This document shows, in pieces, positions 1-64,000 of a stretch of DNA of 64,000 bases (the first letter of the stretch is position 1; each line of letters starts with the position of its first letter). Position numbers and translations under genes: made by a program. Source of the stretch: Bacteroidales bacterium (GTDB taxonomy: Bacteria > Bacteroidota > Bacteroidia > Bacteroidales > UBA932); the NCBI GenBank assembly GCA_017400135.1, contig JAFPVJ010000027.1:1-64000 (forward strand), given 5' to 3'. Under the pieces are notes generated by a model, which was given only the letters and a program-made list of their open reading frames with translations, made no database searches and was not told the DNA's origin.

Positions 1-406
1 CATTATCCTTACTTATCAAGATAACCTTCAATCTTTCCATGTCAGAGAATAACGGAGTAATTACTGAATCAGCAATCCAATCTTGCGGAACGTTGTCATG
101 TGGTTTTCTTTTATAGACACAGAGCAAACCTGTCCTTGCATATCCGGGTCCTACCTCCACTTGATTATCTGTTACTCTTAATGAGCAAAAATACCCCCAT
201 TCTCTGGACATAAACCGGTATCTATCCGGCACGACTGCCTGATATTTCTCTGCCATTCGATTTAATCTTGCTATCGTTTTCCCTTCTTGAGATGGGTATG
301 TTGAAAGTGGCCTTGCGAAAGACACCAGAAATAAGAATAAAACCGGTAAAACAATCAAGGCTGAGATTATGATGGCCTTAATGATAGGTCGTTTAATGAA
401 AGCCAT
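1..406 (-). CDS. Candidate RHS immunity protein, partial (C-terminus outside window)
   Basis: The reading frame is open from an ATG at 406 to the window edge, so only the first 135 residues are visible. It starts with a basic tip and one hydrophobic segment (about residues 9-31), followed by a soluble domain with no motif I recognise. It lies 56 bases downstream of the RHS toxin end, on the same strand, and shares its AT-rich composition, unlike the GC-rich rest of the window. A small unrelated gene directly behind an RHS toxin tip is the normal place for the cognate immunity gene; that role is inferred from position and composition only. It could instead be an unrelated membrane-anchored protein. 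Confidence 0.5.
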   Translation of the reverse strand, partial: MAFIKRPIIKAIIISALIVLPVLFLFLVSFARPLSTYPSQEGKTIARLNRMAEKYQAVVPDRYRFMSREWGYFCSLRVTDNQVEVGPGYARTGLLCVYKRKPHDNVPQDWIADSVITPLFSDMERLKVILISKDN

Positions 407-462
407 AACTTAAATGCTATAATAATGAAAATAGTTCAAACAAAAAAGGATGTGACGAAACA

Positions 463-1446
463 CTATCGTCCTGGATGTTTAAATGAAGGATTTCGATATT
501 GATTCTTTCTAGCATATCTTATTCCGAGGGTTATGGATAGTTGATCATCTGGCGAGTCTGGTTGATAATCGTAACCATTTCTTTTCCCACCCACACGACT
601 ATTGACATCCGCCCCGATTAATAAAACGTTCTCCGGATACTCAAGCGTATAACCCGTCGCTCCCCATAAAAAATTACCAAAATTCATTAGATTATGCGCC
701 GTTTTCTCTCCATCTGGTAAGAATAATGCATTCGATTGAATATTACCTTCTGTGATTTTAAGGACGTTCTGAGCATAAACATTCTTTAGAAGAGAAAAGG
801 AATAGTCAAATGCATCCCCCCTTGTGCTCTCAAAGGCCAAAGAATGAGGGCCATTTGAAAACGCACCTTGAGAAGACAACATGCTGAACACTTCTTCACT
901 TGATACCCTTATAATTGTATTAATGTCAATATCTTCCGGGTCGTGAATAGGATCGGCAAAATTATAAAACTCGTAAGTAAGAACAGTGTTCCCTTGTTTA
1001 TCTTTATAGTTGTTCGCGAATATAATTCGATGCTCTCCTTCTGCCTCTATTCTGTACATATAATCTCCATTTTCGTTAAAGAGATACCAGTCTAATCCAG
1101 ACGGATCTATTAATACTATCGGATTATTAACGCAGTAGCAAAAGGGAGAATGTGTTGTACTGTTTATTGACGCAGGATCCACCGCCGTCCACCGTGCTGT
1201 GAACGGATCATACATCCGCGCCCCGAAGTTGAGCAGGCCGAGGTCGACCGAGCCGTTGCCAGATAAAGACGGCTGGTTGAATACCCCTCCCGGGGCGAAG
1301 CGCTGGGCTTCCTTGCCGGCATACTGCCAGCGGTTGTCCATCCAGCAGGTGAGTTCCGGATTCTGGATCCTCGTGCCGAAGGGCAGGTAGTCGTTCTGCT
1401 CCAGGACCTGCGGGGACCCCAGGTCTTCCGTGATGTCAATCACCAC
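463..1446 (-). CDS. RHS repeat-associated core end with C-terminal toxin domain
   Basis: This is the C-terminal end of an RHS/YD-repeat polymorphic toxin. The frame contains the core signature DHLGNVRVVID just upstream of the GTG at 1446, then GARMYDPFTARW, the NNP motif and DPSGL at residues 114-118, which normally marks the end of the RHS shell. The following ~210 residues are the variable toxin tip; the segment around FGNFLWGATGY and NGYDYQPDSPDDQ resembles, from memory, the family called polymorphic toxin type 44, but I cannot verify this. Base composition changes from GC-rich to AT-rich near 1170, about 20 codons before DPSGL, as expected when tips are exchanged. The upstream part of the gene is broken, so this piece may not be expressed from a full-length RHS protein. 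Confidence 0.75.
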   Translation of the reverse strand: MVIDITEDLGSPQVLEQNDYLPFGTRIQNPELTCWMDNRWQYAGKEAQRFAPGGVFNQPSLSGNGSVDLGLLNFGARMYDPFTARWTAVDPASINSTTHSPFCYCVNNPIVLIDPSGLDWYLFNENGDYMYRIEAEGEHRIIFANNYKDKQGNTVLTYEFYNFADPIHDPEDIDINTIIRVSSEEVFSMLSSQGAFSNGPHSLAFESTRGDAFDYSFSLLKNVYAQNVLKITEGNIQSNALFLPDGEKTAHNLMNFGNFLWGATGYTLEYPENVLLIGADVNSRVGGKRNGYDYQPDSPDDQLSITLGIRYARKNQYRNPSFKHPGR

Positions 1447-1646
1447 CCGGACGTTGCCCAGGTGGTCACCGGCGAACCAGCAGTCGCGTCGCTGAGCCAG
1501 GCATATTTCAAAGAGCTGCCGTGCATCGCTGCACTGTCGACTAAGTTAAGGACATTCCATGTCAATTCCAAACCTTTCCGCCCGTCGGAGGTCATATTTC
1601 CGTTGGTGTCATAGGTGACATGGTCCTGCACCGGGGAATGTAAAGG
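1440..1646 (-). pseudogene. Upstream RHS core fragment, out of frame and truncated
   Basis: A second piece of RHS coding sequence precedes the toxin end in another frame. It shows YD-repeat text (VTYDTNGNMTSDGRKG, LTWNVLNLV, YAWLSDATA). In intact RHS proteins this text is followed by several dozen residues before the DHLGNVR motif; here the two lie almost directly adjacent and in different frames, so there is both an internal deletion and a frameshift in the shared stretch 1450-1550. Upstream, the frame meets a stop near 1646 and the rest of the large N-terminal RHS gene is absent. The break coincides with the repeat array at 1650. This is a decayed remnant, GC-rich like the surrounding chromosome. 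Confidence 0.75.
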
Positions 1647-1649
1647 CTA

Positions 1650-1785
1650 TTTTGGGGAAGGTGGAAATAAAGAGCTTTTACCTTCCCCGGCGAAATGGCC
1701 TCGCAGATGCCTATGTGGCACATTTGATGGGGAAGGTGTCGGAGTAAATAATCCACCTTCCCCAAAAGGGGGCGACACCTTCCCC
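1650..1785. repeat. Five alternating copies of a GGGGAAGGTG repeat
   Basis: The 10-mer GGGGAAGGTG occurs directly at 1654 and 1729 and inverted at 1754 and 1776, with a 9-base inverted copy at 1680. The outer copies form a perfect 15-base inverted repeat (1650-1664 with 1753-1767), and another pair forms a perfect 13-base inverted repeat (1729-1741 with 1773-1785), so alternative, mutually exclusive hairpins are possible. The array fills most of the gene-free stretch between the RHS remnant and the Rel homologue, and begins where the RHS gene is cut. It may be a REP-type intergenic element or the footprint of a mobile element; I see no transposase. Confidence 0.7.
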
Positions 1786-1826
1786 AAATAAGGTCCTAAA
1801 ATGGAAAAACGCCGGCAATAATGTGC

Positions 1827-3701
1827 CTAGAGGCTGATCCGCTGGACCTCGTCGACGCCGCGGATGGTGGCGATGCTGTTCATGGTGTCGTAGAGTTCGT
1901 CGGCGGAGTGGACCTGGAAGTCGATCAGGCAGTCGACGATCTGGTCCTGGGTGACGGTGCCGATCTTGTCCATCGACAAGTGGCGCTCCTCCACGAAGCA
2001 GTCGATGATGTCTCGCAGCAGGTGATAGCGGTCGATGGCCGTGATCTTGATGCGGACGGGATAGGTCCGCTCCGGATCGACCTGGAAGGATGCGGCCACG
2101 ATCAGGTCGCCGTTCTCGGAAGCGAGCTTGATCGCCTCGGGGCAATGGCGGCTGTGAAGGGTCAGGGTCCCGTCGTGATCCTGGAAACCCACCACGTCGT
2201 CGCCAGGAAGGGGATGGCAGATCGGGCAGCGTATGAACTCCGGCTCGCCCTGGTGCTTCAGCAATTCATGGAGCCGGCGCCGGGTCTTGAAGGTCTTGGC
2301 GAATTCGAGCCATTCCGCCTTGGGCTTGATCGCGTCGCTGACACCAATCTCCACGCAGTCGCCGCGGTGCAGTTCGGTCCGCAGGGGACTGAGCTTGCCG
2401 TTGACGCGGGCATACTGGGCGTGATCGCCGATATCCGTGTGCACCTCGTAGGCGAAATCCAGGGCCGTTGCCCCCTTCGGCAGGATGATTCCCTTCCCCT
2501 TGGGGGTGAAAGCGATGATGTCTTCGTTGTAGAGGGAGGTGCTGACGCCTTCCATGAAGAGGAAGCTGTCGCTGTCGCCCGCCAGGTTCTGCAGGACGGT
2601 CTTGAAACGCTCCAGCCAGCTCTCGCCGCGCTCCACCACGCAACCCAGCTTGGCGTTGCGGTGCATGCGCTCGGAGCCGATGTGCAGTTCCTCCCAGGCG
2701 CCGGCCTGGTTGAGGAGCTTGACGTGGAAGCTCTGGTAACCGTTGTCCTTGGGATTGTCGATGTAGTTGTACAGGCTTCCGGGGCGCTCCTTGAAATACT
2801 TGGCCAGCACGGAATAGATGTACAGGGCCGTATCCTTCTCGACGGTGTCGTGGTTGATCCAGTTGTCCATCGGCTCGTAAATCACGCGCACGTAATGCTT
2901 GAAGGGAACGTGGGCGAAGTCACAGTTACCCTCCTTCATATCCCGCCAGATGCTGTACGGCTTGCGGTAGCGCACGTCGAGCCGGGCGGTCAGTCCCTTC
3001 TCCTTCAGGATCTCGAAGATCCGTTCCGTGAAGATCCGCACGGCTTCGGCCGTCCGTTCCTTGTCCTCCGCCAGCTGCTTTTCGATGAATTCGTAATCCC
3101 GCGGGCAGCGGAACTGGAAGGAGAGGTTCTCCAGCTCGGACTTGACCCGGTACAGGCCCAGCCGGCCCGCCAGAGGGGCATAGAAGAAGTCGGTCTCGCC
3201 GGCGATCTTCATCTGCTTGTCCGGCCGCATCCCTTCCAGGGTGCGCATGTTGTGCAGGCGGTCGCTGAGCTTGACAAGCAGGGCCCGGATGTCGTAGTGG
3301 ACCGAATCCAGGATCTGCTTGTAATTGTCTACCTGCTTGGTATTCTGGTATTTCTCTTTCTTGCGCTTGGTGACCGCATCCACGAGGAAGGCCACGTCAT
3401 CCCCGAAACGGGCGCGGATGTCCTCGACCGTGTAGGGCGTGTCTTCCACGACGTCGTGGAGGAAGGCGGCGATGACGGTGTTGGCATCGAGCTCCAGCTC
3501 CTCGGCCGCGATGTTGGCCACGGCGATGGGATGGATGATGTAGGGCTGGCCGGTCTTGCGCTTCTGGCCCTCGTGGGCCTGTTCGGCCAGGGCGAAGGCG
3601 TCCTTGATACGCTGCAGGTCTTCCGCGCTGACACGCGGAGCCATCACGTCGAAAACATGCTGGGCGGACGCCTGGATCTGTTCCTGAATAGTTTTTTCCA
3701 T
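1827..3701 (-). CDS. RelA/SpoT family (p)ppGpp protein, probably hydrolase-dominant
   Basis: A 624-residue long-form RelA/SpoT homologue: HD hydrolase domain (about 30-200), synthetase-like domain (about 220-350), TGS domain (about 380-450) and a C-terminal ACT domain (about 545-624). The hydrolase site looks intact: H57, HD at 82-83, ED at 86-87 and D147 in KLSDRLHN. The synthetase domain is altered: the position of the catalytic Asp in the usual YDLxAxR text is Phe267 (VPFKHYVRV), and the usual EVQIRT is ELHIGS, although NPKDNGYQSFH is kept. Known family members hydrolyse or make the stringent-response alarmone; here I infer mainly hydrolysis. It is about 100 residues shorter than typical bifunctional Rel proteins. 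The start at 3701 is the only plausible ATG before the HD domain. Confidence 0.9.
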   Translation of the reverse strand: MEKTIQEQIQASAQHVFDVMAPRVSAEDLQRIKDAFALAEQAHEGQKRKTGQPYIIHPIAVANIAAEELELDANTVIAAFLHDVVEDTPYTVEDIRARFGDDVAFLVDAVTKRKKEKYQNTKQVDNYKQILDSVHYDIRALLVKLSDRLHNMRTLEGMRPDKQMKIAGETDFFYAPLAGRLGLYRVKSELENLSFQFRCPRDYEFIEKQLAEDKERTAEAVRIFTERIFEILKEKGLTARLDVRYRKPYSIWRDMKEGNCDFAHVPFKHYVRVIYEPMDNWINHDTVEKDTALYIYSVLAKYFKERPGSLYNYIDNPKDNGYQSFHVKLLNQAGAWEELHIGSERMHRNAKLGCVVERGESWLERFKTVLQNLAGDSDSFLFMEGVSTSLYNEDIIAFTPKGKGIILPKGATALDFAYEVHTDIGDHAQYARVNGKLSPLRTELHRGDCVEIGVSDAIKPKAEWLEFAKTFKTRRRLHELLKHQGEPEFIRCPICHPLPGDDVVGFQDHDGTLTLHSRHCPEAIKLASENGDLIVAASFQVDPERTYPVRIKITAIDRYHLLRDIIDCFVEERHLSMDKIGTVTQDQIVDCLIDFQVHSADELYDTMNSIATIRGVDEVQRISL

Positions 3702-3741
3702 AATCGAGGCATAAATATAGTCTTTTTTAGTGTTTTTTGGC

Positions 3742-3749
3742 TAATTTTG
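3742..3749 (+). promoter_or_regulatory. Candidate -7 box (TAATTTTG) for upp
   Basis: TAATTTTG matches the Bacteroidota TAnnTTTG box, 20 bases before the upp start in the divergent gap with the Rel homologue. No clear TTG element lies at the expected upstream distance, only a T-rich run. Confidence 0.4.
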
Positions 3750-3769
3750 TGTAATCAAACACTGAACCT

Positions 3770-4399
3770 ATGAGCCAACTGCATGTAATCGACCATCCGA
3801 TGATCCAGCACAAGCTGAGCATCTTGAGAAAAATCGGGACTGGATCCAAGGATTTCCGCGAACTTCTCACCGAAATCTCCCTCCTGATGGGTTATGAAAT
3901 CACGCGGGACCTTCCCCTTGAAGAAGTTGAGATCGAGACTCCGATCTGTCCGATGACCGCAAAGCAGGTCTCCGGCCGTAAATTGGCCATCGTTCCCATC
4001 CTGCGGGCGGGACTCGGCATGGTAGACGGCCTGCTGAATCTGGTCCCGGTCGCCAGGGTGGGCCATATCGGCCTGTACCGTAACGAGGAAACCCACGAGC
4101 CGGTCGAGTATTACTGCAAGTTGCCGGAGGACATCCAGGACCGCCTGGTCATCGTGACCGACCCGATGCTGGCCACCGGCGGCAGCGCCGTCGACGCCCT
4201 CTCGATGCTCAAGGCGCGGGGCTGCACCCACATCAAGCTGATGTGCCTGGTGGGCGTGCCGGAAGGCATCGCCAAGGTCCAGGCGGCCCATCCTGACGTG
4301 GACATCTTCGTCGCCGCGGTGGATGACCATCTCAACGAGAATGCCTATATCGTCCCGGGTCTGGGAGACGCCGGCGACCGCATTTTCGGTACCAAGTAA
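3770..4399 (+). CDS. upp: Uracil phosphoribosyltransferase
   Basis: Converts uracil and PRPP to UMP in the pyrimidine salvage pathway, in the cytosol. The protein has 209 residues, the usual family length, with the PRPP-binding loop [11 protein letters not shown] at 130-140, the upstream [10 protein letters not shown] segment and the uracil-binding end ([14 protein letters not shown]). It is transcribed away from the Rel homologue, from a gap holding a TAATTTTG box. The following GH3 gene starts 6 bases after the stop, so they may be cotranscribed, though their functions are unrelated. Confidence 0.97.
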
Positions 4400-4405
4400 T
4401 TGAAT

Positions 4406-6733
4406 ATGAGAATCGGACGTATCCTCGTCCTCGCATCCGTAGCTGTCCTGCTGTTCGGGTGCGTCGGGCACAATGATTACCACAAGGCCGGGCTTTCCCC
4501 GGAAAAGAGGGCCGCGGACCTGCTGTCCCGGATGACGACGGAAGAGAAGATCGGGCAGTTGCTGTGCCCCTACGGCTGGCCCATGTTCGAAAAGACCTCT
4601 CCGACCGAGGCGACCTACAGCGATGCTTACGTGGATTTCATCCGGAACCAGCACGGCGGCATGCTCTGGGGTTTCTTCCGTGCCGATCCCTGGACGTGCA
4701 AGACCTTTGAGAACGGCCTGGACACCCCGGCCGCCATCTCGGCCATCAACGCCCTGCAGCGCTACGCCGTGGATTCGACGCGGCTCGGCATCCCCATCCT
4801 GCTGGCGGAAGAGGCGCCTCACGGCCACATGGCCCTGGGTACGACGGTTTTTCCCACGGGTATCGCCCTCGCTTCGACCTGGGACCCGGCTCTGATGGAG
4901 CAGGTCGGCCGCGCGGTGGCCGAGGAACTCCGGGCGGTCGGCGCCTATATCGCTTACGGTCCCGTCATCGACCTGGCGCGTGAACCGCGCTGGTCCCGGG
5001 TGGAGGAGACTTACGGCGAGGACCCCTGCCTGACTTCAGCGATGTCGGCGGGCCTGGTGCGGGGCATGTCTCCGCTGCACAACGGCTGGGACAAGGGCGT
5101 GATTTCCACCCTGAAACATTTCGTGGCCTACGGCGTCCCCGCCGGCGGCCACAACGGCAATCCTTCGGTCATCGGTCCGCGGGACCTGTATGAGAATGTC
5201 CTGCCGACTTTCAAGGCCGGCATCGATGCGGGCGCCCTGTCCGTGATGACTTCCTACAATTCCATCGACGGCGTGCCGAGCACGTCCAACGGGACGCTGC
5301 TGAACGGCGTGCTGCGCGGGGAGTGGGGTTTCGACGGATTCGTCGTGTCGGACCTGTTCAGCATCGACGGCCTGTATCAGACGCATCATGTCGCCGCGGA
5401 TGCCGCGGGGGCGGGCAAATTGGCCCTGGAGGCGGGCGTGGACGTGGATTTGGGCGCCAAGTGTTTCGCCCGGCTGAAAGAAGACGTGGAGTCGGGGAAG
5501 GTCAGTTCGAAGGACCTGGACGCGGCCGTGCGCCGGGTGCTGGAGCTGAAATTCAAGCTCGGACTTTTCGAGAATCCATTTGCCGATCCGGCGGATGCGC
5601 CCGTCGTGCGCAGCGAGGCTCACTGCGAAACCGCCCTGCAGGCAGCGCGGGAAGGCGTTGTCTTGCTGGAAAACAACGGCATCCTGCCCCTCTCGCGTGC
5701 AGACCATGTCGCCGTGATCGGGCCGAACGCCGACGAGATGTACAACCAGTTGGGAGATTATACCGCACCCCAGCGGCCGGAGTATGTCACGACGCCCCTG
5801 GAGGGCATCATCGCCAAGATCGGTGCGAAACAGGTCCATTATGCGAAAGGCTGCTCGATCCGGGACAATAAGAAGAACAATTTCTCCGAAGCGGTCATGG
5901 CGGCCAAGATCTCCAATGTGGCCGTGGTCTTCGTCGGCGGTTCCAGCGCAAGGGATTTCAACACGCTCTTCCAGGAGACCGGCGCCGCTGCGGTCGGGCA
6001 GGGAACGGCCAGCGACATGGAATGCGGTGAGGGTTACGACCGCGAGTCGCTTGAACTGATGGGCCTGCAGATGGACCTGCTCAAGGCGATCAAGGCCACC
6101 CATACGCCGATGGTGGTCGTCTATATCGAAGGACGCCCCCTGGACAAGCGCTGGGCCAAGGAAAATGCGGATGCGGTCCTGACGCAGTTCTATCCGGGTC
6201 AGGCGGGCGGCGAGGCGATCGCCGACGTCCTGTACGGGGATTACAACCCGGCCGGCCGGCTTCCGGTCTCCGTGCCGCGCACGGCGGGTCAGTTGCCGGT
6301 GTATTACAACCAGCCGTTCCCGGTACCGGGGAACTATGTGGAGGGCCCCGCGAAACCCCTGTACAGTTTCGGCTATGGCCTGAGCTATACGACATTCTCT
6401 TACGACAGCCTGGTCTGCGAGCCGGCCGGGAAGAACCGCGTGCGGGTGAAGGTCGGCGTGACCAATACCGGCCAGCGCGACGGCGACGAGGTGGTGCAGG
6501 TCTATGTGACGGACCCGGTGGCCTCGACCGTGCGTCCCTGCAAGCAGCTTCGCGCCTTCCAAAGGATTTTCCTGAAAGCAGGGGAGAGCCGGACGGTGGA
6601 ACTGGAACTGGGCCCCGAGGCTTTCTCGCTCTATAATTTGGAGATGAAGGAGGTCATCGAGCCGGGCGAATTCGTGATCCAGGCCGGCCCTTCTTCAGAC
6701 AACACTCCTCTGGTTCAGACGATTACCCTTTAA
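4406..6733 (+). CDS. Glycoside hydrolase family 3 beta-glucosidase-type lipoprotein
   Basis: A 775-residue GH3 enzyme with N-terminal TIM barrel, alpha/beta sandwich and C-terminal fibronectin-III-like domain (from about 660), the layout of BglX-type beta-glucosidases and xylosidases. The likely nucleophile is Asp316 in GFDGFVVSDLFSIDGL. The N-terminus is a lipoprotein signal ending in LLFGC (Cys19), so the enzyme is probably anchored in the periplasm or outer membrane and releases sugars from glucosides or xylosides; the exact substrate cannot be read from sequence. I start at the ATG at 4406 rather than the in-frame TTG two codons upstream, because it gives a clean signal peptide. Its stop overlaps by four bases the stop of the convergent ThuA-like gene. 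Confidence 0.93.
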   Translation: MRIGRILVLASVAVLLFGCVGHNDYHKAGLSPEKRAADLLSRMTTEEKIGQLLCPYGWPMFEKTSPTEATYSDAYVDFIRNQHGGMLWGFFRADPWTCKTFENGLDTPAAISAINALQRYAVDSTRLGIPILLAEEAPHGHMALGTTVFPTGIALASTWDPALMEQVGRAVAEELRAVGAYIAYGPVIDLAREPRWSRVEETYGEDPCLTSAMSAGLVRGMSPLHNGWDKGVISTLKHFVAYGVPAGGHNGNPSVIGPRDLYENVLPTFKAGIDAGALSVMTSYNSIDGVPSTSNGTLLNGVLRGEWGFDGFVVSDLFSIDGLYQTHHVAADAAGAGKLALEAGVDVDLGAKCFARLKEDVESGKVSSKDLDAAVRRVLELKFKLGLFENPFADPADAPVVRSEAHCETALQAAREGVVLLENNGILPLSRADHVAVIGPNADEMYNQLGDYTAPQRPEYVTTPLEGIIAKIGAKQVHYAKGCSIRDNKKNNFSEAVMAAKISNVAVVFVGGSSARDFNTLFQETGAAAVGQGTASDMECGEGYDRESLELMGLQMDLLKAIKATHTPMVVVYIEGRPLDKRWAKENADAVLTQFYPGQAGGEAIADVLYGDYNPAGRLPVSVPRTAGQLPVYYNQPFPVPGNYVEGPAKPLYSFGYGLSYTTFSYDSLVCEPAGKNRVRVKVGVTNTGQRDGDEVVQVYVTDPVASTVRPCKQLRAFQRIFLKAGESRTVELELGPEAFSLYNLEMKEVIEPGEFVIQAGPSSDNTPLVQTITL

Positions 6734-7641
6734 GGACGGTATTCCGGACGGAGAGATACCTGGGTGTCGGTCGGGAAATCGGCCGGCACTTTTTGTGTGA
6801 CCTGCCCGCGGGCGCACCATTCCGCGGCCCGGAGCAGCAGGACCTGGAATCCCGTACACTGCATCGCCGGATTATTCTCGAGCGTCTCTCCCGCGTGGCC
6901 GAGCATCGTATGGAAGATGCGCGCCTTGCCGTAATCCACCGTAAAGACGAGCGGCTCCTCGCGCCCGGACCCGCGCAGGGTGGAGTCGGCGTAGGCGGTA
7001 TAGAGCAAGTCCCCGATCTCGCCGGGGCCGCGCATCCGGTCATAGAGTTCATCTTCCGCGTGCATCCATCGGGCCGGCAGTCCTTTCACGATCGGGTGCT
7101 CAGCGCCGCTCCGCAGGGTCAGCACATATTCGTGCCTGGCGCCGTGGGAGCCGCCGGGACCGGGTAGGGTGTCCCGGACCAGCGCCCCGTCCTGCCAGTA
7201 GCGGTAGGGTCCGGAGTGCTCATTCCGGCCGCCCCAGCCGCCGAGGGCGATGATGCGGTTGAACTCCTCCCATTCCGGGAAAGCGTTGTCGGCCGCGTGA
7301 TAGACGATGACGCCCCCGCCGGCCTGCACATAGTCGAGGAAGGCCTGCTGCATCGTTTCCGACCAAGGGTCGCCGTTATAGTCGAGCACGACGACCTCGT
7401 ATCGGCTGAAATCCACGCTGAAACCGCTCATGTCCTCTCCGGCGGCGGGGGAGACGGCCACGTCCATGGAGAAGAGTCCGGAGTTTTCCAAAGTTTGCCG
7501 GATCGCTTCGGAACTGACCGGCCAGTTGTGGTTGTTCTGTCCCGTGACGATGACGCCCCGGATGGGCTGGGCGGCCTGTCTGCAGCCGCAGAGGCAAAGG
7601 CCGAGTACGGCGCAGACAAGCGCCGGAAAGAGCTTTCTCAT
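6730..7641 (-). CDS. ThuA-like domain lipoprotein
   Basis: A 303-residue protein with a signal peptide ending in LCLCGC (lipid attachment at Cys20) and a ThuA-like (class I glutamine amidotransferase-like) fold: a VIVTGQNNHNW start strand, a VVVLDYNGDPW segment, GGGVIVYHAADNAFPEW, and a late RIFHTMLGHAGETL motif typical of the family. The family is found beside sugar-processing genes, but its chemistry is poorly defined; no reaction is assigned here. It is the last gene of a minus-strand run with the permease and the nuclease upstream, 10 bases after the permease stop. Confidence 0.85.
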   Translation of the reverse strand: MRKLFPALVCAVLGLCLCGCRQAAQPIRGVIVTGQNNHNWPVSSEAIRQTLENSGLFSMDVAVSPAAGEDMSGFSVDFSRYEVVVLDYNGDPWSETMQQAFLDYVQAGGGVIVYHAADNAFPEWEEFNRIIALGGWGGRNEHSGPYRYWQDGALVRDTLPGPGGSHGARHEYVLTLRSGAEHPIVKGLPARWMHAEDELYDRMRGPGEIGDLLYTAYADSTLRGSGREEPLVFTVDYGKARIFHTMLGHAGETLENNPAMQCTGFQVLLLRAAEWCARGQVTQKVPADFPTDTQVSLRPEYRP

Positions 7642-7651
7642 AGGTCGGAAT

Positions 7652-8578
7652 TTAGAAAGCCAGGGCGATGGCGGCGATGGCCAGGACCAGGCCGGCGACC
7701 TGCAGCCATTTCAGCTTCTCCTTGAAGAAGAGCACGCCGATCAGGGTGGCCAGGATGACGATACCGATGTTGTAGAGCGGATAGAAGGTGCCCGTCGCAA
7801 GGACGCCGAGCGCCTTGAGTGCACAGGAGGTGCAGACGATGTTGATCACGCCCAGCGCGAGGCCGCCCAGCAGGCTGCGCCAGGTGACCTTGTGCTTGCG
7901 GAAGGATCCGGTAACCAGGCAGACGACCAGGCCCGCGAGAGTGGCCATCAGGAAGATGGTGCAGGTCAGGGCGTCCAGCTGGCGGCCCATCAGGACGGGG
8001 TCGCCGGCGCTGACGCGGTCCACGGAATGTTGCGCGAGCTTGAGGGTGAAGTCCGACAGACCGAAGGCGATGAAGACGGCGATCAAGGCGATGATGGCTT
8101 TCCGGCGGCGGTCCTTGTCCGTGCCTCCGACTGATGCGGGCTCTTCATCCTCGGCGGGGAGGACGATGAGGGCCATCGAAAGCAGGATCAGCCCGACGGC
8201 GAGCCAGGACGGCGCGGGCTGGGCCAGCAGGATCCAGCTCAGCAGCACGGGCAGGATCAGGGACGCACGGGCCGCGGCCGTCGTGAGGGCGACGCCGCAG
8301 TGCCAGGTGGCGCGGTCCATGATGGAGAAGCCCGCGAGGAAGAGGATGCCCTGCAGCACGCAGGCGCCGACGGACGCCTTCGAAAGGATGAAATCCTGCA
8401 CGGGGATGCTGCCGCCCGGTCCCGTCAGCCGGAAGAGGAGGGGAATCAGCGTAATGATGAAGGCGGAGGCGTAGTTGAACAGGATGACTTGCTGCGTGTC
8501 GATCTGCCAGCGCTGGCAGACCTTCAGGGTCACGGAAAACAGGGATCCGAAAAGGATTGCAAAAAGCAGGTAAACCAT
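7652..8578 (-). CDS. EamA/DMT-family membrane transporter
   Basis: About 308 residues with some ten hydrophobic segments arranged as two repeated halves, as in EamA-type drug/metabolite transporters. A charged loop rich in Glu, Asp and Arg (DEEPASVGGTDKDRRRK) lies in the middle and the C-terminal half begins after it. The substrate is unknown. An upstream in-frame ATG at 8644 exists but lies inside the nuclease gene and would add 22 low-complexity residues; the ATG at 8578, four bases after the nuclease stop, places the first helix directly at the N-terminus and is preferred. Confidence 0.85.
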   Translation of the reverse strand: MVYLLFAILFGSLFSVTLKVCQRWQIDTQQVILFNYASAFIITLIPLLFRLTGPGGSIPVQDFILSKASVGACVLQGILFLAGFSIMDRATWHCGVALTTAAARASLILPVLLSWILLAQPAPSWLAVGLILLSMALIVLPAEDEEPASVGGTDKDRRRKAIIALIAVFIAFGLSDFTLKLAQHSVDRVSAGDPVLMGRQLDALTCTIFLMATLAGLVVCLVTGSFRKHKVTWRSLLGGLALGVINIVCTSCALKALGVLATGTFYPLYNIGIVILATLIGVLFFKEKLKWLQVAGLVLAIAAIALAF

Positions 8579-8582
8579 AGGC

Positions 8583-9410
8583 TTATTTGACACGGATGCC
8601 CCAGTCGGCGGGGCGGTATTGGGATTCGATGGATTCTTCGACATCGTCCGGCAAGGCCGTGAAGAAGTCGAAACCGAGACGTTTCTCGAGATCGTTGACG
8701 CTCATCGAGCATTTGTCCAGGTAGTAGCGTTTGGCATCATTGCCCATTACGAAGGCGATGGCCTGGTAGCCGTTCTTCTTGCCGGGTGCCAGCACGGCCT
8801 TGAAGAAGGCGTCCGGGACGACGACTTCCCGTTCGCCGATGGTGCCGTAGCGGTTCTTTCCGATGATGGGGCCGCAGACGATCCAGACCATGCCGTATTT
8901 CCGCGCCCAGTTGCGGCACTGGCGCTCCAGGTAGTTCCAGTCGCCTTTGTTGAGTTCCTCGTCCTGGGGGCAGATGTTGGTCAGGTAGAAGGTCTCCTCC
9001 ATCGCATCGCTATCCCATTTGAAGTCCCCGGCACAGGCCATGTGCCCCTTGGTCCAGCCGGAGTCGAAATAATCCTCCCGCATGGCCTGGGTGCGGTTGT
9101 AGGACGGATCCATCTTGAAGATGAGTTCGTCGCGCTCCGCGTCTCCGTTGGTCTCCTCGGCGGTCAGTTCGTAGGCTACCCATTTCGGGATCTTGGCCGC
9201 GGCGTCGTAGGAAAGGACGAATCCGTCGTGGCGGATGACAAGATCCTCCGGGGTGAAATCCGGAAGCTCCAGCATCTCGAGGCCCACTTCGTCGGTCATG
9301 GGCATGGAAAACGTCGTGAGGGCGCTGCCGTCTCCGGTCTGGAAGAGGCAGGAACTCACGAGCAGGGCGGTCAGCGCCGCCGGCAGGAAGAGGGCTGTCA
9401 GTCTTTTCAT
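8583..9410 (-). CDS. Secreted DNA/RNA non-specific endonuclease, lipoprotein
   Basis: A 275-residue beta-beta-alpha metal nuclease of the NucA/EndoG type. The active-site region reads SGWTKGHMACAGDF, with the catalytic His in the KGHMA text corresponding to the family DRGHxAP, followed by FYLTNICPQ carrying the metal-binding Asn, then a VWIVCGPI strand. The signal peptide ends in LLVSSC (Cys21), so it is probably surface or periplasmic and may scavenge nucleic acid. The RG of the classical DRGH is TK here, a tolerated variation. The ATG at 9410 is used; a GTG three bases earlier is also possible. First gene of the nuclease-permease-ThuA run. Confidence 0.9.
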   Translation of the reverse strand: MKRLTALFLPAALTALLVSSCLFQTGDGSALTTFSMPMTDEVGLEMLELPDFTPEDLVIRHDGFVLSYDAAAKIPKWVAYELTAEETNGDAERDELIFKMDPSYNRTQAMREDYFDSGWTKGHMACAGDFKWDSDAMEETFYLTNICPQDEELNKGDWNYLERQCRNWARKYGMVWIVCGPIIGKNRYGTIGEREVVVPDAFFKAVLAPGKKNGYQAIAFVMGNDAKRYYLDKCSMSVNDLEKRLGFDFFTALPDDVEESIESQYRPADWGIRVK

Positions 9411-9430
9411 CACTCAAATATAGCTTGTTT

Positions 9431-9462
9431 TTTGCTTTTCTTGGGCATTCTGGCTAAATTTG
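9431..9462 (+). promoter_or_regulatory. Promoter: TTTG-N20-TAAATTTG
   Basis: TTTG at 9431-9434 and TAAATTTG at 9455-9462, spaced by 20 bases, match both elements of the Bacteroidota housekeeping promoter, 33 bases before the transglycosylase-like gene. Confidence 0.6.
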
Positions 9463-9494
9463 TGAATACGGATGTCTCCAAAACGGATCGTATC

Positions 9495-10244
9495 GTGCGG
9501 ATCAGACTCATAGCGATGGCGCTTTTGCTGATGTCGGTGCTCTCTTCCTGTCGCACCGGCGAGATTCCCGTCAACCGGCGGGAGAACTGGAAGTTCGCCG
9601 CCCGTTACGCCCAGTCGCACCGGGATGCCTGGTCTGCGATCTGGTCCGGTTTCGACGTGCCCGCCGACGTCGCGGAAGCGGTCATTTTCCCTGAACTGGT
9701 GCGCTACAACAGGATCCAGGACAGCTTCGAGACATCGGCTCTGGAGGCGGCCTATCCCGAAGAGGGGATCGCCGGCTGCGACTATAGCATCGGCCGTTTC
9801 CAGATGAAGCCCTCGTTCGTGGAAGATCTGGAGAAACGCTGGATGCGCAGCGGCCTGGGACAGAAATACGGCCTTATTTATGATACGACCGAAAGCGTCG
9901 AGGCCCGCCAGGCGCGATTCGACCGCCTGAAGAGCGAGGAAGGCCAGTGTGTCTACCTGGCTGTGTATCTCCGGATGCTCTACCTGGATTATGGCTCAAA
10001 GGGAAAGGACGGGCAGATCCTGCAAGAGGGCCTTGAGACCCTGTCCCGCACCGAGCAGGCCTATCTGGCCGCCACGGCCTACAACCACGGGACCCTGTGG
10101 CGTTCCCCCGGCGCGGGCAGCCTGGACCGCATCCGTGCCGTCGCCGAGGAAAAGACTTTCCCCCTGCCCAATCTCTGGCGCACGAAGACACAACTCTACT
10201 CTTTCGGCGAGCTTGCCGCCCGCTATCATTCACAGGTTTTCTGA
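9495..10244 (+). CDS. Lytic transglycosylase-like lipoprotein
   Basis: About 249 residues with lysozyme-like transglycosylase features: a Glu in FPELVRY as the candidate acid, the YSIGRFQMKPSF segment matching the family G[LIV]xQ(M)xP region, and ATAYNHGT matching the conserved AYNxG text. The family cleaves peptidoglycan glycan strands. The signal reads MRIRLIAMALLLMSVLSSC, giving a lipoprotein with Cys19 if translation starts at the GTG at 9495; an ATG at 9516 is an alternative that loses the basic tip. A longer open frame upstream is only the antisense of the nuclease gene. It stands alone, convergent with the esterase gene. Confidence 0.75.
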   Translation: MRIRLIAMALLLMSVLSSCRTGEIPVNRRENWKFAARYAQSHRDAWSAIWSGFDVPADVAEAVIFPELVRYNRIQDSFETSALEAAYPEEGIAGCDYSIGRFQMKPSFVEDLEKRWMRSGLGQKYGLIYDTTESVEARQARFDRLKSEEGQCVYLAVYLRMLYLDYGSKGKDGQILQEGLETLSRTEQAYLAATAYNHGTLWRSPGAGSLDRIRAVAEEKTFPLPNLWRTKTQLYSFGELAARYHSQVF

Positions 10245-10262
10245 ATCCTGGCCGAGCCTGTT

Positions 10263-10829
10263 TCAGGGACGGACGACCAGGGGCAGGAGGTAGCGCTTGA
10301 TCTCCGGGAAGGTGGGAAGGTGCGTGCCGGGGTAGGGATGCGCGCGACCGGGATAGCGCTCCGCGAATTCGGGTCCGCAGCGGACCATCTCGTCGTCGGA
10401 AGCGAACAGCCCGTCGGTCAGCGCGGTTTCGTCAGCGTCAAGTCCCTCAAATTCAGTGGCTTCCAGTGCCTCATAACCCGCGCAGATTTCCTCTGTGATC
10501 TGAAAACTCAACGCCCCGTCGCGCCGCGGCGAGAGATAGTTCATTTCTCCGATCTTTGTGCGGAGCAGCCGGCTGGGATGCAGGTCCGGATTGATGACGA
10601 TCTTGCGGAATCCCCGCAGCTGCAGGGCCCAGAAGCCGCCCAGGGAAAGGCCGACGATGAGGTCGGGTCGTTCGGTTTCGCAGAGGTCCCGCAGCATCGA
10701 TAGCGCCGCTTCCGGCTCGATGGGTACGTCCGGCGAAAGAACTTCGCAGGGCCGCAGCAGCGTCCGGAGCGTGTCCGCTGTCTTATAGGCGCCCGATGAC
10801 GCGAGACCGTGGATGAACAGGGCTTTCAT
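10263..10829 (-). CDS. YqiA/YcfP-type alpha/beta-fold esterase
   Basis: A 188-residue small alpha/beta hydrolase without signal peptide. It opens with the strand LFIHGLASSG, has the nucleophile elbow GLSLGG (Ser62) and a late PGTHLPTFPEI text that supplies the catalytic His. Members of the UPF0227/YqiA family act on short acyl esters in vitro; the physiological substrate is unclear. Its start overlaps the end of the sialidase-like gene by 4 bases, so it is the last gene of the lplA-yhcH-sialidase-like operon. Removing acyl groups from sugars would fit that context, but this is inference. Confidence 0.82.
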   Translation of the reverse strand: MKALFIHGLASSGAYKTADTLRTLLRPCEVLSPDVPIEPEAALSMLRDLCETERPDLIVGLSLGGFWALQLRGFRKIVINPDLHPSRLLRTKIGEMNYLSPRRDGALSFQITEEICAGYEALEATEFEGLDADETALTDGLFASDDEMVRCGPEFAERYPGRAHPYPGTHLPTFPEIKRYLLPLVVRP

Positions 10830-11839
10830 TTTTTGGTAAAGAAAGAAAGCGGCACACGGGCCAGGTAGATGCCGGCCCGGGCCTTCTTCTCAAAGCTGGA
10901 TAGTTCGACCTCGTTCTCCAATTCATGGGAAGAGTAATAGACGACCCAGAGTTCGTCCCCGACCGCCAGGAAGCCGGGATAGCTGTTGTCACCGCCGGAA
11001 GGCAGGATCATCGCCGCGCTGAACTGGCCGTCTGCGTTTCCTTTCCAAAGATAGGTCTTGTGCTCGCCGAAGACGTATGCGCGCCCGCCGGCGACAAGTG
11101 TCCCATCCTCCAGCGCGATGAAGTCGGGGCCGCCGATCTGGAAGTTCAGCGGCTGGAGTTTCCAGTCCGTGAAGGGAGCCTCGCTGACACCCCACCAGGC
11201 CATCTTGTCTTCGCGTTCGCGCCGGATCAGCATGCCCATGCGACCGTCCGGAAGCAGCCGCAGGGTGCTTTCGTTGGGGAATCCGCCCAGTTCTAGCCTC
11301 GTAACGGCTTCGAAGTGGAGGCCGTCCTGCGTCTTGAACAGGGTCAGGCAGCTGCCGCCGACTTCGCCATAGCTGACGGTGTAGCCCGTATCACCGACCC
11401 AGGTTACGCGCCAGAACCAGTGCATTCCGGGTTCCGGATCGTCCTTCACGACGACCGGCTCGGGGTCCGAGAAATGCAGGCCGTCGGCGCTGAAAGATAC
11501 CTGGGGAATGCGGTCGGTGAGCTTCCGGTCCACGTAGACGGATCCGCCCTGGATCACCATCAGGCGCCCGTCGGCGGTGACGGAAAGTTTCGGGTCGCGC
11601 AGGTCATAGCCTTCCTTGGAAAGCAATGCGACACTCTCCCAGACCATGCCGTCTTCCGAGCGGAGGATGCGCGTCTGGCCGGCGGCGATGCCGTTGCGGT
11701 CGAAAATGTGGCTCTCCGCCTCGCGGAAGGAGACGTAATAGGCGTCGCGGAAACGAACGATCGAAGGGAAGGCGCTGTAGCGATGGTCCCAGATGCGGTC
11801 CACGCGCAGGCGACAGTCGGTGGAAGGAATCTTATTCAT
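10826..11839 (-). CDS. Sialidase-superfamily beta-propeller protein
   Basis: A 337-residue six-bladed propeller-type protein with Asp-box-like turns (RSEDGMVWES, KTQDGLHFE, SFSADGLHFSD) and an N-terminal Arg region FPSIVRFRDAYYVSFREA resembling the sialidase start. There is no signal peptide, unlike typical bacterial exo-sialidases, so it may be cytoplasmic. The start overlaps the end of the YhcH-family gene by 8 bases; YhcH proteins are linked to sialic acid and other sugar use, which supports a carbohydrate role. I cannot confirm the full sialidase catalytic set (Arg triad, Tyr/Glu, Asp), so the enzymatic label stays open. Confidence 0.7.
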   Translation of the reverse strand: MNKIPSTDCRLRVDRIWDHRYSAFPSIVRFRDAYYVSFREAESHIFDRNGIAAGQTRILRSEDGMVWESVALLSKEGYDLRDPKLSVTADGRLMVIQGGSVYVDRKLTDRIPQVSFSADGLHFSDPEPVVVKDDPEPGMHWFWRVTWVGDTGYTVSYGEVGGSCLTLFKTQDGLHFEAVTRLELGGFPNESTLRLLPDGRMGMLIRREREDKMAWWGVSEAPFTDWKLQPLNFQIGGPDFIALEDGTLVAGGRAYVFGEHKTYLWKGNADGQFSAAMILPSGGDNSYPGFLAVGDELWVVYYSSHELENEVELSSFEKKARAGIYLARVPLSFFTKK

Positions 11840-12410
11840 GGTTCACGTACGGGACTTTGACGACGATTTTTCGGACATGGCAGGGGGTTCCGTCCACCGG
11901 ACGGCCGGGCATGTGGCCGTCGTTGGGGAAGAGAATGACGTAGCAGTCCGGCGAGACCTTGACCTCCCGGGCCTTGACGGCGTGGAAGAAGAGTTCGCAG
12001 TCCTTTTCCGCATCGTAGGGCATCGAGATTTCACGGCCGTCCGCCAGGTCACAGACATAGATGATCTCCTCGCCCGCGAGGACGACCTGGATGTCGACGT
12101 ATGCGCGGTGGGCTTCGAACTTGCCCTGGACAGCCGGGTCGGTGTCGTATTCCTGGATGTTGGCGTATGTGCCCGTTTCCGTGAGCTCGTGGCGGCCGAG
12201 GGGCAGGGTCATGAGGTCGGAGCGCTGCAGGAAGGCCAGGGCGGCATCCCATTCGCCGCGGGCGGCTTCATACTGGGTCCGCAGCTCTTCACTGTCGACA
12301 CCGTCGAACAGGGCGGCGTCGAAGGCGTCGTAGAAGGGATTGGTGCCGCTCTTCTCGGTGTTGCAGGTGCACAGCGCGGCAAGGGTCAAGGGAAGGAGGA
12401 TTTTTTTCAT
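11832..12410 (-). CDS. YhcH/YjgK/YiaL family protein (DUF386), apparently exported
   Basis: A 192-residue cupin-like protein with family text GRHELTETGTYANIQEYDT, FEAHRAYVDIQVVLAGEE and FPNDGHMPGRP, whose His and Glu residues bind metal. Family members include the sialic-acid anomerase NanQ and proteins in galactoside or alginate use, normally cytosolic. Unusually, this copy begins with a hydrophobic export signal (MKKILLPLTLAALCTCN), with a poor lipobox, so it is probably periplasmic or lipid-anchored. It starts 3 bases after the lplA stop and overlaps the sialidase-like gene, so all are likely on one transcript. Substrate unproven. Confidence 0.88.
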   Translation of the reverse strand: MKKILLPLTLAALCTCNTEKSGTNPFYDAFDAALFDGVDSEELRTQYEAARGEWDAALAFLQRSDLMTLPLGRHELTETGTYANIQEYDTDPAVQGKFEAHRAYVDIQVVLAGEEIIYVCDLADGREISMPYDAEKDCELFFHAVKAREVKVSPDCYVILFPNDGHMPGRPVDGTPCHVRKIVVKVPYVNHE

Positions 12411-12413
12411 ATA

Positions 12414-13394
12414 TCAAAGATGGCAGATTAAATCGGTGAGGGTGGCGGCGTCCAGGCCGTCGAAATAGCGTCCGGGGCCGGCGGCTTCGATGCGCGCCTG
12501 GATGGCTGCCGGATCGTAGGAACAGCCGGTGAGGGCTGCGGCCAGTTCATCCGTGGGCCGGTTGCCCAGGAAGTCGCCGCCGAACTGCAGCTCCGTCAGG
12601 ATGCCGCGGATGACGGTGAAACGGGCTTCGACGGTGCCGCAGGGATATTTGGAGCAGCGCTGGAATGTGGTTTGCGGGGAGCGGCCGAGGTTCCATTCGC
12701 GGGTCGCGAACTTCTCCCGGGCGATGCGGTCGATTTCGGCCTGCTGTCCGGCGCTGAGGAGGATTTCCCCGTCTCCGGCGGCCAGCATTTCCTGCAGGGC
12801 AGCCTGGAGGGCGTCCAGGTCGGGGAACTGCGGCAGCAGCTTCTTCAGGTTGGCGACCCGGCTGGGAACGGAGGCGATGCCGGAGGCATCCATCTTGCTG
12901 CCGGGGACGCTCAGGGCGCGGGTGAGGGTGTCCAGGTCCACATCGTACAGCAGCGTCCCGTGGACCATGAGCCGGTCGTGCCAGACCCGCTTGGCGTAGC
13001 CGGATACCTTGCGTCCGTCGACCAGGATGTCGTTGCGTCCGCTCAGTTCCGCGGGAACGCCGAGCTTCCGGAGGGCGTCGCAGAAGAAGTGGAGATAGCC
13101 GGGATAGTCCCGCTCCAGGTCAGCGGACCGGCCCACGATCGTGTAGTTGAGATTCTGCAGGTCGTGGTAGACGGCTCCACCGCCCGTGACGCGCCGAGCC
13201 AGGACGATGCCTTGCTCCTCCAGGAAGGGGAGATTGACCTCGCCGTATGCGTTCTGGTTGAGGCCGATGATGACGGACGGCCGGTTGCGCCAGAGGTAGA
13301 AAACAGGCTCGTCCAGGGGCAGTTGCTCCAGGCAGAACTCGTCGAACGCCATGTTCCGGTGCGGATCGGTGCAGGGGTTGGTCAGATAGCGCAT
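12414..13394 (-). CDS. lplA: Lipoate-protein ligase A
   Basis: Activates lipoate with ATP and attaches it to the target Lys of lipoyl domains, or scavenges lipoate. The 326 residues contain the lipoate/adenylate-binding RRVTGGGAVYHD at 67-78, the HGTLLYDVDLDTL segment and the Lys loop GRKVSGYAKR; the C-terminal accessory domain (from about 240) is present, the full-length LplA form. The gene heads a minus-strand operon with yhcH. Its obvious substrates in this window are the E2 lipoyl domain encoded near 26.8 kb. A TAAATTTG box ends only 8 bases before the ATG, implying an almost leaderless mRNA. Confidence 0.95.
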   Translation of the reverse strand: MRYLTNPCTDPHRNMAFDEFCLEQLPLDEPVFYLWRNRPSVIIGLNQNAYGEVNLPFLEEQGIVLARRVTGGGAVYHDLQNLNYTIVGRSADLERDYPGYLHFFCDALRKLGVPAELSGRNDILVDGRKVSGYAKRVWHDRLMVHGTLLYDVDLDTLTRALSVPGSKMDASGIASVPSRVANLKKLLPQFPDLDALQAALQEMLAAGDGEILLSAGQQAEIDRIAREKFATREWNLGRSPQTTFQRCSKYPCGTVEARFTVIRGILTELQFGGDFLGNRPTDELAAALTGCSYDPAAIQARIEAAGPGRYFDGLDAATLTDLICHL

Positions 13395-13402
13395 ACTATC
13401 TG

Positions 13403-13410
13403 CAAATTTA
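13403..13410 (-). promoter_or_regulatory. Candidate -7 box (TAAATTTG) for lplA
   Basis: A perfect TAnnTTTG match on the minus strand, only eight bases from the lplA ATG, so transcription would start at or next to the start codon. No clear TTG partner is visible upstream. Confidence 0.45.
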
Positions 13411-13422
13411 ACATTTTTTGTG

Positions 13423-13430
13423 TACCTTTG
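13423..13430 (+). promoter_or_regulatory. Candidate -7 box (TACCTTTG) for the aldolase-family gene
   Basis: A perfect TAnnTTTG match 26 bases before the ATG at 13457, in the 62-base divergent gap shared with lplA. Confidence 0.5.
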
Positions 13431-13456
13431 CGGCCCGGTTAAAGAAGTATTGTATT

Positions 13457-14761
13457 ATGAAGCAGTTGAACACGAAAATGATGCATCCTGCCGAGCAGAT
13501 CGCCCTGATCATCGGCCGCATCTACCGCAGCGGCATGACGACCACCTCCGGTGGCAACCTGTCCATCATGGACGACAACGGAGACATGTGGATCACGCCC
13601 GCGGGTATCGACAAGGGTTCGCTGACCCCCGCCGACATCATGTGCGTCAAGGCTGACGGCAGCATCGTCGGCCCCCACCGCCCCTCTTCCGAATATCCTT
13701 TCCACCGGGCCCTCTACAAGATGCGTCCCCGGCTTCATTCCGTCATCCACGCCCACCCTCCGGGACTGGTGACCTTCTCCATCGTCCACAAGATTCCGGA
13801 CACGAGCATCCTGCCCCAGGCGCGCAACGTCTGCGGCCCGATTGGATTCGCTCCCTACGACGTCCCCGGCAGTGAAGCGCTGGGCGAGAAGATCGCCGCC
13901 GAGTTCCGCAAGAACCCCGAGTACAAGGCCGTCATCATGGAGAACCACGGCGTCGTGCTGATGGGCGAGGACATCGCGGATGCTTACCAGCGTTTCGAGA
14001 CCCTGGAGCTCTGCGCCCGTACGCTCTTGAATGCCAACACCTTGGGCAAGCCCCATTTCCTGACGGAAGAGCAGCTTCAGTTCCATGAGAACCAGCTGTC
14101 CGCCGGCGTGGAGCATTATATGAATGTCTCCCATCCTTCCGACGAGCGAGCCATCCGCACCGAAATCTGCCGCATCGTCCGCCGCGCCTGCAACCAGAAA
14201 CTGATGAGCAGTTCCTATGGCACCGTGTCGATGCGCTGGCGGGGTAATGATTTCCTGATTACCCCGACCGGCGTGCGCCGCTGGGACATGGATGAGGAAG
14301 ACATCGTCCAGATCAAGGACGGGATGGCCGAAGCCGGCAAGACGCCGAGCCACGCCGTGGCCCTGCACCATGAGATCTACCGCCGCAACCCGAAGGTCAA
14401 CGCCATCATCATGACGCAGTGCCCTTCGCTGATGGGATTCTGCACGACGGACGCCAAGTTCGACGTACGCACCATCCCCGAGAGTTGGATTTTCCTGCAG
14501 GATGTGCCGAAGTTCCCCTTCGGAGCCCATTTCACGCAGGTCAACGAGGTGGCGGAGGTCTTTCGCACCCGGCCTTGCGCGATGCTGTCCAACGACTCGG
14601 TCATCGTTGCGTCGGATTCCCTGATCAACGCCTTTGACCGTCTGGAGGTCGCGGAATTCAGCGCCAAGTCCCTGATTCTGGCCGCCCCGGTCGGAAAACT
14701 CCACCCCATTACGGACGACGAGGTCGAAGACCTGCGCGTCGCCTTCCACGTCGGATTATGA
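13457..14761 (+). CDS. Tandem class II aldolase/adducin-domain protein
   Basis: A 434-residue protein made of two class II aldolase/adducin domains. The first (about 8-195) has the expected elements: SGGNLS, the Glu of SSEYPFH (E79), zinc ligands HAH (H98, H100) and H164 in MENHGVVL. The second (about 225-434) keeps the fold (SSYGTVSMRW, ITPTGV) but the HAHP position reads MTQCPSLMG and the later His text reads MLSNDSVIV, so it lacks the zinc site. Family enzymes cleave sugar-phosphate ketoses or are epimerases; the substrate here is unknown. The start is the ATG at 13457; an in-frame upstream start would run through the promoter. The stop overlaps the next ATG (ATGA). Confidence 0.85.
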   Translation: MKQLNTKMMHPAEQIALIIGRIYRSGMTTTSGGNLSIMDDNGDMWITPAGIDKGSLTPADIMCVKADGSIVGPHRPSSEYPFHRALYKMRPRLHSVIHAHPPGLVTFSIVHKIPDTSILPQARNVCGPIGFAPYDVPGSEALGEKIAAEFRKNPEYKAVIMENHGVVLMGEDIADAYQRFETLELCARTLLNANTLGKPHFLTEEQLQFHENQLSAGVEHYMNVSHPSDERAIRTEICRIVRRACNQKLMSSSYGTVSMRWRGNDFLITPTGVRRWDMDEEDIVQIKDGMAEAGKTPSHAVALHHEIYRRNPKVNAIIMTQCPSLMGFCTTDAKFDVRTIPESWIFLQDVPKFPFGAHFTQVNEVAEVFRTRPCAMLSNDSVIVASDSLINAFDRLEVAEFSAKSLILAAPVGKLHPITDDEVEDLRVAFHVGL

Positions 14762-16101
14762 AGCGTCTGGGTTTCTTGCTGCTCGTGACGGCGGTTGCGA
14801 CGGCCTTTACCGCCGTCCCGGCCGGCGAGGTGGATTTCGCAGCCAACTTTGAAAATGCCACGCTGCGGCTGGATTATGTGTTCTGCGGCGACGCCACGCA
14901 CCAGGACGTCTATTTCCAGCAGGCCTGCCGTACGGAAGAATGGGCGGGACGCCGGCACCATCTGGCCGAGCCCCTGCTGCGGGGCAACGGGCAGGTGATC
15001 GTGCGCAGTGCGGCGGATGGGAAAGTGTTGTATGTCAACAGTTTCTCCACCCTTTTCCAGGAGTGGCAGTGCACGCCCGAGGCGGAGCAGGTGCAGCGGG
15101 CCTTCGAAAACTGCTTTCAGATTCCTTTCCCCAGGGAAAAAGTAGAGGTCGAGATCCGTCTGTATGATACGCGTGGCGAAGTCTGCGGCTCGATGCGGCA
15201 CGGGATCGATCCCGCCGACATCCTGATCCGCCGGCGGAGCGACAACGGCTATCCCCGGCGCACCTTGCAGCGGGGAGGGGACCTGTCGGAAGCCATCGAT
15301 ATCGTAATCGTTTCCGACGGTTACGCAGAACAGGACTATGTGAAGTTCTTTGCCGATGCCGAGCGTGCCCGGGCGGCCCTGATGGGGCACAAGCCTTTCA
15401 GCGACTATGCCGGACGTTTCAGCATTCGCGCCGTCTTCGCCCCTTCGCTCCAGTCCGGCGTCAGCGTGCCGCACGACGGCAACTGGCTCGAGACCTCGCT
15501 GGACAGCCATTTCGACACCTTCTACACCACCCGCTACCTGACCACCTCCGCCATGCAGAAGGTGTATGACGCCATCGGTACCGTGCCGTTCGAGCACGTC
15601 ATCGTGCTCGTCAACACGCCCGTGTACGGCGGCGGCGGGATTTTCAACAACGTGACCATCATGGGCAGCGACCATCCGACCTTCAAGGAGGTGCTGGTCC
15701 ATGAGTTCGGACACGCGTTCGGTGGACTGGCCGACGAGTATTTTTATGCGGGCGACGAGAGCGAACAGTATCCGCTCGACATCGAGCCCTGGGAGCCGAA
15801 TATCTCGACCCTGGTGGACTTCGTGAAGAAGTGGCAGGACATGTTGCCGGCCGGCCTGGCCGTTCCCACCCCGGTCGACGAATTGGAAAAGCAGGATGTC
15901 CGGAAAATCTGGAAGACCCTCTCTCCGGAGCAGAAGAGTTCTCTCAACCTGAAAGTCGGAGTCTATGAAGGCGCCGGCTATCGCACGAAGGGGATTTATC
16001 GTCCCGTGCAGGAGTGCCGGATGAGAATGAACGAGTGCGAGGAATTCTGCCCCGTCTGCTCTCGCGCCATCGTGCGTATGATCGATTATTACACCCGTTA
16101 G
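14758..16101 (+). CDS. M64-family (IgA peptidase-like) zinc metallopeptidase
   Basis: A 447-residue exported protein: signal peptide (about 1-22), an N-terminal beta domain, then an M64 catalytic domain with IVIVSDGYAEQDYVKF, GGGGIFNNVTI and the zinc motif HEFGHAFGGLADEY (H315, E316, H319). M64 peptidases are secreted or periplasmic and include the Clostridium ramosum IgA protease; many Bacteroidota homologues have undefined substrates, so IgA cleavage should not be assumed. Translation overlaps the aldolase-domain gene by 4 bases, so the two are coupled although their roles seem unrelated. Confidence 0.92.
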   Translation: MKRLGFLLLVTAVATAFTAVPAGEVDFAANFENATLRLDYVFCGDATHQDVYFQQACRTEEWAGRRHHLAEPLLRGNGQVIVRSAADGKVLYVNSFSTLFQEWQCTPEAEQVQRAFENCFQIPFPREKVEVEIRLYDTRGEVCGSMRHGIDPADILIRRRSDNGYPRRTLQRGGDLSEAIDIVIVSDGYAEQDYVKFFADAERARAALMGHKPFSDYAGRFSIRAVFAPSLQSGVSVPHDGNWLETSLDSHFDTFYTTRYLTTSAMQKVYDAIGTVPFEHVIVLVNTPVYGGGGIFNNVTIMGSDHPTFKEVLVHEFGHAFGGLADEYFYAGDESEQYPLDIEPWEPNISTLVDFVKKWQDMLPAGLAVPTPVDELEKQDVRKIWKTLSPEQKSSLNLKVGVYEGAGYRTKGIYRPVQECRMRMNECEEFCPVCSRAIVRMIDYYTR

Positions 16102-16104
16102 ACT

Positions 16105-16473
16105 ATGAATGGATTTTGGACCATCCTGATGTTGGTCTGTTCGAACGTGTTCATGACCTTCGCCTGGTATGGACACCTGAAACTGAGTGAGATGAAGATC
16201 TCCACGGGCTGGCCGCTGATTGCGGTCATCCTCTTCTCCTGGGGCATCGCCTTCTTCGAATACTGCCTGACGGTGCCGGCCAACCGGATCGGTTTTTCCG
16301 GCAACGGTGGCCCTTTCAACCTGATGCAGTTGAAGGTGATCCAGGAAGTGATCTCTTTGACGGTGTTTACGGTGATCGTGACGCTCCTGTTCAAGGGGCA
16401 GTCTTTCCACTGGAACCACCTGGCCGCTTTCGGCTGTCTGGTGCTGGCGGTGTTTTTTGCGTTTCTGAAATAA
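16105..16473 (+). CDS. DUF486/DMT-family small membrane protein
   Basis: 122 residues with four hydrophobic helices, starting 3 bases after the M64 stop. The text FFEYCLTVPANRIG and the QLKVIQEVISL segment are characteristic of the DUF486 family of small drug/metabolite-transporter-like proteins. No substrate is known for the family. Confidence 0.9.
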   Translation: MNGFWTILMLVCSNVFMTFAWYGHLKLSEMKISTGWPLIAVILFSWGIAFFEYCLTVPANRIGFSGNGGPFNLMQLKVIQEVISLTVFTVIVTLLFKGQSFHWNHLAAFGCLVLAVFFAFLK

Positions 16474-16484
16474 AACCCTGACTG

Positions 16485-17261
16485 TCAGGCTTTCCGGATC
16501 CACTTCAAGCCCAGGCGGTCGATGAGGCGGGCGGGGAGCATGGCGATGATTGGCGGCAGCAGGTGATTGGTGATTCCGGGGCTGATACAGCGCCGGCCGC
16601 GCCGCAGCGCCTTCAGGGAACGGCGGACGAGCCATTCCGGGCTGCGGAGGATGCCGATGTTCCGGAGGAATGTCCGCAGGCGGTCACCCAGGGGATAGAG
16701 GCCGGTGTCTACGGCGGCAGGGCAGACGGCCGTAACGGTCACACCGTAGGGCCGGAGTTCGTAAGAGAGTCCCCGGCTGAAACTTTTGACGTAGGCCTTG
16801 GAGGCGGAATAGACGGCGATGCCGGGGGAGGGGATGCGGGCGGTCATCGAAGAAATATTGAGGATCTGGCCGCCGCCCTTTTCTTTCATCCGTGCCCCGA
16901 AGAGGATGCAAAGCTCGGTCAAGGCCTCCATGTGCAGGCGTATCATCGTGCGGACCTTGCCCAGGCTGGCAGGTTCCAGATACTCCATGAAGAACATTCC
17001 CGCGTTGTTGACCAGCAGGTCAGGCACGCATCCGGATTCCTCGCACCAGGCGAGCACTTTAGCTGCGGCGCCTGTCTCCGTCAGGTCGAGGCAGAGCGTC
17101 TCGACGGGCACAGTCAGCGACTCCTTCGCCTGTGCCAGTTCCTCGGCTCGGTTGCTGACCAGGGCCAGTGAATACCCTTCAGACGCCAGTTGACGGGAGA
17201 AAGCCAGGCCTATGCCCGAACTTCCTCCCGTCACCAGTGCCCAGGGTTTCTGCGCAGCCAT
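16485..17261 (-). CDS. Short-chain dehydrogenase/reductase
   Basis: A 258-residue classical SDR: NAD(P)-binding TGGSSGIG near the N-terminus, the NNAG motif (LLVNNAGMFF), and catalytic Ser and YSASK (YxxxK) around residues 135-155. The substrate cannot be told; the C-terminal hydrophobic stretch resembles short-chain oxidoreductases acting on lipids or retinol-like compounds. An upstream in-frame start would add 20 residues inside the preceding gene; the ATG at 17261, 8 bases after the dehydrogenase stop, gives a standard N-terminus. It is the last gene of the seven-gene operon starting at 26.86 kb. Confidence 0.87.
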   Translation of the reverse strand: MAAQKPWALVTGGSSGIGLAFSRQLASEGYSLALVSNRAEELAQAKESLTVPVETLCLDLTETGAAAKVLAWCEESGCVPDLLVNNAGMFFMEYLEPASLGKVRTMIRLHMEALTELCILFGARMKEKGGGQILNISSMTARIPSPGIAVYSASKAYVKSFSRGLSYELRPYGVTVTAVCPAAVDTGLYPLGDRLRTFLRNIGILRSPEWLVRRSLKALRRGRRCISPGITNHLLPPIIAMLPARLIDRLGLKWIRKA

Positions 17262-17269
17262 CGGAAGAA

Positions 17270-18535
17270 TTACAGCTCTGAAGCGTGCGCCAGCAGATAT
17301 TTCTCCGCTTCGACGCTCCAAAGTCCTTGGTGGGCCTTGCAGATGCGGTCGAGCTCGTCGTAGACGGGTTTGCCGACCTTTCCGAAGTCCGCAATCGCGG
17401 TCAGCGGCATCTCGATATGAGTGTAAATCAGCTTCTTGCCACCCGGAATCGAAGGCAGGTTGAGGGTCGTCTCGATCACGGCGTTCAGGCCGCCGATGTG
17501 CGTGACGAGCCCTGCGGGATCCATGCCCTTGCCCATCAGGTCGAGGGCTTCCTTCATGTCGTCTGTGTTGCCGCCGCTCGTGCCGATGACGTGCGTGGAC
17601 GCGTAATGGACATTGTAGAAGTTCAGGGGCGCCTTGAAGTCCGGCTTGCCGGGGCCCGAGAAGAAGTTGAGGCAGCCGTCGAAGGCCAGGATCGCATCAG
17701 CCTGCTCGATGACCGGCGGCACCGGGGCCATCACGACGACATCGTCGTATCCTTCGCCGCCGGACAGGCCGCGAAGCAGATCGACGGGATTGTCGACCAT
17801 CGTGTTGACATAATGCAGCTCGATGCCGCGGGAAGCGGCGAATTCAACCGTGTATAAGCTGGCGGCTCGGTCCAGACGCGCCTGGTCGATGTCCGTCACG
17901 ACGAAGAGCGACGGATGCCGGTCCTCGCGGTGCAGCACATAGTTGATCATCGCAAGACCCATCGGACCCACGCCGGCCAGCAGCGCCAGACGTCCGCCGT
18001 CCTTGATCTCCATCGTATGGACGTAGGAACCGGGCGTGGTGTGGTAGCAGGCGTGCATGGCGCCGATCACGCAGCTCAGCGGCTCGCTCAGCGAAGCAGG
18101 ATAGAATCCTTCGCCCTTGAACGGCAGCAGGCAGCCCATCTTCATCACTTCCGCGGGAATGACCACGTAGGTCGCGTCACCGCCGATGTACCGGTAGGAA
18201 TAGCCGGGGGCCGAGAGCACGCCGCACGGGGCGTCCGGATAGTTGAGGGCGGGCTGGATGGAGAACTTGTCTCCGGGCTTGAACTGGTCGGCCCATTGGG
18301 CGCCGACTTCGACGATCTCGCCGGCGAACTCGTGTCCGATGATGGTCGGGTGTTCGGCCACGTCGTTCGGGACCCGCTTGTGGGCGGCTCCCTGGTGGGA
18401 AGACTTGTAGGAGGACATGCAGATGCTGTCGCTCACCACTTTCGCGAGGATCTCATCCTCCTTGATCTGGGGCAGCTCGAACTCCTCGAGCCGCAGGTCA
18501 CATGTGCCGTAAAGGCGTACCGCTTTGGTTTTCAT
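17270..18535 (-). CDS. Zinc-type alcohol dehydrogenase, L-sorbose-1-phosphate reductase-like
   Basis: A 421-residue medium-chain dehydrogenase with SICMSSYKSSHQG (zinc Cys region), the GHEFAGEIVEVG motif, and a nucleotide-binding fold with ALLAGVGPMG. Length and text (SSYKSSHQG, long insert with GYSYRYIGGD) are closest, from memory, to L-sorbose-1-phosphate reductase-type proteins rather than simple alcohol dehydrogenases. The partner gene immediately upstream encodes an aldolase/SDR fusion, so both probably act on one polyol or ketose-phosphate pathway. ATG at 18535 preferred over the in-frame TTG four codons upstream. Confidence 0.85.
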   Translation of the reverse strand: MKTKAVRLYGTCDLRLEEFELPQIKEDEILAKVVSDSICMSSYKSSHQGAAHKRVPNDVAEHPTIIGHEFAGEIVEVGAQWADQFKPGDKFSIQPALNYPDAPCGVLSAPGYSYRYIGGDATYVVIPAEVMKMGCLLPFKGEGFYPASLSEPLSCVIGAMHACYHTTPGSYVHTMEIKDGGRLALLAGVGPMGLAMINYVLHREDRHPSLFVVTDIDQARLDRAASLYTVEFAASRGIELHYVNTMVDNPVDLLRGLSGGEGYDDVVVMAPVPPVIEQADAILAFDGCLNFFSGPGKPDFKAPLNFYNVHYASTHVIGTSGGNTDDMKEALDLMGKGMDPAGLVTHIGGLNAVIETTLNLPSIPGGKKLIYTHIEMPLTAIADFGKVGKPVYDELDRICKAHQGLWSVEAEKYLLAHASEL

Positions 18536-18551
18536 ATTGGTTGTCAATTAA

Positions 18552-20489
18552 TTACGCTAACATGACCTGGCCGCCCGTGATCGGGATGGCCTGTCCGGTC
18601 TCGCCGGTCTGGTCGATGGCATACAGGATGGCCTTGCACACATCCTCCGGATTGCAGCCTTTGCGCATGGGCACCTTCGAGAGGTAGTACTCCCGCACGT
18701 CGGCGACCGTCTTGGCGCCGGGCACCTTGCCCGCATTCAGGTACTGGATGAACAGGCCCTTCTCCGGGTCGCTCCATAGCGGTCCGTCCAGGTAGTTGCC
18801 CGGGCAGATGGCGTTGACCTTGATGCGGAAGGGAGCCAGCTCGAGGGCGAAGGACTGGGTCAGTCCGATGCCGCCGAACTTGCTGCCCGCGTAGGCGTAG
18901 TTGGCCTTCGAGCCGACCAGGCCGCTCTTGGAGTTGACCTGGATGATGTCGGCGAAATACTCCGGGTCGCGCGCCGTCTGGACTTTCATCACGTGGCTCG
19001 CCACCTTAGAGCAATAGAAGAAGGCGTGGTAGTTGATTTTAGTAACAAATTCAAAGGTCTCGGGGGTCAGGGTTTCGAGGTCTCCGGCACGGGCGACGCC
19101 GGCGTTGGAGACAAAGCAGTCGAGTGCGCCGAACTGCAGGACGGTCTCGCGCACCAGCGCCTTGACGCTGTCCAGGTCGGCGACATTGGTCTTGACGAAG
19201 ATGGAGCGGTTGCCGCGGCAGAGCGTGTTGAATGCGGCCGCCGTCTTTTCGCCGGTCACCTCGTTCAGGTCGGCCACGACGATATTGGCACCCTCGCGGA
19301 TCAGTTCGCGCGCGATGCCCTCGCCGAAGCCCTGGGCGGCACCCGTCACGATGATGGTCTTGCCCTCCACGCGCCCCTTGCGGGCACCGGAGGAGACCTT
19401 GCGGCGGTAGTTCTCGACCTCCCAGTTGTCGATGAAGGCGATCTGGCGGCGGTTCATCGGATGCGCCCCGCCGAAGGATCCGGCGTACCAGGCGACCTTA
19501 ACGGCGTCAAGGAAGACGTCCGTGATGACCTGCGCATTCTTGGCGCTGTCACCGGCGGCCAGCAGGCCGACGCCCGGGACCAGGAGTACCTTGGGCGTAT
19601 GGCCGCGGCGCGCAATGTAGCGCTCGATGGCTTTCTCGGCGGCATCCGCGTCCGGGCCGTCGAGGAGGAGATATTCGCTCTTGCAGTAGACGATGCCGTC
19701 CGGGGTGAAGGGCGCCTTGACCGCGTCCCAGCTCTCCATCGCCCACTGAGTCAGGGCGTTGGACGTGACCTGGACGGTCTTGCATCCGCGTCCGGCGCGG
19801 CTCAGCACCGTGCGCATGGCGGGGACGAACTCCACGGCCTCTTCGCATACGGGGACTTCTCCTTCCGGAACCGGCTCCACGCGCGCTTCCAGCCGGGCCA
19901 TGATGCCGTCGTAGATGCGTCGGATCTCATCGGTCGTGTCGGCGCCCACGAAAATGCCGTGGTTCTGCAGGAAAATGACCTGCGGCTCGGCGCCGTTGTC
20001 CTCTCTCCAGGCCTTGATCCGGTTGTATACCTTCTTGAAAAGGGTGTAGCCGGGATCGGTGTACTCGATGTACAGGGCCTCGGGGAAGAGATCGGTGCAC
20101 TCGGCCTTGGCGAACTGCGAGCACATCATCCCGTTCACGAGCGTGGGATGGAGATGGACGACGTAGCGCCATTCCATGCAGTCGTGCAGGGAAGTCTCGA
20201 CCGAAGGGCGGCGGCCCTTGGTGAGGCAGGCGATCGCCAGGTCGTTCTTGACTTGCTCCTCGCGCACGGCAGGGTCGCTGTCATAGCGCCGACGCCGCAT
20301 CGGGGCGAGACGCTTGCGGTCGAGGACCGCGAATCCCTCTTCATCGATGGTGGCGAGGGCGTGGCCGCTGGCCTTGACCCACAGCTTTTCTGCGTCCTTG
20401 TAAGAGGTGTTGCCGCCTCCGGCGATCACGAAACGCGGATCGGCGCCGTACAGGCGGGATATTTCAATCAGTGCATCCAGTTCTTTCAT
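18552..20489 (-). CDS. Bifunctional class II aldolase / short-chain dehydrogenase
   Basis: A 645-residue fusion. The N-terminal class II aldolase half (about 1-390) has AGGGNTS, the Glu of SVETSLH, the VVHLHP zinc pair and a QNHGIFV His. The C-terminal SDR half (about 395-645) has IIVTGAAQGFGEG, FVSNAGVA and the YAYAGSK catalytic motif (YxxxK). Fusions of this type occur in rhamnose, fucose and polyol breakdown, where the aldolase cleaves a ketose-phosphate and the dehydrogenase oxidises a sugar or aldehyde; the substrate here is not defined. Its start overlaps the PHP gene by 4 bases. Confidence 0.9.
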   Translation of the reverse strand: MKELDALIEISRLYGADPRFVIAGGGNTSYKDAEKLWVKASGHALATIDEEGFAVLDRKRLAPMRRRRYDSDPAVREEQVKNDLAIACLTKGRRPSVETSLHDCMEWRYVVHLHPTLVNGMMCSQFAKAECTDLFPEALYIEYTDPGYTLFKKVYNRIKAWREDNGAEPQVIFLQNHGIFVGADTTDEIRRIYDGIMARLEARVEPVPEGEVPVCEEAVEFVPAMRTVLSRAGRGCKTVQVTSNALTQWAMESWDAVKAPFTPDGIVYCKSEYLLLDGPDADAAEKAIERYIARRGHTPKVLLVPGVGLLAAGDSAKNAQVITDVFLDAVKVAWYAGSFGGAHPMNRRQIAFIDNWEVENYRRKVSSGARKGRVEGKTIIVTGAAQGFGEGIARELIREGANIVVADLNEVTGEKTAAAFNTLCRGNRSIFVKTNVADLDSVKALVRETVLQFGALDCFVSNAGVARAGDLETLTPETFEFVTKINYHAFFYCSKVASHVMKVQTARDPEYFADIIQVNSKSGLVGSKANYAYAGSKFGGIGLTQSFALELAPFRIKVNAICPGNYLDGPLWSDPEKGLFIQYLNAGKVPGAKTVADVREYYLSKVPMRKGCNPEDVCKAILYAIDQTGETGQAIPITGGQVMLA

Positions 20490-21589
20490 GCCTCAATCGT
20501 TTTTAATATCAATTCTTCTCCGGCGGCAGGGGAGTCGAGGCCGGCTTGGTGCGCGGCGACGGCACAGGCTCCGCGCCAGTTGATTTCTCGCAGCTTTTCC
20601 GTCAGTCCTTCGGCATCCCGGGTGCGCAGGCGGATGGGCTCGAGGGCGGGGGTGTTGTGCTCGGAACCGAAGGTCACGACGAATCCCTCGTCTTCCAGAT
20701 AGCCGGCGTAGCGCTCCAGGACGGCGGTGGTGTTGCGGGTGGTGATGAATTCCACGCTGCGGAATCCGCGCCGCTTCAGGGTCGCCGCCGCCTTTTCGAG
20801 GTCGCCCTCGAAGTCGGTGAAGCAACCCTTGGCATCGTCGGCCAGGAAGGGATAGGTGGGGATGCCGCCCGCCGCCTCGATGATGCGTTGGACGGTCTCC
20901 ATCGGCAGGAAGGCCTTCGGGTCTTCGGGTACGAAAGCCGCGCCGCCCGCCTTGAGCAGCCGGCTGCGGATCTCGTTCTCGACGGCCGCCCGGTTGGCGG
21001 GATCGGCCTTCAGAGGCGTGCCGAAGAAGAGTTTCTCATACAGGGCCCGCCGGCCGGCCTCGGAAGCGCACTTGGCATCCACGGCGAGTCGCACGGCGGT
21101 CGCGAGATGGCGCTCCCGGATCGAACCGCGGGTGAGCCGGTCCCGAACCTCGTCGAAAGAGATGAGGAATCCCGCGCCCACGGCGTCCAGATGTGAGTTG
21201 AGCTTGGCGCACATACGCTCGACCTGGGCGTTGGACTCGGCCTTGACGGCGGCCAGCTGGCGCGCTTCCTTCCCCTTCAGGATGACGGGGTAGGCGAGGC
21301 CTTTGCCGCTGATGTAGGTCCGGCCCGGGTTGTTGGGGTCGTTGACCCGCAGACCCGCGGCCTGGTCCTCGGCGTTGAGGGAGATGAATTCGATGTTGAA
21401 AAGGGGGAAGAGGCGGCGACGGCCGCACTCTTCACTCCATTCCTTATATCCGTCCATCGAGTAGAAATCATTGATTCCTACCACTTTGACGCCTTCCTCC
21501 GCGGCCAGGTCGAGCGCCTGCGTGACGCTCTCGAACGCGCTGAAGGAATAGGGCGTGTGCAGATGGGCGTTGACGTCCGGAACTCTCAT
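20486..21589 (-). CDS. PHP-domain metal-dependent phosphoesterase-like protein
   Basis: A 367-residue protein beginning DVNAHLHTPYSFSAF, the PHP metal-binding HxH text, followed by GINDFYSMDGY, an EFISL acidic segment and a late FGSEHNTPAL His. PHP proteins are phosphatases, phosphodiesterases or nucleases; this one is longer than YciV-type phosphoesterases and I do not recognise a named subfamily. It lies between the dehydrogenase complex and the aldolase genes, two bases from the E1 stop and overlapping the aldolase start, so a step in that pathway (perhaps dephosphorylation) is inferred. The ATG at 21589 fits the PHP N-terminus; an upstream in-frame start lies inside E1. Confidence 0.75.
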   Translation of the reverse strand: MRVPDVNAHLHTPYSFSAFESVTQALDLAAEEGVKVVGINDFYSMDGYKEWSEECGRRRLFPLFNIEFISLNAEDQAAGLRVNDPNNPGRTYISGKGLAYPVILKGKEARQLAAVKAESNAQVERMCAKLNSHLDAVGAGFLISFDEVRDRLTRGSIRERHLATAVRLAVDAKCASEAGRRALYEKLFFGTPLKADPANRAAVENEIRSRLLKAGGAAFVPEDPKAFLPMETVQRIIEAAGGIPTYPFLADDAKGCFTDFEGDLEKAAATLKRRGFRSVEFITTRNTTAVLERYAGYLEDEGFVVTFGSEHNTPALEPIRLRTRDAEGLTEKLREINWRGACAVAAHQAGLDSPAAGEELILKTIEA

Positions 21590-21590
21590 A

Positions 21591-24071
21591 TTAGACACCC
21601 TTCTTGGCCCGCAGGATCTGCTGCGCCGCGGTGAAGTTGCCCGTCGGGACATAGTCCTTGAGCGGGATCATCTTCTCGTTGATGGCGTCGAGGAACCAGC
21701 TCGGCTGCGGGAAGAACGCCGCCTCGAGCTCGTGGCAAGGGGTGATCCAGTTGCGGGAACCGAGCACCACCGGCGCCGCGTCGAGGTAATCGAAGCAGAG
21801 GTCGGCGATGTTGGCCGCCAGGTCGTTGAGGTAGGATCCGCGGGCTGCCGCGTCGCCGGCGATGATGATGCGGCCGGTCTTCTTGACGGACTCGATGACC
21901 TTCTCATAGTTGAACGGGACGAGGGTGCGGGCGTCGATGACTTCCGCCTCGAGGCCGTACTTCTCCTTGAGCTCGTCCGCCGCCTGGAGGGCGCGGTACA
22001 GCGTGGCGCCGATCGTGAGGAAGGTGACATCCTTGCCGGGACGCTTGACGTCGGGCTCGCCGAGCGGGATCTCGTAGTATTCCGTCGGCACGCCGCCCTG
22101 GTGGAACTCCTCGCCCTTGTCGTAGATGCGCTGGCTCTCGAAGAAGATGACGGGGTCGGTGCCCTGCAAGGCGCTGTTCATCAAGCCCTTGGCGTCGTAA
22201 GGCGTGACCGGGAAGACGACCTTCAGGCCCGGGATGTGGGTGCAGAGGGAGGTCCAGTCCTGGCTGTGCTGGGCGCCGTACTTGGAGCCTACGGACACAC
22301 GCACGACGACCGGCATCTTGAGGATATTGCCGGACATCGCCTGCCACTTCGGCAGCTGGTTGAAGATTTCGTCGCCGCAGCAGCCGAGGAAGTCGCAGTA
22401 CATGATCTCGGGGATCACGCGGCCGCCGCACATCGCATAACCGATGGCCGTGCCGATGATGGCCGCCTCCGCGATCGGGGAATTGAACAGGCGGTGGTAG
22501 GGGAGCGCCTCGGTCAGGCCGCGGTAGACGGCGAAGGCGCCACCCCATTCGCGGTTCTCCTCACCGTAGGCGACCAGGGACGCATCCTTGTAGAAACGGT
22601 CGATGACCGCTTCGAAAATACCGTCCTTGATGTTGTACATCTTCATCTTGCTGACGGGCTTGCCCTCGGCGTCCAGATAGAAGCGGGTCTTGCCGGCGAT
22701 CTGCTTGACGCGCGGGTTCTCTTCCATCGGATGGTTGACTTCGGGCTTGGCGTCGCTGAGGCTGTCCACGCTGAGGTTGGAGAACATCATGTCGCCAAGG
22801 AGCTCGTTGTCTTTTACAAGGTCCATGCGCGGGGAGACGGTCTCGTCGATGGCGAGCTTGTACATCTCGAAAATGACGTCCTTCATTTCGGCCTGGATCT
22901 TGTCCAGATCGGCCTGGGTGGCGACTTTCGCGGCGACGAGCTTGTCGCCGAACTCCTTGATGCAGTCTTCGGCGAGCCAGGCTTCTATTTCCTCCTTCGT
23001 ACGATAGGAGGACTGGTCGCTCGGCGAGTGGCCGCTGTAGCGGTAGGTCACGACGTCGAGCAGGCAGGGGCCTTCCTTCTTCTCGAGGAGGGCCTTCTTG
23101 CGCCGGAAGGCGTCGATGACGGCGAGCGGGTTGTAGCCGTCCACGCGCTCGGCGTGCCAGGCCTCGGGGTTGAAGCCGGCGCCGATGCGGGCGGGGAAGG
23201 TGTAGCCCATCGTTTCGCCGCGGGTCTGGCCGCCCATCGCGTACTGGTTGTCCATGACGTTGATCAGGACGGGCAGGCCACCCTTCATGTCGCCCTCCCA
23301 GAGGGTATGGAACTGGTCCATCGAGGCGAAGGTCATGCCTTCGAGGACGGGGCCGCGGGCCATGGCGCCGTCACCGAGGTTGGCGACGACAATGCCCTTC
23401 TTGCGGTTGACTTTCTTATAGAGCGCGGCACCCACGGCGATGGCGCCGGAGCCGCCGACGATGGCGTTGTTGGGATAGATGCCGAAAGGGGTGAAGAAGG
23501 TGTGCATCGATCCGCCCAGGCCTTTGTTGAAACCGGTGGTGCGGGCGAAGATCTCCGCCATCGCGCCGTAGAGCAGGAAGCGGATGCCCAGCTGCTTGGT
23601 CGTGCCCTTGAAACCCTTGCCGGCGACGGCGACGGTCGCGCCGCCCCAGAACTCGTCCATCACTTTCTTGAGTTCCTTGTCGGGAAGGATCTCGATGGAA
23701 CGCAGGCCCTTGGCGAGGATCTCGCCGTGGGAGCGGTGGCTGCCGAAGATGAAGTCGTCGGTGTCCAGGCAGTACGCCATGCCGACCGCGGCGGCCTCCT
23801 GTCCGGCGGACAGGTGGGCGGGACCGGGGTTGTTATAGGCGACGCCATTGTAGCCGCCCGTGGTCTTGACGAGGTTGAGCATCGTCTCGAACTCACGGAT
23901 GGTGAACATGTCCCTGTAGATATGGAGAAGGTCTTCCTTGGTGAAGTTGCCTTCCTTGAGTTCGTCCTTTACAGTCTTCTTATACTGCATCACGGGGATT
24001 TCCGGGAACTTGATTTCGTGCTCGGCAGGACGACGGACCTCGTTAGGATCGATGTAAATTGATTTAGGCAT
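21591..24071 (-). CDS. 2-oxoacid dehydrogenase E1, fused alpha and beta subunits
   Basis: An 826-residue single-chain E1: thiamine-pyrophosphate alpha part first (about 40-430; GGSMHTF, TPP motif GDGAMARG ending at NVMDNQYAMGG), then the beta part (about 465-826; NSPIAEAAIIGTAIGY, YGAQHSQDW). In most bacteria these are two proteins. It decarboxylates a 2-oxoacid (or acetoin) and passes the acyl group to the lipoyl arm of E2. The substrate is not certain: branched-chain, pyruvate and acetoin enzymes share this fold. It is the third gene of the operon, after E2 and E3, and is followed directly by the PHP and aldolase genes. Confidence 0.92.
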   Translation of the reverse strand: MPKSIYIDPNEVRRPAEHEIKFPEIPVMQYKKTVKDELKEGNFTKEDLLHIYRDMFTIREFETMLNLVKTTGGYNGVAYNNPGPAHLSAGQEAAAVGMAYCLDTDDFIFGSHRSHGEILAKGLRSIEILPDKELKKVMDEFWGGATVAVAGKGFKGTTKQLGIRFLLYGAMAEIFARTTGFNKGLGGSMHTFFTPFGIYPNNAIVGGSGAIAVGAALYKKVNRKKGIVVANLGDGAMARGPVLEGMTFASMDQFHTLWEGDMKGGLPVLINVMDNQYAMGGQTRGETMGYTFPARIGAGFNPEAWHAERVDGYNPLAVIDAFRRKKALLEKKEGPCLLDVVTYRYSGHSPSDQSSYRTKEEIEAWLAEDCIKEFGDKLVAAKVATQADLDKIQAEMKDVIFEMYKLAIDETVSPRMDLVKDNELLGDMMFSNLSVDSLSDAKPEVNHPMEENPRVKQIAGKTRFYLDAEGKPVSKMKMYNIKDGIFEAVIDRFYKDASLVAYGEENREWGGAFAVYRGLTEALPYHRLFNSPIAEAAIIGTAIGYAMCGGRVIPEIMYCDFLGCCGDEIFNQLPKWQAMSGNILKMPVVVRVSVGSKYGAQHSQDWTSLCTHIPGLKVVFPVTPYDAKGLMNSALQGTDPVIFFESQRIYDKGEEFHQGGVPTEYYEIPLGEPDVKRPGKDVTFLTIGATLYRALQAADELKEKYGLEAEVIDARTLVPFNYEKVIESVKKTGRIIIAGDAAARGSYLNDLAANIADLCFDYLDAAPVVLGSRNWITPCHELEAAFFPQPSWFLDAINEKMIPLKDYVPTGNFTAAQQILRAKKGV

Positions 24072-24086
24072 ATCGGATGTTTGTTT

Positions 24087-25466
24087 TTATTTCAGGGTGA
24101 ATGCGGTTTCCTTGAGTATTTCGGAGACGGTGGGGTGCGGGAAGACCACTTCCTTGAGCTGCTCCACGGTCATCTCCTGCTCGATGGCGATGCAGGCGCC
24201 GTGGATCATCTCGCTGCAGGGGTTGCCCAGCAGATGGACGCCCAGCACCTCGTGGTATTTCTTGCCGACGAGGATCTTGCAGATGCCTTCGCCGCCCTCG
24301 TTCTCGGCCACAAAACGGCCGGAATAGGCCATCGGGAGTTTGATGACGGTGTAGTCGATGCCTTTCTGCTTCGCATCGGCTTCGGTCAGGCCGACGCCCG
24401 CGACTTCCGGATTGGTGTAGACTACGCCCGGGATGGCGTCGTAGCGCATGCGGTCGGGCTTGCCGGCGATGTTGTTGACGGCGACTTCACCTTCGCGGCT
24501 CGCGGTGTGGGCGAGCATGGAGAATCCGGTCACGTCGCCCGCGGCATACACGCCGGGGATGTTGGTGCGCATCTTCTCGTCGACCTTGATGCCGCAAGGC
24601 TTGCCGCCCCGGTTGAGGAGCATGTCCACGCCGAGATTCTCGAGGCCGAAGCCGCTGATATTGGCGCGACGGCCCACGCTGACAAGAATCTTGTCGCCGC
24701 GGACCTTGCAGACCTGGCCCTGGGGATCCTCATAGACGACGCAGTCGCCTTCGATGCCGGTGACCTTGCAGCTGAGGTTGAAGACCACGCCCTTCTTGGC
24801 ATAGATGGCCTGGAGCATGGCGCTGATCTCGTCGTCGAGGGGGCCGAGGATCTTGGGCAGCATCTCCACGACGGTCACCTTCGTGCCGAGGCTGTTGAAG
24901 AAGCTGGCGAATTCCATTCCGATGACGCCGCCGCCGATGACCACGATCTCTTCCGGACGCTCGGTCAGGGAGAGGATCTCGCGGTTGGTGACGATGCGGT
25001 CGCCGGCTTCCTTGAGGCCCGGGAACGGAGGGACGGCGGCCTCGGAACCGGTGCAGACGAGCAGGTTCCGGGCGACGAAGTCCTTGCCGTCGGCCTGGAC
25101 GGTGATGCCTTCGGCGCCGCGTCCGGCTATGTAGGCCTCGGCCTTGACAACCTCGACCTTGCCGGCCTTCATCGCGGCCTTGACACCGCCGACGAGTTTG
25201 CGGACCACCTTGTTCTTGCGCTCGACTATCTTGCCGTAGTCGAAGGCGGCGCCGTCCACGCTGACACCGTATTTGTCGCCGTGGAGGGCATAATTGTACA
25301 CTTTCGCGCTGTAGAGCAGCGTCTTGGTGGGGATGCAGCCTTCATTGAGGCAGACGCCGCCCAATTCTTTCCTTTCAAAAAGGACTACGCTGAGGCCGAG
25401 GGCGCCGGCGCGTTCCGCCGCGACATATCCTCCGGGACCTCCGCCGATGATTGCAAGATCGTACAT
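24087..25466 (-). CDS. lpdA: Dihydrolipoamide dehydrogenase (E3)
   Basis: A 459-residue flavoprotein that reoxidises the dihydrolipoyl arm of E2 with NAD+. It has the FAD-binding GGGPGGYVAAE, the redox disulfide in GGVCLNEGCIPTK, the NAD-binding VIGGGVIGMEF, the ATGRAxxD-equivalent YAAGDVTG and the C-terminal HPTVSEIL catalytic His-Glu pair: all key residues present. It lies 15 bases after E2 and 15 before E1, consistent with a dedicated complex. Confidence 0.96.
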   Translation of the reverse strand: MYDLAIIGGGPGGYVAAERAGALGLSVVLFERKELGGVCLNEGCIPTKTLLYSAKVYNYALHGDKYGVSVDGAAFDYGKIVERKNKVVRKLVGGVKAAMKAGKVEVVKAEAYIAGRGAEGITVQADGKDFVARNLLVCTGSEAAVPPFPGLKEAGDRIVTNREILSLTERPEEIVVIGGGVIGMEFASFFNSLGTKVTVVEMLPKILGPLDDEISAMLQAIYAKKGVVFNLSCKVTGIEGDCVVYEDPQGQVCKVRGDKILVSVGRRANISGFGLENLGVDMLLNRGGKPCGIKVDEKMRTNIPGVYAAGDVTGFSMLAHTASREGEVAVNNIAGKPDRMRYDAIPGVVYTNPEVAGVGLTEADAKQKGIDYTVIKLPMAYSGRFVAENEGGEGICKILVGKKYHEVLGVHLLGNPCSEMIHGACIAIEQEMTVEQLKEVVFPHPTVSEILKETAFTLK

Positions 25467-25481
25467 ATTGAGAATGGTTTT

Positions 25482-26861
25482 TTAGAATTCGACTTCCAGG
25501 GTTTCGATTTCCGTGGCGACCTGCTTGAGGAAGCGCGTCGCCTCGCCGCCGTCGATGGCGCGGTGGTCGTAGGTCAGCGACAGGCCCATGTAGGGCACGA
25601 AGGCGTACACCCCGCCGCCGAGGTCCTTCGGGCGCGGGACGATGGTGCCGACGCCCAGGATGGCGCTCTGCGGCACATTGATGATCGGGGTGAACCATTC
25701 CACGCCGAAGCCGCCGAGGTTGCTGACGGTGAAGGAGGCCGCTTCCGCGGCGAGCAGGTCGGGATTGCAGCTGCCTTTCTTGCAGGCATCGGCGACCTTC
25801 TTGAGCTCCTTGCTGAGGCCGATGATGTTGAGTTCCTCCGCGTGGAGGACGGCGGGAACCATCAGGCCGCGCTCGGTATCGACCGCGCAGCCGAGGTTGA
25901 CGGTGTTGAAGATGCGCATCGCGTCTCCCAGGCAGTGGGAATTGATCTTCGGGAATTTCTGGAGGGCCTTGATGACGGCGAAGCAGACCAGGTCGTTGAT
26001 GGTGACGTTGGCATCGATGCGGCCTTCTTCGAGGGCCTTCTTGGCTTTCTTGCGGAGGGCCTGGATCTTGCGGGCGTCGGCGCCGAGCATGTGGGTGAGC
26101 TGGGCGCTGTTCTGCAGAGAATTGTACATCGACTTGGCGATGAGCTTGCGCATGTTGGACATCTTTTCGACGGTGAAGTCTTCGCCTTCGCCGGCGATGT
26201 CGGTATGGTTGGGCTTCCAGGTCTTGAGGTCGCCGGCCTTGACGGTGCCGTTGAGGCCGCTGCCGGTCTCGGGGGCCGCCTTGCCGCCTTCGGCCATCAT
26301 AGCCTTGGCGAGGCCGGTGAGAGGCTTGGCGGCGGCGAGGACGTCGCGCTCGATGATGCGTCCGTGGGGGCCGCTGCCGGCGAGCTGGGCGGTGTCGACG
26401 CCTTTCTCCGCGGCGGTCTTGCGGGCGCGGGGCGAAACCGGGGCACCGGGAACGGGGGCGGCGGAGGGAACAGCCTCCGCAAACGCCTCGCTGCGCTCGG
26501 CCCCACCACTAACGGTGTCGAGGGGGGCACTGGCCTGCGAGGGAACTCCCTCACCGGCTGCTGCGGGCGCCGTCCCAGAGGCTGCTGCGGCATCGCCGGG
26601 GGCAAACTCGGCAGTGGATTCACCTTCTGCGCCGATGACCATCACGTTGGTCAGAACGGGGATTTCATCGCCGTCCTTGAAGAAACAGGCGAGGACGGTG
26701 CCGGCCACTTTGGCTTCTTCCTCGAAGGAGGCCTTGTCGGTCTCGTAGCTGAACAGGACGTCGCCGACGGCCACGCTGTCGCCGACTTTTTTCTTGAATT
26801 CTGTAACGATACAGCTCTCTACGGATTGCCCTTGCTTGGGCATGATAACTGCGTTTGCCAT
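25482..26861 (-). CDS. Dihydrolipoamide acyltransferase (E2)
   Basis: A 459-residue E2: N-terminal lipoyl domain with lipoylation site Lys43 in YETDKASF, an Ala/Pro/Gly-rich linker (about 85-145), a peripheral-subunit-binding domain (PRARKTAAEKGVD), and the C-terminal acyltransferase domain with the catalytic His/Asp in DHRAIDGG. It forms the core to which E1 and E3 bind. It is the first gene of the operon, preceded by a weak TAAATTTC box and a small hairpin. Lipoylation could be done by the LplA encoded at 12.4-13.4 kb. Substrate specificity is not visible. Confidence 0.94.
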   Translation of the reverse strand: MANAVIMPKQGQSVESCIVTEFKKKVGDSVAVGDVLFSYETDKASFEEEAKVAGTVLACFFKDGDEIPVLTNVMVIGAEGESTAEFAPGDAAAASGTAPAAAGEGVPSQASAPLDTVSGGAERSEAFAEAVPSAAPVPGAPVSPRARKTAAEKGVDTAQLAGSGPHGRIIERDVLAAAKPLTGLAKAMMAEGGKAAPETGSGLNGTVKAGDLKTWKPNHTDIAGEGEDFTVEKMSNMRKLIAKSMYNSLQNSAQLTHMLGADARKIQALRKKAKKALEEGRIDANVTINDLVCFAVIKALQKFPKINSHCLGDAMRIFNTVNLGCAVDTERGLMVPAVLHAEELNIIGLSKELKKVADACKKGSCNPDLLAAEAASFTVSNLGGFGVEWFTPIINVPQSAILGVGTIVPRPKDLGGGVYAFVPYMGLSLTYDHRAIDGGEATRFLKQVATEIETLEVEF

Positions 26862-26892
26862 TATGTTTGTTTTTAGTCTTTTCGCGTCGTAA

Positions 26893-26924
26893 AAAGGTTT
26901 TTAACCTTTAATCCCCGAAATTTA
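26893..26924 (-). promoter_or_regulatory. Weak -7 box and leader hairpin before the E2-E3-E1 operon
   Basis: On the minus strand TAAATTTC (26924-26917) matches the TAnnTTTG box at seven of eight positions. The leader then holds an AAAGGTT/AACCTTT inverted repeat (26893-26909) before the E2 start at 26861. Whether the hairpin has a role is unknown. Confidence 0.3.
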
Positions 26925-26987
26925 CGAATTATTCAGCAGAAAGTGAAAGAAAAACCTTGGAAAATAGTCAACCGATTTATCAACCGC

Positions 26988-27025
26988 AAAAAAACTACCC
27001 CGCCGAAGCATGGAAGCCGGCGGGG
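26988..27025 (-). terminator. Rho-independent terminator after the TIM-barrel gene
   Basis: On the minus strand, CCCCGCCG and CGGCGGGG form an 8-base GC stem (27018-27025 with 26998-27005) followed by a run of seven T (26994-26988). It would end transcription from the isomerase gene before the E2 operon. Confidence 0.7.
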
Positions 27026-27101
27026 CAAGTCCGACTGCGGCGTTACTCAGCCGCAGCGAAGCGAGGATGGACGTAGCCGCGGTCGGAGCTTGACCGCCGG
27101 C
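27016..27101 (-). other. Structured intergenic element competing with the terminator
   Basis: GCCGGCGG (27016-27023) pairs perfectly with CCGCCGGC (27094-27101), continued inward by CAAG/CTTG and CCGAC/GTCGG with small bulges; inside lies a perfect CTGCGGC-loop-GCCGCAG hairpin (27035-27056). The outer stem uses the same bases as the terminator stem, so the two folds exclude each other, as in an attenuator. It may also be a dispersed intergenic repeat. Confidence 0.5.
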
Positions 27102-27110
27102 CTGCAGCCC

Positions 27111-27932
27111 TTATTTGGCGGTGGCGTCGAATATGCCGCGGAGATAACCGATCGATTCGGCCACACCCGGGTGAGGGTTATCGCCGTTCTTCTCGAACTC
27201 GACGGAAATCACGCCCTGGTACTTGATCTTGCGCAACGCCTTCACGATGGCCTTGAAATCCATCATGCCGCGTCCCATCTCCCAGGTCTGTCCGGCCTTC
27301 GACGGGGCGGTCTCGTCCTTGATGTGGATGTCATAGATCCACTTGCCGTACTTGCGGATGTCCTTCGCCACGTCGTAGCCCGAACGGAAGGTGTGGCCCA
27401 GGTCCATGCAGCAGCCCACGCCCAGCGACGGATCCTTCACCAGTTCGACCACGGTCCGGATGTCCGGGAAAGCGGCGCCGTCCGGTCCGTGCGTATGGAT
27501 CGCGACCTTGATGCCGGTCTCCTTGACCTTCTGGATGACGTAAGGCAGCAGCTCATAGTCCGGCACGCCGATGAACATCTTGGCCCCGTAGCGCTGCGCG
27601 TAGGCGAAGGTGCGGTCCGCGTCGGCCTTGCTCTTCATATAGATGGGACCGAGGATGTATCCCTCGACGCCGTACGAGGCGCATTTCGCCTTGAACGCGT
27701 CCATCTGCTCCTTCGTGGAATCCAGGGGCAGCCACCAGTCCTTGACGGAGAAATACTTGACGCCCATGTCCTTCAGGAACTGGAGGGTCTGGTCGAGACT
27801 GAACTTGCGGTAGGAGTAACCGGCGACTCCGATCTTGAAGTCGTCCGAGCCGTGGCGGACTTCCTGGGCCTGCACCGGAAGGGCGGAAGCGAGCAGGAAG
27901 GCGACGGTAAGGATTCTGACGATCTTTTTCAT
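27111..27932 (-). CDS. Exported sugar phosphate isomerase/epimerase-like TIM barrel
   Basis: A 273-residue xylose-isomerase-like TIM barrel with a cleavable signal peptide (MKKIVRILTVAFLLASALPVQAQ), so it acts outside the cytosol despite the family name. Visible elements are GVAGYSYRKF, the HTHGPDGAAFPD metal region, CCMDLGHTFRSG, YDIHIKDE and VISVEFE, which provide the usual His, Asp and Glu ligands. Many exported Bacteroidota members are 3-keto-sugar or glycan-processing enzymes with undefined substrates. The ATG at 27932 is chosen because it starts the signal peptide; the longer frame runs through the promoter. Confidence 0.87.
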   Translation of the reverse strand: MKKIVRILTVAFLLASALPVQAQEVRHGSDDFKIGVAGYSYRKFSLDQTLQFLKDMGVKYFSVKDWWLPLDSTKEQMDAFKAKCASYGVEGYILGPIYMKSKADADRTFAYAQRYGAKMFIGVPDYELLPYVIQKVKETGIKVAIHTHGPDGAAFPDIRTVVELVKDPSLGVGCCMDLGHTFRSGYDVAKDIRKYGKWIYDIHIKDETAPSKAGQTWEMGRGMMDFKAIVKALRKIKYQGVISVEFEKNGDNPHPGVAESIGYLRGIFDATAK

Positions 27933-27962
27933 GGTATGGTGATGATTATGTTTCGCGAAGGA

Positions 27963-27992
27963 CAAATATACGTTTTTAAAACCACTCGACAA
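27963..27992 (-). promoter_or_regulatory. Promoter: TTG-N19-TATATTTG
   Basis: On the minus strand TTG (27992-27990) and TATATTTG (27970-27963), 19 bases apart, fully match the Bacteroidota consensus. The upstream element lies in the end of tilS. It serves the isomerase gene starting at 27932. Confidence 0.75.
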
Positions 27993-29226
27993 CGAGGATG
28001 CGTTCGGTTTTTTCGGTGATGCGCAGCGTTTCGTCGATGCGTCGGCCCGCCAGAGCCGCGATCCGAGAGCCTCCCTCGGGATGCTCGATGACCCGAGCGC
28101 GGGCCTTGTCGGCGGCGGAGTATTTCAGGTCGGTGAAAAGGTCGCTGATCTTCTTGCGGCCCGTCATGCCCAGCGGGACCATCCAGTCTCCGGGACGCCA
28201 GGGCCGGACGACGGGATCCGAGGGCAGCAGGTCGGCGTCCAGATAAAGCGTTCCGGCCGGGGGGATGGGGGAGAATCCGGGCGTGCGGGGAAGTATTTCC
28301 AGGCGGATGCACGGCTCGTCCGGAACAGGGGAGAACGTCGGTGAAAGGAAACCCCGTGATAGCGTCCAGGACCCGAATTGCCGGGTTTCGGAAAGGTCAC
28401 CGGCTTCCAAGGTCGCGATGAGGCTTTCCAGATGGCCGGCATCCAGTCCGGAACCCTCCGTCAGGCGGAAGAGCAGCCAGCGCCAGTGCGTGCAGGCCAG
28501 CAGCTTGTCGAGATCGATCCGACCGGATGCATCCTGAATCCCAGCCTTCTCCCGAAGGAAGAATTCCTCCGCGATGTCATCCACTTGCGCAATATGCTCC
28601 CGGTCGCGGCGCAATGCCGTCCGGAAGGAGGGATTGATCTCTTCAAAAAGAGGAAAGACCTTGTGGCGCAGCAGGTTGCGACGGATGGTCGTATCCGTGT
28701 TGGTGCCGTCTTCCCGCCAGGTGCATCCGTGGACGCGCATCCAGGCCTCGATTTCCTTGCGCTCCAGACCCAGCATCGGCCTCAGCAGCCGGCCCTGTCC
28801 GTCTCCGTACGGGATCGGACCTTCGGAAGCCATACCCCGCAGCCCGCGCGTTCCCGTGCCTCGCAAGAGATGGAGCATCATCGTCTCCGCGTCGTCGTCG
28901 GCATTGTGAGCGACGGCCACGCCGTCGAATCCTTCATCGGTGCAAAGCCGGGCGAACCAGCGGTAGCGCAGTTCGCGCGCTGCCATCTCGATGCTGACGC
29001 CCCGTTCCGCGGCGAAGGCGGCCGTGTCGAAGGCCTGCACATACAGCGGCAGACCGTGCGCGGCGCACCAGTCCCGGACGAAGGTCTCGTCCCTGTCGGA
29101 CTCCGCACCCCGGAGCCGGAAGTTGCAGTGGGCGAGGGCGAAAGAACAGCCGGGGAACAGGTCCCCGGCATTCTCCGCGAGATACATCGAATCGATGCCT
29201 CCGCTGACTGCAAGCAGAATTCTCAT
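27976..29226 (-). CDS. tilS: tRNA(Ile)-lysidine synthase
   Basis: Modifies C34 of the tRNA-Ile CAU anticodon to lysidine so that it reads AUA. The 416 residues begin with the ATP PP-loop SGGIDS at 8-13, followed by HCNFRLRGAESDRDE and AHNADDDAETMMLHLLRGTG, all typical of TilS; the C-terminal TilS domains are recognisable by length. The gene follows DUF3078 with a 9-base gap, completing a proS-DUF3078-tilS run. Confidence 0.95.
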   Translation of the reverse strand: MRILLAVSGGIDSMYLAENAGDLFPGCSFALAHCNFRLRGAESDRDETFVRDWCAAHGLPLYVQAFDTAAFAAERGVSIEMAARELRYRWFARLCTDEGFDGVAVAHNADDDAETMMLHLLRGTGTRGLRGMASEGPIPYGDGQGRLLRPMLGLERKEIEAWMRVHGCTWREDGTNTDTTIRRNLLRHKVFPLFEEINPSFRTALRRDREHIAQVDDIAEEFFLREKAGIQDASGRIDLDKLLACTHWRWLLFRLTEGSGLDAGHLESLIATLEAGDLSETRQFGSWTLSRGFLSPTFSPVPDEPCIRLEILPRTPGFSPIPPAGTLYLDADLLPSDPVVRPWRPGDWMVPLGMTGRKKISDLFTDLKYSAADKARARVIEHPEGGSRIAALAGRRIDETLRITEKTERILVVEWF

Positions 29227-29235
29227 GGAAACACC

Positions 29236-30261
29236 CTATTTTTTGCGCGGCTCGAGCAAATAGGAGAAATTGAGCGTCAGGAACTCCTTGAACTGGACCT
29301 TTTTCGTCCCGTCGATCAAGACGTTGGGGTCGTAGATCAGCCAGGTCTGGAGTGCGATGCCGAAATGCTTGGCCAGTTGCCAGGTGAACTTGTTGTCCCA
29401 GTTGACACGCGGCTCCTGCGGACGGTGGAGGTAGTCGGAGAAGAGGATGAGTGAGGTCTCGCCCGTGAAGACGTCGTTGATGTTGAACTTGGCGTTCATG
29501 GCCAGTCTGGCACCCAGCTGGAAACGGTAGGGCATGTACATCGAGCCCAGGATTTCGCCGCTGTACCCTTCATAGTCCGGCTTGAGCTCCATGCCATAGG
29601 TCTTGCGCAGCTCCTCGCGCCTGACGATGGTGAAACCGCCGGTCAGCGGGGAGAAGCTGACGGTGAACCACGGCTTGGGCGTCCAGTCGACACCGAGGGA
29701 GAGGGTGGTGTAGGCCGGAGACAGGAAGCCGGACTGCAGGATCGCCTTGGCCATCCAGTCGTCGAAGGTCGGATCCTCGACCCCCGGGTTCAGGAACTTG
29801 TGGGTGTCCGTGAACTGCGACAGGAAGTTGAAAGCCGCCGTGTAGCTCCATTTCGAGTTCTCACTGGTCTTGAATCCCCATTTGCTGTCGAACAGGATGC
29901 GGTCCTTGTTCTTCTGCAGGACGGGCTTGTCATCCGCATAGAAAAAACCGTAGTCCAGCTGGAGACGGTTGTTCCAGTAGGACAGGCCTTTCTTGTAATT
30001 GGCGTTGCCATCCAGGGAAGTGGCTGCCGCGGTTTGGTTGTAGCCGCCCGCTGCCCAGTTGGTCAGAATCGTGTTGGTGAAACCGAGGTCGAACTTGAGC
30101 GACTTGGTCCAATAGTTGGGCTTAGCGGGAGCCTCCTGCTCTTCCTGCGTCTGGGCAAGGGCTTCGGCGGCCTTGGCCGCGGCGTCCTGGACCGACTGTG
30201 CAAAGGAAAAAACGCCGGCGGCCAGCAGCAGGGAAACGGCCGCGATCAGTCTCTTTTTCAT
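29236..30261 (-). CDS. DUF3078 outer-membrane-type protein
   Basis: A 341-residue protein with a signal peptide (MKKRLIAAVSLLLAAGVFSFAQ), a short Ala/Glu-rich segment, then alternating beta strands beginning at WTKSLKFDLGFTNTILTNWAAGG, the text of the Bacteroidota DUF3078 family, and an aromatic-containing end. It is probably a beta-barrel or barrel-associated protein of the outer membrane; no function is established. The ATG at 30261 starts the signal peptide; the longer open frame is antisense-overlap sequence of proS. Confidence 0.88.
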   Translation of the reverse strand: MKKRLIAAVSLLLAAGVFSFAQSVQDAAAKAAEALAQTQEEQEAPAKPNYWTKSLKFDLGFTNTILTNWAAGGYNQTAAATSLDGNANYKKGLSYWNNRLQLDYGFFYADDKPVLQKNKDRILFDSKWGFKTSENSKWSYTAAFNFLSQFTDTHKFLNPGVEDPTFDDWMAKAILQSGFLSPAYTTLSLGVDWTPKPWFTVSFSPLTGGFTIVRREELRKTYGMELKPDYEGYSGEILGSMYMPYRFQLGARLAMNAKFNINDVFTGETSLILFSDYLHRPQEPRVNWDNKFTWQLAKHFGIALQTWLIYDPNVLIDGTKKVQFKEFLTLNFSYLLEPRKK

Positions 30262-30268
30262 ATCCGGA

Positions 30269-31747
30269 TCAATAAGAAATGGCGAAAACGACTCTCCGGT
30301 GGGAAGGCTTGCCGGAATAGATGCACTTGCCTTCCTCCTCGCAGACGACCGTATCCACGGGAATGCAGCGGATCGTGGCCTTGGTCTCGTCCTTGATCTT
30401 CTGTTCGGTCTCGGCCGTGCCGTCCCAGTGGCAGAGCAGGAAGCCGCCTTTCTGGATCTCGGTCTTGAACTCTTCCCAGTCGTCGCATTTGCGGATGTTG
30501 GCATCCCGGAAACGGGCGGCCTTCACATAAATGCCTTTCTGGATGTCGTCCAGGAGTTCGTGGACATAGCGGTCGATGCCTTCCACGGGCACGGAGGCCT
30601 TTTCCAGCGTGTCGCGGCGGTGGACTTCGGCGGTACCGTTCTGGAGGTCACGGGGGCCCATCGCGATGCGCACCGGCACGCCCTTGAGCTCCCATTCGGC
30701 GAACTTGAAGCCCGGGCGCAGGTTGTCACGGTCGTCAACCTTGGCACTGTGGCCCAGCGCCTCGAAGGCCTTCTTCAGGGTTTCCATCTCGGCCAGGACG
30801 GCGCTGCGTTCCTCGTCGGTCTTGTAGATCGGCACGAGCACGATCTGGATCGGGGCGAGGGCGGGCGGCAGGACGAGTCCGTTGTCGTCGCCGTGCGCCA
30901 TGATCAGGGCGCCCATCAGACGCGTGCTGACACCCCAGGACGTGGCCCAGACATACTGCAGCTTGCCTTCCTTGTCCGTGAACTGGACGTCGAAAGACTT
31001 GGCGAAATTCTGGCCCAGGAAATGGGACGTACCGGCCTGGAGGGCCTTTCCGTCCTGCATCATCGCCTCTATGGTCAGGGTGTCGAGGGCGCCGGCGAAA
31101 CGCTCGTTGGGGCTCTTGTGGCCGACGATGACCGGCAGCGCCATGCAGTCCCGCACGAAGTCGGCATAGACATGCACCATCTCGTAAGCCTTCGCCTCAG
31201 CCTCCTCAGAGGTGGCGTGGGCGGTATGGCCTTCCTGCCAGAGGAACTCCGCGGTGCGGAGGAACAGCCTCGTGCGCATCTCCCAGCGCACGACGTTGCA
31301 CCACTGGTTGCAGAGGATGGGGAGGTCGCGCCAGGACTTGATCCAGTTCTTGTAGGTGCTCCAGATGATGGTCTCGGAGGTGGGACGCACGATCAGTTCC
31401 TCTTCGAGTTTCGCTTCGGGATCGACGACGACGCCCTTGCCGTCCGGATCGTTCATCAGGCGGTGATGGGTGACCACCGCACACTCCTTGGCAAAGCCGG
31501 CGACATGCTCGGCTTCGCGGGAGAAGAAGGATTTGGGGATGAACAGGGGGAAATATGCATTCTGCACGCCGGTCTTCTTGAACATGCCGTCCAGGACGGA
31601 CTGCATCTTCTCCCAGATGGCATAGCCGTAGGGCTTGATGACCATGCAGCCGCGGACGGCGGACTGCTCGGCGAGATCCGCCTTGACGACGAGATCGTTG
31701 TACCATTGGGAGTAATTCTCAGCGCGTGAAGTGACTTCTTTTGCCAT
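30269..31747 (-). CDS. proS: Prolyl-tRNA synthetase (eukaryote/archaeon type)
   Basis: Charges tRNA-Pro. The 492-residue length, the class II motif 2 region ([20 protein letters not shown]), the RPTSETIIW and [10 protein letters not shown] segments and the absence of the large editing insertion identify the ProS type 3 used in Bacteroidota. The short C-terminal zinc-like domain ends in RRVVFAISY. It is the first gene of a minus-strand run with DUF3078 and tilS, preceded by a TATATTTG box. Confidence 0.96.
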
Positions 31748-31790
31748 GGTATTGTTTTTGTATAGTTCGGAAAAAAGTACTATTATTGTG

Positions 31791-31798
31791 CAAATATA
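31791..31798 (-). promoter_or_regulatory. -7 box (TATATTTG) for proS
   Basis: A perfect TAnnTTTG match on the minus strand, 43 bases from the proS ATG, in the gap with the divergent lipoprotein gene. No clear TTG upstream. Confidence 0.5.
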
Positions 31799-31823
31799 CG
31801 ATTTTTTAATAAGAGAGCAGAAT

Positions 31824-32987
31824 ATGAAAAAGCATTTGACACTGATTGTTTCGACAGCGCTGATGCTTGCATCTTGCGCTTCCGTTGCGGAATATTCGCA
31901 GACGTCCGGGAACCAGCGCTTCCAGGACGGCGTTTATTCCAGACCTGTCAGGACGGCCGTCGATCAGACGGTGCAGTCTGAAGCATCCGCTCTCGCGGAA
32001 AAGACCCGTGGTACTGAAATCTATCTCCGTCGGGGACGGATCGATACGCTTTACATCCCAGAAAACAAGGCTGCCCAGTTCAAGTATGACTGGCGGGACA
32101 GCACGACCACGCTGACCATCCTGGACGGGTATGACTACGACCGCTATGCCTGGAACTTCGGCTACGGCTGGGGTTACGGCTGGGGCTGGCCCTACCGTTC
32201 CTGGTACGGATCCTGGTACAGCCCGTGGTATCGTCCCTGGGGCTACTACTCCTCGTGGTACAGCCCGTGGTACGGCCCGTATTATTCTTCCTGGTACAGC
32301 CCCTGGTACAGCTCCTGGTATTGGGATCCCTGGTTCGATCCCTTCTGGGACTACGGCTGGTACGGCTGGGGACCTTACTACTATGACAGCTGGGCCTACG
32401 GCGGCTGGTACGGACCCTGGGGTCCCTGGGGTTACGGACCGAGACTGCCTTACCACGGCGGATATGGCTACGGTCATGGCCGGGATGTGGTCCATACGTC
32501 CTGGGTTAACACGGTCGAAGGTTCCAACCGCCGGATGACGGCGAGCGGACAGCGCAGGAACACCTTCGGGGAGAATCCGACCGTGCGCAGGAATCCTTCC
32601 GGCGCCAGCGGTTCCCGTTCTTCCGCAACCCGCGCTTCGACGGCTGGCAGTTCTTCCGGAGTCAGCGGCAGCTCCACCTCCCGCAGGTCTTCCACATACG
32701 TGCGTCAGGCCGGTTCCGGATCTTCTTCCACTTCCGCGTCCCGCAGCGGTTCTTCCGGTAGCCGTACGTCTGCCCGCTCTTACGAGGGCGGTTCCTACAG
32801 CAGATCTTCGTCCGGCAGTTATTCCGGTTCCTCCTCGTCCGGCAGCTATTCCGGCGGCAGCCGCAGCAGCGGCGGCTATAGCGGTGGTGGTGGCGGCGGT
32901 TATTCCGGCGGCGGCCACAGCAGCGGCGGCGGAAGCTTCGGCGGCGGCGGTGGTTCCAGCAGCGGTGGCGGCGGCCATCGCAGATAG
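31824..32987 (+). CDS. Low-complexity Trp/Tyr-rich and Ser/Gly-rich lipoprotein
   Basis: A 387-residue predicted lipoprotein (signal ending LASC, Cys18). After a short globular part (about 20-105) comes a block of about 95 residues made almost only of W, Y, G, S and P, with repeated SWYSPWY units (about 112-205), then a basic linker and a long Ser/Gly/Arg-rich tail (about 225-387) ending in runs of Gly and Ser. No enzyme motif is visible. Such composition suggests an envelope or surface-adhesive, aggregation-prone or structural role. It stands beside a FadL-like porin gene on the same strand. The ATG at 31824 gives a standard signal; family unknown to me. Confidence 0.85.
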
Positions 32988-33045
32988 GGTCTGATACCAG
33001 ACGATATGCGCTTAACTATGAACTATGAAACGAATTGACAGCATT

Positions 33046-34650
33046 ATGAAAAAGATTCTTGCAATATCCCTGTTCTGCCTGACCGCCCTCACGGCGGGTG
33101 CGCAGACCATGTATGACGCGATCAATTACGCGGATAACAACTACTACGGGACGGCCCGGAGCGCTGCCCTCGGCAACGCGATGACCGCCGTCGGAGGCGA
33201 TCTCGGCTCGGTGGGCATCAACCCCGCCGGCGCAGCGGTGGCCGGATATTCCCAGTTCACCATCACGCCGGGTCTGAGCATCTCATCCACGAATTCGTCC
33301 TATGCTCCTACCGTGGGCGGGTCTTTCACCGGGACGACGCCTGACTCCCAGAACCGTTTCATCATGCCGAATTTCGGCTTCATGATGAATGTGGACACGC
33401 GCCGGGACTATGGCCTCAAGAACTGGACTTTCGGCATGACGCTCAATACGACCAATGTTTTCAATGAGCGTATGTCTGCGGGTGGGGTCAACAACAATTC
33501 GACGATGTTGGGTGAGATGGCATACTTTGCCTCGGGTATTCCTGGCATCGACCTTGTCTCCGGAGATAATTACGACCCGTATTACGATTCTGACTATGCC
33601 TGGCCCGACATCCTGGCATTCCAGTCCGGCATGATTGCGAACAGTTTCGGAAGTGAAGACCAGTATATCGGCGCCTCTGAGTTCCAGTATGATGACGGCA
33701 GCATCCTCAGTCCTGCCGCCCCGGTCAATCAGTCCTACTTCCGCCAGCGCACCGGCTCCAAGGCCGATGCGGTCATCAACCTGGCATTCAACTGGAATGA
33801 CAAGTTCTATTTCGGCGGCAACATCGGCATCGTCTCCCTCAATTATACCGAGAATACCAACAAACTCGAGTCTCCGGTCGACAAGTCGAAGTTCGGCCTG
33901 GTTATCGACGATGTGGAAACAACCTGGCTCAGTGCCCGCCAGCGCTATACGCTGGAGGCTGAGGGCACCGGCATCTATGCCAAGTTCGGCGCCATCTGGC
34001 TTCCCGTCGAAGGATTGAGACTGGGTGCGGCCATCAAGACTCCTACTGTCCAGACCATCTCCCAGCGCTGGATGTGGGATGGCCTCTGCAATTTCGACGG
34101 GATCAAATCCAACGTTTGGGAAACACCTGTCGCCGAGTATAGCTATAAGCTTGTCTCCCCGTTCAATTTCAACCTGGGAGCGGCTTATACCCTGGGTAAC
34201 AGAGCCCTGCTTTCCGTGGACTGGGAGCGGACGGACTTCCGTTCGATGCGTTTCCGTGACGAGGACGCTGCCTTTGGCGTGGATTCGTACAGTGAAGACA
34301 ACCAGTACATCCGCAACAATGCGGGCGTGACCAACAACATCCGCGTCGGTGCGGAGTTCAAGCCGTCCGAGGCCTTCGCCCTTCGCGCGGGTTATTCCTA
34401 TAAGAATTATGCGGAGAAGGCGGCCAATGTCAAGGACCTGACGCACACTGGTTCCATCGGTTTCGGCTACTCTTCGCCGGGTTCCTTCTTCCTGGATGCC
34501 GCCGTGCGTTACACGAAGTGCCCCGACACTTGGTTCTATCCGTACGACGACTATCAGGTCAGCGAGACCGGAGGTCTCATCTCGCCTCCCGAAATTGGTA
34601 TTGCGAGCCGCCTGATGGACGTGGTCCTGACCCTCGGCTGGCGTTTCTAA
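33046..34650 (+). CDS. FadL/OmpP1-TodX-like outer membrane protein
   Basis: A 534-residue outer-membrane beta-barrel protein with a signal peptide (MKKILAISLFCLTALTAGAQ). The mature N-terminus (GTARSAALGNAMTAVGGDLGSVGINPAG) is the hallmark of Bacteroidota FadL/OmpP1-like transporters, often annotated as hemin receptor or long-chain fatty acid transporter. The end reads LTLGWRF, with a terminal aromatic residue needed for barrel insertion. The substrate is unknown. An in-frame ATG at 33025 would add seven residues before the signal; 33046 is preferred. Confidence 0.9.
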   Translation: MKKILAISLFCLTALTAGAQTMYDAINYADNNYYGTARSAALGNAMTAVGGDLGSVGINPAGAAVAGYSQFTITPGLSISSTNSSYAPTVGGSFTGTTPDSQNRFIMPNFGFMMNVDTRRDYGLKNWTFGMTLNTTNVFNERMSAGGVNNNSTMLGEMAYFASGIPGIDLVSGDNYDPYYDSDYAWPDILAFQSGMIANSFGSEDQYIGASEFQYDDGSILSPAAPVNQSYFRQRTGSKADAVINLAFNWNDKFYFGGNIGIVSLNYTENTNKLESPVDKSKFGLVIDDVETTWLSARQRYTLEAEGTGIYAKFGAIWLPVEGLRLGAAIKTPTVQTISQRWMWDGLCNFDGIKSNVWETPVAEYSYKLVSPFNFNLGAAYTLGNRALLSVDWERTDFRSMRFRDEDAAFGVDSYSEDNQYIRNNAGVTNNIRVGAEFKPSEAFALRAGYSYKNYAEKAANVKDLTHTGSIGFGYSSPGSFFLDAAVRYTKCPDTWFYPYDDYQVSETGGLISPPEIGIASRLMDVVLTLGWRF

Positions 34651-34667
34651 GCCTCCGTTGACATAGC

Positions 34668-34699
34668 AAAAAAATGCTGACTTCGCGTCAGCCTTTTTT
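34668..34699. terminator. Bidirectional terminator between the porin gene and wbqC
   Basis: GCTGAC-TTCGC-GTCAGC (34676-34692) is flanked by an A-run on the left and a T-run on the right, so it can end transcripts from both convergent genes. The wbqC stop codon lies inside the stem. Confidence 0.75.
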
Positions 34700-35347
34700 G
34701 ATTAAATACGAGATTGCGTCGGGACCTTCATTGAATAGCAAGTCCAGGATGGAGAGACCTGGGATGAAGCCTGACTTGGGGGCGAAAACCTGGTAATACG
34801 GGCGGTCGAGGCCCAGGTCCTGCAGGATGCGGTTCGGACGCTTAGGATGGATCGTTTCCCGCAGGTCCTCTCCGTAATGGTCGCTGCCCTGCGACACATA
34901 GCTCTCAGTCAGGCGGATCTCCACCGGCAGGTGCAGCCGCTCCAGGCACCAGCGCGTCAGCATCAGATCCCAATCCATCAGGCGCTCCGGCTTGGAATCC
35001 ATCAGCACGAACAGCGAGTCCCGGTAATGGTCGAAGAACGGTGCGGACTTGTACGCCGACTCGATGGCGCGCTGTGTGCGCACCAGCCAGGGCGTGCTGT
35101 AATCCACCCGGATCTCGCAGATGGGAAGGGAGAAGGGATTTCCGTCGTGGACGATGGGGAAATTCAGGTCCTGGGGACCGTCCGCCGCGTAGATGCGGCA
35201 GCGGTTGCGGTAACTCTGCTTCTGATAGTGCTCCCACGCCTCGATCCAGACCACAGACGGAATTACCCTGTCCGCGGACAGGGTAATGTCTTTTGCCATC
35301 GCGGCGAAATACTCGACCGGAGGAAAATATGCCGCCGACAGGAGCAC
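34688..35347 (-). CDS. WbqC-family protein
   Basis: A 219-residue protein of the WbqC family, with the family opening LLSAAYFPPVEYFA and the internal text WIEAWEHYQKQSYRNRC and SILDLLFNEGPDA near the end. WbqC-like genes lie in lipopolysaccharide or glycan gene clusters, and their reaction is not well established. It follows lpxA so closely that its best start is the GTG at 35347, sharing the final G of the lpxA TAG stop; the family N-terminus begins right there and no ATG fits. Last gene of the lpxD-lpxC-lpxA-wbqC run. Confidence 0.85.
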   Translation of the reverse strand: MLLSAAYFPPVEYFAAMAKDITLSADRVIPSVVWIEAWEHYQKQSYRNRCRIYAADGPQDLNFPIVHDGNPFSLPICEIRVDYSTPWLVRTQRAIESAYKSAPFFDHYRDSLFVLMDSKPERLMDWDLMLTRWCLERLHLPVEIRLTESYVSQGSDHYGEDLRETIHPKRPNRILQDLGLDRPYYQVFAPKSGFIPGLSILDLLFNEGPDAISYLIKKG

Positions 35348-36159
35348 TAGTCGATCACGCCCTTCTCGGAGGCGTCGTTGCCACGCACGATGCCGCGCTT
35401 CGAATTCTTGATGAAAGCGAGGATTGTCTCTTTCTCCACGGACTGCGGGAAACCGGCTTCGACCTTGGCGCAGCCGTCCGAGATGTTGTAGCCCTGGAAA
35501 TAGATCGTGTCGTAGATGTCCTTGATGTTGCGGATCACGTCGGACTCGAAACCGCGCCGGCGCAGGCCGACGATGTTGACGCCCGCATAGCAGATCGGGT
35601 CGCGGCCGCAGATCGAATACGGCGGGATGTCCTTGTTGACCTTGCAGGCGCCGCCGACCATGGCGTGCGTGCCGATGTGGCTGAACTGGTGCACCTTGGT
35701 GCCGCCGCCGATGATGGCCCAGTCGTCCACGTCCGTCTCGCCGGCGATGCCGACATAACTCGTCAGGATGCAGTGGTTGCCCACCCGGCAGTCGTGCGCG
35801 ATGTGCACGTAAGACATGATCAGGGTGTTGTTGCCGACCTTGGTCACGCCCTTGCCGCTGGCGTTGGTGCCGCGGTTGATCGTGGCGCATTCGCGGATGG
35901 TGACATGGTTGCCGATCTCGACGTAAGTGACTTCTCCGTCATACTTCAGATCCTGGGGGATGGCACCCACGACGGCGCCGGGAAATACCTCGCAGCCTTC
36001 GCCCATGCGGACGTAGGAATAGATGACGGCGTGGGGATGGATCTTGCAGTTGTCGCCGATGACGACATCCTTGTCAATGTATGCGTAGGGACCGACTTCG
36101 ACGTTCTCGCCGAGCTTGGCGTCGGGACTGACAAATGCCAGGGGATGGATGTTGGACAT
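35347..36159 (-). CDS. lpxA: UDP-N-acetylglucosamine acyltransferase
   Basis: First committed acylation of lipid A synthesis: transfers a 3-hydroxyacyl chain from ACP to UDP-GlcNAc. The 270-residue protein is a left-handed beta-helix with hexapeptide repeats and the conserved IAHDCRVGNH (catalytic His), GGGTKVHQFSHIG and VNIVGLRRRGF texts. It lies 15 bases after lpxC in a compact lipid A operon; the chain-length ruler cannot be read from sequence here. Confidence 0.96.
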   Translation of the reverse strand: MSNIHPLAFVSPDAKLGENVEVGPYAYIDKDVVIGDNCKIHPHAVIYSYVRMGEGCEVFPGAVVGAIPQDLKYDGEVTYVEIGNHVTIRECATINRGTNASGKGVTKVGNNTLIMSYVHIAHDCRVGNHCILTSYVGIAGETDVDDWAIIGGGTKVHQFSHIGTHAMVGGACKVNKDIPPYSICGRDPICYAGVNIVGLRRRGFESDVIRNIKDIYDTIYFQGYNISDGCAKVEAGFPQSVEKETILAFIKNSKRGIVRGNDASEKGVID

Positions 36160-36174
36160 ATCTGTTTTGTTTTC

Positions 36175-37083
36175 TTACTTCTTGATCGCAGCCCGGATGG
36201 CCTGGGCGGCGCGGGTGTTGATGGCGTGGCCGGGCTTGCAGGCCGTGACCTGGGCACGGAGGAATCCGCCGCTCAGTCGCAGGTCTCCCATCAGGTCCAG
36301 GAGCTTGTGGCGGCCGCATTCGTCGTTGAAATAAAGCCGCAGGTTGTTGAGGTAGCCCTTGTCGCTGATCCGCAGTTTCTTCACGTTGAAGAGGGCGCAC
36401 AGCTCCTCGAGCTGCTCGTCGGGGATCGGGTGCTCGACGATGACGATGGCGTTGTCCACGTCACCTCCCTTGACCAGGCCCATCCGGAAGAGATAGGCGA
36501 TCTCGTGGAGGAAGACGAAGGTGCGGCAGGACGCGATCTGGGTCTTGTAGTCGACCGTTTTGTCCCAGTGGACCCGCTGGATGCCGAGGACGCGGGAGTT
36601 GAAGTCGATGGTGGCGTCGTAGGCGGTTTCCTTGGCCGGCTCGATGCGGATGCTGGAGCCGCGCTCCTCATCCACGATCTCGATCGGCTCGCTCAGTTCG
36701 ATATACTTGCGCTCGGCATTCTGCTTCTCCAGTCCGTCCTTGGCGATGGCCTCGACATACTTGCGGGCGCTGCCATCCAGGATGGGAACCTCGATGTTGT
36801 CGATTTCCACGACGGCGTTGTCCACGCCCAGACCGGTCAGGGCGGAAAGGAGATGCTCCACCGTGTGGATCTCGATCGCGCCGTCGGAAAGCGTGGTGCT
36901 GCGGGAAGTGTCGGAGACGAATTCGGCCAGAGCCGGAATGGCAGCCTCGGGGCCGATGTCCGTACGCACGAAGACGATGCCGGTGTTGGGGCCGGCGGGC
37001 TTCAGTGTCAGATGGGCGGATTGGCCGGTATGGAGACCTTTGCCTTCGAAAGAGTAATATCTTTTGAGCGTATGTTGCTTCAT
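36175..37083 (-). CDS. lpxC: UDP-3-O-acyl-N-acetylglucosamine deacetylase, without FabZ domain
   Basis: Zinc deacetylase of the second lipid A step. The 302 residues include FEGKGLHTGQ, the zinc and active-site texts TVEHLLSAL and GRHKLLDLMGDL, and end at RAAIKK. In Bacteroides and relatives lpxC is normally fused to fabZ (about 460 residues); here the protein stops at the LpxC end and lpxA starts 15 bases later, so no FabZ is present at this locus. LpxD lies upstream and lpxA downstream, the usual order. A perfect promoter (TTG-N20-TATCTTTG) lies in the gap after lpxD, allowing separate expression. Confidence 0.96.
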   Translation of the reverse strand: MKQHTLKRYYSFEGKGLHTGQSAHLTLKPAGPNTGIVFVRTDIGPEAAIPALAEFVSDTSRSTTLSDGAIEIHTVEHLLSALTGLGVDNAVVEIDNIEVPILDGSARKYVEAIAKDGLEKQNAERKYIELSEPIEIVDEERGSSIRIEPAKETAYDATIDFNSRVLGIQRVHWDKTVDYKTQIASCRTFVFLHEIAYLFRMGLVKGGDVDNAIVIVEHPIPDEQLEELCALFNVKKLRISDKGYLNNLRLYFNDECGRHKLLDLMGDLRLSGGFLRAQVTACKPGHAINTRAAQAIRAAIKK

Positions 37084-37113
37084 TGCAGTCTAATCGTTGC
37101 AAAAATTAGTCCG

Positions 37114-37144
37114 CAAAGATAAGAAGAAACTATTTATAAAACAA
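37114..37144 (-). promoter_or_regulatory. Promoter: TTG-N20-TATCTTTG for lpxC
   Basis: On the minus strand TTG (37144-37142) and TATCTTTG (37121-37114), spaced 20 bases, lie between the lpxD stop and the lpxC ATG, an internal promoter in the lipid A operon. Confidence 0.7.
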
Positions 37145-37145
37145 T

Positions 37146-38138
37146 TTATTTCTCTTCGCCTGCTTTTTTGAAGAGGGCATAGCTCTTGAGGAACAACTGG
37201 CGGTCGATGGCGGGGGATCCGAAGACGACCTGGCCGCTCTTCCGGATGTTGCCGATGACGCCCGCCTGGGCGCAGATGGTCGTGCCGTCCGCGATGGTGA
37301 CGTGCCCGACGATGCCGACCTGGCCGGCCAGGATGCAGTTCTTGCCGATCTTGGTGGAACCGGCGATGCCGCACTGGGCCGCCATGACGGTGTTGTCGCC
37401 GATCTGGACGTTGTGGGCGATCTGGCAGAGGTTGTCGATCTTGACGCCGTTGCCGATGACGGTGGCCTCCATTTCGGCCCGGTCGATGGTCGTATTGGCG
37501 CCGATCTCCACGTTGTTGCCGATGATGACCTTGCCCAGGTGCTCGATCTTCTCCCAGGTGCCGTCTTCCTGCGGGACGTTGCCGAAGCCGTCGGAGCCGA
37601 TCACGCAGTTGGCGTGGAGGATGACGTTGTCGCCGATCACCATGCCGGGATAGATGCGCACGCCGGGGTAGAGGATGCACTTGCGGCCGATGACGGTCCC
37701 TTCGCCGATGTAGACGTTCTCGTAGATTCGGGTGCATTCACCGATCAGGCAGTTGCGCCCGATATGGGTGAAGTCGCCGACATAGACCTTCTTGCCGATC
37801 CTGGCGCTGCAGGCGATATGGGAGCGGAGGCCGCGGTGCCGGCGGTAGGATTTCTTCTGGTCGGAGACGTATTTGAGCAGTTCGGCGATGGCCGCGTAGG
37901 CGTTTTCCACGCGGATCATCGTGGGGACGACGGTGTCCCTGGGCTCGAAGTCCTTGTTGACCAGCAGGATGCTGGCGCGGGTGGTGTAGACGTATTGTTC
38001 GTATTTGGGATTGGCGAAGAAGCAAAGCTGCCCTTCCTTGCCGGATTCGATCTTCGCGAAGGAGGTGACGGTGGCATTCGGGTCGCCGTCGACGCTTCCC
38101 TTCAGTACTTTTGCCAGTTCTGCGGCCGTGAATTTCAT
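37146..38138 (-). CDS. lpxD: UDP-3-O-(3-hydroxyacyl)glucosamine N-acyltransferase
   Basis: Third lipid A step: adds an N-linked 3-hydroxyacyl chain. The 330 residues have the LpxD N-terminal domain ([13 protein letters not shown]) and a hexapeptide-repeat helix with [14 protein letters not shown], the [11 protein letters not shown] catalytic His region and GIAGSTKIG. First gene of the lipid A run; the gap to the divergent rimP gene holds promoters for both directions. Confidence 0.96.
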
Positions 38139-38160
38139 TCCTATATCTTATAAATTGTCG

Positions 38161-38168
38161 CAAATCTA
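38161..38168 (-). promoter_or_regulatory. Candidate -7 box (TAGATTTG) for lpxD
   Basis: A TAnnTTTG match on the minus strand, 22 bases before the lpxD ATG; no well-placed TTG partner. Confidence 0.4.
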
Positions 38169-38176
38169 CAACATTT

Positions 38177-38208
38177 TTTGCACAAACCGAAGAAAAAACC
38201 TATATTTG
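38177..38208 (+). promoter_or_regulatory. Promoter: TTTG-N20-TATATTTG for rimP-nusA-infB
   Basis: TTTG at 38177-38180 and TATATTTG at 38201-38208 match both consensus elements with 20-base spacing. The leader that follows contains a GATAGG/CCTATC hairpin with an inner CCGCGCGG (about 38221-38245) before the rimP ATG. Confidence 0.75.
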
Positions 38209-38262
38209 CCGAGTGATTGAGATAGGGGCCGCGCGGTTCCTATCTTTGTTTTATTTCGAACG

Positions 38263-38535
38263 ATGGAAAAAGAGCTTTTTTACCAGGTGGTGGAGACCGC
38301 GGCCCAGGAGCGCGGCCTGGTCGTCGCGGACATCAAATTCGACGATGACGACAATGTTTTCGAAGTGACCATCGACCGCCCCGAGGGCGATGTCGACCTC
38401 GCCGACTGCGAGCACGTGCACCGGGCGGTCCTCGCGGCCTTCGACCGCGACGTGGAGGACTACTCCCTCACCGTGACTTCCGTCGGCATCGACGCCGCCG
38501 AAGCGGATGAAATGTTGAAACAAACAAACGAATAA
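38263..38535 (+). CDS. rimP: Ribosome maturation factor RimP, short form
   Basis: A 90-residue RimP-like protein acting in 30S subunit maturation. It has the N-terminal RimP domain text (FEVTIDRPEGDVDLADCEHVHRA in part, YSLTVTSVGID) and stops at LKQTNE. Typical RimP is about 150 residues with a C-terminal SH3-like domain; that domain is missing and nusA begins 9 bases after the stop, so it is not just frameshifted away nearby. Context (rimP-nusA-infB) is fully conserved, which supports the identity. Whether the one-domain form still binds the 30S subunit is unknown. Confidence 0.9.
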   Translation: MEKELFYQVVETAAQERGLVVADIKFDDDDNVFEVTIDRPEGDVDLADCEHVHRAVLAAFDRDVEDYSLTVTSVGIDAAEADEMLKQTNE

Positions 38536-38544
38536 ACGATAACA

Positions 38545-39813
38545 ATGGAAAAAGAACAAGTTGTGACCCTGATCGATGCCTTCAAGGACTTCAAGGAGGA
38601 GAAAAACATCGACCGGCCTGTGATGATGGGTGTGCTGAAGGACGTGTTCCTCACACAGATTGCCAAAACCTACGGATCTTCCGACAATTTCGACGTGATC
38701 GTCAACGTCGACAAGGGTACCTGTGAGATCTACCAGAACTTCGAGATCGTCGAAGAAGTGGAAGATCCCAACTCCGAGATGACCCCGGAGCAGGTGGCCG
38801 CCCTGACCGGTGACGACGACTACGAGGTCGGCGACACCTATACCAAGAAGTTCAACCTTCAGGACTTCGGTCGCCGTGGCATCCTCAACATCCGCCAGAA
38901 TCTACAGGGCCGCATCATGGACATCGAGAAGGCCAACGTCTTCAAGAAGTATTCCGAGAAGGTCGGCGAGATCTTCACGGGCGAAGTGTACCAGACCTGG
39001 TCCAAGGAGGTCCTCATCCTCGACGAGGACGGCAACGAGCTTCACATCCCTCGCAGCGAGCAGATCCCGGGCGAGCACTTCAAGAAGGGTGACACCGTCC
39101 GCGCCATCATCAAGAACGTGGAGATGAAAAACAACACCACGCCCTACATCGTCCTGTCCCGTACCTCCAACGAGTTCCTCGAGCGGCTGTTCGAGCAGGA
39201 GGTGCCTGAGATCGTGGATGGCCTGATCACCATCAAGAAGGTGGTCCGCGTCCCCGGCGAGCGTGCGAAGGTGGCCGTCGAGTCCTACGACGAGCGCATC
39301 GACCCGATCGGCGCCTGCATCGGCGTCAAGGGTGGCAGGATTCTCGGCATCGTCCGTGAGCTCCGCAACGAGAACATCGACGTCCTCCAGTGGACCAGCA
39401 ACCCGCAGCTCCTCATCCAGCGCGCCCTCAATCCCGCCCGCGTGTCCTCCGTGGACATGGGATCTTCCCCGACCGACAAGGTGAAGGTTTACATGCAGCC
39501 CGAGGAGGTCAAGAAGGGCATCGGCCGCAACGGCTGCAACATCCAGCTGGCCGGCATGCTCGTGGACCGCGAAATCGAGGTCTGGCGCGAGCTTCCGAAG
39601 GACGAGATCGACAACGCCGAGGAGGATGTCCTGCTCAGCGAGTTCGACAACGAGATCGACCAGTGGGTCATCGACCGGCTCGAGGCCATCGGCTGCGACA
39701 CCGCCAAGAGTGTCCTGGCCCTGTCTCCGGAGGATATCGCCAAGCGGGCCGACCTTGAGGACGAGACCGTCGAAGATGTGATCCGGATCCTGCGCGCCGA
39801 GTTTGAAGACTAA
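38545..39813 (+). CDS. nusA: Transcription termination/antitermination factor NusA
   Basis: Binds RNA polymerase and nascent RNA and modulates pausing, termination and antitermination. The 422 residues have the N-terminal polymerase-binding domain, an S1 domain (about 135-200, [13 protein letters not shown]), and tandem KH domains ([18 protein letters not shown]; then [14 protein letters not shown]). No C-terminal acidic repeats of the E. coli type are present, as is normal outside gamma-proteobacteria. Second gene of the rimP-nusA-infB operon. Confidence 0.97.
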
Positions 39814-39836
39814 CAGAAACGAATAAAGGGGTAAAT

Positions 39837-42560
39837 ATGGCAGATATCAGATTAAGCAAGATCATCAAGCAATACAACATCGGGTTGCAAGACCTGGTGG
39901 ATTTCCTGAACAAGCAGGGCGCCGGTATCGAGGACGCCAATCCGAACATCAAGGTTTCCGACGAGTACATGCCCGCCGTGGCCAAGCAGTTCGGCAAGGA
40001 CCTTGAGATGAAGATGGCCGCCGAGAAGGTGGACGTCAAGCTCAACGAGATCCTCGAGAAGACGACCGGCCGCAGGCAGGAAAAGCAGGAGGAAGAAGAG
40101 GAACTCGTCCAGGAGACGGTCATCAAGAGCACCCTCCTCAAGAAGAAGGAACGCGTTCCCGAACCGGAACCCGCTCCCGCACCTGCGCCTGCTCCGGAAC
40201 CGGAGCCTGCCCCCGCCCCCAAGCCGGAGCCCGTTCCCGAACCGGAACCGGCCCCCGCTCCTGCGCCCGCTCCCGCACCGGAGCCCGTGCCCGAAGTTGA
40301 ATCCGCTCCCGCAGAAACGGAAGCCCCTTCCGCCGAGGCTGAGTCCACCCCTGCCCAGCCCGCCGAAGAGCCCGTTTCCCAGGAAGAGAAACCCGCGGAA
40401 CAGCCCGCCGAGGCCGGCGGCCTCAAGATCGTCGGCAAGATCGACATGTCCCAGTTCGAAAAGAAGAAGAAGGGCAAGCGCGAGCGCATTGACAAGGGCC
40501 GTGAGAAGGTCGACGTCGGCAAGGTTCAGGCCGACAACGTCCGCAGGGACGCCAAGAAGGACCAGAAAGCCGCGGCCGCTACGGGCCGCAAGGAGCGTCG
40601 CAAGGGCGAGCGTTTCAAGCCCGCGATGACCGAGGCCGAGCAGGAGGAACTGCAGAAGCAGATCCAGAAGCAGGTCAAGGAGACCTACGCCAAGATGAAC
40701 GAGGGCAAGAAGAACAACTTCGGCGCCAAGTACCGCAAGGAGAAGCGCGAAGCCGCCTCGCAGCGTGCGATGGAGGAGATGGAGCAGGAAGCCGCCGAGA
40801 AGAAGATCCTGAAGGTGACGGAGTTCGTTACCGTCAACGATCTGGCGACCCTGATGAACAACACCCCCGTCGTAAAGGTCATCGGCGCCTGCATGAGCCT
40901 GGGCCTGATGGTGTCCATCAACCAGCGCCTCGACGCCGAGACTCTCGTCCTGGTGGCCGAAGAGTTCGGTTACAAGGTCGAGTTCGTGACCGCCGAGATC
41001 TCCGAGGAGATCAGCAGCAACGAGCAGGAGGATCGTCCGGAGGACCTCGTGTCCCGTCCGCCGATCATCACGGTGATGGGTCATGTCGACCACGGTAAGA
41101 CCTCCCTCCTCGACTATATCCGCAAATCGAACGTCATCGCCGGTGAGGCGGGCGGCATCACCCAGCACATCGGCGCCTACAGCGTCCGGCTGGACGACGG
41201 CCGTCGCATCACCTTCCTGGATACCCCCGGTCACGAAGCCTTCACGGCCATGCGTGCCCGCGGTGCCCAGATGACGGACCTGGCGATCATCATCATCGCC
41301 GCGGACGACGCGGTCATGCCGCAGACGCGCGAGGCCATCAACCACGCGCAGGCCGCCGGCGTTCCGATGGTATTCGCCATCAACAAGATCGACAAGCCGG
41401 GTGCCAATCCCGAGACCATCCGTCGGCAGCTCTCCGAGATGAACATTCTCGTCGAGGACTGGGGCGGCAAGTATCAGTGCCAGGAAATCTCCGCCAAGAA
41501 GGGCATCAACGTGGACAAACTCCTCGAAAAGGTGCTCCTCGAGGCCGAGATCCTCGAACTGAAGGCCAACCCCAACAAGCTGGCCTCCGGTGCCGTGATC
41601 GAGTCTTCCCTGGACAAGGGCCGCGGCTTCATGGCCACCGTCCTGGTCCAGCAGGGAACGCTTCACGTCGGTGACTGCATGCTGTGCGGCAGCTATTACG
41701 GCAGGGTCAAGAGCATGTTCAACGAGCGCGGCGCCAAGGTCCAGGAAGCCGGTCCGTCCACGCCTGTTTTCGTGCTCGGCCTGAACGGCGCTCCCGCCGC
41801 CGGTGAGAAATTCGTAGTCCTGGCGGACGAGCGCGAGGCCAAGAGCATCGCCAACAAGCGCGAACAGCTCCTGCGTATCCAGGGCATCAAGACCCAGAAA
41901 CACATGACTCTCGAAGAGATCGGCCGCCGTATCGCGATCGGCAACTTCAAGGAACTCAACGTCATCGTCAAGGGCGATGTGGACGGTTCCGTCGAGGCTC
42001 TGTCCGACTCCCTGATCAAGCTCTCCACCGAGGAAGTCAAGGTCAATGTCATCCACAAGGCCGTGGGTGCCATCTCCGAGTCCGACATCCTGCTGGCGCA
42101 GGCCTCTGACGCCGTCATCATCGGCTTCCAGGTCCGCCCGACCGTGGAGGCGCGCAAGTCCGCCGAGAAGGAAGGCATCGAAATCCGCCTCTACTCGGTC
42201 ATCTACGACGCCATCAACGAGGTCAAGGACGGTATCGAGGGCATGCTCGAGCCGGAGAAGAAGGAAGAGGTCACCGCGACCGCCGAGGTCAAGCAGACCT
42301 TCCGCATCAGCAAGGTCGGCACGATCGCCGGCTGCCTGGTCCGCGACGGCAAGATGGTGGCCAAGTCCAAGGTCCGCCTCATCCGTGACGGCATCGTGAT
42401 CTACACCGGCGAACTGTCCTCCCTGCAAAGGGGCAAGGACGCCGCCAAGGAGGTTCCGGCCGGCATGGAATGCGGCATGGGCATCGCCAACTACAACGAC
42501 ATCAAGGAAGGCGACGTCATCGAGGCCTTCCAGATCGTCGAGATCAAGCGGACGCTGTAG
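39837..42560 (+). CDS. infB: Translation initiation factor IF-2
   Basis: A 907-residue GTPase that brings initiator tRNA to the 30S subunit. The N-terminal IF2 domain ([14 protein letters not shown]) is followed by a long Pro/Ala/Glu linker (about 105-150) with repeated EPEPAPAP units, a basic helical part, then the G domain: [12 protein letters not shown] (G1), DTPGHEAF (G3), NKIDKPG (G4), and domains II-IV. Operon partner of nusA, 23 bases downstream. The linker length varies widely within the family. Confidence 0.97.
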
Positions 42561-42570
42561 GGAGTAAGAA

Positions 42571-44247
<1,677 letters not shown>

Positions 44248-44256
44248 GGAAGGTCG

Positions 44257-45685
44257 TTAAGGTCTGACGGGTTTGTACTTGGGTACCAGGAGCTTCATGA
44301 CAACCCAGGAGATCAGGTAGGCGAGGCCGCAGTAGCAGAAGATGATGAAGTAGCCGGCGGGCTTGCCTTCGAAGCCGAGGAAGCGGAAAGCGCTTCCGGC
44401 TCCTTCGGCGTAGGTGAAGAGGTTGCCGGCTATCTTCTGGAGGGCCATCGTGGAAATGCCGCCCGCCAGCGAGCACATACCTGTCAGGGTGCCGATGGTG
44501 CTCTTGGGGAAAAGGTCGGAGATGAAACTGTAGGTGTTGGCGGCCCAGGCGGAATGCCCGGCGGCGGCGAGTCCGATCAGGATGGCGGGCCACCAGGGCG
44601 TGGCGAAACGGGCGCCCAGAGGCTGTGCCAGGATGGCGAACAGCGGGAACATCGCGAAGATGAGCATCGCCCGCATACGCGCGTCGAAGGGATGCATGCC
44701 CTTCTTCTCAACGAAATGCTTGGGCACGTAGCCGCCGAAGATGGACAGGACCGTGCAGATGGCATAGAGCGTGATCAGCAGGAGCTTGCCCTTCGGCGTG
44801 GTCGCCTTGGCGCCGAACTCCGTATCAAAGTATGACGGCGCCCAGAAGAGGAAGAACCACCACACGCAGTCGGAGATGAACTTGTTGAGGATGGCGGCCC
44901 AGGCCTGGCGGTATTTCAGACATTCCTTCAGCGGAATGGCCTTTTCCGCAGCGAGGGCGGCCTTTTCTGCCGCTTCTTCCGCGTCATCCTGGTGGATGTA
45001 TTCCAGCTCGGCCTCGTTCACCTTCGGATGGGACTCCGGCTTGTCGTACATGAACACCCAGAAGAAGACCCAGACGAAGCCCAGGGCGCCGATGATGATG
45101 AACGCCATCTCCCAGCCCATGTGCTTGGCCAGGGGAGGGATGCACAGCGGTGCGACCAGGGCGCCGATGGATGAGCCGGCGTTGAAGATCGCCGTGGCGA
45201 AGGCCCGGTCCTTCTTCGGGAAATACTCCGCCGTAACCTTGATGGCGGAGGGGAAGTTGCCGGCTTCGCCGAGGGCCAGCACGCCCCGCCAGAACATGAA
45301 CAGATAGACCGACGTGGTCGAGATGGCCAGGGCGATGTTGCTTCCGGCCTCGACCGCCTTCAGGGCCGCCGTGGACTCCAAACCGGTCATCGAGGCAGTC
45401 AGCACGCCGGTGGTGGCGTGCAGGACGGCGCCCAGGGACCAGATGATGATGGAGATGACATAACCCTTCTTGACCCCGATCCAGTCGATGAACTTACCGG
45501 CAAACAGGCAACAGATCGCATAGAAGAGAGAGAAGAATCCCGTCACCGTGCCGTATGAGGCGTCGGTCCAGTGGAATTCCGGCTTGATGAACTCTTCGTA
45601 GGTTAGGGACAGGACCTGGGTCCATGTAATTGACGGTGGTCGCGAAAAACAGCAGGGCGCAGATCCACCAGCGGAAGGAGGTCAT
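44257..45685 (-). pseudogene. MFS transporter, hexuronate (ExuT)-like, with a frameshift
   Basis: A major-facilitator transporter with the N-terminal text FRWWICALLFFATTVNYMD in one frame, then QVLSLTYEEFIKPEFHW and eleven or so membrane helices in another. The break is at about 45617-45623; the expected NYMDRQVLSL is NYMD then out of frame, consistent with loss of two bases in the Arg codon. The rest of the gene (429 open codons) is undamaged. ExuT-type transporters import glucuronate or galacturonate; that substrate is inferred by similarity from memory. The gene follows the methyltransferase genes by about 10 bases, so it probably belongs to that operon. The frameshift may be a sequencing error. 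Confidence 0.75.
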
Positions 45686-45695
45686 GCCTCCCGCA

Positions 45696-46679
45696 TTAAG
45701 CGAGGCGTTTTTCGTTGTAGTCATTCAGGGCTTTGTAGAAGGCTTGGATGTTGGCGATCGAAGTGTGAGGCGGCACGTCGCAGCCGGAGGAAAGGATGTA
45801 ATTGTCGAACTCCGACGTCTTTTCCAGCAATTCGCTGACGGCGGCATAAACCTGCTCGGGGGAGGCCTGCTGCATGATGCCGACGGGGTCGATGTTGCCC
45901 AGGACCGGAAGTTCCGGCGGACAGGCCTGAAGGGCCTCGACCATGTCGGCGCGGTTGCCGAAATGCAGGGCCCAGGCACCGGATTGGACCATCGCGTCCG
46001 TGCAGTGGCCGGTGTTGCCGCAGTTGTGCAGGATCACCTTGAACGTGTCGTCCTGGACGGCGTCGATGATCTTCTTGACATAGACCGTGCAATACTGGAG
46101 GCAGTCGTCGTTGGAGATGAGGCCGGCGGCCGGCTCGGCCATGATCACGCCGCTGATGCCGGTCTCCTTCATCGCCTGGACGTATGCGGTGATGAATGCC
46201 GTGCACTTATCCAGCAGCAGGGTGACCGTTTCCGGCTCCATGTACATCGACATCATCAGCTCTGATAGGTCGAACAGGCGCCCCGCCAGGGAGAACGGCC
46301 CGATGCAACCGCCGTAGATGGGCTTGTCCTTGACGCGGGAGGCCACGATCCGGTTGGCTTTCAGGTACTCCTGGACGCGCCCCTTGTCGAGTCCGGGGAC
46401 TTCGAGCGCGGCGACTTCATCCGCATCCGTCACCAGGCGCCCGATGACGTTCGGGATTTCATTCTCGGTGAATTTGATCTCGGCGCCGAAGGCCTCCGCC
46501 TCGACCGTAAGGTCCATGATGGCGGTCACCGCGGCGGCAGGATAAGCCTCGTTCAGGGCGCAGATGGCGTCCGCATGGGTCTGGCCGTCGGTGACGGCCT
46601 TCAGGACAGTGCTTCCGATGAGCTCGATCCCCGGATGGGTCATGATGGGGATGGCTAGCCTTTTCTTCTTTTGTAACAT
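45696..46679 (-). CDS. MtaA/CmuA-like (uroporphyrinogen decarboxylase family) methyltransferase
   Basis: A 327-residue URO-D-fold protein resembling methylcobamide:acceptor methyltransferases. The zinc ligand text HNCGNTGHC near residue 220 and the SSGCDVPPHT end fit the MtaA/CmuA type, which moves a methyl group from a corrinoid protein to an acceptor. Which acceptor is used here is unknown; coenzyme M is not expected in this phylum, so folate or homocysteine are possibilities. It is part of a four-gene corrinoid run. I start at the ATG at 46679, reading MLQKKKRLAIPIM; an ATG at 46703 would extend further into the preceding gene. Confidence 0.82.
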   Translation of the reverse strand: MLQKKKRLAIPIMTHPGIELIGSTVLKAVTDGQTHADAICALNEAYPAAAVTAIMDLTVEAEAFGAEIKFTENEIPNVIGRLVTDADEVAALEVPGLDKGRVQEYLKANRIVASRVKDKPIYGGCIGPFSLAGRLFDLSELMMSMYMEPETVTLLLDKCTAFITAYVQAMKETGISGVIMAEPAAGLISNDDCLQYCTVYVKKIIDAVQDDTFKVILHNCGNTGHCTDAMVQSGAWALHFGNRADMVEALQACPPELPVLGNIDPVGIMQQASPEQVYAAVSELLEKTSEFDNYILSSGCDVPPHTSIANIQAFYKALNDYNEKRLA

Positions 46680-47317
46680 CTTGTGTTCTTGCAGATTTGA
46701 CAATGGTAGGGTTGGCGCTGGAGGGTTTCTCCCAGGGCGAAGAAGCCGCTGACGGACTTCTCTGGGGTCATAAGCGAGGATTCAGAGAGGATGATGCCGC
46801 ACGGCCGCTCCGGAAACAGCGAGAACAGCAGTTGCTGCTCTCGGATGTTCCAGTTGCAGTAACCGGGGCTGTAGGGCATGGAGATCGTTTCGGTGCCGGT
46901 GTAGTCCTTTTCCATCTGTGCGACGGTCATTTCGGCGAGCACGGTCCCGATCGAGTCGGCGATGAATTCGGCGACGATGTCATCCTCCGCCTTCAGGGCC
47001 TCTTTCGCCCGGTCGAACTCCCAGCCGGCGGTGCCGACGAAGAGCAGGGCGTGGGTCATGCCGTTCAGGTAGGAACAGATGATGCCTTCCGGCGTGAAGG
47101 TCTTGCCGGCGAAACGCACCTGCCGGGGGGAGAGCTTCTCCGCCTCGACGATCTGGTACATGTAGCGCAGGGTGGCCTCGGGGACCAGGCGTTCGCGCAT
47201 CTGCAGGACCAGGTCCCGCACCCGTTCGTCGGGTACGGAATCCTTGTAGCCCATCGCGAACCACACTTCCTTTTCGGGCAGTTCTTCAGGGCTGATCCGG
47301 AAGGCCCGCTCGATCAT
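46655..47317 (-). CDS. Methionine synthase activation-domain-like protein (corrinoid reactivation)
   Basis: A 220-residue protein whose C-terminal half matches the activation domain of B12-dependent methionine synthase: YSPGYCNWN, LFSLFPERPCGIIL and SLMTPEKSVSGFFALG, the region that binds S-adenosylmethionine. The end carries CQICKNTRC, a possible metal or FeS site. Stand-alone relatives occur next to corrinoid methyltransferases and are thought to reactivate oxidised cobalamin; that role is inferred from context here. The ATG shares an A with the stop of the corrinoid-protein gene (TGATG), so translation is coupled. Confidence 0.8.
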   Translation of the reverse strand: MIERAFRISPEELPEKEVWFAMGYKDSVPDERVRDLVLQMRERLVPEATLRYMYQIVEAEKLSPRQVRFAGKTFTPEGIICSYLNGMTHALLFVGTAGWEFDRAKEALKAEDDIVAEFIADSIGTVLAEMTVAQMEKDYTGTETISMPYSPGYCNWNIREQQLLFSLFPERPCGIILSESSLMTPEKSVSGFFALGETLQRQPYHCQICKNTRCYKRRKG

Positions 47318-47934
47318 CAGGAAAGCAGTCTTTTGGCGACTTCGACCGCCTCGTTGGCGTTGGTGCTGAAACCGTCCGCGCCGATGCTGGAAGCAAATTC
47401 GGCCGTAACGGGAGCGCCGCCGATCATGGTCTTGACGGGCAGCCCGTCGGCCTTGACGGCATCGACGACTTCCTTCATGTAGTCCATCGTCGTCGTCAGC
47501 AGGGCGGACATGGCGATGATGTCGGCGTTGTTCTCCTTGGCCGCTTCGATGAAGCGCTCCTTGGAGACGTCGGTGCCGAGGTTAACCACCTTGAAGCCGC
47601 GGCCCTCCAGCATCGAGGCCACGAGATTCTTGCCGATGTCGTGGAGATCGCCCTTGACCGTGCCGATGACCACCGTACCAAGGGTCGTGGTCTGTTCGGC
47701 GAGCATCAGGGGCTTCAGGATGTCCAGGGCGGTCTTCATCGCACGGGCGCTGAGCAGCAGATTGGGGACGAAAACCCGACCGGCCTCGAATTCCTTACCG
47801 ATGGCTTCCATGGCGGGGATCATCGACTCATCGATAATGTCCTGGGGGCTCTTGCCTTCGTCCAGGGAGGCCTGGACGGCATTTTTTGCCAGAGGGGCCA
47901 TGCCCCTGAAAATGGCGTCGTAAAGCGGATTCAT
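47317..47934 (-). CDS. Corrinoid-binding methyl carrier protein
   Basis: A 205-residue two-domain cobalamin protein: a helical cap (about 1-85) and a Rossmann-like B12-binding domain with the lower-ligand motif DLHDIGKN (DxHxxG) and an SALLTTTMDYM segment and GGAPVT loop. It is the MtaC/MtbC-type carrier that receives a methyl group from a substrate through one methyltransferase and hands it to an acceptor through another. The URO-D-type methyltransferases on both sides of it in the operon are the obvious partners. Confidence 0.92.
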   Translation of the reverse strand: MNPLYDAIFRGMAPLAKNAVQASLDEGKSPQDIIDESMIPAMEAIGKEFEAGRVFVPNLLLSARAMKTALDILKPLMLAEQTTTLGTVVIGTVKGDLHDIGKNLVASMLEGRGFKVVNLGTDVSKERFIEAAKENNADIIAMSALLTTTMDYMKEVVDAVKADGLPVKTMIGGAPVTAEFASSIGADGFSTNANEAVEVAKRLLS

Positions 47935-47936
47935 AT

Positions 47937-49196
47937 CTATGCGCGAATTTCTTTCAAAGTATCCATCAAGGCGACCACGTTCTCGACGGGGACGTTCGCC
48001 TGGATGTTGTGGACGGTGTTGTACACGAAACCTCCGCCCTTGCCGAAGATGTCACAAAGTTTCATGACTTCCTCGCGGACCTGGGCCGGCGTGCCGAAGG
48101 GGAGGGTTTTCTGCGTGTCGACGCCGCCGCCCCAGAAGGTGACGCGGTCGCCGAACTCATCTTTCAGACGCTGGGGATCCATGCCCGTCGCGGCGATCTG
48201 GACGGGGTTGATGATGTCGAAACCGGCATTGATCAGGCTGTCGATCAGAGGGTAGATGGCGCCGCAGCAGTGTTTGAAGGTCTTCCAGGTGGTATGCTGG
48301 TGGATCCAGTCGTTCATCCGCTGGTAATAGGGGACGAACAGGTCGTTGAGGGTGTCGACGGAGAGGAACTGGCTGGTCTGGGTGCCGAAATCGGCGCCGC
48401 AGACATAAACGACGTCCACGTTGGATCCGACGGTGTTCCAGATCTTTTCCAGATTCTTGACGGCGAGGGCCGACTGGCGGTCGAACATTTCCTTGATATA
48501 GTCCGGGCGGCAGACCGTGGACATGTACCATTCGGCGACGCTCCGGATGCCGCGCGGCTCACGGATGGCGGGCGAAATGATGCGCGCCACGTCGCCCAGG
48601 GCCATGCCGCCGAATCCGGCGACGACCGCCCGTCCGGTCGCGGCGGCCCGGTCGGTCACGATCTTCCAGTAGTTGAGGGTCTCGTCGTCGATCTCTCCGT
48701 ATTCCTGGAGATTGTCCTCGACATTGAGGTTGTCGTCGTCGATTTCGCCCGGCTGCCGCTCGATCGAGTCGAAGAAATAGCAGCGTTCGGGCATGTGACA
48801 CGACGGCGGGAGGGACTTGTCGCCCTCGGGATAGGAATAGAGACCACCGTCCTTCTCGGTGAACGAGTCCACCATCTTGGCAGGGAGCATCACCACCTGC
48901 CCCCAGGGCATGCGGTATTCCTTCCAGTCCTTGTTCCAGACACCGATCGAATTCTTGGGCCCGAAGCAGCCGGCCGTGTCGGTGCCGAGGGCTTTCGCCA
49001 GGTCATCCTCGATATAACCCAGCATCTGTCCGGGTTCATGCACGTATACGGGGTGTTTGTCCAGTCCGTAATGATCCCGCAGGGCCTCGACGACCTTGCA
49101 ATGGATGCCGGTCACCGGCGTCGTTCCGAAGTCGACCGCGATCCTGTCTGCTTCCTTGTGCTCCAGCACGGTCCTGATTCTCTCTTTTCCAGTCAT
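47937..49196 (-). CDS. Uroporphyrinogen decarboxylase-family corrinoid methyltransferase
   Basis: A 419-residue URO-D-fold protein, longer than heme-pathway HemE and lacking its N-terminal signature, with the likely zinc text FKHCCGAIYPL near residue 310. In methyltransferase systems such a protein demethylates a substrate onto the corrinoid carrier. It is the first gene of the run, 2 bases before the carrier gene, and its promoter region faces the B12-uptake operon. The methylated substrate is unknown; the linked sugar-acid-type transporter suggests a methylated carbohydrate, which is speculative. Confidence 0.85.
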   Translation of the reverse strand: MTGKERIRTVLEHKEADRIAVDFGTTPVTGIHCKVVEALRDHYGLDKHPVYVHEPGQMLGYIEDDLAKALGTDTAGCFGPKNSIGVWNKDWKEYRMPWGQVVMLPAKMVDSFTEKDGGLYSYPEGDKSLPPSCHMPERCYFFDSIERQPGEIDDDNLNVEDNLQEYGEIDDETLNYWKIVTDRAAATGRAVVAGFGGMALGDVARIISPAIREPRGIRSVAEWYMSTVCRPDYIKEMFDRQSALAVKNLEKIWNTVGSNVDVVYVCGADFGTQTSQFLSVDTLNDLFVPYYQRMNDWIHQHTTWKTFKHCCGAIYPLIDSLINAGFDIINPVQIAATGMDPQRLKDEFGDRVTFWGGGVDTQKTLPFGTPAQVREEVMKLCDIFGKGGGFVYNTVHNIQANVPVENVVALMDTLKEIRA

Positions 49197-49219
49197 AGTC
49201 TCAAATTGGGTTATCCTAA

Positions 49220-49227
49220 CAAATATA
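49220..49227 (-). promoter_or_regulatory. -7 box (TATATTTG) for the corrinoid methyltransferase operon
   Basis: A perfect TAnnTTTG match on the minus strand, 23 bases from the ATG at 49196. No strong TTG partner. No riboswitch is seen on this side. Confidence 0.5.
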
Positions 49228-49247
49228 ATGATTTTTGAATAAATGTG

Positions 49248-49255
49248 TATCTTTG
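49248..49255 (+). promoter_or_regulatory. -7 box (TATCTTTG) for the B12-uptake operon
   Basis: A perfect TAnnTTTG match immediately upstream of the cobalamin riboswitch, so transcription would begin at the riboswitch 5' end. Confidence 0.55.
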
Positions 49256-49261
49256 TGCCGG

Positions 49262-49460
49262 ATTGCGGTGTCTTGACCGGGTTTGCCCGGCAGACTCAAA
49301 AGGGAACCCGGCGTGCATCCGGGACTGTGCCCGCAGCTGTGTCATCCGAAAACGGCTTCGAATCCATCGCCATTGGGGCTTTTGGGGCTCCGAGAAGGCC
49401 GGAGCCGGGAGAAGTCAGAAGACCTGCCGCATTCAAGTTGAACAAGGTGGCTCGGGGACA
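49262..49460 (+). ncRNA. Cobalamin riboswitch
   Basis: The leader of the BtuG/BtuB genes carries the B12-box AGTCAGAAGACCTGCCGC (49413-49430) and the upstream conserved core (about 49299-49340) with AGGGAA, TGCATCCGGGACTGTGCCCGCAGCTGT-like text, as in class-I cobalamin riboswitches. Adenosyl- or methylcobalamin binding would lower expression of the downstream uptake genes. A GTGGCTCGGGGACAAGCCGC region (49447 on) may be the expression platform before the ATG at 49490. The 290-base gap is otherwise only promoter sequence. Confidence 0.9.
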
Positions 49461-49489
49461 AGCCGCTGTGAAAACGTTACATCTTTTCT

Positions 49490-50674
49490 ATGAAAAAAGC
49501 ATTTCTTGCTGCTTTGGCCGCGGGGCTCCTGGCGTTCCCGGCCTGTGACATCGTGGAATTCGGGTCGAACGGACCTGTGGAAGATCCCTCCAGGGATGAG
49601 GAACTGACCGGTGAAAAAGTGGATGTCTCCGCGATTCCGGCGGATGTCAGAAAGGTTTTCGTATTGGATGAGGGCGGCATGGGCTCCAACAACGCGACTC
49701 TGGATTTCCTGCGCGTCAGTGACGGCAATTATGTCACGGGTGCCTTCAAGAAGATGAATCCTTCCGTCGGCGCAGGCCTCGGCGACGTGGGTAACGACAT
49801 CGCGGTTCACGGCGACGAGGTTTGGATCGTGGTCAACAACTCCGGCATCGTGGAAGTCCTTTCCGCGAAGGATGAGACGGAACTGGCCGCCATCCAGATT
49901 CCCACGCCCCGGAACATCGCCTTTGACGATAAATATGCGTATGTTTCTTCCTGGGCGGGCGCATACGCCACCGGGAATTATGATATGGGCTATTATGCCA
50001 TCACGGACTACAAGAACCCCAAGGGACTGGTCTGGCGCATCAACCTGGGTACCCGGCAGCTCGAAGGTTTCCCCGTCGAGGTCGGTTACCAGCCCGAGGG
50101 CCTTGCCGTCCAGGATGGAAAGCTCTACGTGGCCAATTCCGGCGGCATCTCCAGCCAGCTTCCTCCGAGCTATTCCTACGACAGGACCGTCAGCATCATC
50201 GATACCAAGACTTTCACGGTCACGAAGACCGTGGACGTGCAGGTCAACCTCAAGAACGTCTATGCCGACGGAGCGGGCAACGTCTATGTCACCTGCCTCG
50301 GTGACTACTGGAGCACGCATTCCGGCCTGTACATGATCGACAGGAACGATGCCGTTAAGCACGTCTCCGACTATGTGAGCGTGTCCGCCATCAAGGATGG
50401 CATCGTCTACTGCATCGGAACGGAGGATGAATTTGACTGGAGCGGCGCGCCCAAGACCTGGAAGGCCTGGTCCTGCCAGAACGGGACGAAGTCCAGCCTG
50501 TCCTGGCCCGTCGACGCCACGACGCCCTACGGTCTCTGTGCGTTCGACGCGAGCACCTACCTCCTGGGCGATGCCGGTGATTACTTCAATCCCGGCAACG
50601 TGAGCCTGTACGGCGGCGGCAAGAAGTGGACGGTCACCGCGGGTGTCTGTCCCGGTCACTTCGCCATCTGGTAG
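49490..50674 (+). CDS. btuG: BtuG-like surface cobalamin-binding lipoprotein
   Basis: A 394-residue lipoprotein (signal ending AFPAC, Cys19) with a seven-bladed YncE-like propeller: repeated strands such as GNDIAVHGDEVWIVVNNSGIVE in part, YQPEGLAVQDGKLYVANSGG and NVYADGAGNVYVTCLGDYW. In Bacteroides BtuG binds B12 very tightly at the cell surface and passes it to BtuB. Assignment rests on the propeller lipoprotein plus position between a cobalamin riboswitch and BtuB; the sequence family is divergent so I keep the label moderate. Confidence 0.8.
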   Translation: MKKAFLAALAAGLLAFPACDIVEFGSNGPVEDPSRDEELTGEKVDVSAIPADVRKVFVLDEGGMGSNNATLDFLRVSDGNYVTGAFKKMNPSVGAGLGDVGNDIAVHGDEVWIVVNNSGIVEVLSAKDETELAAIQIPTPRNIAFDDKYAYVSSWAGAYATGNYDMGYYAITDYKNPKGLVWRINLGTRQLEGFPVEVGYQPEGLAVQDGKLYVANSGGISSQLPPSYSYDRTVSIIDTKTFTVTKTVDVQVNLKNVYADGAGNVYVTCLGDYWSTHSGLYMIDRNDAVKHVSDYVSVSAIKDGIVYCIGTEDEFDWSGAPKTWKAWSCQNGTKSSLSWPVDATTPYGLCAFDASTYLLGDAGDYFNPGNVSLYGGGKKWTVTAGVCPGHFAIW

Positions 50675-52659
50675 TGTCCCGCCGCAGGGTCATATTGCTC
50701 TTATTCCTCGTATCCGCCCCTTTGCGCCTGACGGCCCAGGAGGCGGATACGCTGGCATCGGCACAGGTCTTTTCCGTAAAGGCGCGCCCCGTCGTGCGCC
50801 CGGTGGAGGAAATGTACCTGCCCTCGCAGGTGGCCGCACCGGCCCAGGTGGCCGAGGTGCTGCGGCATTTCACCGGCGTGCAGGTCAAGGACTACGGCGG
50901 CGTCGGCGGCCTCAAGACGGTCAACGTCCGCAGCCTGGGCAGCGAGCACGTGGGCATCTTCCTGGACGGGATCCAGGTCGACAACGCGCAGAACATGCAG
51001 GTGGACCTGGGGCGCTTCTCCACCGCCGGTATCGGTACGGTCGCCCTCTTCAACGGGCAGAAAAGCCGCCGCCTGCAGACGGCGAAGGAATATGCGTCCG
51101 GGGCCGCCGTGCACTTGAATTCGGCGCGCCCGGTCTACGGAGACGGCAGCCATGGCCAGGCAAAGCTCCGGGGCGGTTCGTTCGGAACCGTCAATCCTTC
51201 CCTGCAATGGGACAAGGATCTCTGGAAGGGTGTGACGCTGCGCACGGCGGCGGAATTCCTGACCAGCAACGGCCGCTATAAATTCCCCTGTTTCGACACG
51301 ACCCTCGTCCGCGAGAACGGCGACATCCGCAGCCTTCGCCTGGAGGCGCAGCTTTTCGGGCAGTCGCAGCGGGATGACTGGCAGTTTCGGGCCTACGCCT
51401 ACGGCTCCGAACGTGGCTTTCCCGGCCCGGTCATTCGCAGAGCCCTGGGTTTTCCCTTCAGCGCCGAGCGGCAGGCCGACCAGGATATCTTTATCCAGGG
51501 TGGCTGGAACCGGGACTGGTCGGAACGCTATGCGACGGCCCTGCGCCTGAAATATGCCGACAGTTATACCCATTACGACACCCATCCGGAGAAGAATCCC
51601 ATGGCCCTGCCCTACGACTTGCATTACCGGCAGCGCTCGGGCTATGTATCTGTGGCTCAGTCCTACGTGCTGGCGAATCCCTGGTCGGTGGACCTGAGCA
51701 CGGACCTGCAGCGAAACGCCCTGGACTCGGACGTGGGTCAGTTCGTCACGCCGCGGCGCACCGCTTTCACCGGCGCTCTGGCGACGCGTGTGGCCTGGGA
51801 GCGTTTCCGGGCGGCGGCCCATCTCGTTTATATGGGCGCGTGGGACTGCTTCGACTCTCCGGATGCGGGGGGCTGGACCCGGGAGAACGGTTACCGGGAC
51901 GCCTGGATGCCTTCGCTCAGTCTCTTCTGGAGCCCGCTCGAAGGCCTGGAATGGGACGCCTACGCCAAGCGGAGCTATCGCCTTCCGTCCTTCAACGACC
52001 TCTATTACAGCCAGATGGGGAATTCCTCGCTGGTCCCGGAATCGGCCCTGCAGTTCGGGACCGACTTGCGCTACACCTACTGGCCCCGTCCCTGGTACTG
52101 GGAGGCCCGCGTCTCGCCCTATTACAACCGCGTGAGCGACAAGATTGTGGCCATTCCGACCTCGTCCCAGTTCCGCTGGACCATGCTCAACATCGGTGTC
52201 GTGGATGTCCTGGGCATGGACGTCAAGGCCAAGGCCGCCTGCCAGGCTGGACCGTGGGACATCGGCGCGACACTGCGTTATTCTTATCAGCGCGCCCTGG
52301 ACCACAGTACGCCGGGCAGCCAGACCTATGGGAACCAGATTCCCTACATTCCCCTCCACAGCGGCAGCCTGACCCTTTCGGCCCACGGGAACGGCTGGTC
52401 TTTCGCCTGGGACAGCAGTTTCACAGGCGGGAAATGGTCCCGGACCGCGAACACGCCGGACTATTACATCGAGCCCTGGTCACTGAGCGACGTCACCGTC
52501 GGGCGCTCTTTCCCCTTGAAGGCCGTCAGAGAGTCGTCCATGTCCAAGCTGGTGGTCTCCCTGGCGCTGAACAATATTTTCAATACACACTACGAAATCG
52601 TCCAGGGCTATCCCATGCCCGGATTCAACGCGCTCCTTTCCGTAGAATACAAATGGTAA
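50674..52659 (+). CDS. btuB: TonB-dependent cobalamin receptor BtuB
   Basis: A 661-residue outer-membrane TonB-dependent receptor. A signal peptide (SRRRVILLLFLVSAPLRLTAQ) is followed by a plug domain (LRHFTGVQVKDYGGVGG, VNVRSLGSEHVGIFLDG) and a barrel ending LLSVEYKW with a terminal Trp. It imports cobalamin using TonB energy, together with BtuG, under the riboswitch. The start is the GTG at 50674, sharing the last base of the BtuG TAG stop; no ATG lies before the signal sequence in this frame. Confidence 0.9.
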   Translation: MSRRRVILLLFLVSAPLRLTAQEADTLASAQVFSVKARPVVRPVEEMYLPSQVAAPAQVAEVLRHFTGVQVKDYGGVGGLKTVNVRSLGSEHVGIFLDGIQVDNAQNMQVDLGRFSTAGIGTVALFNGQKSRRLQTAKEYASGAAVHLNSARPVYGDGSHGQAKLRGGSFGTVNPSLQWDKDLWKGVTLRTAAEFLTSNGRYKFPCFDTTLVRENGDIRSLRLEAQLFGQSQRDDWQFRAYAYGSERGFPGPVIRRALGFPFSAERQADQDIFIQGGWNRDWSERYATALRLKYADSYTHYDTHPEKNPMALPYDLHYRQRSGYVSVAQSYVLANPWSVDLSTDLQRNALDSDVGQFVTPRRTAFTGALATRVAWERFRAAAHLVYMGAWDCFDSPDAGGWTRENGYRDAWMPSLSLFWSPLEGLEWDAYAKRSYRLPSFNDLYYSQMGNSSLVPESALQFGTDLRYTYWPRPWYWEARVSPYYNRVSDKIVAIPTSSQFRWTMLNIGVVDVLGMDVKAKAACQAGPWDIGATLRYSYQRALDHSTPGSQTYGNQIPYIPLHSGSLTLSAHGNGWSFAWDSSFTGGKWSRTANTPDYYIEPWSLSDVTVGRSFPLKAVRESSMSKLVVSLALNNIFNTHYEIVQGYPMPGFNALLSVEYKW

Positions 52660-52663
52660 CGAT

Positions 52664-53473
52664 ATGCTTTTGAGTCTCCTTTACGTCCTTCTTTCCGGCA
52701 TCGCCCTGCCCGTCGGCGGCATCCAGATGCAGTATCTCTGGCGTAACCAGCTCGGCGACGTGTATTCGCTGGGCCTGGGCAGCGCCGCCTGCCTCGGCGC
52801 CGCGGCAGCCACGATGACCGGCTGGTGCTCGCTGACCGTGGGCAGTTTCATCTGCACCCTGGTCTGCACCCTGGTCTGCTTCTTCGTGACCCTGAAGGTG
52901 AATACCCAGCAACTCATCACCTTTGGCATCCTCTTCGGGACCTTCATCGGTTCGCTGGGCACCATCGTGGTGACCAACGCTCCGACCGGGGATCTGCTGA
53001 AGCAGTATTATCTCTGGGGAGCGGCCAATTTCCGCCTGGAAGGCGTGACGACGGGGGACATTATCTTCTCGTTGGCGCTCTTCGGGATCGGGCTGACGGC
53101 GGCTCTCAGTCAGGCCGGCCTGCTGACCCGGCATTTCCGGAGCGAGACGGAGATCTCCGATCTGGGGAAGGCGCTGTTGCTGCTGGCGATCATGTGCCTG
53201 GTGACCAGTGCCGTCAGCATCTGCGGCCCGATCGGCTTCATTTCCCTGGGCGTGCCGAACCTGAGCCGCCTGATCTGCAAGAAGACGGACATCCGCCATC
53301 ATTACCTGATTTCTTCCGCGATGGGGGTCGGCCTGCTGCTGGTGACGTACTTGGTCGTCCAGTATGTCAATTTCGGCATCTACCTGCCCGTCAGCGCCAC
53401 CATGGCCATCCTCGCCCTGCCTCTCATGGCCCTCATCTTCATCAAAGGAAAGACCGGCCCCGATGCAGCCTGA
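52664..53473 (+). CDS. BtuC-like ABC permease (FecCD family), N-terminally short
   Basis: A 269-residue integral-membrane protein of the FecCD/BtuC family: MQYLWRNQLGDVYSLGLGSAACLG at the start corresponds to the region after the first helix, and the cytoplasmic coupling text GPIGFISLGVPNLSR is intact. Family members have about 330 residues and ten helices; here the first helix and the RLPR segment are missing and there is no room for them, since BtuB ends 4 bases earlier. No ABC ATPase or binding protein follows. Context suggests B12 transport across the inner membrane. Confidence 0.8.
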   Translation: MLLSLLYVLLSGIALPVGGIQMQYLWRNQLGDVYSLGLGSAACLGAAAATMTGWCSLTVGSFICTLVCTLVCFFVTLKVNTQQLITFGILFGTFIGSLGTIVVTNAPTGDLLKQYYLWGAANFRLEGVTTGDIIFSLALFGIGLTAALSQAGLLTRHFRSETEISDLGKALLLLAIMCLVTSAVSICGPIGFISLGVPNLSRLICKKTDIRHHYLISSAMGVGLLLVTYLVVQYVNFGIYLPVSATMAILALPLMALIFIKGKTGPDAA

Positions 53474-53544
53474 ATCACTTTCCGGAGCCGCAGGCGACAG
53501 GGGGAGTTTGAAGGGTTGGCCCCTCAATGAATGATGGTACCTTC

Positions 53545-53597
53545 GGTACCTCAACTAGAAAAGCTGGCGCCGCGCGCCAGCTTTTCGTTGAGGTACC
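53545..53597 (-). other. Extended hairpin that includes the tRNA-Gln 3' end
   Basis: GGTACCTCAAC (53545-53555) and GTTGAGGTACC (53587-53597) form a perfect 11-base inverted repeat around the terminator stem at 53558-53586. The right arm is the acceptor-end sequence of tRNA-Gln, so this fold competes with the mature tRNA fold. Confidence 0.55.
53558..53586 (-). terminator. Terminator after tRNA-Gln
   Basis: GAAAAGCTGGCGC and GCGCCAGCTTTTC form a perfect 13-base stem with a three-base loop just downstream of the tRNA on the minus strand. The T-run is short, but the A/T ends work in either direction. Confidence 0.65.
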
Positions 53598-53658
53598 AGG
53601 ATTCGAACCTGGACTGAGGGAACCAAAATCCCTAGTGCTGCCATTACACAATACCTCA
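53588..53658 (-). tRNA. tRNA-Gln (anticodon TTG)
   Basis: Minus-strand 71-base tRNA: acceptor stem TGAGGTA/TACCTCA, D-arm, anticodon stem AGGGA/TCCCT around the loop TTTTGGT (anticodon TTG), T-arm with GGTTCGAATCC. CCA is not encoded. It would read CAA, and CAG weakly by wobble. Confidence 0.93.
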
Positions 53659-53681
53659 ATTCCGGGGTGCAAATATACGAA

Positions 53682-54131
53682 TTATTTCCGTTTCTCCTTG
53701 AAATAATCGGAAACTAGTGTCGAGCATTCCTGGGCGAGCACGCCTGACAGGACTTCCGTGCGGGGATGCAGCAGGGAGGGGGAGAAGAGCGTATAGCCCC
53801 GCTTCGGGTCGGACGCTCCAAAGACCAGACGGGTCAGCTGCGCCCAATTCAGGGCTGCGGCGCACATCGGACAAGGCTCCAGCGTCACGTAGAGCGTGCA
53901 ATCTTCGAGATAACGGCTGCCCAGGGCTTCCGTAGCGGCCGTGATGGCGATCATCTCCGCGTGCGCGGTGGGATCGTGCAACTGCTCCGTCATGTTGTGC
54001 CCCTTGGCGATGATGCGGCCTTTCGAGACAATGACGGCGCCGACGGGTACCTCGCCGTTGTCCAGCGCCGCTCCGGCCTCCGTCAGCGCGGCCCGCATGA
54101 ATCTTTCGTCGTCGTTGCTAAAAATGCTCAT
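53682..54131 (-). CDS. tadA: Nucleoside/tRNA adenosine deaminase TadA
   Basis: A 149-residue zinc deaminase that converts A34 of tRNA-Arg(ACG) to inosine. It has the HAE proton-transfer motif (PTAHAEMIAI) and the zinc PCPMC (LEPCPMCAAAL) signature. The family N-terminus begins near ERFMRAALTEA; I use the ATG at 54131, since the longer frame crosses its own promoter. Other CDA-family deaminases (guanine deaminase) are a weaker alternative. A TAAATTTG box lies 20 bases upstream. Confidence 0.88.
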   Translation of the reverse strand: MSIFSNDDERFMRAALTEAGAALDNGEVPVGAVIVSKGRIIAKGHNMTEQLHDPTAHAEMIAITAATEALGSRYLEDCTLYVTLEPCPMCAAALNWAQLTRLVFGASDPKRGYTLFSPSLLHPRTEVLSGVLAQECSTLVSDYFKEKRK

Positions 54132-54151
54132 TTTCACGCTGTTTGATGCGA

Positions 54152-54159
54152 CAAATTTA
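54152..54159 (-). promoter_or_regulatory. -7 box (TAAATTTG) for tadA
   Basis: A perfect TAnnTTTG match on the minus strand, 20 bases from the tadA ATG. Confidence 0.45.
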
Positions 54160-54172
54160 GCAATCTTTTTTG

Positions 54173-54180
54173 TATCTTTG
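54173..54180 (+). promoter_or_regulatory. -7 box (TATCTTTG) for polA
   Basis: A perfect TAnnTTTG match ending six bases before the polA ATG at 54187, so the transcript would start at or beside the start codon. No TTG at the expected distance. Confidence 0.5.
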
Positions 54181-54186
54181 AAAGTT

Positions 54187-56841
54187 ATGCCAGGAAGACT
54201 GTTTCTCATAGACGGACACGCCCTCGTATTCAAGATGTACTACGCCTTTCTGAGGCGTCCGATGATCAACTCCAAGGGGGCGGACACTTCGATCCTGTTC
54301 GGATTCACCAAGTATCTGCTCGAGCTCATCGAGCGCGAGAAACCCACCCACCTCGCCGTATCCTTCGACCCTCCGGGCGGCACGTTTCGCAATGAAATGT
54401 ACCCCGCCTACAAGGCCAACCGGCCGGATACGCCCCAACTGGTCATCGACGCCCTGGAGCCTCTCACGGAGATCGTCCGGGCGATGAACATCCCCGTCCT
54501 GATGGAGCCGGGTTTCGAAGCGGACGACGTGATCGGATCGATGGCCGTCAAGGCTGCCGCGGAAGGTATGGACGTCTACATGGTCACTCCCGACAAGGAT
54601 TACGGACAGTTGATTTCCGACCATATCTGGCAGTACAAGCCGGGCCGGGCCGGCGGAGACGACGAGATCATCGGCGTGCCGGAGATCTGCGCCCGTTACG
54701 GCATCGACCGTCCGGAGCAGGTGATCGACATGCTGACCATCTGCGGTGACGCTTCCGACAACGTCCCCGGCGTCAAGGGCATCGGGGAAGTCTGGGCCGG
54801 CAAGCTGGTCTCCCAGTATGGCACGCTCGAGAGCATCTATGCCCACATCGACGCCCTGACGCAGAAACAGCGGGACATGTTCGTCGCTTCGCGTCCTTAC
54901 ATCGACCTGAGCAAGAAGCTCGTCACCATCAAGACGGACGTCCCCCTGGACGTGACCCTGGACGACATGGCCGTCAACATGGACTACAGTCCCGTCCTGG
55001 CCGACCTTTTCGAGAAATACGAGTTCAACTCCCTCAAGCGCTTCATCTCGCACATCGACAAGCGTCCGATGTCGTCCGGGCAAAAGGCGCCCCAGCTGGA
55101 TGTGGAGGAAACTTCCGCCGTCCAGGTGGCGACCGCCGTGTGTTCTTCCGGCCGCTGCGCCTTCGTCGTGGATACGGCGGGCCCGGGCATTTTCGCACCG
55201 GTGACCAAGGTGACGGTCGCGGCCCTGACCAAGGACGGCTGCATCGCCGCCGAAGCGCCCGCGTCCCAGTTCAAGGCCATCCTCGAGGATCCGACCATCA
55301 TCAAGTTCGGCTTCGACATCAAATACCAGATGGACGTGCTGGCCCATGCCGGCATCTCTATCGTCGGCAAGCTGCGCGACGTGGAACTGATGCACTACCT
55401 GCTCGATCCGGAGAAGGCGCACAAGCTGGAGATCCTTTCCAAGTCCTACCTGGGTGTGGATATCACCCAGGCGCCCGCGGTCCAGAAGGAAGTGTCTCTC
55501 TTCGATGAGATCGAGGAAGACGAAGCCGGCGAACGCAACCGTTTCCGCGAGGCGGCGGCCATCCTGCTCATCGGCGCCAAGGTCTGGACCGAATTGCAGG
55601 AAGCCGGGATCGTGGACCTGTATGAGAACATCGAGGAACCCCTGATCCGTGTCCTGTCGCGAATGGAGTGCACCGGCGTCAAGGTCGACGTCCCCACGCT
55701 GATGGAATACGCCGATTCCCTGCGCGCCGAGATCGCGGAGAACGAATCCGTCGTGCGCCAGATCGCGGGCGATCCGGAACTGAACGTTTCCTCCCCGAAA
55801 CAGCTGGGCGAGCTCCTCTTCGAGAAGCTGAAACTCGATCCCAAGGCCAAGAAGAGCTCCAAGGGCACCTGGAGCACCGATGAGGATACCCTGGTCGAAC
55901 TGGCGGACGAGAGTCCGGTCATCGACGCCATCCTGGATTTCCGGGCTGCCAAGAAGCTGCTTTCCACCTACATCGAGCCTTTCCCGAAATACATTTCGCC
56001 TGTCACCGGCCGCATCCATACGACCTTCAACCAGGCCTTGACTTCGACCGGACGTCTTTCCTCATCCAATCCCAACCTGCAGAACATCCCGATCCGCACG
56101 GACCGGGGCCGCTATATCCGCAAGGCCTTCGTGGCCCAGGATCCGGAATCCGTCATCGTGTCGGCGGACTATTCGCAGATCGAGTTGCGCATCATGGCGC
56201 ATCTGTGTCGCGATGAGCACCTGATCCATGCGTTCCGGGAGGGGATCGACGTCCATGCCGCGACGGCGGCCAAGATCTTCCACCTGCCCGTGGAAGCGGT
56301 CAGCGCGGACCAGCGTCGGATCGCCAAGACGGCCAATTTCGGCATCATGTACGGCATCTCCGCCTTCGGTCTGGCGCAGCGCCTGCGCATCCCCCGTGGC
56401 GAGGCGAAGAAGATAATCGAAGACTATTTCGCTTCTTTCCCGGCGATCCGGTCCTTCATCGACAATACCGTCGCCGCGGCCCGCGAGAACGGCTATGTGG
56501 AGACACTCTTCGGCCGCCGGAGATACATCCCGGACATCAATTCCAAGAACATGACGCTCCGGGCCCTGGCCGAACGGAATGCGGTCAACGCGCCCATCCA
56601 GGGCACGTCCGCCGACATCATCAAGATCGCTATGATACGGATCGACCGGCGTCTCCGCGAGTCCGCCTTCTCGACCCGTATGGTACTCCAGATCCACGAT
56701 GAATTGCTCTTTGAGGCCCCGCTCTCGGAAGTGGAAGCCTTGAAGGAGATGGTGGTATCCGAAATGGAGGGTGTGATCAAACTCTCGGTCCCGCTAACGG
56801 TAGAATGCAAAGATGGAAAAAACTGGCTTGAAGCCCATTGA
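54187..56841 (+). CDS. polA: DNA polymerase I
   Basis: An 884-residue Pol I for gap filling and Okazaki-fragment processing. The N-terminal 5'-3' exonuclease (1-about 295; FLIDGHALVFKMYY, FEADDVIGSMA, GDASDNVPG) and the C-terminal polymerase (from about 545; SADYSQIELR, KTANFGIMYG, IHDELLFEAP) are complete. The middle 3'-5' exonuclease-like domain has lost its metal-binding residues: the usual DTE is DTA (A331), the KYD Asp is Gln381, and the EDAD text is missing (EAAAIL, near 455). Start at 54187 matches the family start (GRLFLIDGHAL). The end overlaps the sigma-factor gene by 29 bases. Confidence 0.96.
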   Translation: MPGRLFLIDGHALVFKMYYAFLRRPMINSKGADTSILFGFTKYLLELIEREKPTHLAVSFDPPGGTFRNEMYPAYKANRPDTPQLVIDALEPLTEIVRAMNIPVLMEPGFEADDVIGSMAVKAAAEGMDVYMVTPDKDYGQLISDHIWQYKPGRAGGDDEIIGVPEICARYGIDRPEQVIDMLTICGDASDNVPGVKGIGEVWAGKLVSQYGTLESIYAHIDALTQKQRDMFVASRPYIDLSKKLVTIKTDVPLDVTLDDMAVNMDYSPVLADLFEKYEFNSLKRFISHIDKRPMSSGQKAPQLDVEETSAVQVATAVCSSGRCAFVVDTAGPGIFAPVTKVTVAALTKDGCIAAEAPASQFKAILEDPTIIKFGFDIKYQMDVLAHAGISIVGKLRDVELMHYLLDPEKAHKLEILSKSYLGVDITQAPAVQKEVSLFDEIEEDEAGERNRFREAAAILLIGAKVWTELQEAGIVDLYENIEEPLIRVLSRMECTGVKVDVPTLMEYADSLRAEIAENESVVRQIAGDPELNVSSPKQLGELLFEKLKLDPKAKKSSKGTWSTDEDTLVELADESPVIDAILDFRAAKKLLSTYIEPFPKYISPVTGRIHTTFNQALTSTGRLSSSNPNLQNIPIRTDRGRYIRKAFVAQDPESVIVSADYSQIELRIMAHLCRDEHLIHAFREGIDVHAATAAKIFHLPVEAVSADQRRIAKTANFGIMYGISAFGLAQRLRIPRGEAKKIIEDYFASFPAIRSFIDNTVAAARENGYVETLFGRRRYIPDINSKNMTLRALAERNAVNAPIQGTSADIIKIAMIRIDRRLRESAFSTRMVLQIHDELLFEAPLSEVEALKEMVVSEMEGVIKLSVPLTVECKDGKNWLEAH

Positions 56842-57418
56842 CGAGCAGGTCCGTCGCGCCATCGCGGGGGACGGGACGGCTTTCACCGCCCTGTGGGACA
56901 CCTATATCGTCCAGCTCCGTGCCTATATCAAAGGCTGGCTGAAGCAGCTGGATGATTTCCACGTGGACGACATCTGCTCCCGCAGTTTCGAGAAGGCCTT
57001 CCGCCAGATCGGCAGCTATGACCCGGCCAAGAGCCAGTTCTTCACCTGGCTCAAGAGCATCGCGCACAATACCGCCCTGGACTTGCTGGAGCAGGAAGGA
57101 CGCGTCCATCCGCACAACCAGACGGTCTACCTGGACGATGAAGTTTTTTCGGGCTCGGTTTCGGACTCGCTGCCCGATGAGGAGGATTCTCCGCTGGACT
57201 CGATCATCCGCACGGAAAACACCGAAGCGACGGAACGCTACATCGAGGCCCTTCCGGACCTGTACCGGGAGATCGCCCGCAAGCGCCTCGTGGACGGGAT
57301 GCAGTACAAGGAGATCGCCGAGGAGATGGGCATCGAGCTCAATACCGTCCGCACCCGCATCCGCCGGGCGCGGCAAATCATCGACAGACTCAGCAAGGAG
57401 AGTGAAAATGACGTTTGA
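56813..57418 (+). CDS. ECF-type RNA polymerase sigma factor
   Basis: A 201-residue sigma-70-family protein with regions 2 (DDICSRSFEKAFRQIGSYD, SQFFTWLKSIAHNTALDLL) and 4 (LYREIARKRLVDGMQYKEIAEEMG, VRTRIRRARQ) separated by an acidic linker. The start lies inside the last 29 bases of polA and its end overlaps the rsmG start by 11 bases, so all three are translationally linked. No anti-sigma factor gene is adjacent. Target promoters unknown. Confidence 0.9.
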   Translation: MEKTGLKPIDEQVRRAIAGDGTAFTALWDTYIVQLRAYIKGWLKQLDDFHVDDICSRSFEKAFRQIGSYDPAKSQFFTWLKSIAHNTALDLLEQEGRVHPHNQTVYLDDEVFSGSVSDSLPDEEDSPLDSIIRTENTEATERYIEALPDLYREIARKRLVDGMQYKEIAEEMGIELNTVRTRIRRARQIIDRLSKESENDV

Positions 57419-58109
57419 CGCATTCAAGGACATCCTGGTGGAGGCATTCCCGGAGGTGACGGAAGATCAGCTTGGCCGTTTTGGACGGATGGAGGCGCTC
57501 TACCGGGACTGGAACGCCCGGATCAACGTCATTTCCCGCAAGGACATGGACGCCCTCTATGACCATCACGTCCTGCATTCCCTGGCCATCGCGAAATATG
57601 TCTCCGGGCTGGGGGAGGGTTTCCGGGCGGAGGAAACGCATACGGTGCTGGATCTCGGGACGGGGGGCGGATTCCCCGGTATTCCCCTGGCCGTCCTGCT
57701 GCCGCAGTGGCGTTTCACCCTCTGCGACAGCGTGGGCAAGAAGACCCTGGTCGCCCGGGCGGTCGCGGATGCGCTGGGCCTGGAGAACGTGACGGTGGTC
57801 AACGCGCGGGCGGAATCCCTGACGGACTCGTTCGACTTCGTCGTGTCGCGCGCCGTGACCACCCTGGACCGCTTTTATTCCTGGATCGGCGACAAGTTCA
57901 CGAAGTCCGTTTTCTACCTGAAAGGGGGCGATATCAACCCCGAAATCTCCGATTTGCTGCGCAAGTTTTCACTCCAACCCTCGGCTGTACATACCTGGAA
58001 GGTGGATTCCTGGATCAAGGATGATTATTTTGCGGAAAAATTTGTGATTCAAATCGAAAAAAACTACCTTTGCAGTCCCAAAAGCGCAAAATATAAAAAT
58101 AAGAGATAA
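57408..58109 (+). CDS. rsmG: 16S rRNA (guanine-N7) methyltransferase
   Basis: Methylates G527 of 16S rRNA (E. coli numbering) using S-adenosylmethionine. The 233-residue protein has the N-terminal helix text [15 protein letters not shown] and the SAM motif [20 protein letters not shown], then [13 protein letters not shown]. The last ~12 residues ([12 protein letters not shown]) are a tail coded over the rpmH promoter. The ATG at 57408 overlaps the sigma-factor stop region. Confidence 0.93.
58041..58072 (+). promoter_or_regulatory. Promoter: TTTG-N20-TACCTTTG for rpmH
   Basis: TTTG (58041-58044) and TACCTTTG (58065-58072), 20 bases apart, lie inside the end of rsmG and drive rpmH separately. 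Confidence 0.65.
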
Positions 58110-58261
58110 TGAAAAGAACATTCCAACCCTCCAATCGCAAGCGTGTCAACAAGCACGGCTTCCGCGAGCGTATGAGCACGCCGAACGGCCGCAGGGTCCT
58201 TGCTGCCCGCCGTCGTCACGGACGCAAGAAATTGACCGTATCTTCCGAGGACAGATATTAG
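58109..58261 (+). CDS. rpmH: 50S ribosomal protein L34
   Basis: A 50-residue ribosomal protein beginning [11 protein letters not shown], with [14 protein letters not shown] and [11 protein letters not shown]: unmistakable L34. The ATG shares its A with the rsmG stop (TAATG). Too short for many gene finders. A terminator follows after 18 bases. Confidence 0.97.
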
Positions 58262-58278
58262 TCTTCGTCACGAGTTAA

Positions 58279-58310
58279 AAAAGAGGATGGCTGAACGGCC
58301 ATCCTCTTTT
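58279..58310. terminator. Terminator between rpmH and the PepC-like gene
   Basis: AAAAGAGGATGGC and GCCATCCTCTTTT form a perfect 13-base stem with a six-base loop, A-rich on the left and followed by TTTTGTTTT on the right, serving both convergent genes. Confidence 0.85.
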
Positions 58311-58316
58311 GTTTTC

Positions 58317-59756
58317 CTATTCCTCCGGGAGGAACATCGGGTCCCAGGCGGGCAGCAGCTCCGGCTGGCCGTCGAGCAGCTTAAGAATATCAGCGGGGAC
58401 ATATTTCTTTTCCACCACCAGGCGGAACATATACTCGTCGAACCAGCGGTCGGTCATGATGAGCTTGCCCTTGTAGCCGGTCTGGCCCCAGCTGTTCTCC
58501 ACCATCCATTTCACGGGTTTTCCGTCCTTGATGTCCACGGCGATCAGGTTCATGGCATGGGAGGATCCGCTGGCGTGGGTCTGGATGCGTTCCTTCTTGT
58601 CCATCCCGAACTGCACGCCCAGCAACGACTCGTAGTCGAAATTGTCCAGGTCGGCGACGCCCTTGGCGCGGTCGAGGCACTTGCCTACGTCGCAGGAGAA
58701 ATACATGGCGTTGCCGTCTTTGATGGAGGCGATGGCCATCTCCTTGATGCGCTCGACGGGGAGATTGACGTACAGCCAGTTGTCACCGTCATAGACGTGG
58801 CGGTCGTACTCGATCTCGTAGGTCTTGTAGTAGGGACGGCTGGGATCGTTCATCAGCATCACGTAGCCGCCTTCCAGGTCCGCGCTCACGAACTCCTTGT
58901 AGAAGGAGAGGGGCGTGTAGGTCTTGGTGCTGACCCATTCGTCCTTGCCGTTGTAGCGGCTCCAGGTGAATTCCGAAGGCGGCGTGCCGAGGCAGATGCA
59001 GAGGACGCGGTAGATTTCCTTGAGCATGTCCATCTTCATCGCGCCCAGTTTGCGCTCGAGCTCCAGGGCGGCCGCTTCGGCCTTCCTGCCCTTGAGCTTG
59101 GCGTTCCTGACCAGGCCCGCTTCGTAGGCCTGACGCAGCCTCAGGCCGTCCTCGCGCAGCTTGGTGCGGATCTGGCCGGACATCGCGGAGGTGTTCTCGG
59201 AGCAGAAGGACTCCGGCATCACTTCGGCGGGTACGAGGCCGTATTTCGTGACCAGGTTGGCTACGCCGGTGAACTGTCCGCCGTCGCCGATGGGATGGGC
59301 GAAGAGCCAGTCCACCGTGCGGTCGTCGAGGGGCAGGTCACGGGTGTCGATGATGCCCTGCAGGAAGAGATTCGCCTTCTCCAGCTGGTCATAGAAGAAT
59401 AGGTAGTTCTGGGAGAACTGGAAGTCGCCCAGGTCGTGCTTCTCGATGGCCTTGGCGCGCAGGACGTTCAGTCCGGAGAAGAGCCAGCAGCGGCCGGAAG
59501 ACTTCTGGTTCGTGATGCCGCGCGTCTTGACCTGGTCGGAGAAATGGGTGTCGATCATTGCGACGTTCTCGGCATTGGCCGCGAGCGTGGCCATCGGAGT
59601 CGTGTTGAGGGCGTTGCGGACCGCCTTGTCCGCCGGGGTTCCCTGGTAGCCGGTGCGGATCTCGGAAAGGATCTCTTCCGAGAGGCCGCCGTTCTGCGCG
59701 ATGGCGCCGGGGAGGGCCGCCAGCAGGATGGCGGCCAGTGTCAGGATTCTTTTCAT
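58317..59756 (-). CDS. C1-family peptidase, aminopeptidase C (PepC/bleomycin hydrolase)-like
   Basis: A 479-residue papain-fold peptidase with signal peptide (MKRILTLAAILLAALPGAIAQ), so it is exported, unlike cytosolic PepC of Firmicutes. The catalytic triad is visible: Cys in QKSSGRCWLFS, His in SGSSHAMNLIAVD and Asn in VENSWGQTGYKG. It probably trims peptides. It is the last gene of the lolC/E-like, rmuC, pepC-like run, 1 base after rmuC. Confidence 0.93.
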   Translation of the reverse strand: MKRILTLAAILLAALPGAIAQNGGLSEEILSEIRTGYQGTPADKAVRNALNTTPMATLAANAENVAMIDTHFSDQVKTRGITNQKSSGRCWLFSGLNVLRAKAIEKHDLGDFQFSQNYLFFYDQLEKANLFLQGIIDTRDLPLDDRTVDWLFAHPIGDGGQFTGVANLVTKYGLVPAEVMPESFCSENTSAMSGQIRTKLREDGLRLRQAYEAGLVRNAKLKGRKAEAAALELERKLGAMKMDMLKEIYRVLCICLGTPPSEFTWSRYNGKDEWVSTKTYTPLSFYKEFVSADLEGGYVMLMNDPSRPYYKTYEIEYDRHVYDGDNWLYVNLPVERIKEMAIASIKDGNAMYFSCDVGKCLDRAKGVADLDNFDYESLLGVQFGMDKKERIQTHASGSSHAMNLIAVDIKDGKPVKWMVENSWGQTGYKGKLIMTDRWFDEYMFRLVVEKKYVPADILKLLDGQPELLPAWDPMFLPEE

Positions 59757-59757
59757 A

Positions 59758-61206
59758 TCATTCGTTGATGTCGTCGATGAATTCGGCCGGGATGATGGAC
59801 TCCTTGCCGGGGTTGATACGTGCGCCGGTCTTGATCTTGGCGGCGGAGCGTTTGGGCGCGAGGCCGAGCCGCTCGAGCTTGCCGATCTTCTTGACCACGG
59901 ACTGGTTGGATTCGATCAGCTTCTTGCGGGATTCCTCGAAGGAAGCCGTTGCTTTCTTCAGGGCATTTCCCACGTCGGCGTAGGCCGACATCCAGCCCTT
60001 CAGCTGGCCCATCAGTTCCTCGGCGGTCTTGTAGACTTCCGCGATGTTCTTCTCCTGGTTGTACTGACGCCAGCTCATCTGGATCATGTTGAGGACGATC
60101 GACAGGGTCATCTGGCTGACGATCAGCACATCGTTGCCCTTGGCGGCCTGCCAGAGGAGGGGATCCTCTTCCAGCATCAGCCGGAAGGCGCCCTCCATCG
60201 GGACGAACATGATATTGTAATTGACCTTGGTCTTGCCGTCGGGGACGTAGGAGGCGTAGTCCTTCCGCTTCAGTTCGTCCACGTGCTTGCGGATGCTGGC
60301 CAGGTGCTCGTGGGCGTATTTCTGGCGATCCTCGACGGTCTCCGCGTTCATGTATTTGTTGTAGGCGGTCAGACTGACCTTGGAGTCGATGATGACGAGG
60401 GTGTCGTCGGGATAGAGGACCATCACGTCGGGGATGAGGGTCCCGCCGGTGTCGCTCTTGATCTCGTGTCCGTTCTCGTCGGTGATGACGCCCTGAGTGA
60501 TGAAATGGACGCCCTCTTCGAGTCCGGAACTCTTCAGGAGGTCGGTCAGCAGCATTTCGCCGAAGTCGCCCTGCACCTTGGAATAACCGGTCAGGGCGTT
60601 GGCCAGGTTGCGCGCCTCGTCGCCGACTGTCTTGGACTGCTGCATCACCTGCTCGATGAGGGTTTTCATCGCACTGCTCTGCTCGACCGAACTGAGGCGC
60701 GTGTCCTTCATCGACTGGTCCATGGCGTCGAACTTGGCCTGGAGCGGCTTGAGGATTTCCTCGATGCGCTTGCTGCTGAGCTCGTTGAAGGCGGCGCTGT
60801 TCTCGGCGCCGATGGCCTTGAACGCATCCTTCAGCGAATCCCGCTGGTCGGCGATGACCTTGGCGAAACGGGCCTCCTGCTCCTTGGCGTAGCGCTCCAT
60901 CTGCTCGGTCTGGGCGCGGGTGCTCTGCAGCAGCTGCTCCTTCTGTTCGGCGAAAGCCTTCTCCTTCTGCTCGTCCAGCAACTGCTGGGCCTCGATATGG
61001 GCGTTGTACTTGCTCTCCAGGGAGGACCGCTGCGAGGTGAGCGCGATGATACGCTCGTTGAGGGCCGCCTTCTCCAGGGTCAGGCCGGAGATGCGGTCAT
61101 TGAGCAGGTCCTTCTCGCGGTTGTTGCGTTCCGCATAGAAGAAGAACAGGACGAGCGCGCCGACGATGGCGATGCCCAGGAAGACGATGAGTGCGATATT
61201 CCACAT
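59758..61206 (-). CDS. rmuC: DNA recombination protein RmuC
   Basis: A 482-residue RmuC-family protein: one N-terminal membrane helix (about 4-24), a long coiled coil (about 28-190), then a PD-(D/E)XK-like nuclease domain (VQGDFGEMLLTDLL, DTLVIIDSKVSLTAYNKYM). It is thought to limit DNA inversion or aberrant recombination; its exact action is unknown. It begins 4 bases after the preceding permease gene. Confidence 0.95.
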   Translation of the reverse strand: MWNIALIVFLGIAIVGALVLFFFYAERNNREKDLLNDRISGLTLEKAALNERIIALTSQRSSLESKYNAHIEAQQLLDEQKEKAFAEQKEQLLQSTRAQTEQMERYAKEQEARFAKVIADQRDSLKDAFKAIGAENSAAFNELSSKRIEEILKPLQAKFDAMDQSMKDTRLSSVEQSSAMKTLIEQVMQQSKTVGDEARNLANALTGYSKVQGDFGEMLLTDLLKSSGLEEGVHFITQGVITDENGHEIKSDTGGTLIPDVMVLYPDDTLVIIDSKVSLTAYNKYMNAETVEDRQKYAHEHLASIRKHVDELKRKDYASYVPDGKTKVNYNIMFVPMEGAFRLMLEEDPLLWQAAKGNDVLIVSQMTLSIVLNMIQMSWRQYNQEKNIAEVYKTAEELMGQLKGWMSAYADVGNALKKATASFEESRKKLIESNQSVVKKIGKLERLGLAPKRSAAKIKTGARINPGKESIIPAEFIDDINE

Positions 61207-61210
61207 AGGA

Positions 61211-62448
61211 CTAGGATGATTTGGTCAGTTCGGTCTGCCCTTCCTTGTACCAGGTCGCCACGGGCAGGAGGGCGATCAGGTAGCCGATCAGCGCCACGCC
61301 GGCCACCGTCAGGACGATGTCCGTCCACTTGATGATGACCGGATAACTCTTCACGAGGAAATCGCCGGGCATCTTGACGAAGCCGAAACGCTGCTGAAGC
61401 CAGGCGAGGCCCAGTCCGATGACCAGACCGGCCGCGAGACCCAGCAGGGCGATCAGCCAGCCCTCCAGCACGAAGATGCGCCGGATCAGGCGGGGCTGGG
61501 CGCCGAGGCTCCCCAGCGTCCCGATGTCGTCCTGCTTCTCGATGATGAGCATCGACAAGCTGCCGAAGATGTTGAAGGCGATGATGATGATGATGAAAAT
61601 GAGGATCAGGAAGATGGCCGCTTTCTCGAGCGCATCATCTTGTAGAGCGATTCGTTCTGCCGGAAACGGTCCTGGATCCGGAAGGACGTACCGAAATGCT
61701 CCTGCATCTCCCGGATGAAACGGCGCTGCTCCCGCTGGGTCATCCCTTCGCGGAAACGGACCTCCAGGGCCGAGATCTCTTCGTCGTATTTCAGAAGTTG
61801 CCGCATCTTGTCGAGCGGCAGGAGGATGAGGCGGTTGTCTTCATCCGCATTGAAGGAAATGATGCTGGAAGGACGCGTCTTGACGCTGTGCAGGGTTGCG
61901 GCCGGATTGCTCAGGGAGATGTTTTTCTCCCGGTCGGGATAGAAAATCTCCAGCTGGGCGACGAAATGCGGGCTGATGCCCAGCTTTCCCGCTAGTCCCG
62001 AACCGACCGCGCACATCGGGATTTCCCCGTGGCGGAGGCGGAACTCTCCGACGCGCACGTGGCCGTCGATGCGGGCCTTTTCCGCGAAATCATCCTCGAC
62101 GCCCTTGGCGGTCGCGACATCCTGCCGTCCCTCGTAATTGATGAAGACGCTCTCCTGCAGGACGAAAGAGGTGGATGCGACTTCCTCCCGCCCGTACAGC
62201 CAGTCGAAGGCTTCTCCCTCGGGGAGGAATACCTTGCCCTCGGCGGGCCTGACGAGCGCATCGGGTGCGAGATCGTCCAGGTTCTGACGGATCAGTGAGT
62301 CAAAGCCGTTGTAGACGGAGAGGATGATGACCAGGGCGGCTGTCCCGATGGCCATGCCGATGGCGCTGATCGCAGAAATGATGTTGATCACATTGTGCGA
62401 TTTCCTGGCGAAAAGGTATCTTCTGGCGAAAAAAAACGGCAGGTTCAT
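61211..62448 (-). pseudogene. LolC/E-like ABC permease with a frameshift
   Basis: An FtsX-family lipoprotein-release or efflux permease (about 412 residues if intact). The N-terminal half reads MNLPFFFARRYLFARKSHNV and ends out of frame after SLYKMMRS; the C-terminal half reads on in another frame from EKAAIFLILIFIIIIIAF through MLIIEKQDDIGTLGSLG. A single missing base near 61619-61628 joins both halves, matching the expected length. The family moves lipoproteins from the inner membrane. Sequencing error is as likely as a real mutation. The start at 62448 is taken from the family N-terminus; the ATG at 62472 is an alternative. Confidence 0.8.
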
Positions 62449-62469
62449 TCCGGGACGTATAAAACCATA

Positions 62470-62477
62470 CAAATATA
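62470..62477 (-). promoter_or_regulatory. -7 box (TATATTTG) for the LolC/E-like gene
   Basis: A perfect TAnnTTTG match on the minus strand, 21 bases from the ATG at 62448, with a TTTG 18 bases further upstream. Confidence 0.5.
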
Positions 62478-62598
62478 CTCTTTTGCCGTTAATTTCAAAA
62501 GGCCGGTTACCTCGCGGCAGCCGACCTTTGAACGTGTACTAAAACCTAAACCTGCCTTATAGATGCAGGGTCCGGTCCAAACGTTGCACGCAAAAATG

Positions 62599-62622
62599 AA
62601 AAAAGGCCGGAAAAATCCAGCC
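62599..62622 (-). terminator. Terminator after the histone H1-like gene
   Basis: On the minus strand GGCTGGA and TCCGGCC pair (one G-U) and are followed by a run of six T, 22 bases after the stop codon. Confidence 0.7.
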
Positions 62623-62644
62623 TTTCATCCGTTGTGTCAGGAAT

Positions 62645-62821
62645 TTATTTCTTGGCAACCTCGACGGAAACCTTACGGAACTCCTTCAGGTCCTTCATGA
62701 GGGCCAGAGCGGCCTTACGGGCGCGGGCGCCGGCGGCCTTGTTTCCCTTGACAACCTGAGCTTCGGCGTTGACCTCAAACTCGGCGATGTTAGCCTTGAT
62801 CTGTTCTACAAGCTTTTTCAT
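62645..62821 (-). CDS. Histone H1-like small basic protein (Hc1 family)
   Basis: A 58-residue Lys/Ala-rich protein (MKKLVEQIKANIAEF, GNKAAGARARKAALALMKDL, end VSVEVAKK), the compact histone H1-like family common in Bacteroidota and related to chlamydial Hc1. It is expected to bind DNA; a regulatory or compaction role is inferred. It is a single gene with its own promoter-like sequence and terminator. Confidence 0.9.
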   Translation of the reverse strand: MKKLVEQIKANIAEFEVNAEAQVVKGNKAAGARARKAALALMKDLKEFRKVSVEVAKK

Positions 62822-62870
62822 AATGTTGTTAATATTAGTAAATTAGAGATACAGTTCTTCTCATTCGGTC

Positions 62871-62902
62871 GCAAGGTAGGAAATACTTGAAATAATTGCA
62901 AA
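62871..62902 (-). promoter_or_regulatory. Promoter-like TTTG-N20-TACCTTGC for the histone H1-like gene
   Basis: On the minus strand TTTG (62902-62899) is 20 bases from TACCTTGC (62878-62871), a near match to TAnnTTTG, 49 bases from the ATG. Confidence 0.4.
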
Positions 62903-62916
62903 TTTTTTTTGAAAAA

Positions 62917-63543
62917 TCAGTCATTCTCTTGACTTTGCGGCTTGGAATTGAGGAAATTCATCGCAAAATCGGGCCCTGCCGTGCAGTAAGTCTGGATGCC
63001 GTCGCGGATACGCAGTCCGGTACGGGCGATCAGTTCCTCTTTCTCCGGCCCCAGCTCTCCGAGGACATAGTCGATCTGTTCCCCCGGATGGAAATCATTG
63101 CCGATGCCGATGCGGATGCGGGCGAAACGCTTCGTCCCCAGGCAGTCCTGGATGCTCTTCAGCCCGTTGTGGCCGCCGTCGCTGCCCTGAAGGCGCATCC
63201 GGACCGTGCCGAAAGGCAGGTTCAGGTCGTCGCAGATGACGATCACGTTGGACAGGGGAAGCTTGATTTTCTGGATCCAGTACAACACGGCATTGCCGCT
63301 GAGATTCATGTAGGTCGAAGGCTTGAGCAGGTGGATCTTCCGGCCCCGGTAGGGGAAGACGGCGACGGAGCCGTAGCGTTTGGATTCAAAAAGGATATTG
63401 GATGCCTGCGCCCAGGCATCCAATACCATGAATCCGAGATTGTGTCTCGTATGGGCATACTCGTTGCCGATGTTACCCAATCCGACGACCAAGTAGTTCA
63501 TACTGGGATCGACAATCTCTTTCTTTCTCCGGAAGAAGCACAT
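62917..63543 (-). CDS. pth: Peptidyl-tRNA hydrolase
   Basis: Releases tRNA from stalled peptidyl-tRNAs. The protein has MNYLVVGLGNIGNEYAHTRH with the catalytic His, KPSTYMNLSGNAV, and the GGHNGLKSI text. From the ATG at 63543, overlapping the rplY stop (TAATG), it has 208 residues with a 14-residue basic leader; the ATG at 63501 (194 residues) matches the usual family start and may be correct. Confidence 0.94.
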   Translation of the reverse strand: MCFFRRKKEIVDPSMNYLVVGLGNIGNEYAHTRHNLGFMVLDAWAQASNILFESKRYGSVAVFPYRGRKIHLLKPSTYMNLSGNAVLYWIQKIKLPLSNVIVICDDLNLPFGTVRMRLQGSDGGHNGLKSIQDCLGTKRFARIRIGIGNDFHPGEQIDYVLGELGPEKEELIARTGLRIRDGIQTYCTAGPDFAMNFLNSKPQSQEND

Positions 63544-64000
63544 TACTCTTCGACGGGAGCCTCAGCCACGCTGTTGCGGGTGGACTTGACGCCGCAGATG
63601 ACGGCACCCTTCTGGGTGAGGATGGTGACATTCTCCGCCTGGAGGTCGCCGGCCTTGAACTGCTGGTCCAGCTGCAGGGGAGTGATGTCGATCGGGAGAG
63701 AATCCGGCAGGTCGGCCATCTTGGCGCTGACCTTCACCTCGCGGAGAAGCTGGTAGAACTTGCCACCACGCTGCACGCCGGCGGCGTGACCGGAGATGAC
63801 GAGCGGAACCATGATCGCGATGGGCTTCACCTCGTCGACGGCGAGGAAGTCCACGTGCAGGCACTCGTCGGAGACGGGATGCCACTGGAGCTCGTGAAGG
63901 ACGGCGGTGTAAGCCTGGCCATTGTCAAGCTTGAGGTCCACGATGTAAGACTTCGGAGTGTTGGTGAGACCCTTGAGCTCCTTCGCGTCGACGGTGAAGA
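63543..64000 (-). CDS. rplY: 50S ribosomal protein L25/Ctc, partial
   Basis: The frame is open to the window edge, so the N-terminus is outside. Visible text includes SYIVDLKLDNGQAY, the WHPVSDECLHVDFLAVDE segment and the C-terminal beta (CTC) domain (VPLVISGHAAGVQRGG, LREVKVSAKMADLPDSL), so it is the long L25/Ctc form that binds 5S rRNA. The stop overlaps the start of pth. Confidence 0.95.
   Translation of the reverse strand, partial: FTVDAKELKGLTNTPKSYIVDLKLDNGQAYTAVLHELQWHPVSDECLHVDFLAVDEVKPIAIMVPLVISGHAAGVQRGGKFYQLLREVKVSAKMADLPDSLPIDITPLQLDQQFKAGDLQAENVTILTQKGAVICGVKSTRNSVAEAPVEE

Follow-up and report, generated by a model that had tools for sequence, protein, structure and literature searches.

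The window, the whole stretch of DNA that was analysed, comprises 64,000 nucleotides from a Bacteroidales bacterium of the ruminant gut. A five-gene operon was located on the minus strand, running from 49196 to 44257 in the order UROD_A, CORR, ACT, UROD_B and MFS transporter, and a cobalamin riboswitch with divergent genes lies beside it on the plus strand.

47937..49196, minus strand: UROD_A, 419 aa, URO-D superfamily (Pfam URO-D, 50.8 bits), proposed methyltransferase 1, which would take the methyl group off the donor
47317..47934, minus strand: CORR, 205 aa, corrinoid methyl carrier (Pfam B12-binding and B12-binding_2)
46655..47317, minus strand: ACT, 220 aa, stand-alone MetH-type reactivation domain (Met_synt_B12, 31.9 bits, cut-off 25)
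45696..46703, minus strand: UROD_B, 335 aa, MtaA-like (Pfam URO-D, 200.8 bits), proposed methyl-corrinoid:thiol methyltransferase; start at 46703 (TTG) or 46679 (ATG)
44257..45695 (open part 44257-45546), minus strand: MFS transporter of the sugar-acid (D-galactonate) type (MFS_1, 137.7 bits)
49249..49445, plus strand: cobalamin riboswitch aptamer (RF00174, 88.8 bits, gathering threshold 31.5), facing the divergent B12-uptake genes
49490..50674, plus strand: DUF5074 protein (Pfam DUF5074, 31.2 bits), first gene past the riboswitch
50626..52659, plus strand: BtuB-like TonB-dependent receptor (B12 uptake) with a Plug domain; best NCBIfam model TIGR01779 TonB-B12, 68.9 bits, below the cut-off of 599.7
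52664..53473, plus strand: FecCD-family permease (FecCD, 101.1 bits), BtuC-like by position; NCBIfam BtuC was one of several FecCD-type models matched, all below cut-off

By coordinates, UROD_A and CORR are separated by 2 bases, CORR and ACT overlap by 1 base, and ACT overlaps UROD_B by 25 bases from the ATG or by 49 from the TTG. The two URO-D proteins, the corrinoid carrier and the reactivation-domain protein named in the preliminary description were all found on the minus strand, each with Pfam support; UROD_A and UROD_B both exceeded the Pfam URO-D cut-off and have the URO-D fold. CORR scored 214 bits with NCBIfam MtgC_2, below the cut-off of 370, and ACT matched methionine synthase in the PDB (1j6r, a 214-residue chain, 4.8e-4). 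Corrinoid-dependent methyl-transfer chemistry for this operon is near certain. The operon had been described as complete; all five genes are present, but the transporter frame is broken and no Pterin_bind protein was found among the eight proteins scanned with Pfam (five from the operon and three divergent).

The break in the transporter lies near 45620, close to the N-terminus, where tblastn returned two pieces in different frames in this assembly; in the relatives' loci the gene was a single piece in a single frame in 12 of 12 cases, one of which (L008) is the query sequence itself. The best PDB match was the D-galactonate transporter 6e9n (1.3e-22) and the best NCBIfam model was TIGR00893, D-galactonate, at 149 bits against a cut-off of 395, rising to 189-190 in two intact relatives. 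These matches, although the model is under cut-off, support the coupling of the methyltransferase set to a sugar-acid transporter, and do not place the transporter with unrelated substrates.

The five-gene order was conserved in 10 of 14 loci, defined by UROD_A identity of at least 80%. In the remaining four, the contig ends inside the operon (L009 and L010), UROD_B is absent (L014), or the corrinoid gene is missing between UROD_A and ACT, before a contig end (L012). This recurrence argues that the arrangement is not due to chance, and the unit is kept across several chromosomal settings. The riboswitch RF00174 was also detected at L014, L022, L027, L074 and L142 and was not found at L073. The four-enzyme set is present in records of Bacteroides fragilis, B. 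propionicigenes, Parabacteroides gordonii and P. faecis, and in these two genera it adjoins glycan genes.

Proposed donor enzyme and gene neighbourhoods

At L014, L074 and L141 a set of UROD_A, CORR, ACT and transporter is followed directly by KDPG aldolase (365 bits, cut-off 275) and lies near genes for an altronate/galactarate-type dehydratase, a KDG-kinase-like protein, GH88 and pectinesterase, the last carried by L141. In one congener these uronate genes (dehydratase, KDG-kinase-like and KDPG aldolase) flank the cassette. More distant UROD_A genes adjoin GH26, GH3 and GH130, or GH120 and NAGLU, while others neighbour rhamnulokinase and fucosidase, an ROK kinase or a class II aldolase. Beside several of the UROD_A genes at order level (L101, L105, L112 and L117 among them) no obvious sugar gene was seen by eye, such labels being judged from the first residues of each frame. 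The glycan genes around UROD_A are suggestive of a sugar-type donor. In the B. fragilis locus, an upstream protein of 1072 aa was considered as a GH115 4-O-methyl-glucuronidase, which would tie the donor to xylan. It was not recognised as GH115 or as a full GH67 and was rejected as proof of such a tie: Pfam detected only CBM6/CBM35-type domains and a GH67 N-terminal domain, and PDB matches fell only within the CBM6 stretch.

The survey of gene order lends independent support, through L014, L074 and L141, to the earlier idea of a methylated uronate, but does not show that this is 4-O-methylglucuronate. Gene order supports, short of proof, a methylated uronic acid as the donor, and the operon probably strips methyl groups from imported plant sugar acids.

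The operon follows the same overall scheme as the acetogen O-demethylase systems (MtvABC, Odm and Vdm) and Cdm: methyltransferase 1 is a URO-D protein, the corrinoid protein is small and of the MtgC/MtaC kind, and activation falls to a separate protein. The activators of the acetogen systems are RACo-type proteins, whereas here the activator is a MetH-type domain; the operon also lacks their pterin-type methyltransferase 2 and includes a sugar-acid transporter. A search of PDB sequences with UROD_A alone gave no match, and at an E-value limit of 0.1 profile A1 found no chain either; by sequence, therefore, UROD_A has no solved relative. Of the methyltransferases MtvB, OdmB, VdmB, MtoB and CdmB, only CdmB (9rui) is known to be in that PDB set, and profile A1 did not find it. 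CdmB was also not among the rows of the UROD_A fold search, in a library ending in April 2026. Compared with the methanogen MtaABC and MtbA systems, the donor side here is a URO-D protein rather than MtaB, and UROD_B falls under the NCBIfam MtaA and MtbA cut-offs; to our knowledge, coenzyme M is not expected in this bacterium.

MtaB (PF12176) was found at other loci, directly before UROD_A in L070, L071 and L072 (524, 529 and 530 bits) and after CORR in L026 (533 bits), a cluster which also holds UROD_A, RACo and a homocysteine S-methyltransferase gene. The occurrence of both proteins in one cluster means that UROD_A may be acceptor-side at these loci.

Proposed acceptor enzyme and trimmed MetH

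The nearest fold of UROD_B is a thiol methyltransferase, with 24% identity to MtaA in the fold alignment; with this value, and no match for UROD_A, the PDB sequences contain no characterised system close to either protein. UROD_B scored 162 bits with NF004889 (cut-off 244), 149.6 with TIGR01463 (235.4), 129.5 with MtaA (400) and 136.5 with MtbA (600). The HxC...C zinc-thiol site is present, H226, C228 and C308 being invariant in 15 of 15 sequences and aligning with the LHICG and PGCG motifs of MtaA. The EE of MtaA aligns with GN, of which N250 is likewise invariant (15/15); the acidic residue of MtaA between the halves of the site, which presumably has a functional role, is missing.

No MetH, MetE or MTHFR was detectable in the genome of the window, which is 88.6% complete. 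At that completeness TIGR02082 (MetH) matched only CORR (156.6 bits, cut-off 1010.85), Meth_synt_2 (PF01717, covering core MesA-D and MetE) had no match and the homocysteine module was not seen. MTHFR was missing from 135 of 300 congeners. UROD_A and the operon were carried by 12 of the 300, eight of them without MTHFR, and in seven of these eight a trimmed MetH remains, in which the homocysteine/zinc module is kept, at most half of the folate module is left and the cobalamin and reactivation modules are absent. The zinc motifs of the trimmed genes are kept and the GERTN motif of the folate module is gone. The trimmed proteins at L056 and L058 scored 436 and 371 bits with MetH models, against 137 and 161 with BHMT and 105 and 107 with MmuM-type models.

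Among the 127 congeners without either MTHFR or UROD_A, a metH match of comparable strength was found in four and any metH match in eight, with the matches of the UROD_A-negative G132, G216, G293, G362, G367 and G380 taken uninspected. The association of the homocysteine module with UROD_A (7/8 against 4/127, Fisher p 1.9e-8; against 8/127, p 3.5e-7) is inflated by shared ancestry in both tests, since six of the seven trimmed genes form one clade and represent few independent events. A table of 8/8 against 8/127 was rejected as circular, because CORR itself scores as a metH match. A simple replacement of MTHFR by the operon was also tried and was not significant (MTHFR in 4/12 carriers and 161/288 non-carriers, p 0.15). 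The four MTHFR-positive carriers have full or near-full MetH, so the proposed pathway is not the sole route there. In G067 and G074 the homocysteine module stands alone and no corrinoid protein was detected, which indicates that such a protein is not required for the module to be retained.

All 15 pairs within the six-genome clade had the lower pN/pS in the homocysteine part (0.09-0.19 against 0.22-0.38), while nine full-length congener MetH genes, used as a control, gave the opposite direction in all 36 pairs. In the trimmed genes the focus of selection has moved to the homocysteine module. In several relatives without the usual folate route, the operon may well supply the methyl group for methionine.

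Proposed pathway, alternatives and significance

We infer both the donor and the acceptor, homocysteine being an addition to the preliminary description. Tentatively, and at rather less than an even chance, the operon is read as corrinoid-dependent methyl scavenging, in which a sugar-acid methyl group passes through CORR to homocysteine and yields methionine without methyl-folate. The substrate imported by the transporter would be a methylated sugar acid, with an O-methylated hexuronate the likeliest candidate. Judging from family chemistry and gene order, UROD_A would bind this donor and Co(I) CORR would take the O-methyl group, so that the demethylated sugar acid could be catabolised. As in the wider family, CORR would hold the methyl group as methyl-Co(III) and ACT would re-reduce CORR when oxidised. 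The final acceptor would be a thiol bound to zinc, with homocysteine the most likely, and the transfer to it would be made by UROD_B or, in relatives, by the trimmed MetH. Genomes from which MTHFR and complete MetH have been lost would thus still form methionine, with no need of methyl-folate, and B12 would presumably be supplied through the adjoining riboswitch-controlled uptake genes.

Such a pathway would share with MetH, including split MetH, the corrinoid and reactivation domains, and the trimmed MetH of relatives keeps the homocysteine module; the folate module is absent or halved and the methyl group would come from a methylated substrate. The core folate-independent methionine synthases MesA-MesD of one report (PMC7857596) share the idea of methionine made from a corrinoid-protein methyl group without a folate domain. 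Those families are related to the catalytic domain of MetE, whereas here one candidate is a homocysteine module derived from MetH and the other a URO-D protein resembling MtaA. That report proposes MtrA or CoFeSP, not an O-demethylation corrinoid protein, as partners of MesA-C, raises as speculation that other corrinoid proteins serve some MesC of Methanosarcina, and states that MesD requires MesX and oxygen (PMC7857596).

Homocysteine as acceptor is favoured by the zinc-thiol site and nearest fold of UROD_B, by the trimmed MetH genes and by the homocysteine S-methyltransferase gene that clusters with UROD_A at L026; it is opposed by the invariant Asn of UROD_B, by the module-only genomes G067 and G074 and by the genome of the window, which has no module. 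The same chemistry could act on a sugar-type donor with UROD_B methylating another thiol or discarding the methyl group, so that the operon only unblocks the sugar acid and the trimmed MetH uses betaine or S-methylmethionine. We consider this rather unlikely. It would accommodate the lone modules and the four of 12 carriers that have both MTHFR and a full or near-full MetH, and PMC12366255 describes a stand-alone Bmt that needs no cobalamin to form methionine from betaine or DMSP; yet MTHFR-less congeners keep the module mostly beside the operon, and the trimmed proteins score higher with MetH than with BHMT or MmuM-type models.

That UROD_A is instead a methoxy-aromatic O-demethylase, with the transporter carrying an aromatic acid, appears improbable. 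MtvB, OdmB and VdmB, O-demethylases that have been characterised, belong to the URO-D proteins (PMC13222342), and an aromatic-acid symporter model matches the transporter weakly (37 bits; 58.5 in an intact relative), but the D-galactonate model scores far higher, profile A1 does not reach CdmB, and among the neighbours are GH120 and genes linked to uronate, pectin, mannan, rhamnose and fucose. A source in methanol or another small C1 compound from pectin, with UROD_A working with MtaB-like partners or as the acceptor enzyme, would fit the MtaB genes of L070-L072 and L026 and the pectinesterase of L141. It is more improbable still, as there is no MtaB-like gene in the operon of the window or inside those of the 10 five-gene relatives, and methanol would not need the operon's own sugar-acid transporter.

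O-methyl sugars occur in plant cell walls, the best-known case being 4-O-methylglucuronate in xylan, and we know of no anaerobic sugar O-demethylase. A corrinoid O-demethylase for plant O-methyl sugars was not found in the literature, including the available text of PMC13386854 and PMC10895765, and the operon was not named in any title among the matches listed, preprints and most subscription papers being outside the scope of that search. It is conceivable, if doubtful, that gut and rumen Bacteroidales make methionine from plant sugar-acid methyl ethers. UROD_A would then be, as far as is known, the first anaerobic sugar O-demethylase. The homocysteine-module MetH, with or without UROD_B, would add a fifth kind of folate-independent methionine synthase, derived from MetH and supplied by a corrinoid protein dedicated to O-demethylation, and would permit loss of MTHFR and the folate branch. 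The named Bacteroides and Parabacteroides genomes with the four-enzyme set are clear targets. If the pathway is true, methyl ethers of plant origin would provide one-carbon units for methionine in the rumen, which would tie the breakdown of fibre to B12 supply and to the synthesis of amino acids. It would also show that MetH sheds its folate, cobalamin and reactivation modules where another methyl carrier exists.

The corrinoid operon, its B12-uptake genes and its distribution

The operon and the adjacent riboswitch were located in the window as follows.

47937-49196, minus strand: UROD_A, URO-D protein and proposed donor-side methyltransferase, first operon gene
47317-47934, minus strand: CORR, corrinoid protein, after UROD_A
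46655-47317, minus strand: ACT, MetH-type reactivation protein, after CORR
45696-46703, minus strand: UROD_B, MtaA-like URO-D protein and proposed acceptor-side methyltransferase, after ACT
44257-45546 (open part), minus strand: MFS transporter, after UROD_B
49249-49445, divergent from the operon: cobalamin riboswitch, 88.8 bits

UROD_A and CORR are separated by 2 bases, CORR and ACT overlap by 1 base, and ACT and UROD_B by 25 or 49 bases. The transporter frame is broken in this assembly near 45620 (window 45600-45640), close to the N-terminus; it is unbroken and in one piece in 12/12 relatives' loci, one of which (L008) is the query's own sequence. Either the assembly is wrong at this point or the gene was damaged recently. 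A Pfam scan of the cluster proteins found no pterin-type protein. The gene set named in the preliminary description was sound, but the operon cannot be called complete, as the transporter frame is broken and a pterin-type partner is absent.

DUF5074, BtuB-like and FecCD/BtuC-like genes are also divergent from the operon. Similar B12-uptake genes, with a riboswitch, are divergent beside the operon in L014/L074 of congener G281, a genome also represented by L141; in L073/L142 they lie beyond the far end of the operon, with a riboswitch in L142, and in L027, whose contig stops at that point, the riboswitch is placed as in the window.

A single scan of genome contigs yielded 28 loci. In 14 of them UROD_A reaches at least 80% identity; these come exclusively from records of uncultured Bacteroidales or Bacteroidia, eight of which mention a ruminant host in the title (water buffalo, goat, yak, reindeer). 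The complete five-gene order was present in 10/14. Contigs end inside the operon in L009 and L010, L014 has UROD_A-CORR-ACT-transporter without UROD_B, and in L012 ACT directly follows UROD_A before the contig end. Genome G260 (L049) is arranged like L012, with a CORR-like match on a different contig. The five-gene unit occurs with purL ahead of it and a cysS-like gene (by eye) behind it, adjoining a GNAT-like gene (by eye) or adjoining btu genes; these differing chromosomal settings indicate that the five genes travel together. UROD_A-CORR-ACT-UROD_B was found in eight more loci (L017, L020, L021, L022, L023, L028, L030, L031) from Bacteroides, Parabacteroides and one Alistipes MAG, with UROD_A identity of 53-56%. 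The remaining 6/28 (L019, L024, L025, L026, L029, L032) hold a partial set or are cut. L025 (8001-13948, Bacteroidales) encodes UROD_A, CORR, a 453-aa URO-D-like protein, a CobW-like GTPase (by eye), ACT and another URO-D protein. An MtaB-type methanol methyltransferase (PF12176) follows CORR in L026, with RACo and a homocysteine S-methyltransferase, and directly precedes UROD_A in L070, L071 and L072.

Gene neighbourhoods and the methyl donor

In L021 the four enzymes are flanked by a GH26-(GH2C/GH42-like)-GH3 run and a GH26-GH130-symporter run followed by a sugar epimerase; the gene order recurs in L020, L028 and L031 (by eye), and the epimerase was identified at the same place in L028. In L017 the enzymes are preceded by a TonB receptor, NAGLU and GH120, and in L030 by GH38 and NAGLU. 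The genes upstream in L120 are susC/D-like or encode a surface glycan-binding protein. A protein of this Bacteroides locus (10640-13855, 1072 aa) was considered as a GH115 4-O-methyl-glucuronidase and rejected as proof of a link to xylan, having a GH67 N-terminal domain and CBM6 but no recognised catalytic domain.

G281 carries, before its divergent btu genes, a pectinesterase, GH88, susC/D-like genes and a LacI-like regulator (both by eye), an altronate/galactarate-type dehydratase (GD_AH_C, 336 bits) and a KDG-kinase-like PfkB protein, for which the best NCBIfam models scored under cut-off. A KDPG aldolase directly follows the transporter (365 bits, cut-off 275). The best matches of the window transporter are D-galactonate transporters. 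The preliminary description had guessed at a methylated uronic acid as methyl source, and the uronate-type genes flanking the G281 cassette, with the aldolase directly after the transporter, strengthen that guess. The donor would be of the O-methyl-sugar kind and, for the window operon, presumably a sugar acid; the chance that it is an O-methyl hexuronate is about even.

In a sample spanning the order, UROD_A (E up to 1e-60) was detected in 25/393 genomes and 16/206 genera. Wider neighbourhoods were covered for 21 of the 24 UROD_A genomes other than the window's own, with Pfam or NCBIfam run on selected genes. Beside UROD_A were rhamnulokinase with alpha-fucosidase (L108), GH120 with a GH3-like gene (L106), a ROK kinase (L110, and elsewhere by eye), a class II aldolase (L115) and a GH27-type gene (L103); no obvious sugar gene was seen by eye in L101, L105, L112 and L117, among others. 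CORR was found in 0/21 of these neighbourhoods and ACT in 2/21 (L104, L118).

Genes inspected by eye at window 14377-24071 suggest a short-chain and an alcohol dehydrogenase, together with a class II aldolase and a keto-acid dehydrogenase; genes resembling this set adjoin UROD_A in L115. A second URO-D methyltransferase-like gene in the window's genome (G000:C27:117191-117868, L064; 35% to UROD_A over residues 218-416) is divergent from DUF4838 and rhamnogalacturonase/pectate-lyase-like genes. In L065 (G107, 2577-11099) a UROD_A paralogue (34%) accompanies an alginate-lyase-type protein and an MFS transporter that is 39% identical to that of the window; by eye, an aldo/keto reductase and an L-rhamnose mutarotase are presumed there as well. 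The substrate of this paralogue may be another O-methyl sugar.

Trimmed MetH genes and the methyl acceptor

In the window's genome (88.6% complete) there was no match to MTHFR or Meth_synt_2 (PF01717), and the sole metH match was CORR itself. Among 300 congeners UROD_A was present in 12, MTHFR in 165 and any metH match in 180; MTHFR was found in 4/12 UROD_A carriers versus 161/288 non-carriers (p 0.15). MTHFR was absent from 135, eight of which have UROD_A, and in 7/8 (all but the window's genome) a metH-like match ends in or before the folate module. There was no metH match in 119/127 congeners lacking both MTHFR and UROD_A; four (G143, G216, G217, G293) had a match better than 1e-90, near-full in appearance in G143 and G217, and four more had weaker matches. 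All four UROD_A carriers with MTHFR are counter-examples with full or near-full MetH.

The trimmed matches span at most positions 2-477 in G138, G151, G197, G207 and G260, 18-468 in G179 and 2-443 in G281. Pfam detected S-methyl_trans with Pterin_bind cut to about its first half in G138, G151, G179, G197 and G260, S-methyl_trans alone in G281 (L058), and all five modules in a full congener MetH (L067). The zinc motifs FNCS/LNCS and GGCCG are kept in 5/5 trimmed genes checked (G138, G151, G179, G281, G014), the GERTN folate motif of L067 in none of those aligned; the G179 copy lacks the DGAMGT motif. The main G207 copy is cut by the contig end. A second G207 piece, a trimmed-MetH remnant at the start of another contig (L069, 2-2026), continues in a single open frame past the same point and directly into an alpha-L-fucosidase domain. 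A 738-aa G179 protein (L061, 2608-4821), in which the S-methyl_trans homocysteine module is joined to a MetH reactivation domain and the folate module was not found, is another rearranged MetH.

Six of the trimmed genes group as a single clade with support 1.00; that of G281 falls outside it, grouped with a full MetH (0.83). Genome G014 belongs to a different genus, is tabulated as 100% complete and gave no MTHFR match; it encodes a homocysteine module of 320 aa as well as a CORR-ACT-UROD_B operon. The pattern therefore arose at least twice, and probably three times. Counter-examples are G067 and G074, which have lone homocysteine modules and in which a corrinoid protein was not found.

Within the six-genome clade pN/pS was 0.09-0.19 for the homocysteine part versus 0.22-0.38 for the folate remnant, and lower for the former in 15/15 pairs, which are not independent. 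The homocysteine part was the more constrained in 0/36 pairs of nine full-length congener MetH genes, a control that strengthens the selection argument: once the genes had been trimmed, constraint shifted to the homocysteine module. What is left of the folate module still has pN/pS below 1 and is thus not free of constraint.

Proposed methyl transfer and known systems

Gene content, order, conservation, motifs, model folds and the shifted selection on trimmed MetH are direct observations. In these families Co(I) attacks the methyl group, a MetH-type domain reactivates the corrinoid protein, and zinc activates the thiol. The Co(I) corrinoid would here take the methyl from the proposed O-methyl hexuronate and pass it to a zinc-activated thiol, for which homocysteine is put forward at roughly equal odds for and against.

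As described in PMC13222342, Cdm and likewise O-demethylase systems comprise MTI, a corrinoid protein and MTII, and CdmA is drawn loaded with H4folate; the window cluster has no pterin-type protein. The known folate-independent methionine synthases, according to PMC7857596, are the MetE-related MesA-D; PF01717 is absent from the window's genome at 88.6% completeness. Phaeobacter Bmt takes methyl directly from betaine or DMSP (PMC12366255), and is the nearest precedent for a homocysteine module that stands alone and is supplied with methyl groups from outside. That trimmed MetH works as Bmt does, using betaine or DMSP directly, is a live alternative to transfer from the corrinoid protein. No publication title among the matches listed in the literature searches names this operon system. 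With homocysteine as the proposed acceptor of corrinoid-borne methyl groups, the acceptor side is a new and testable element beyond the preliminary description.
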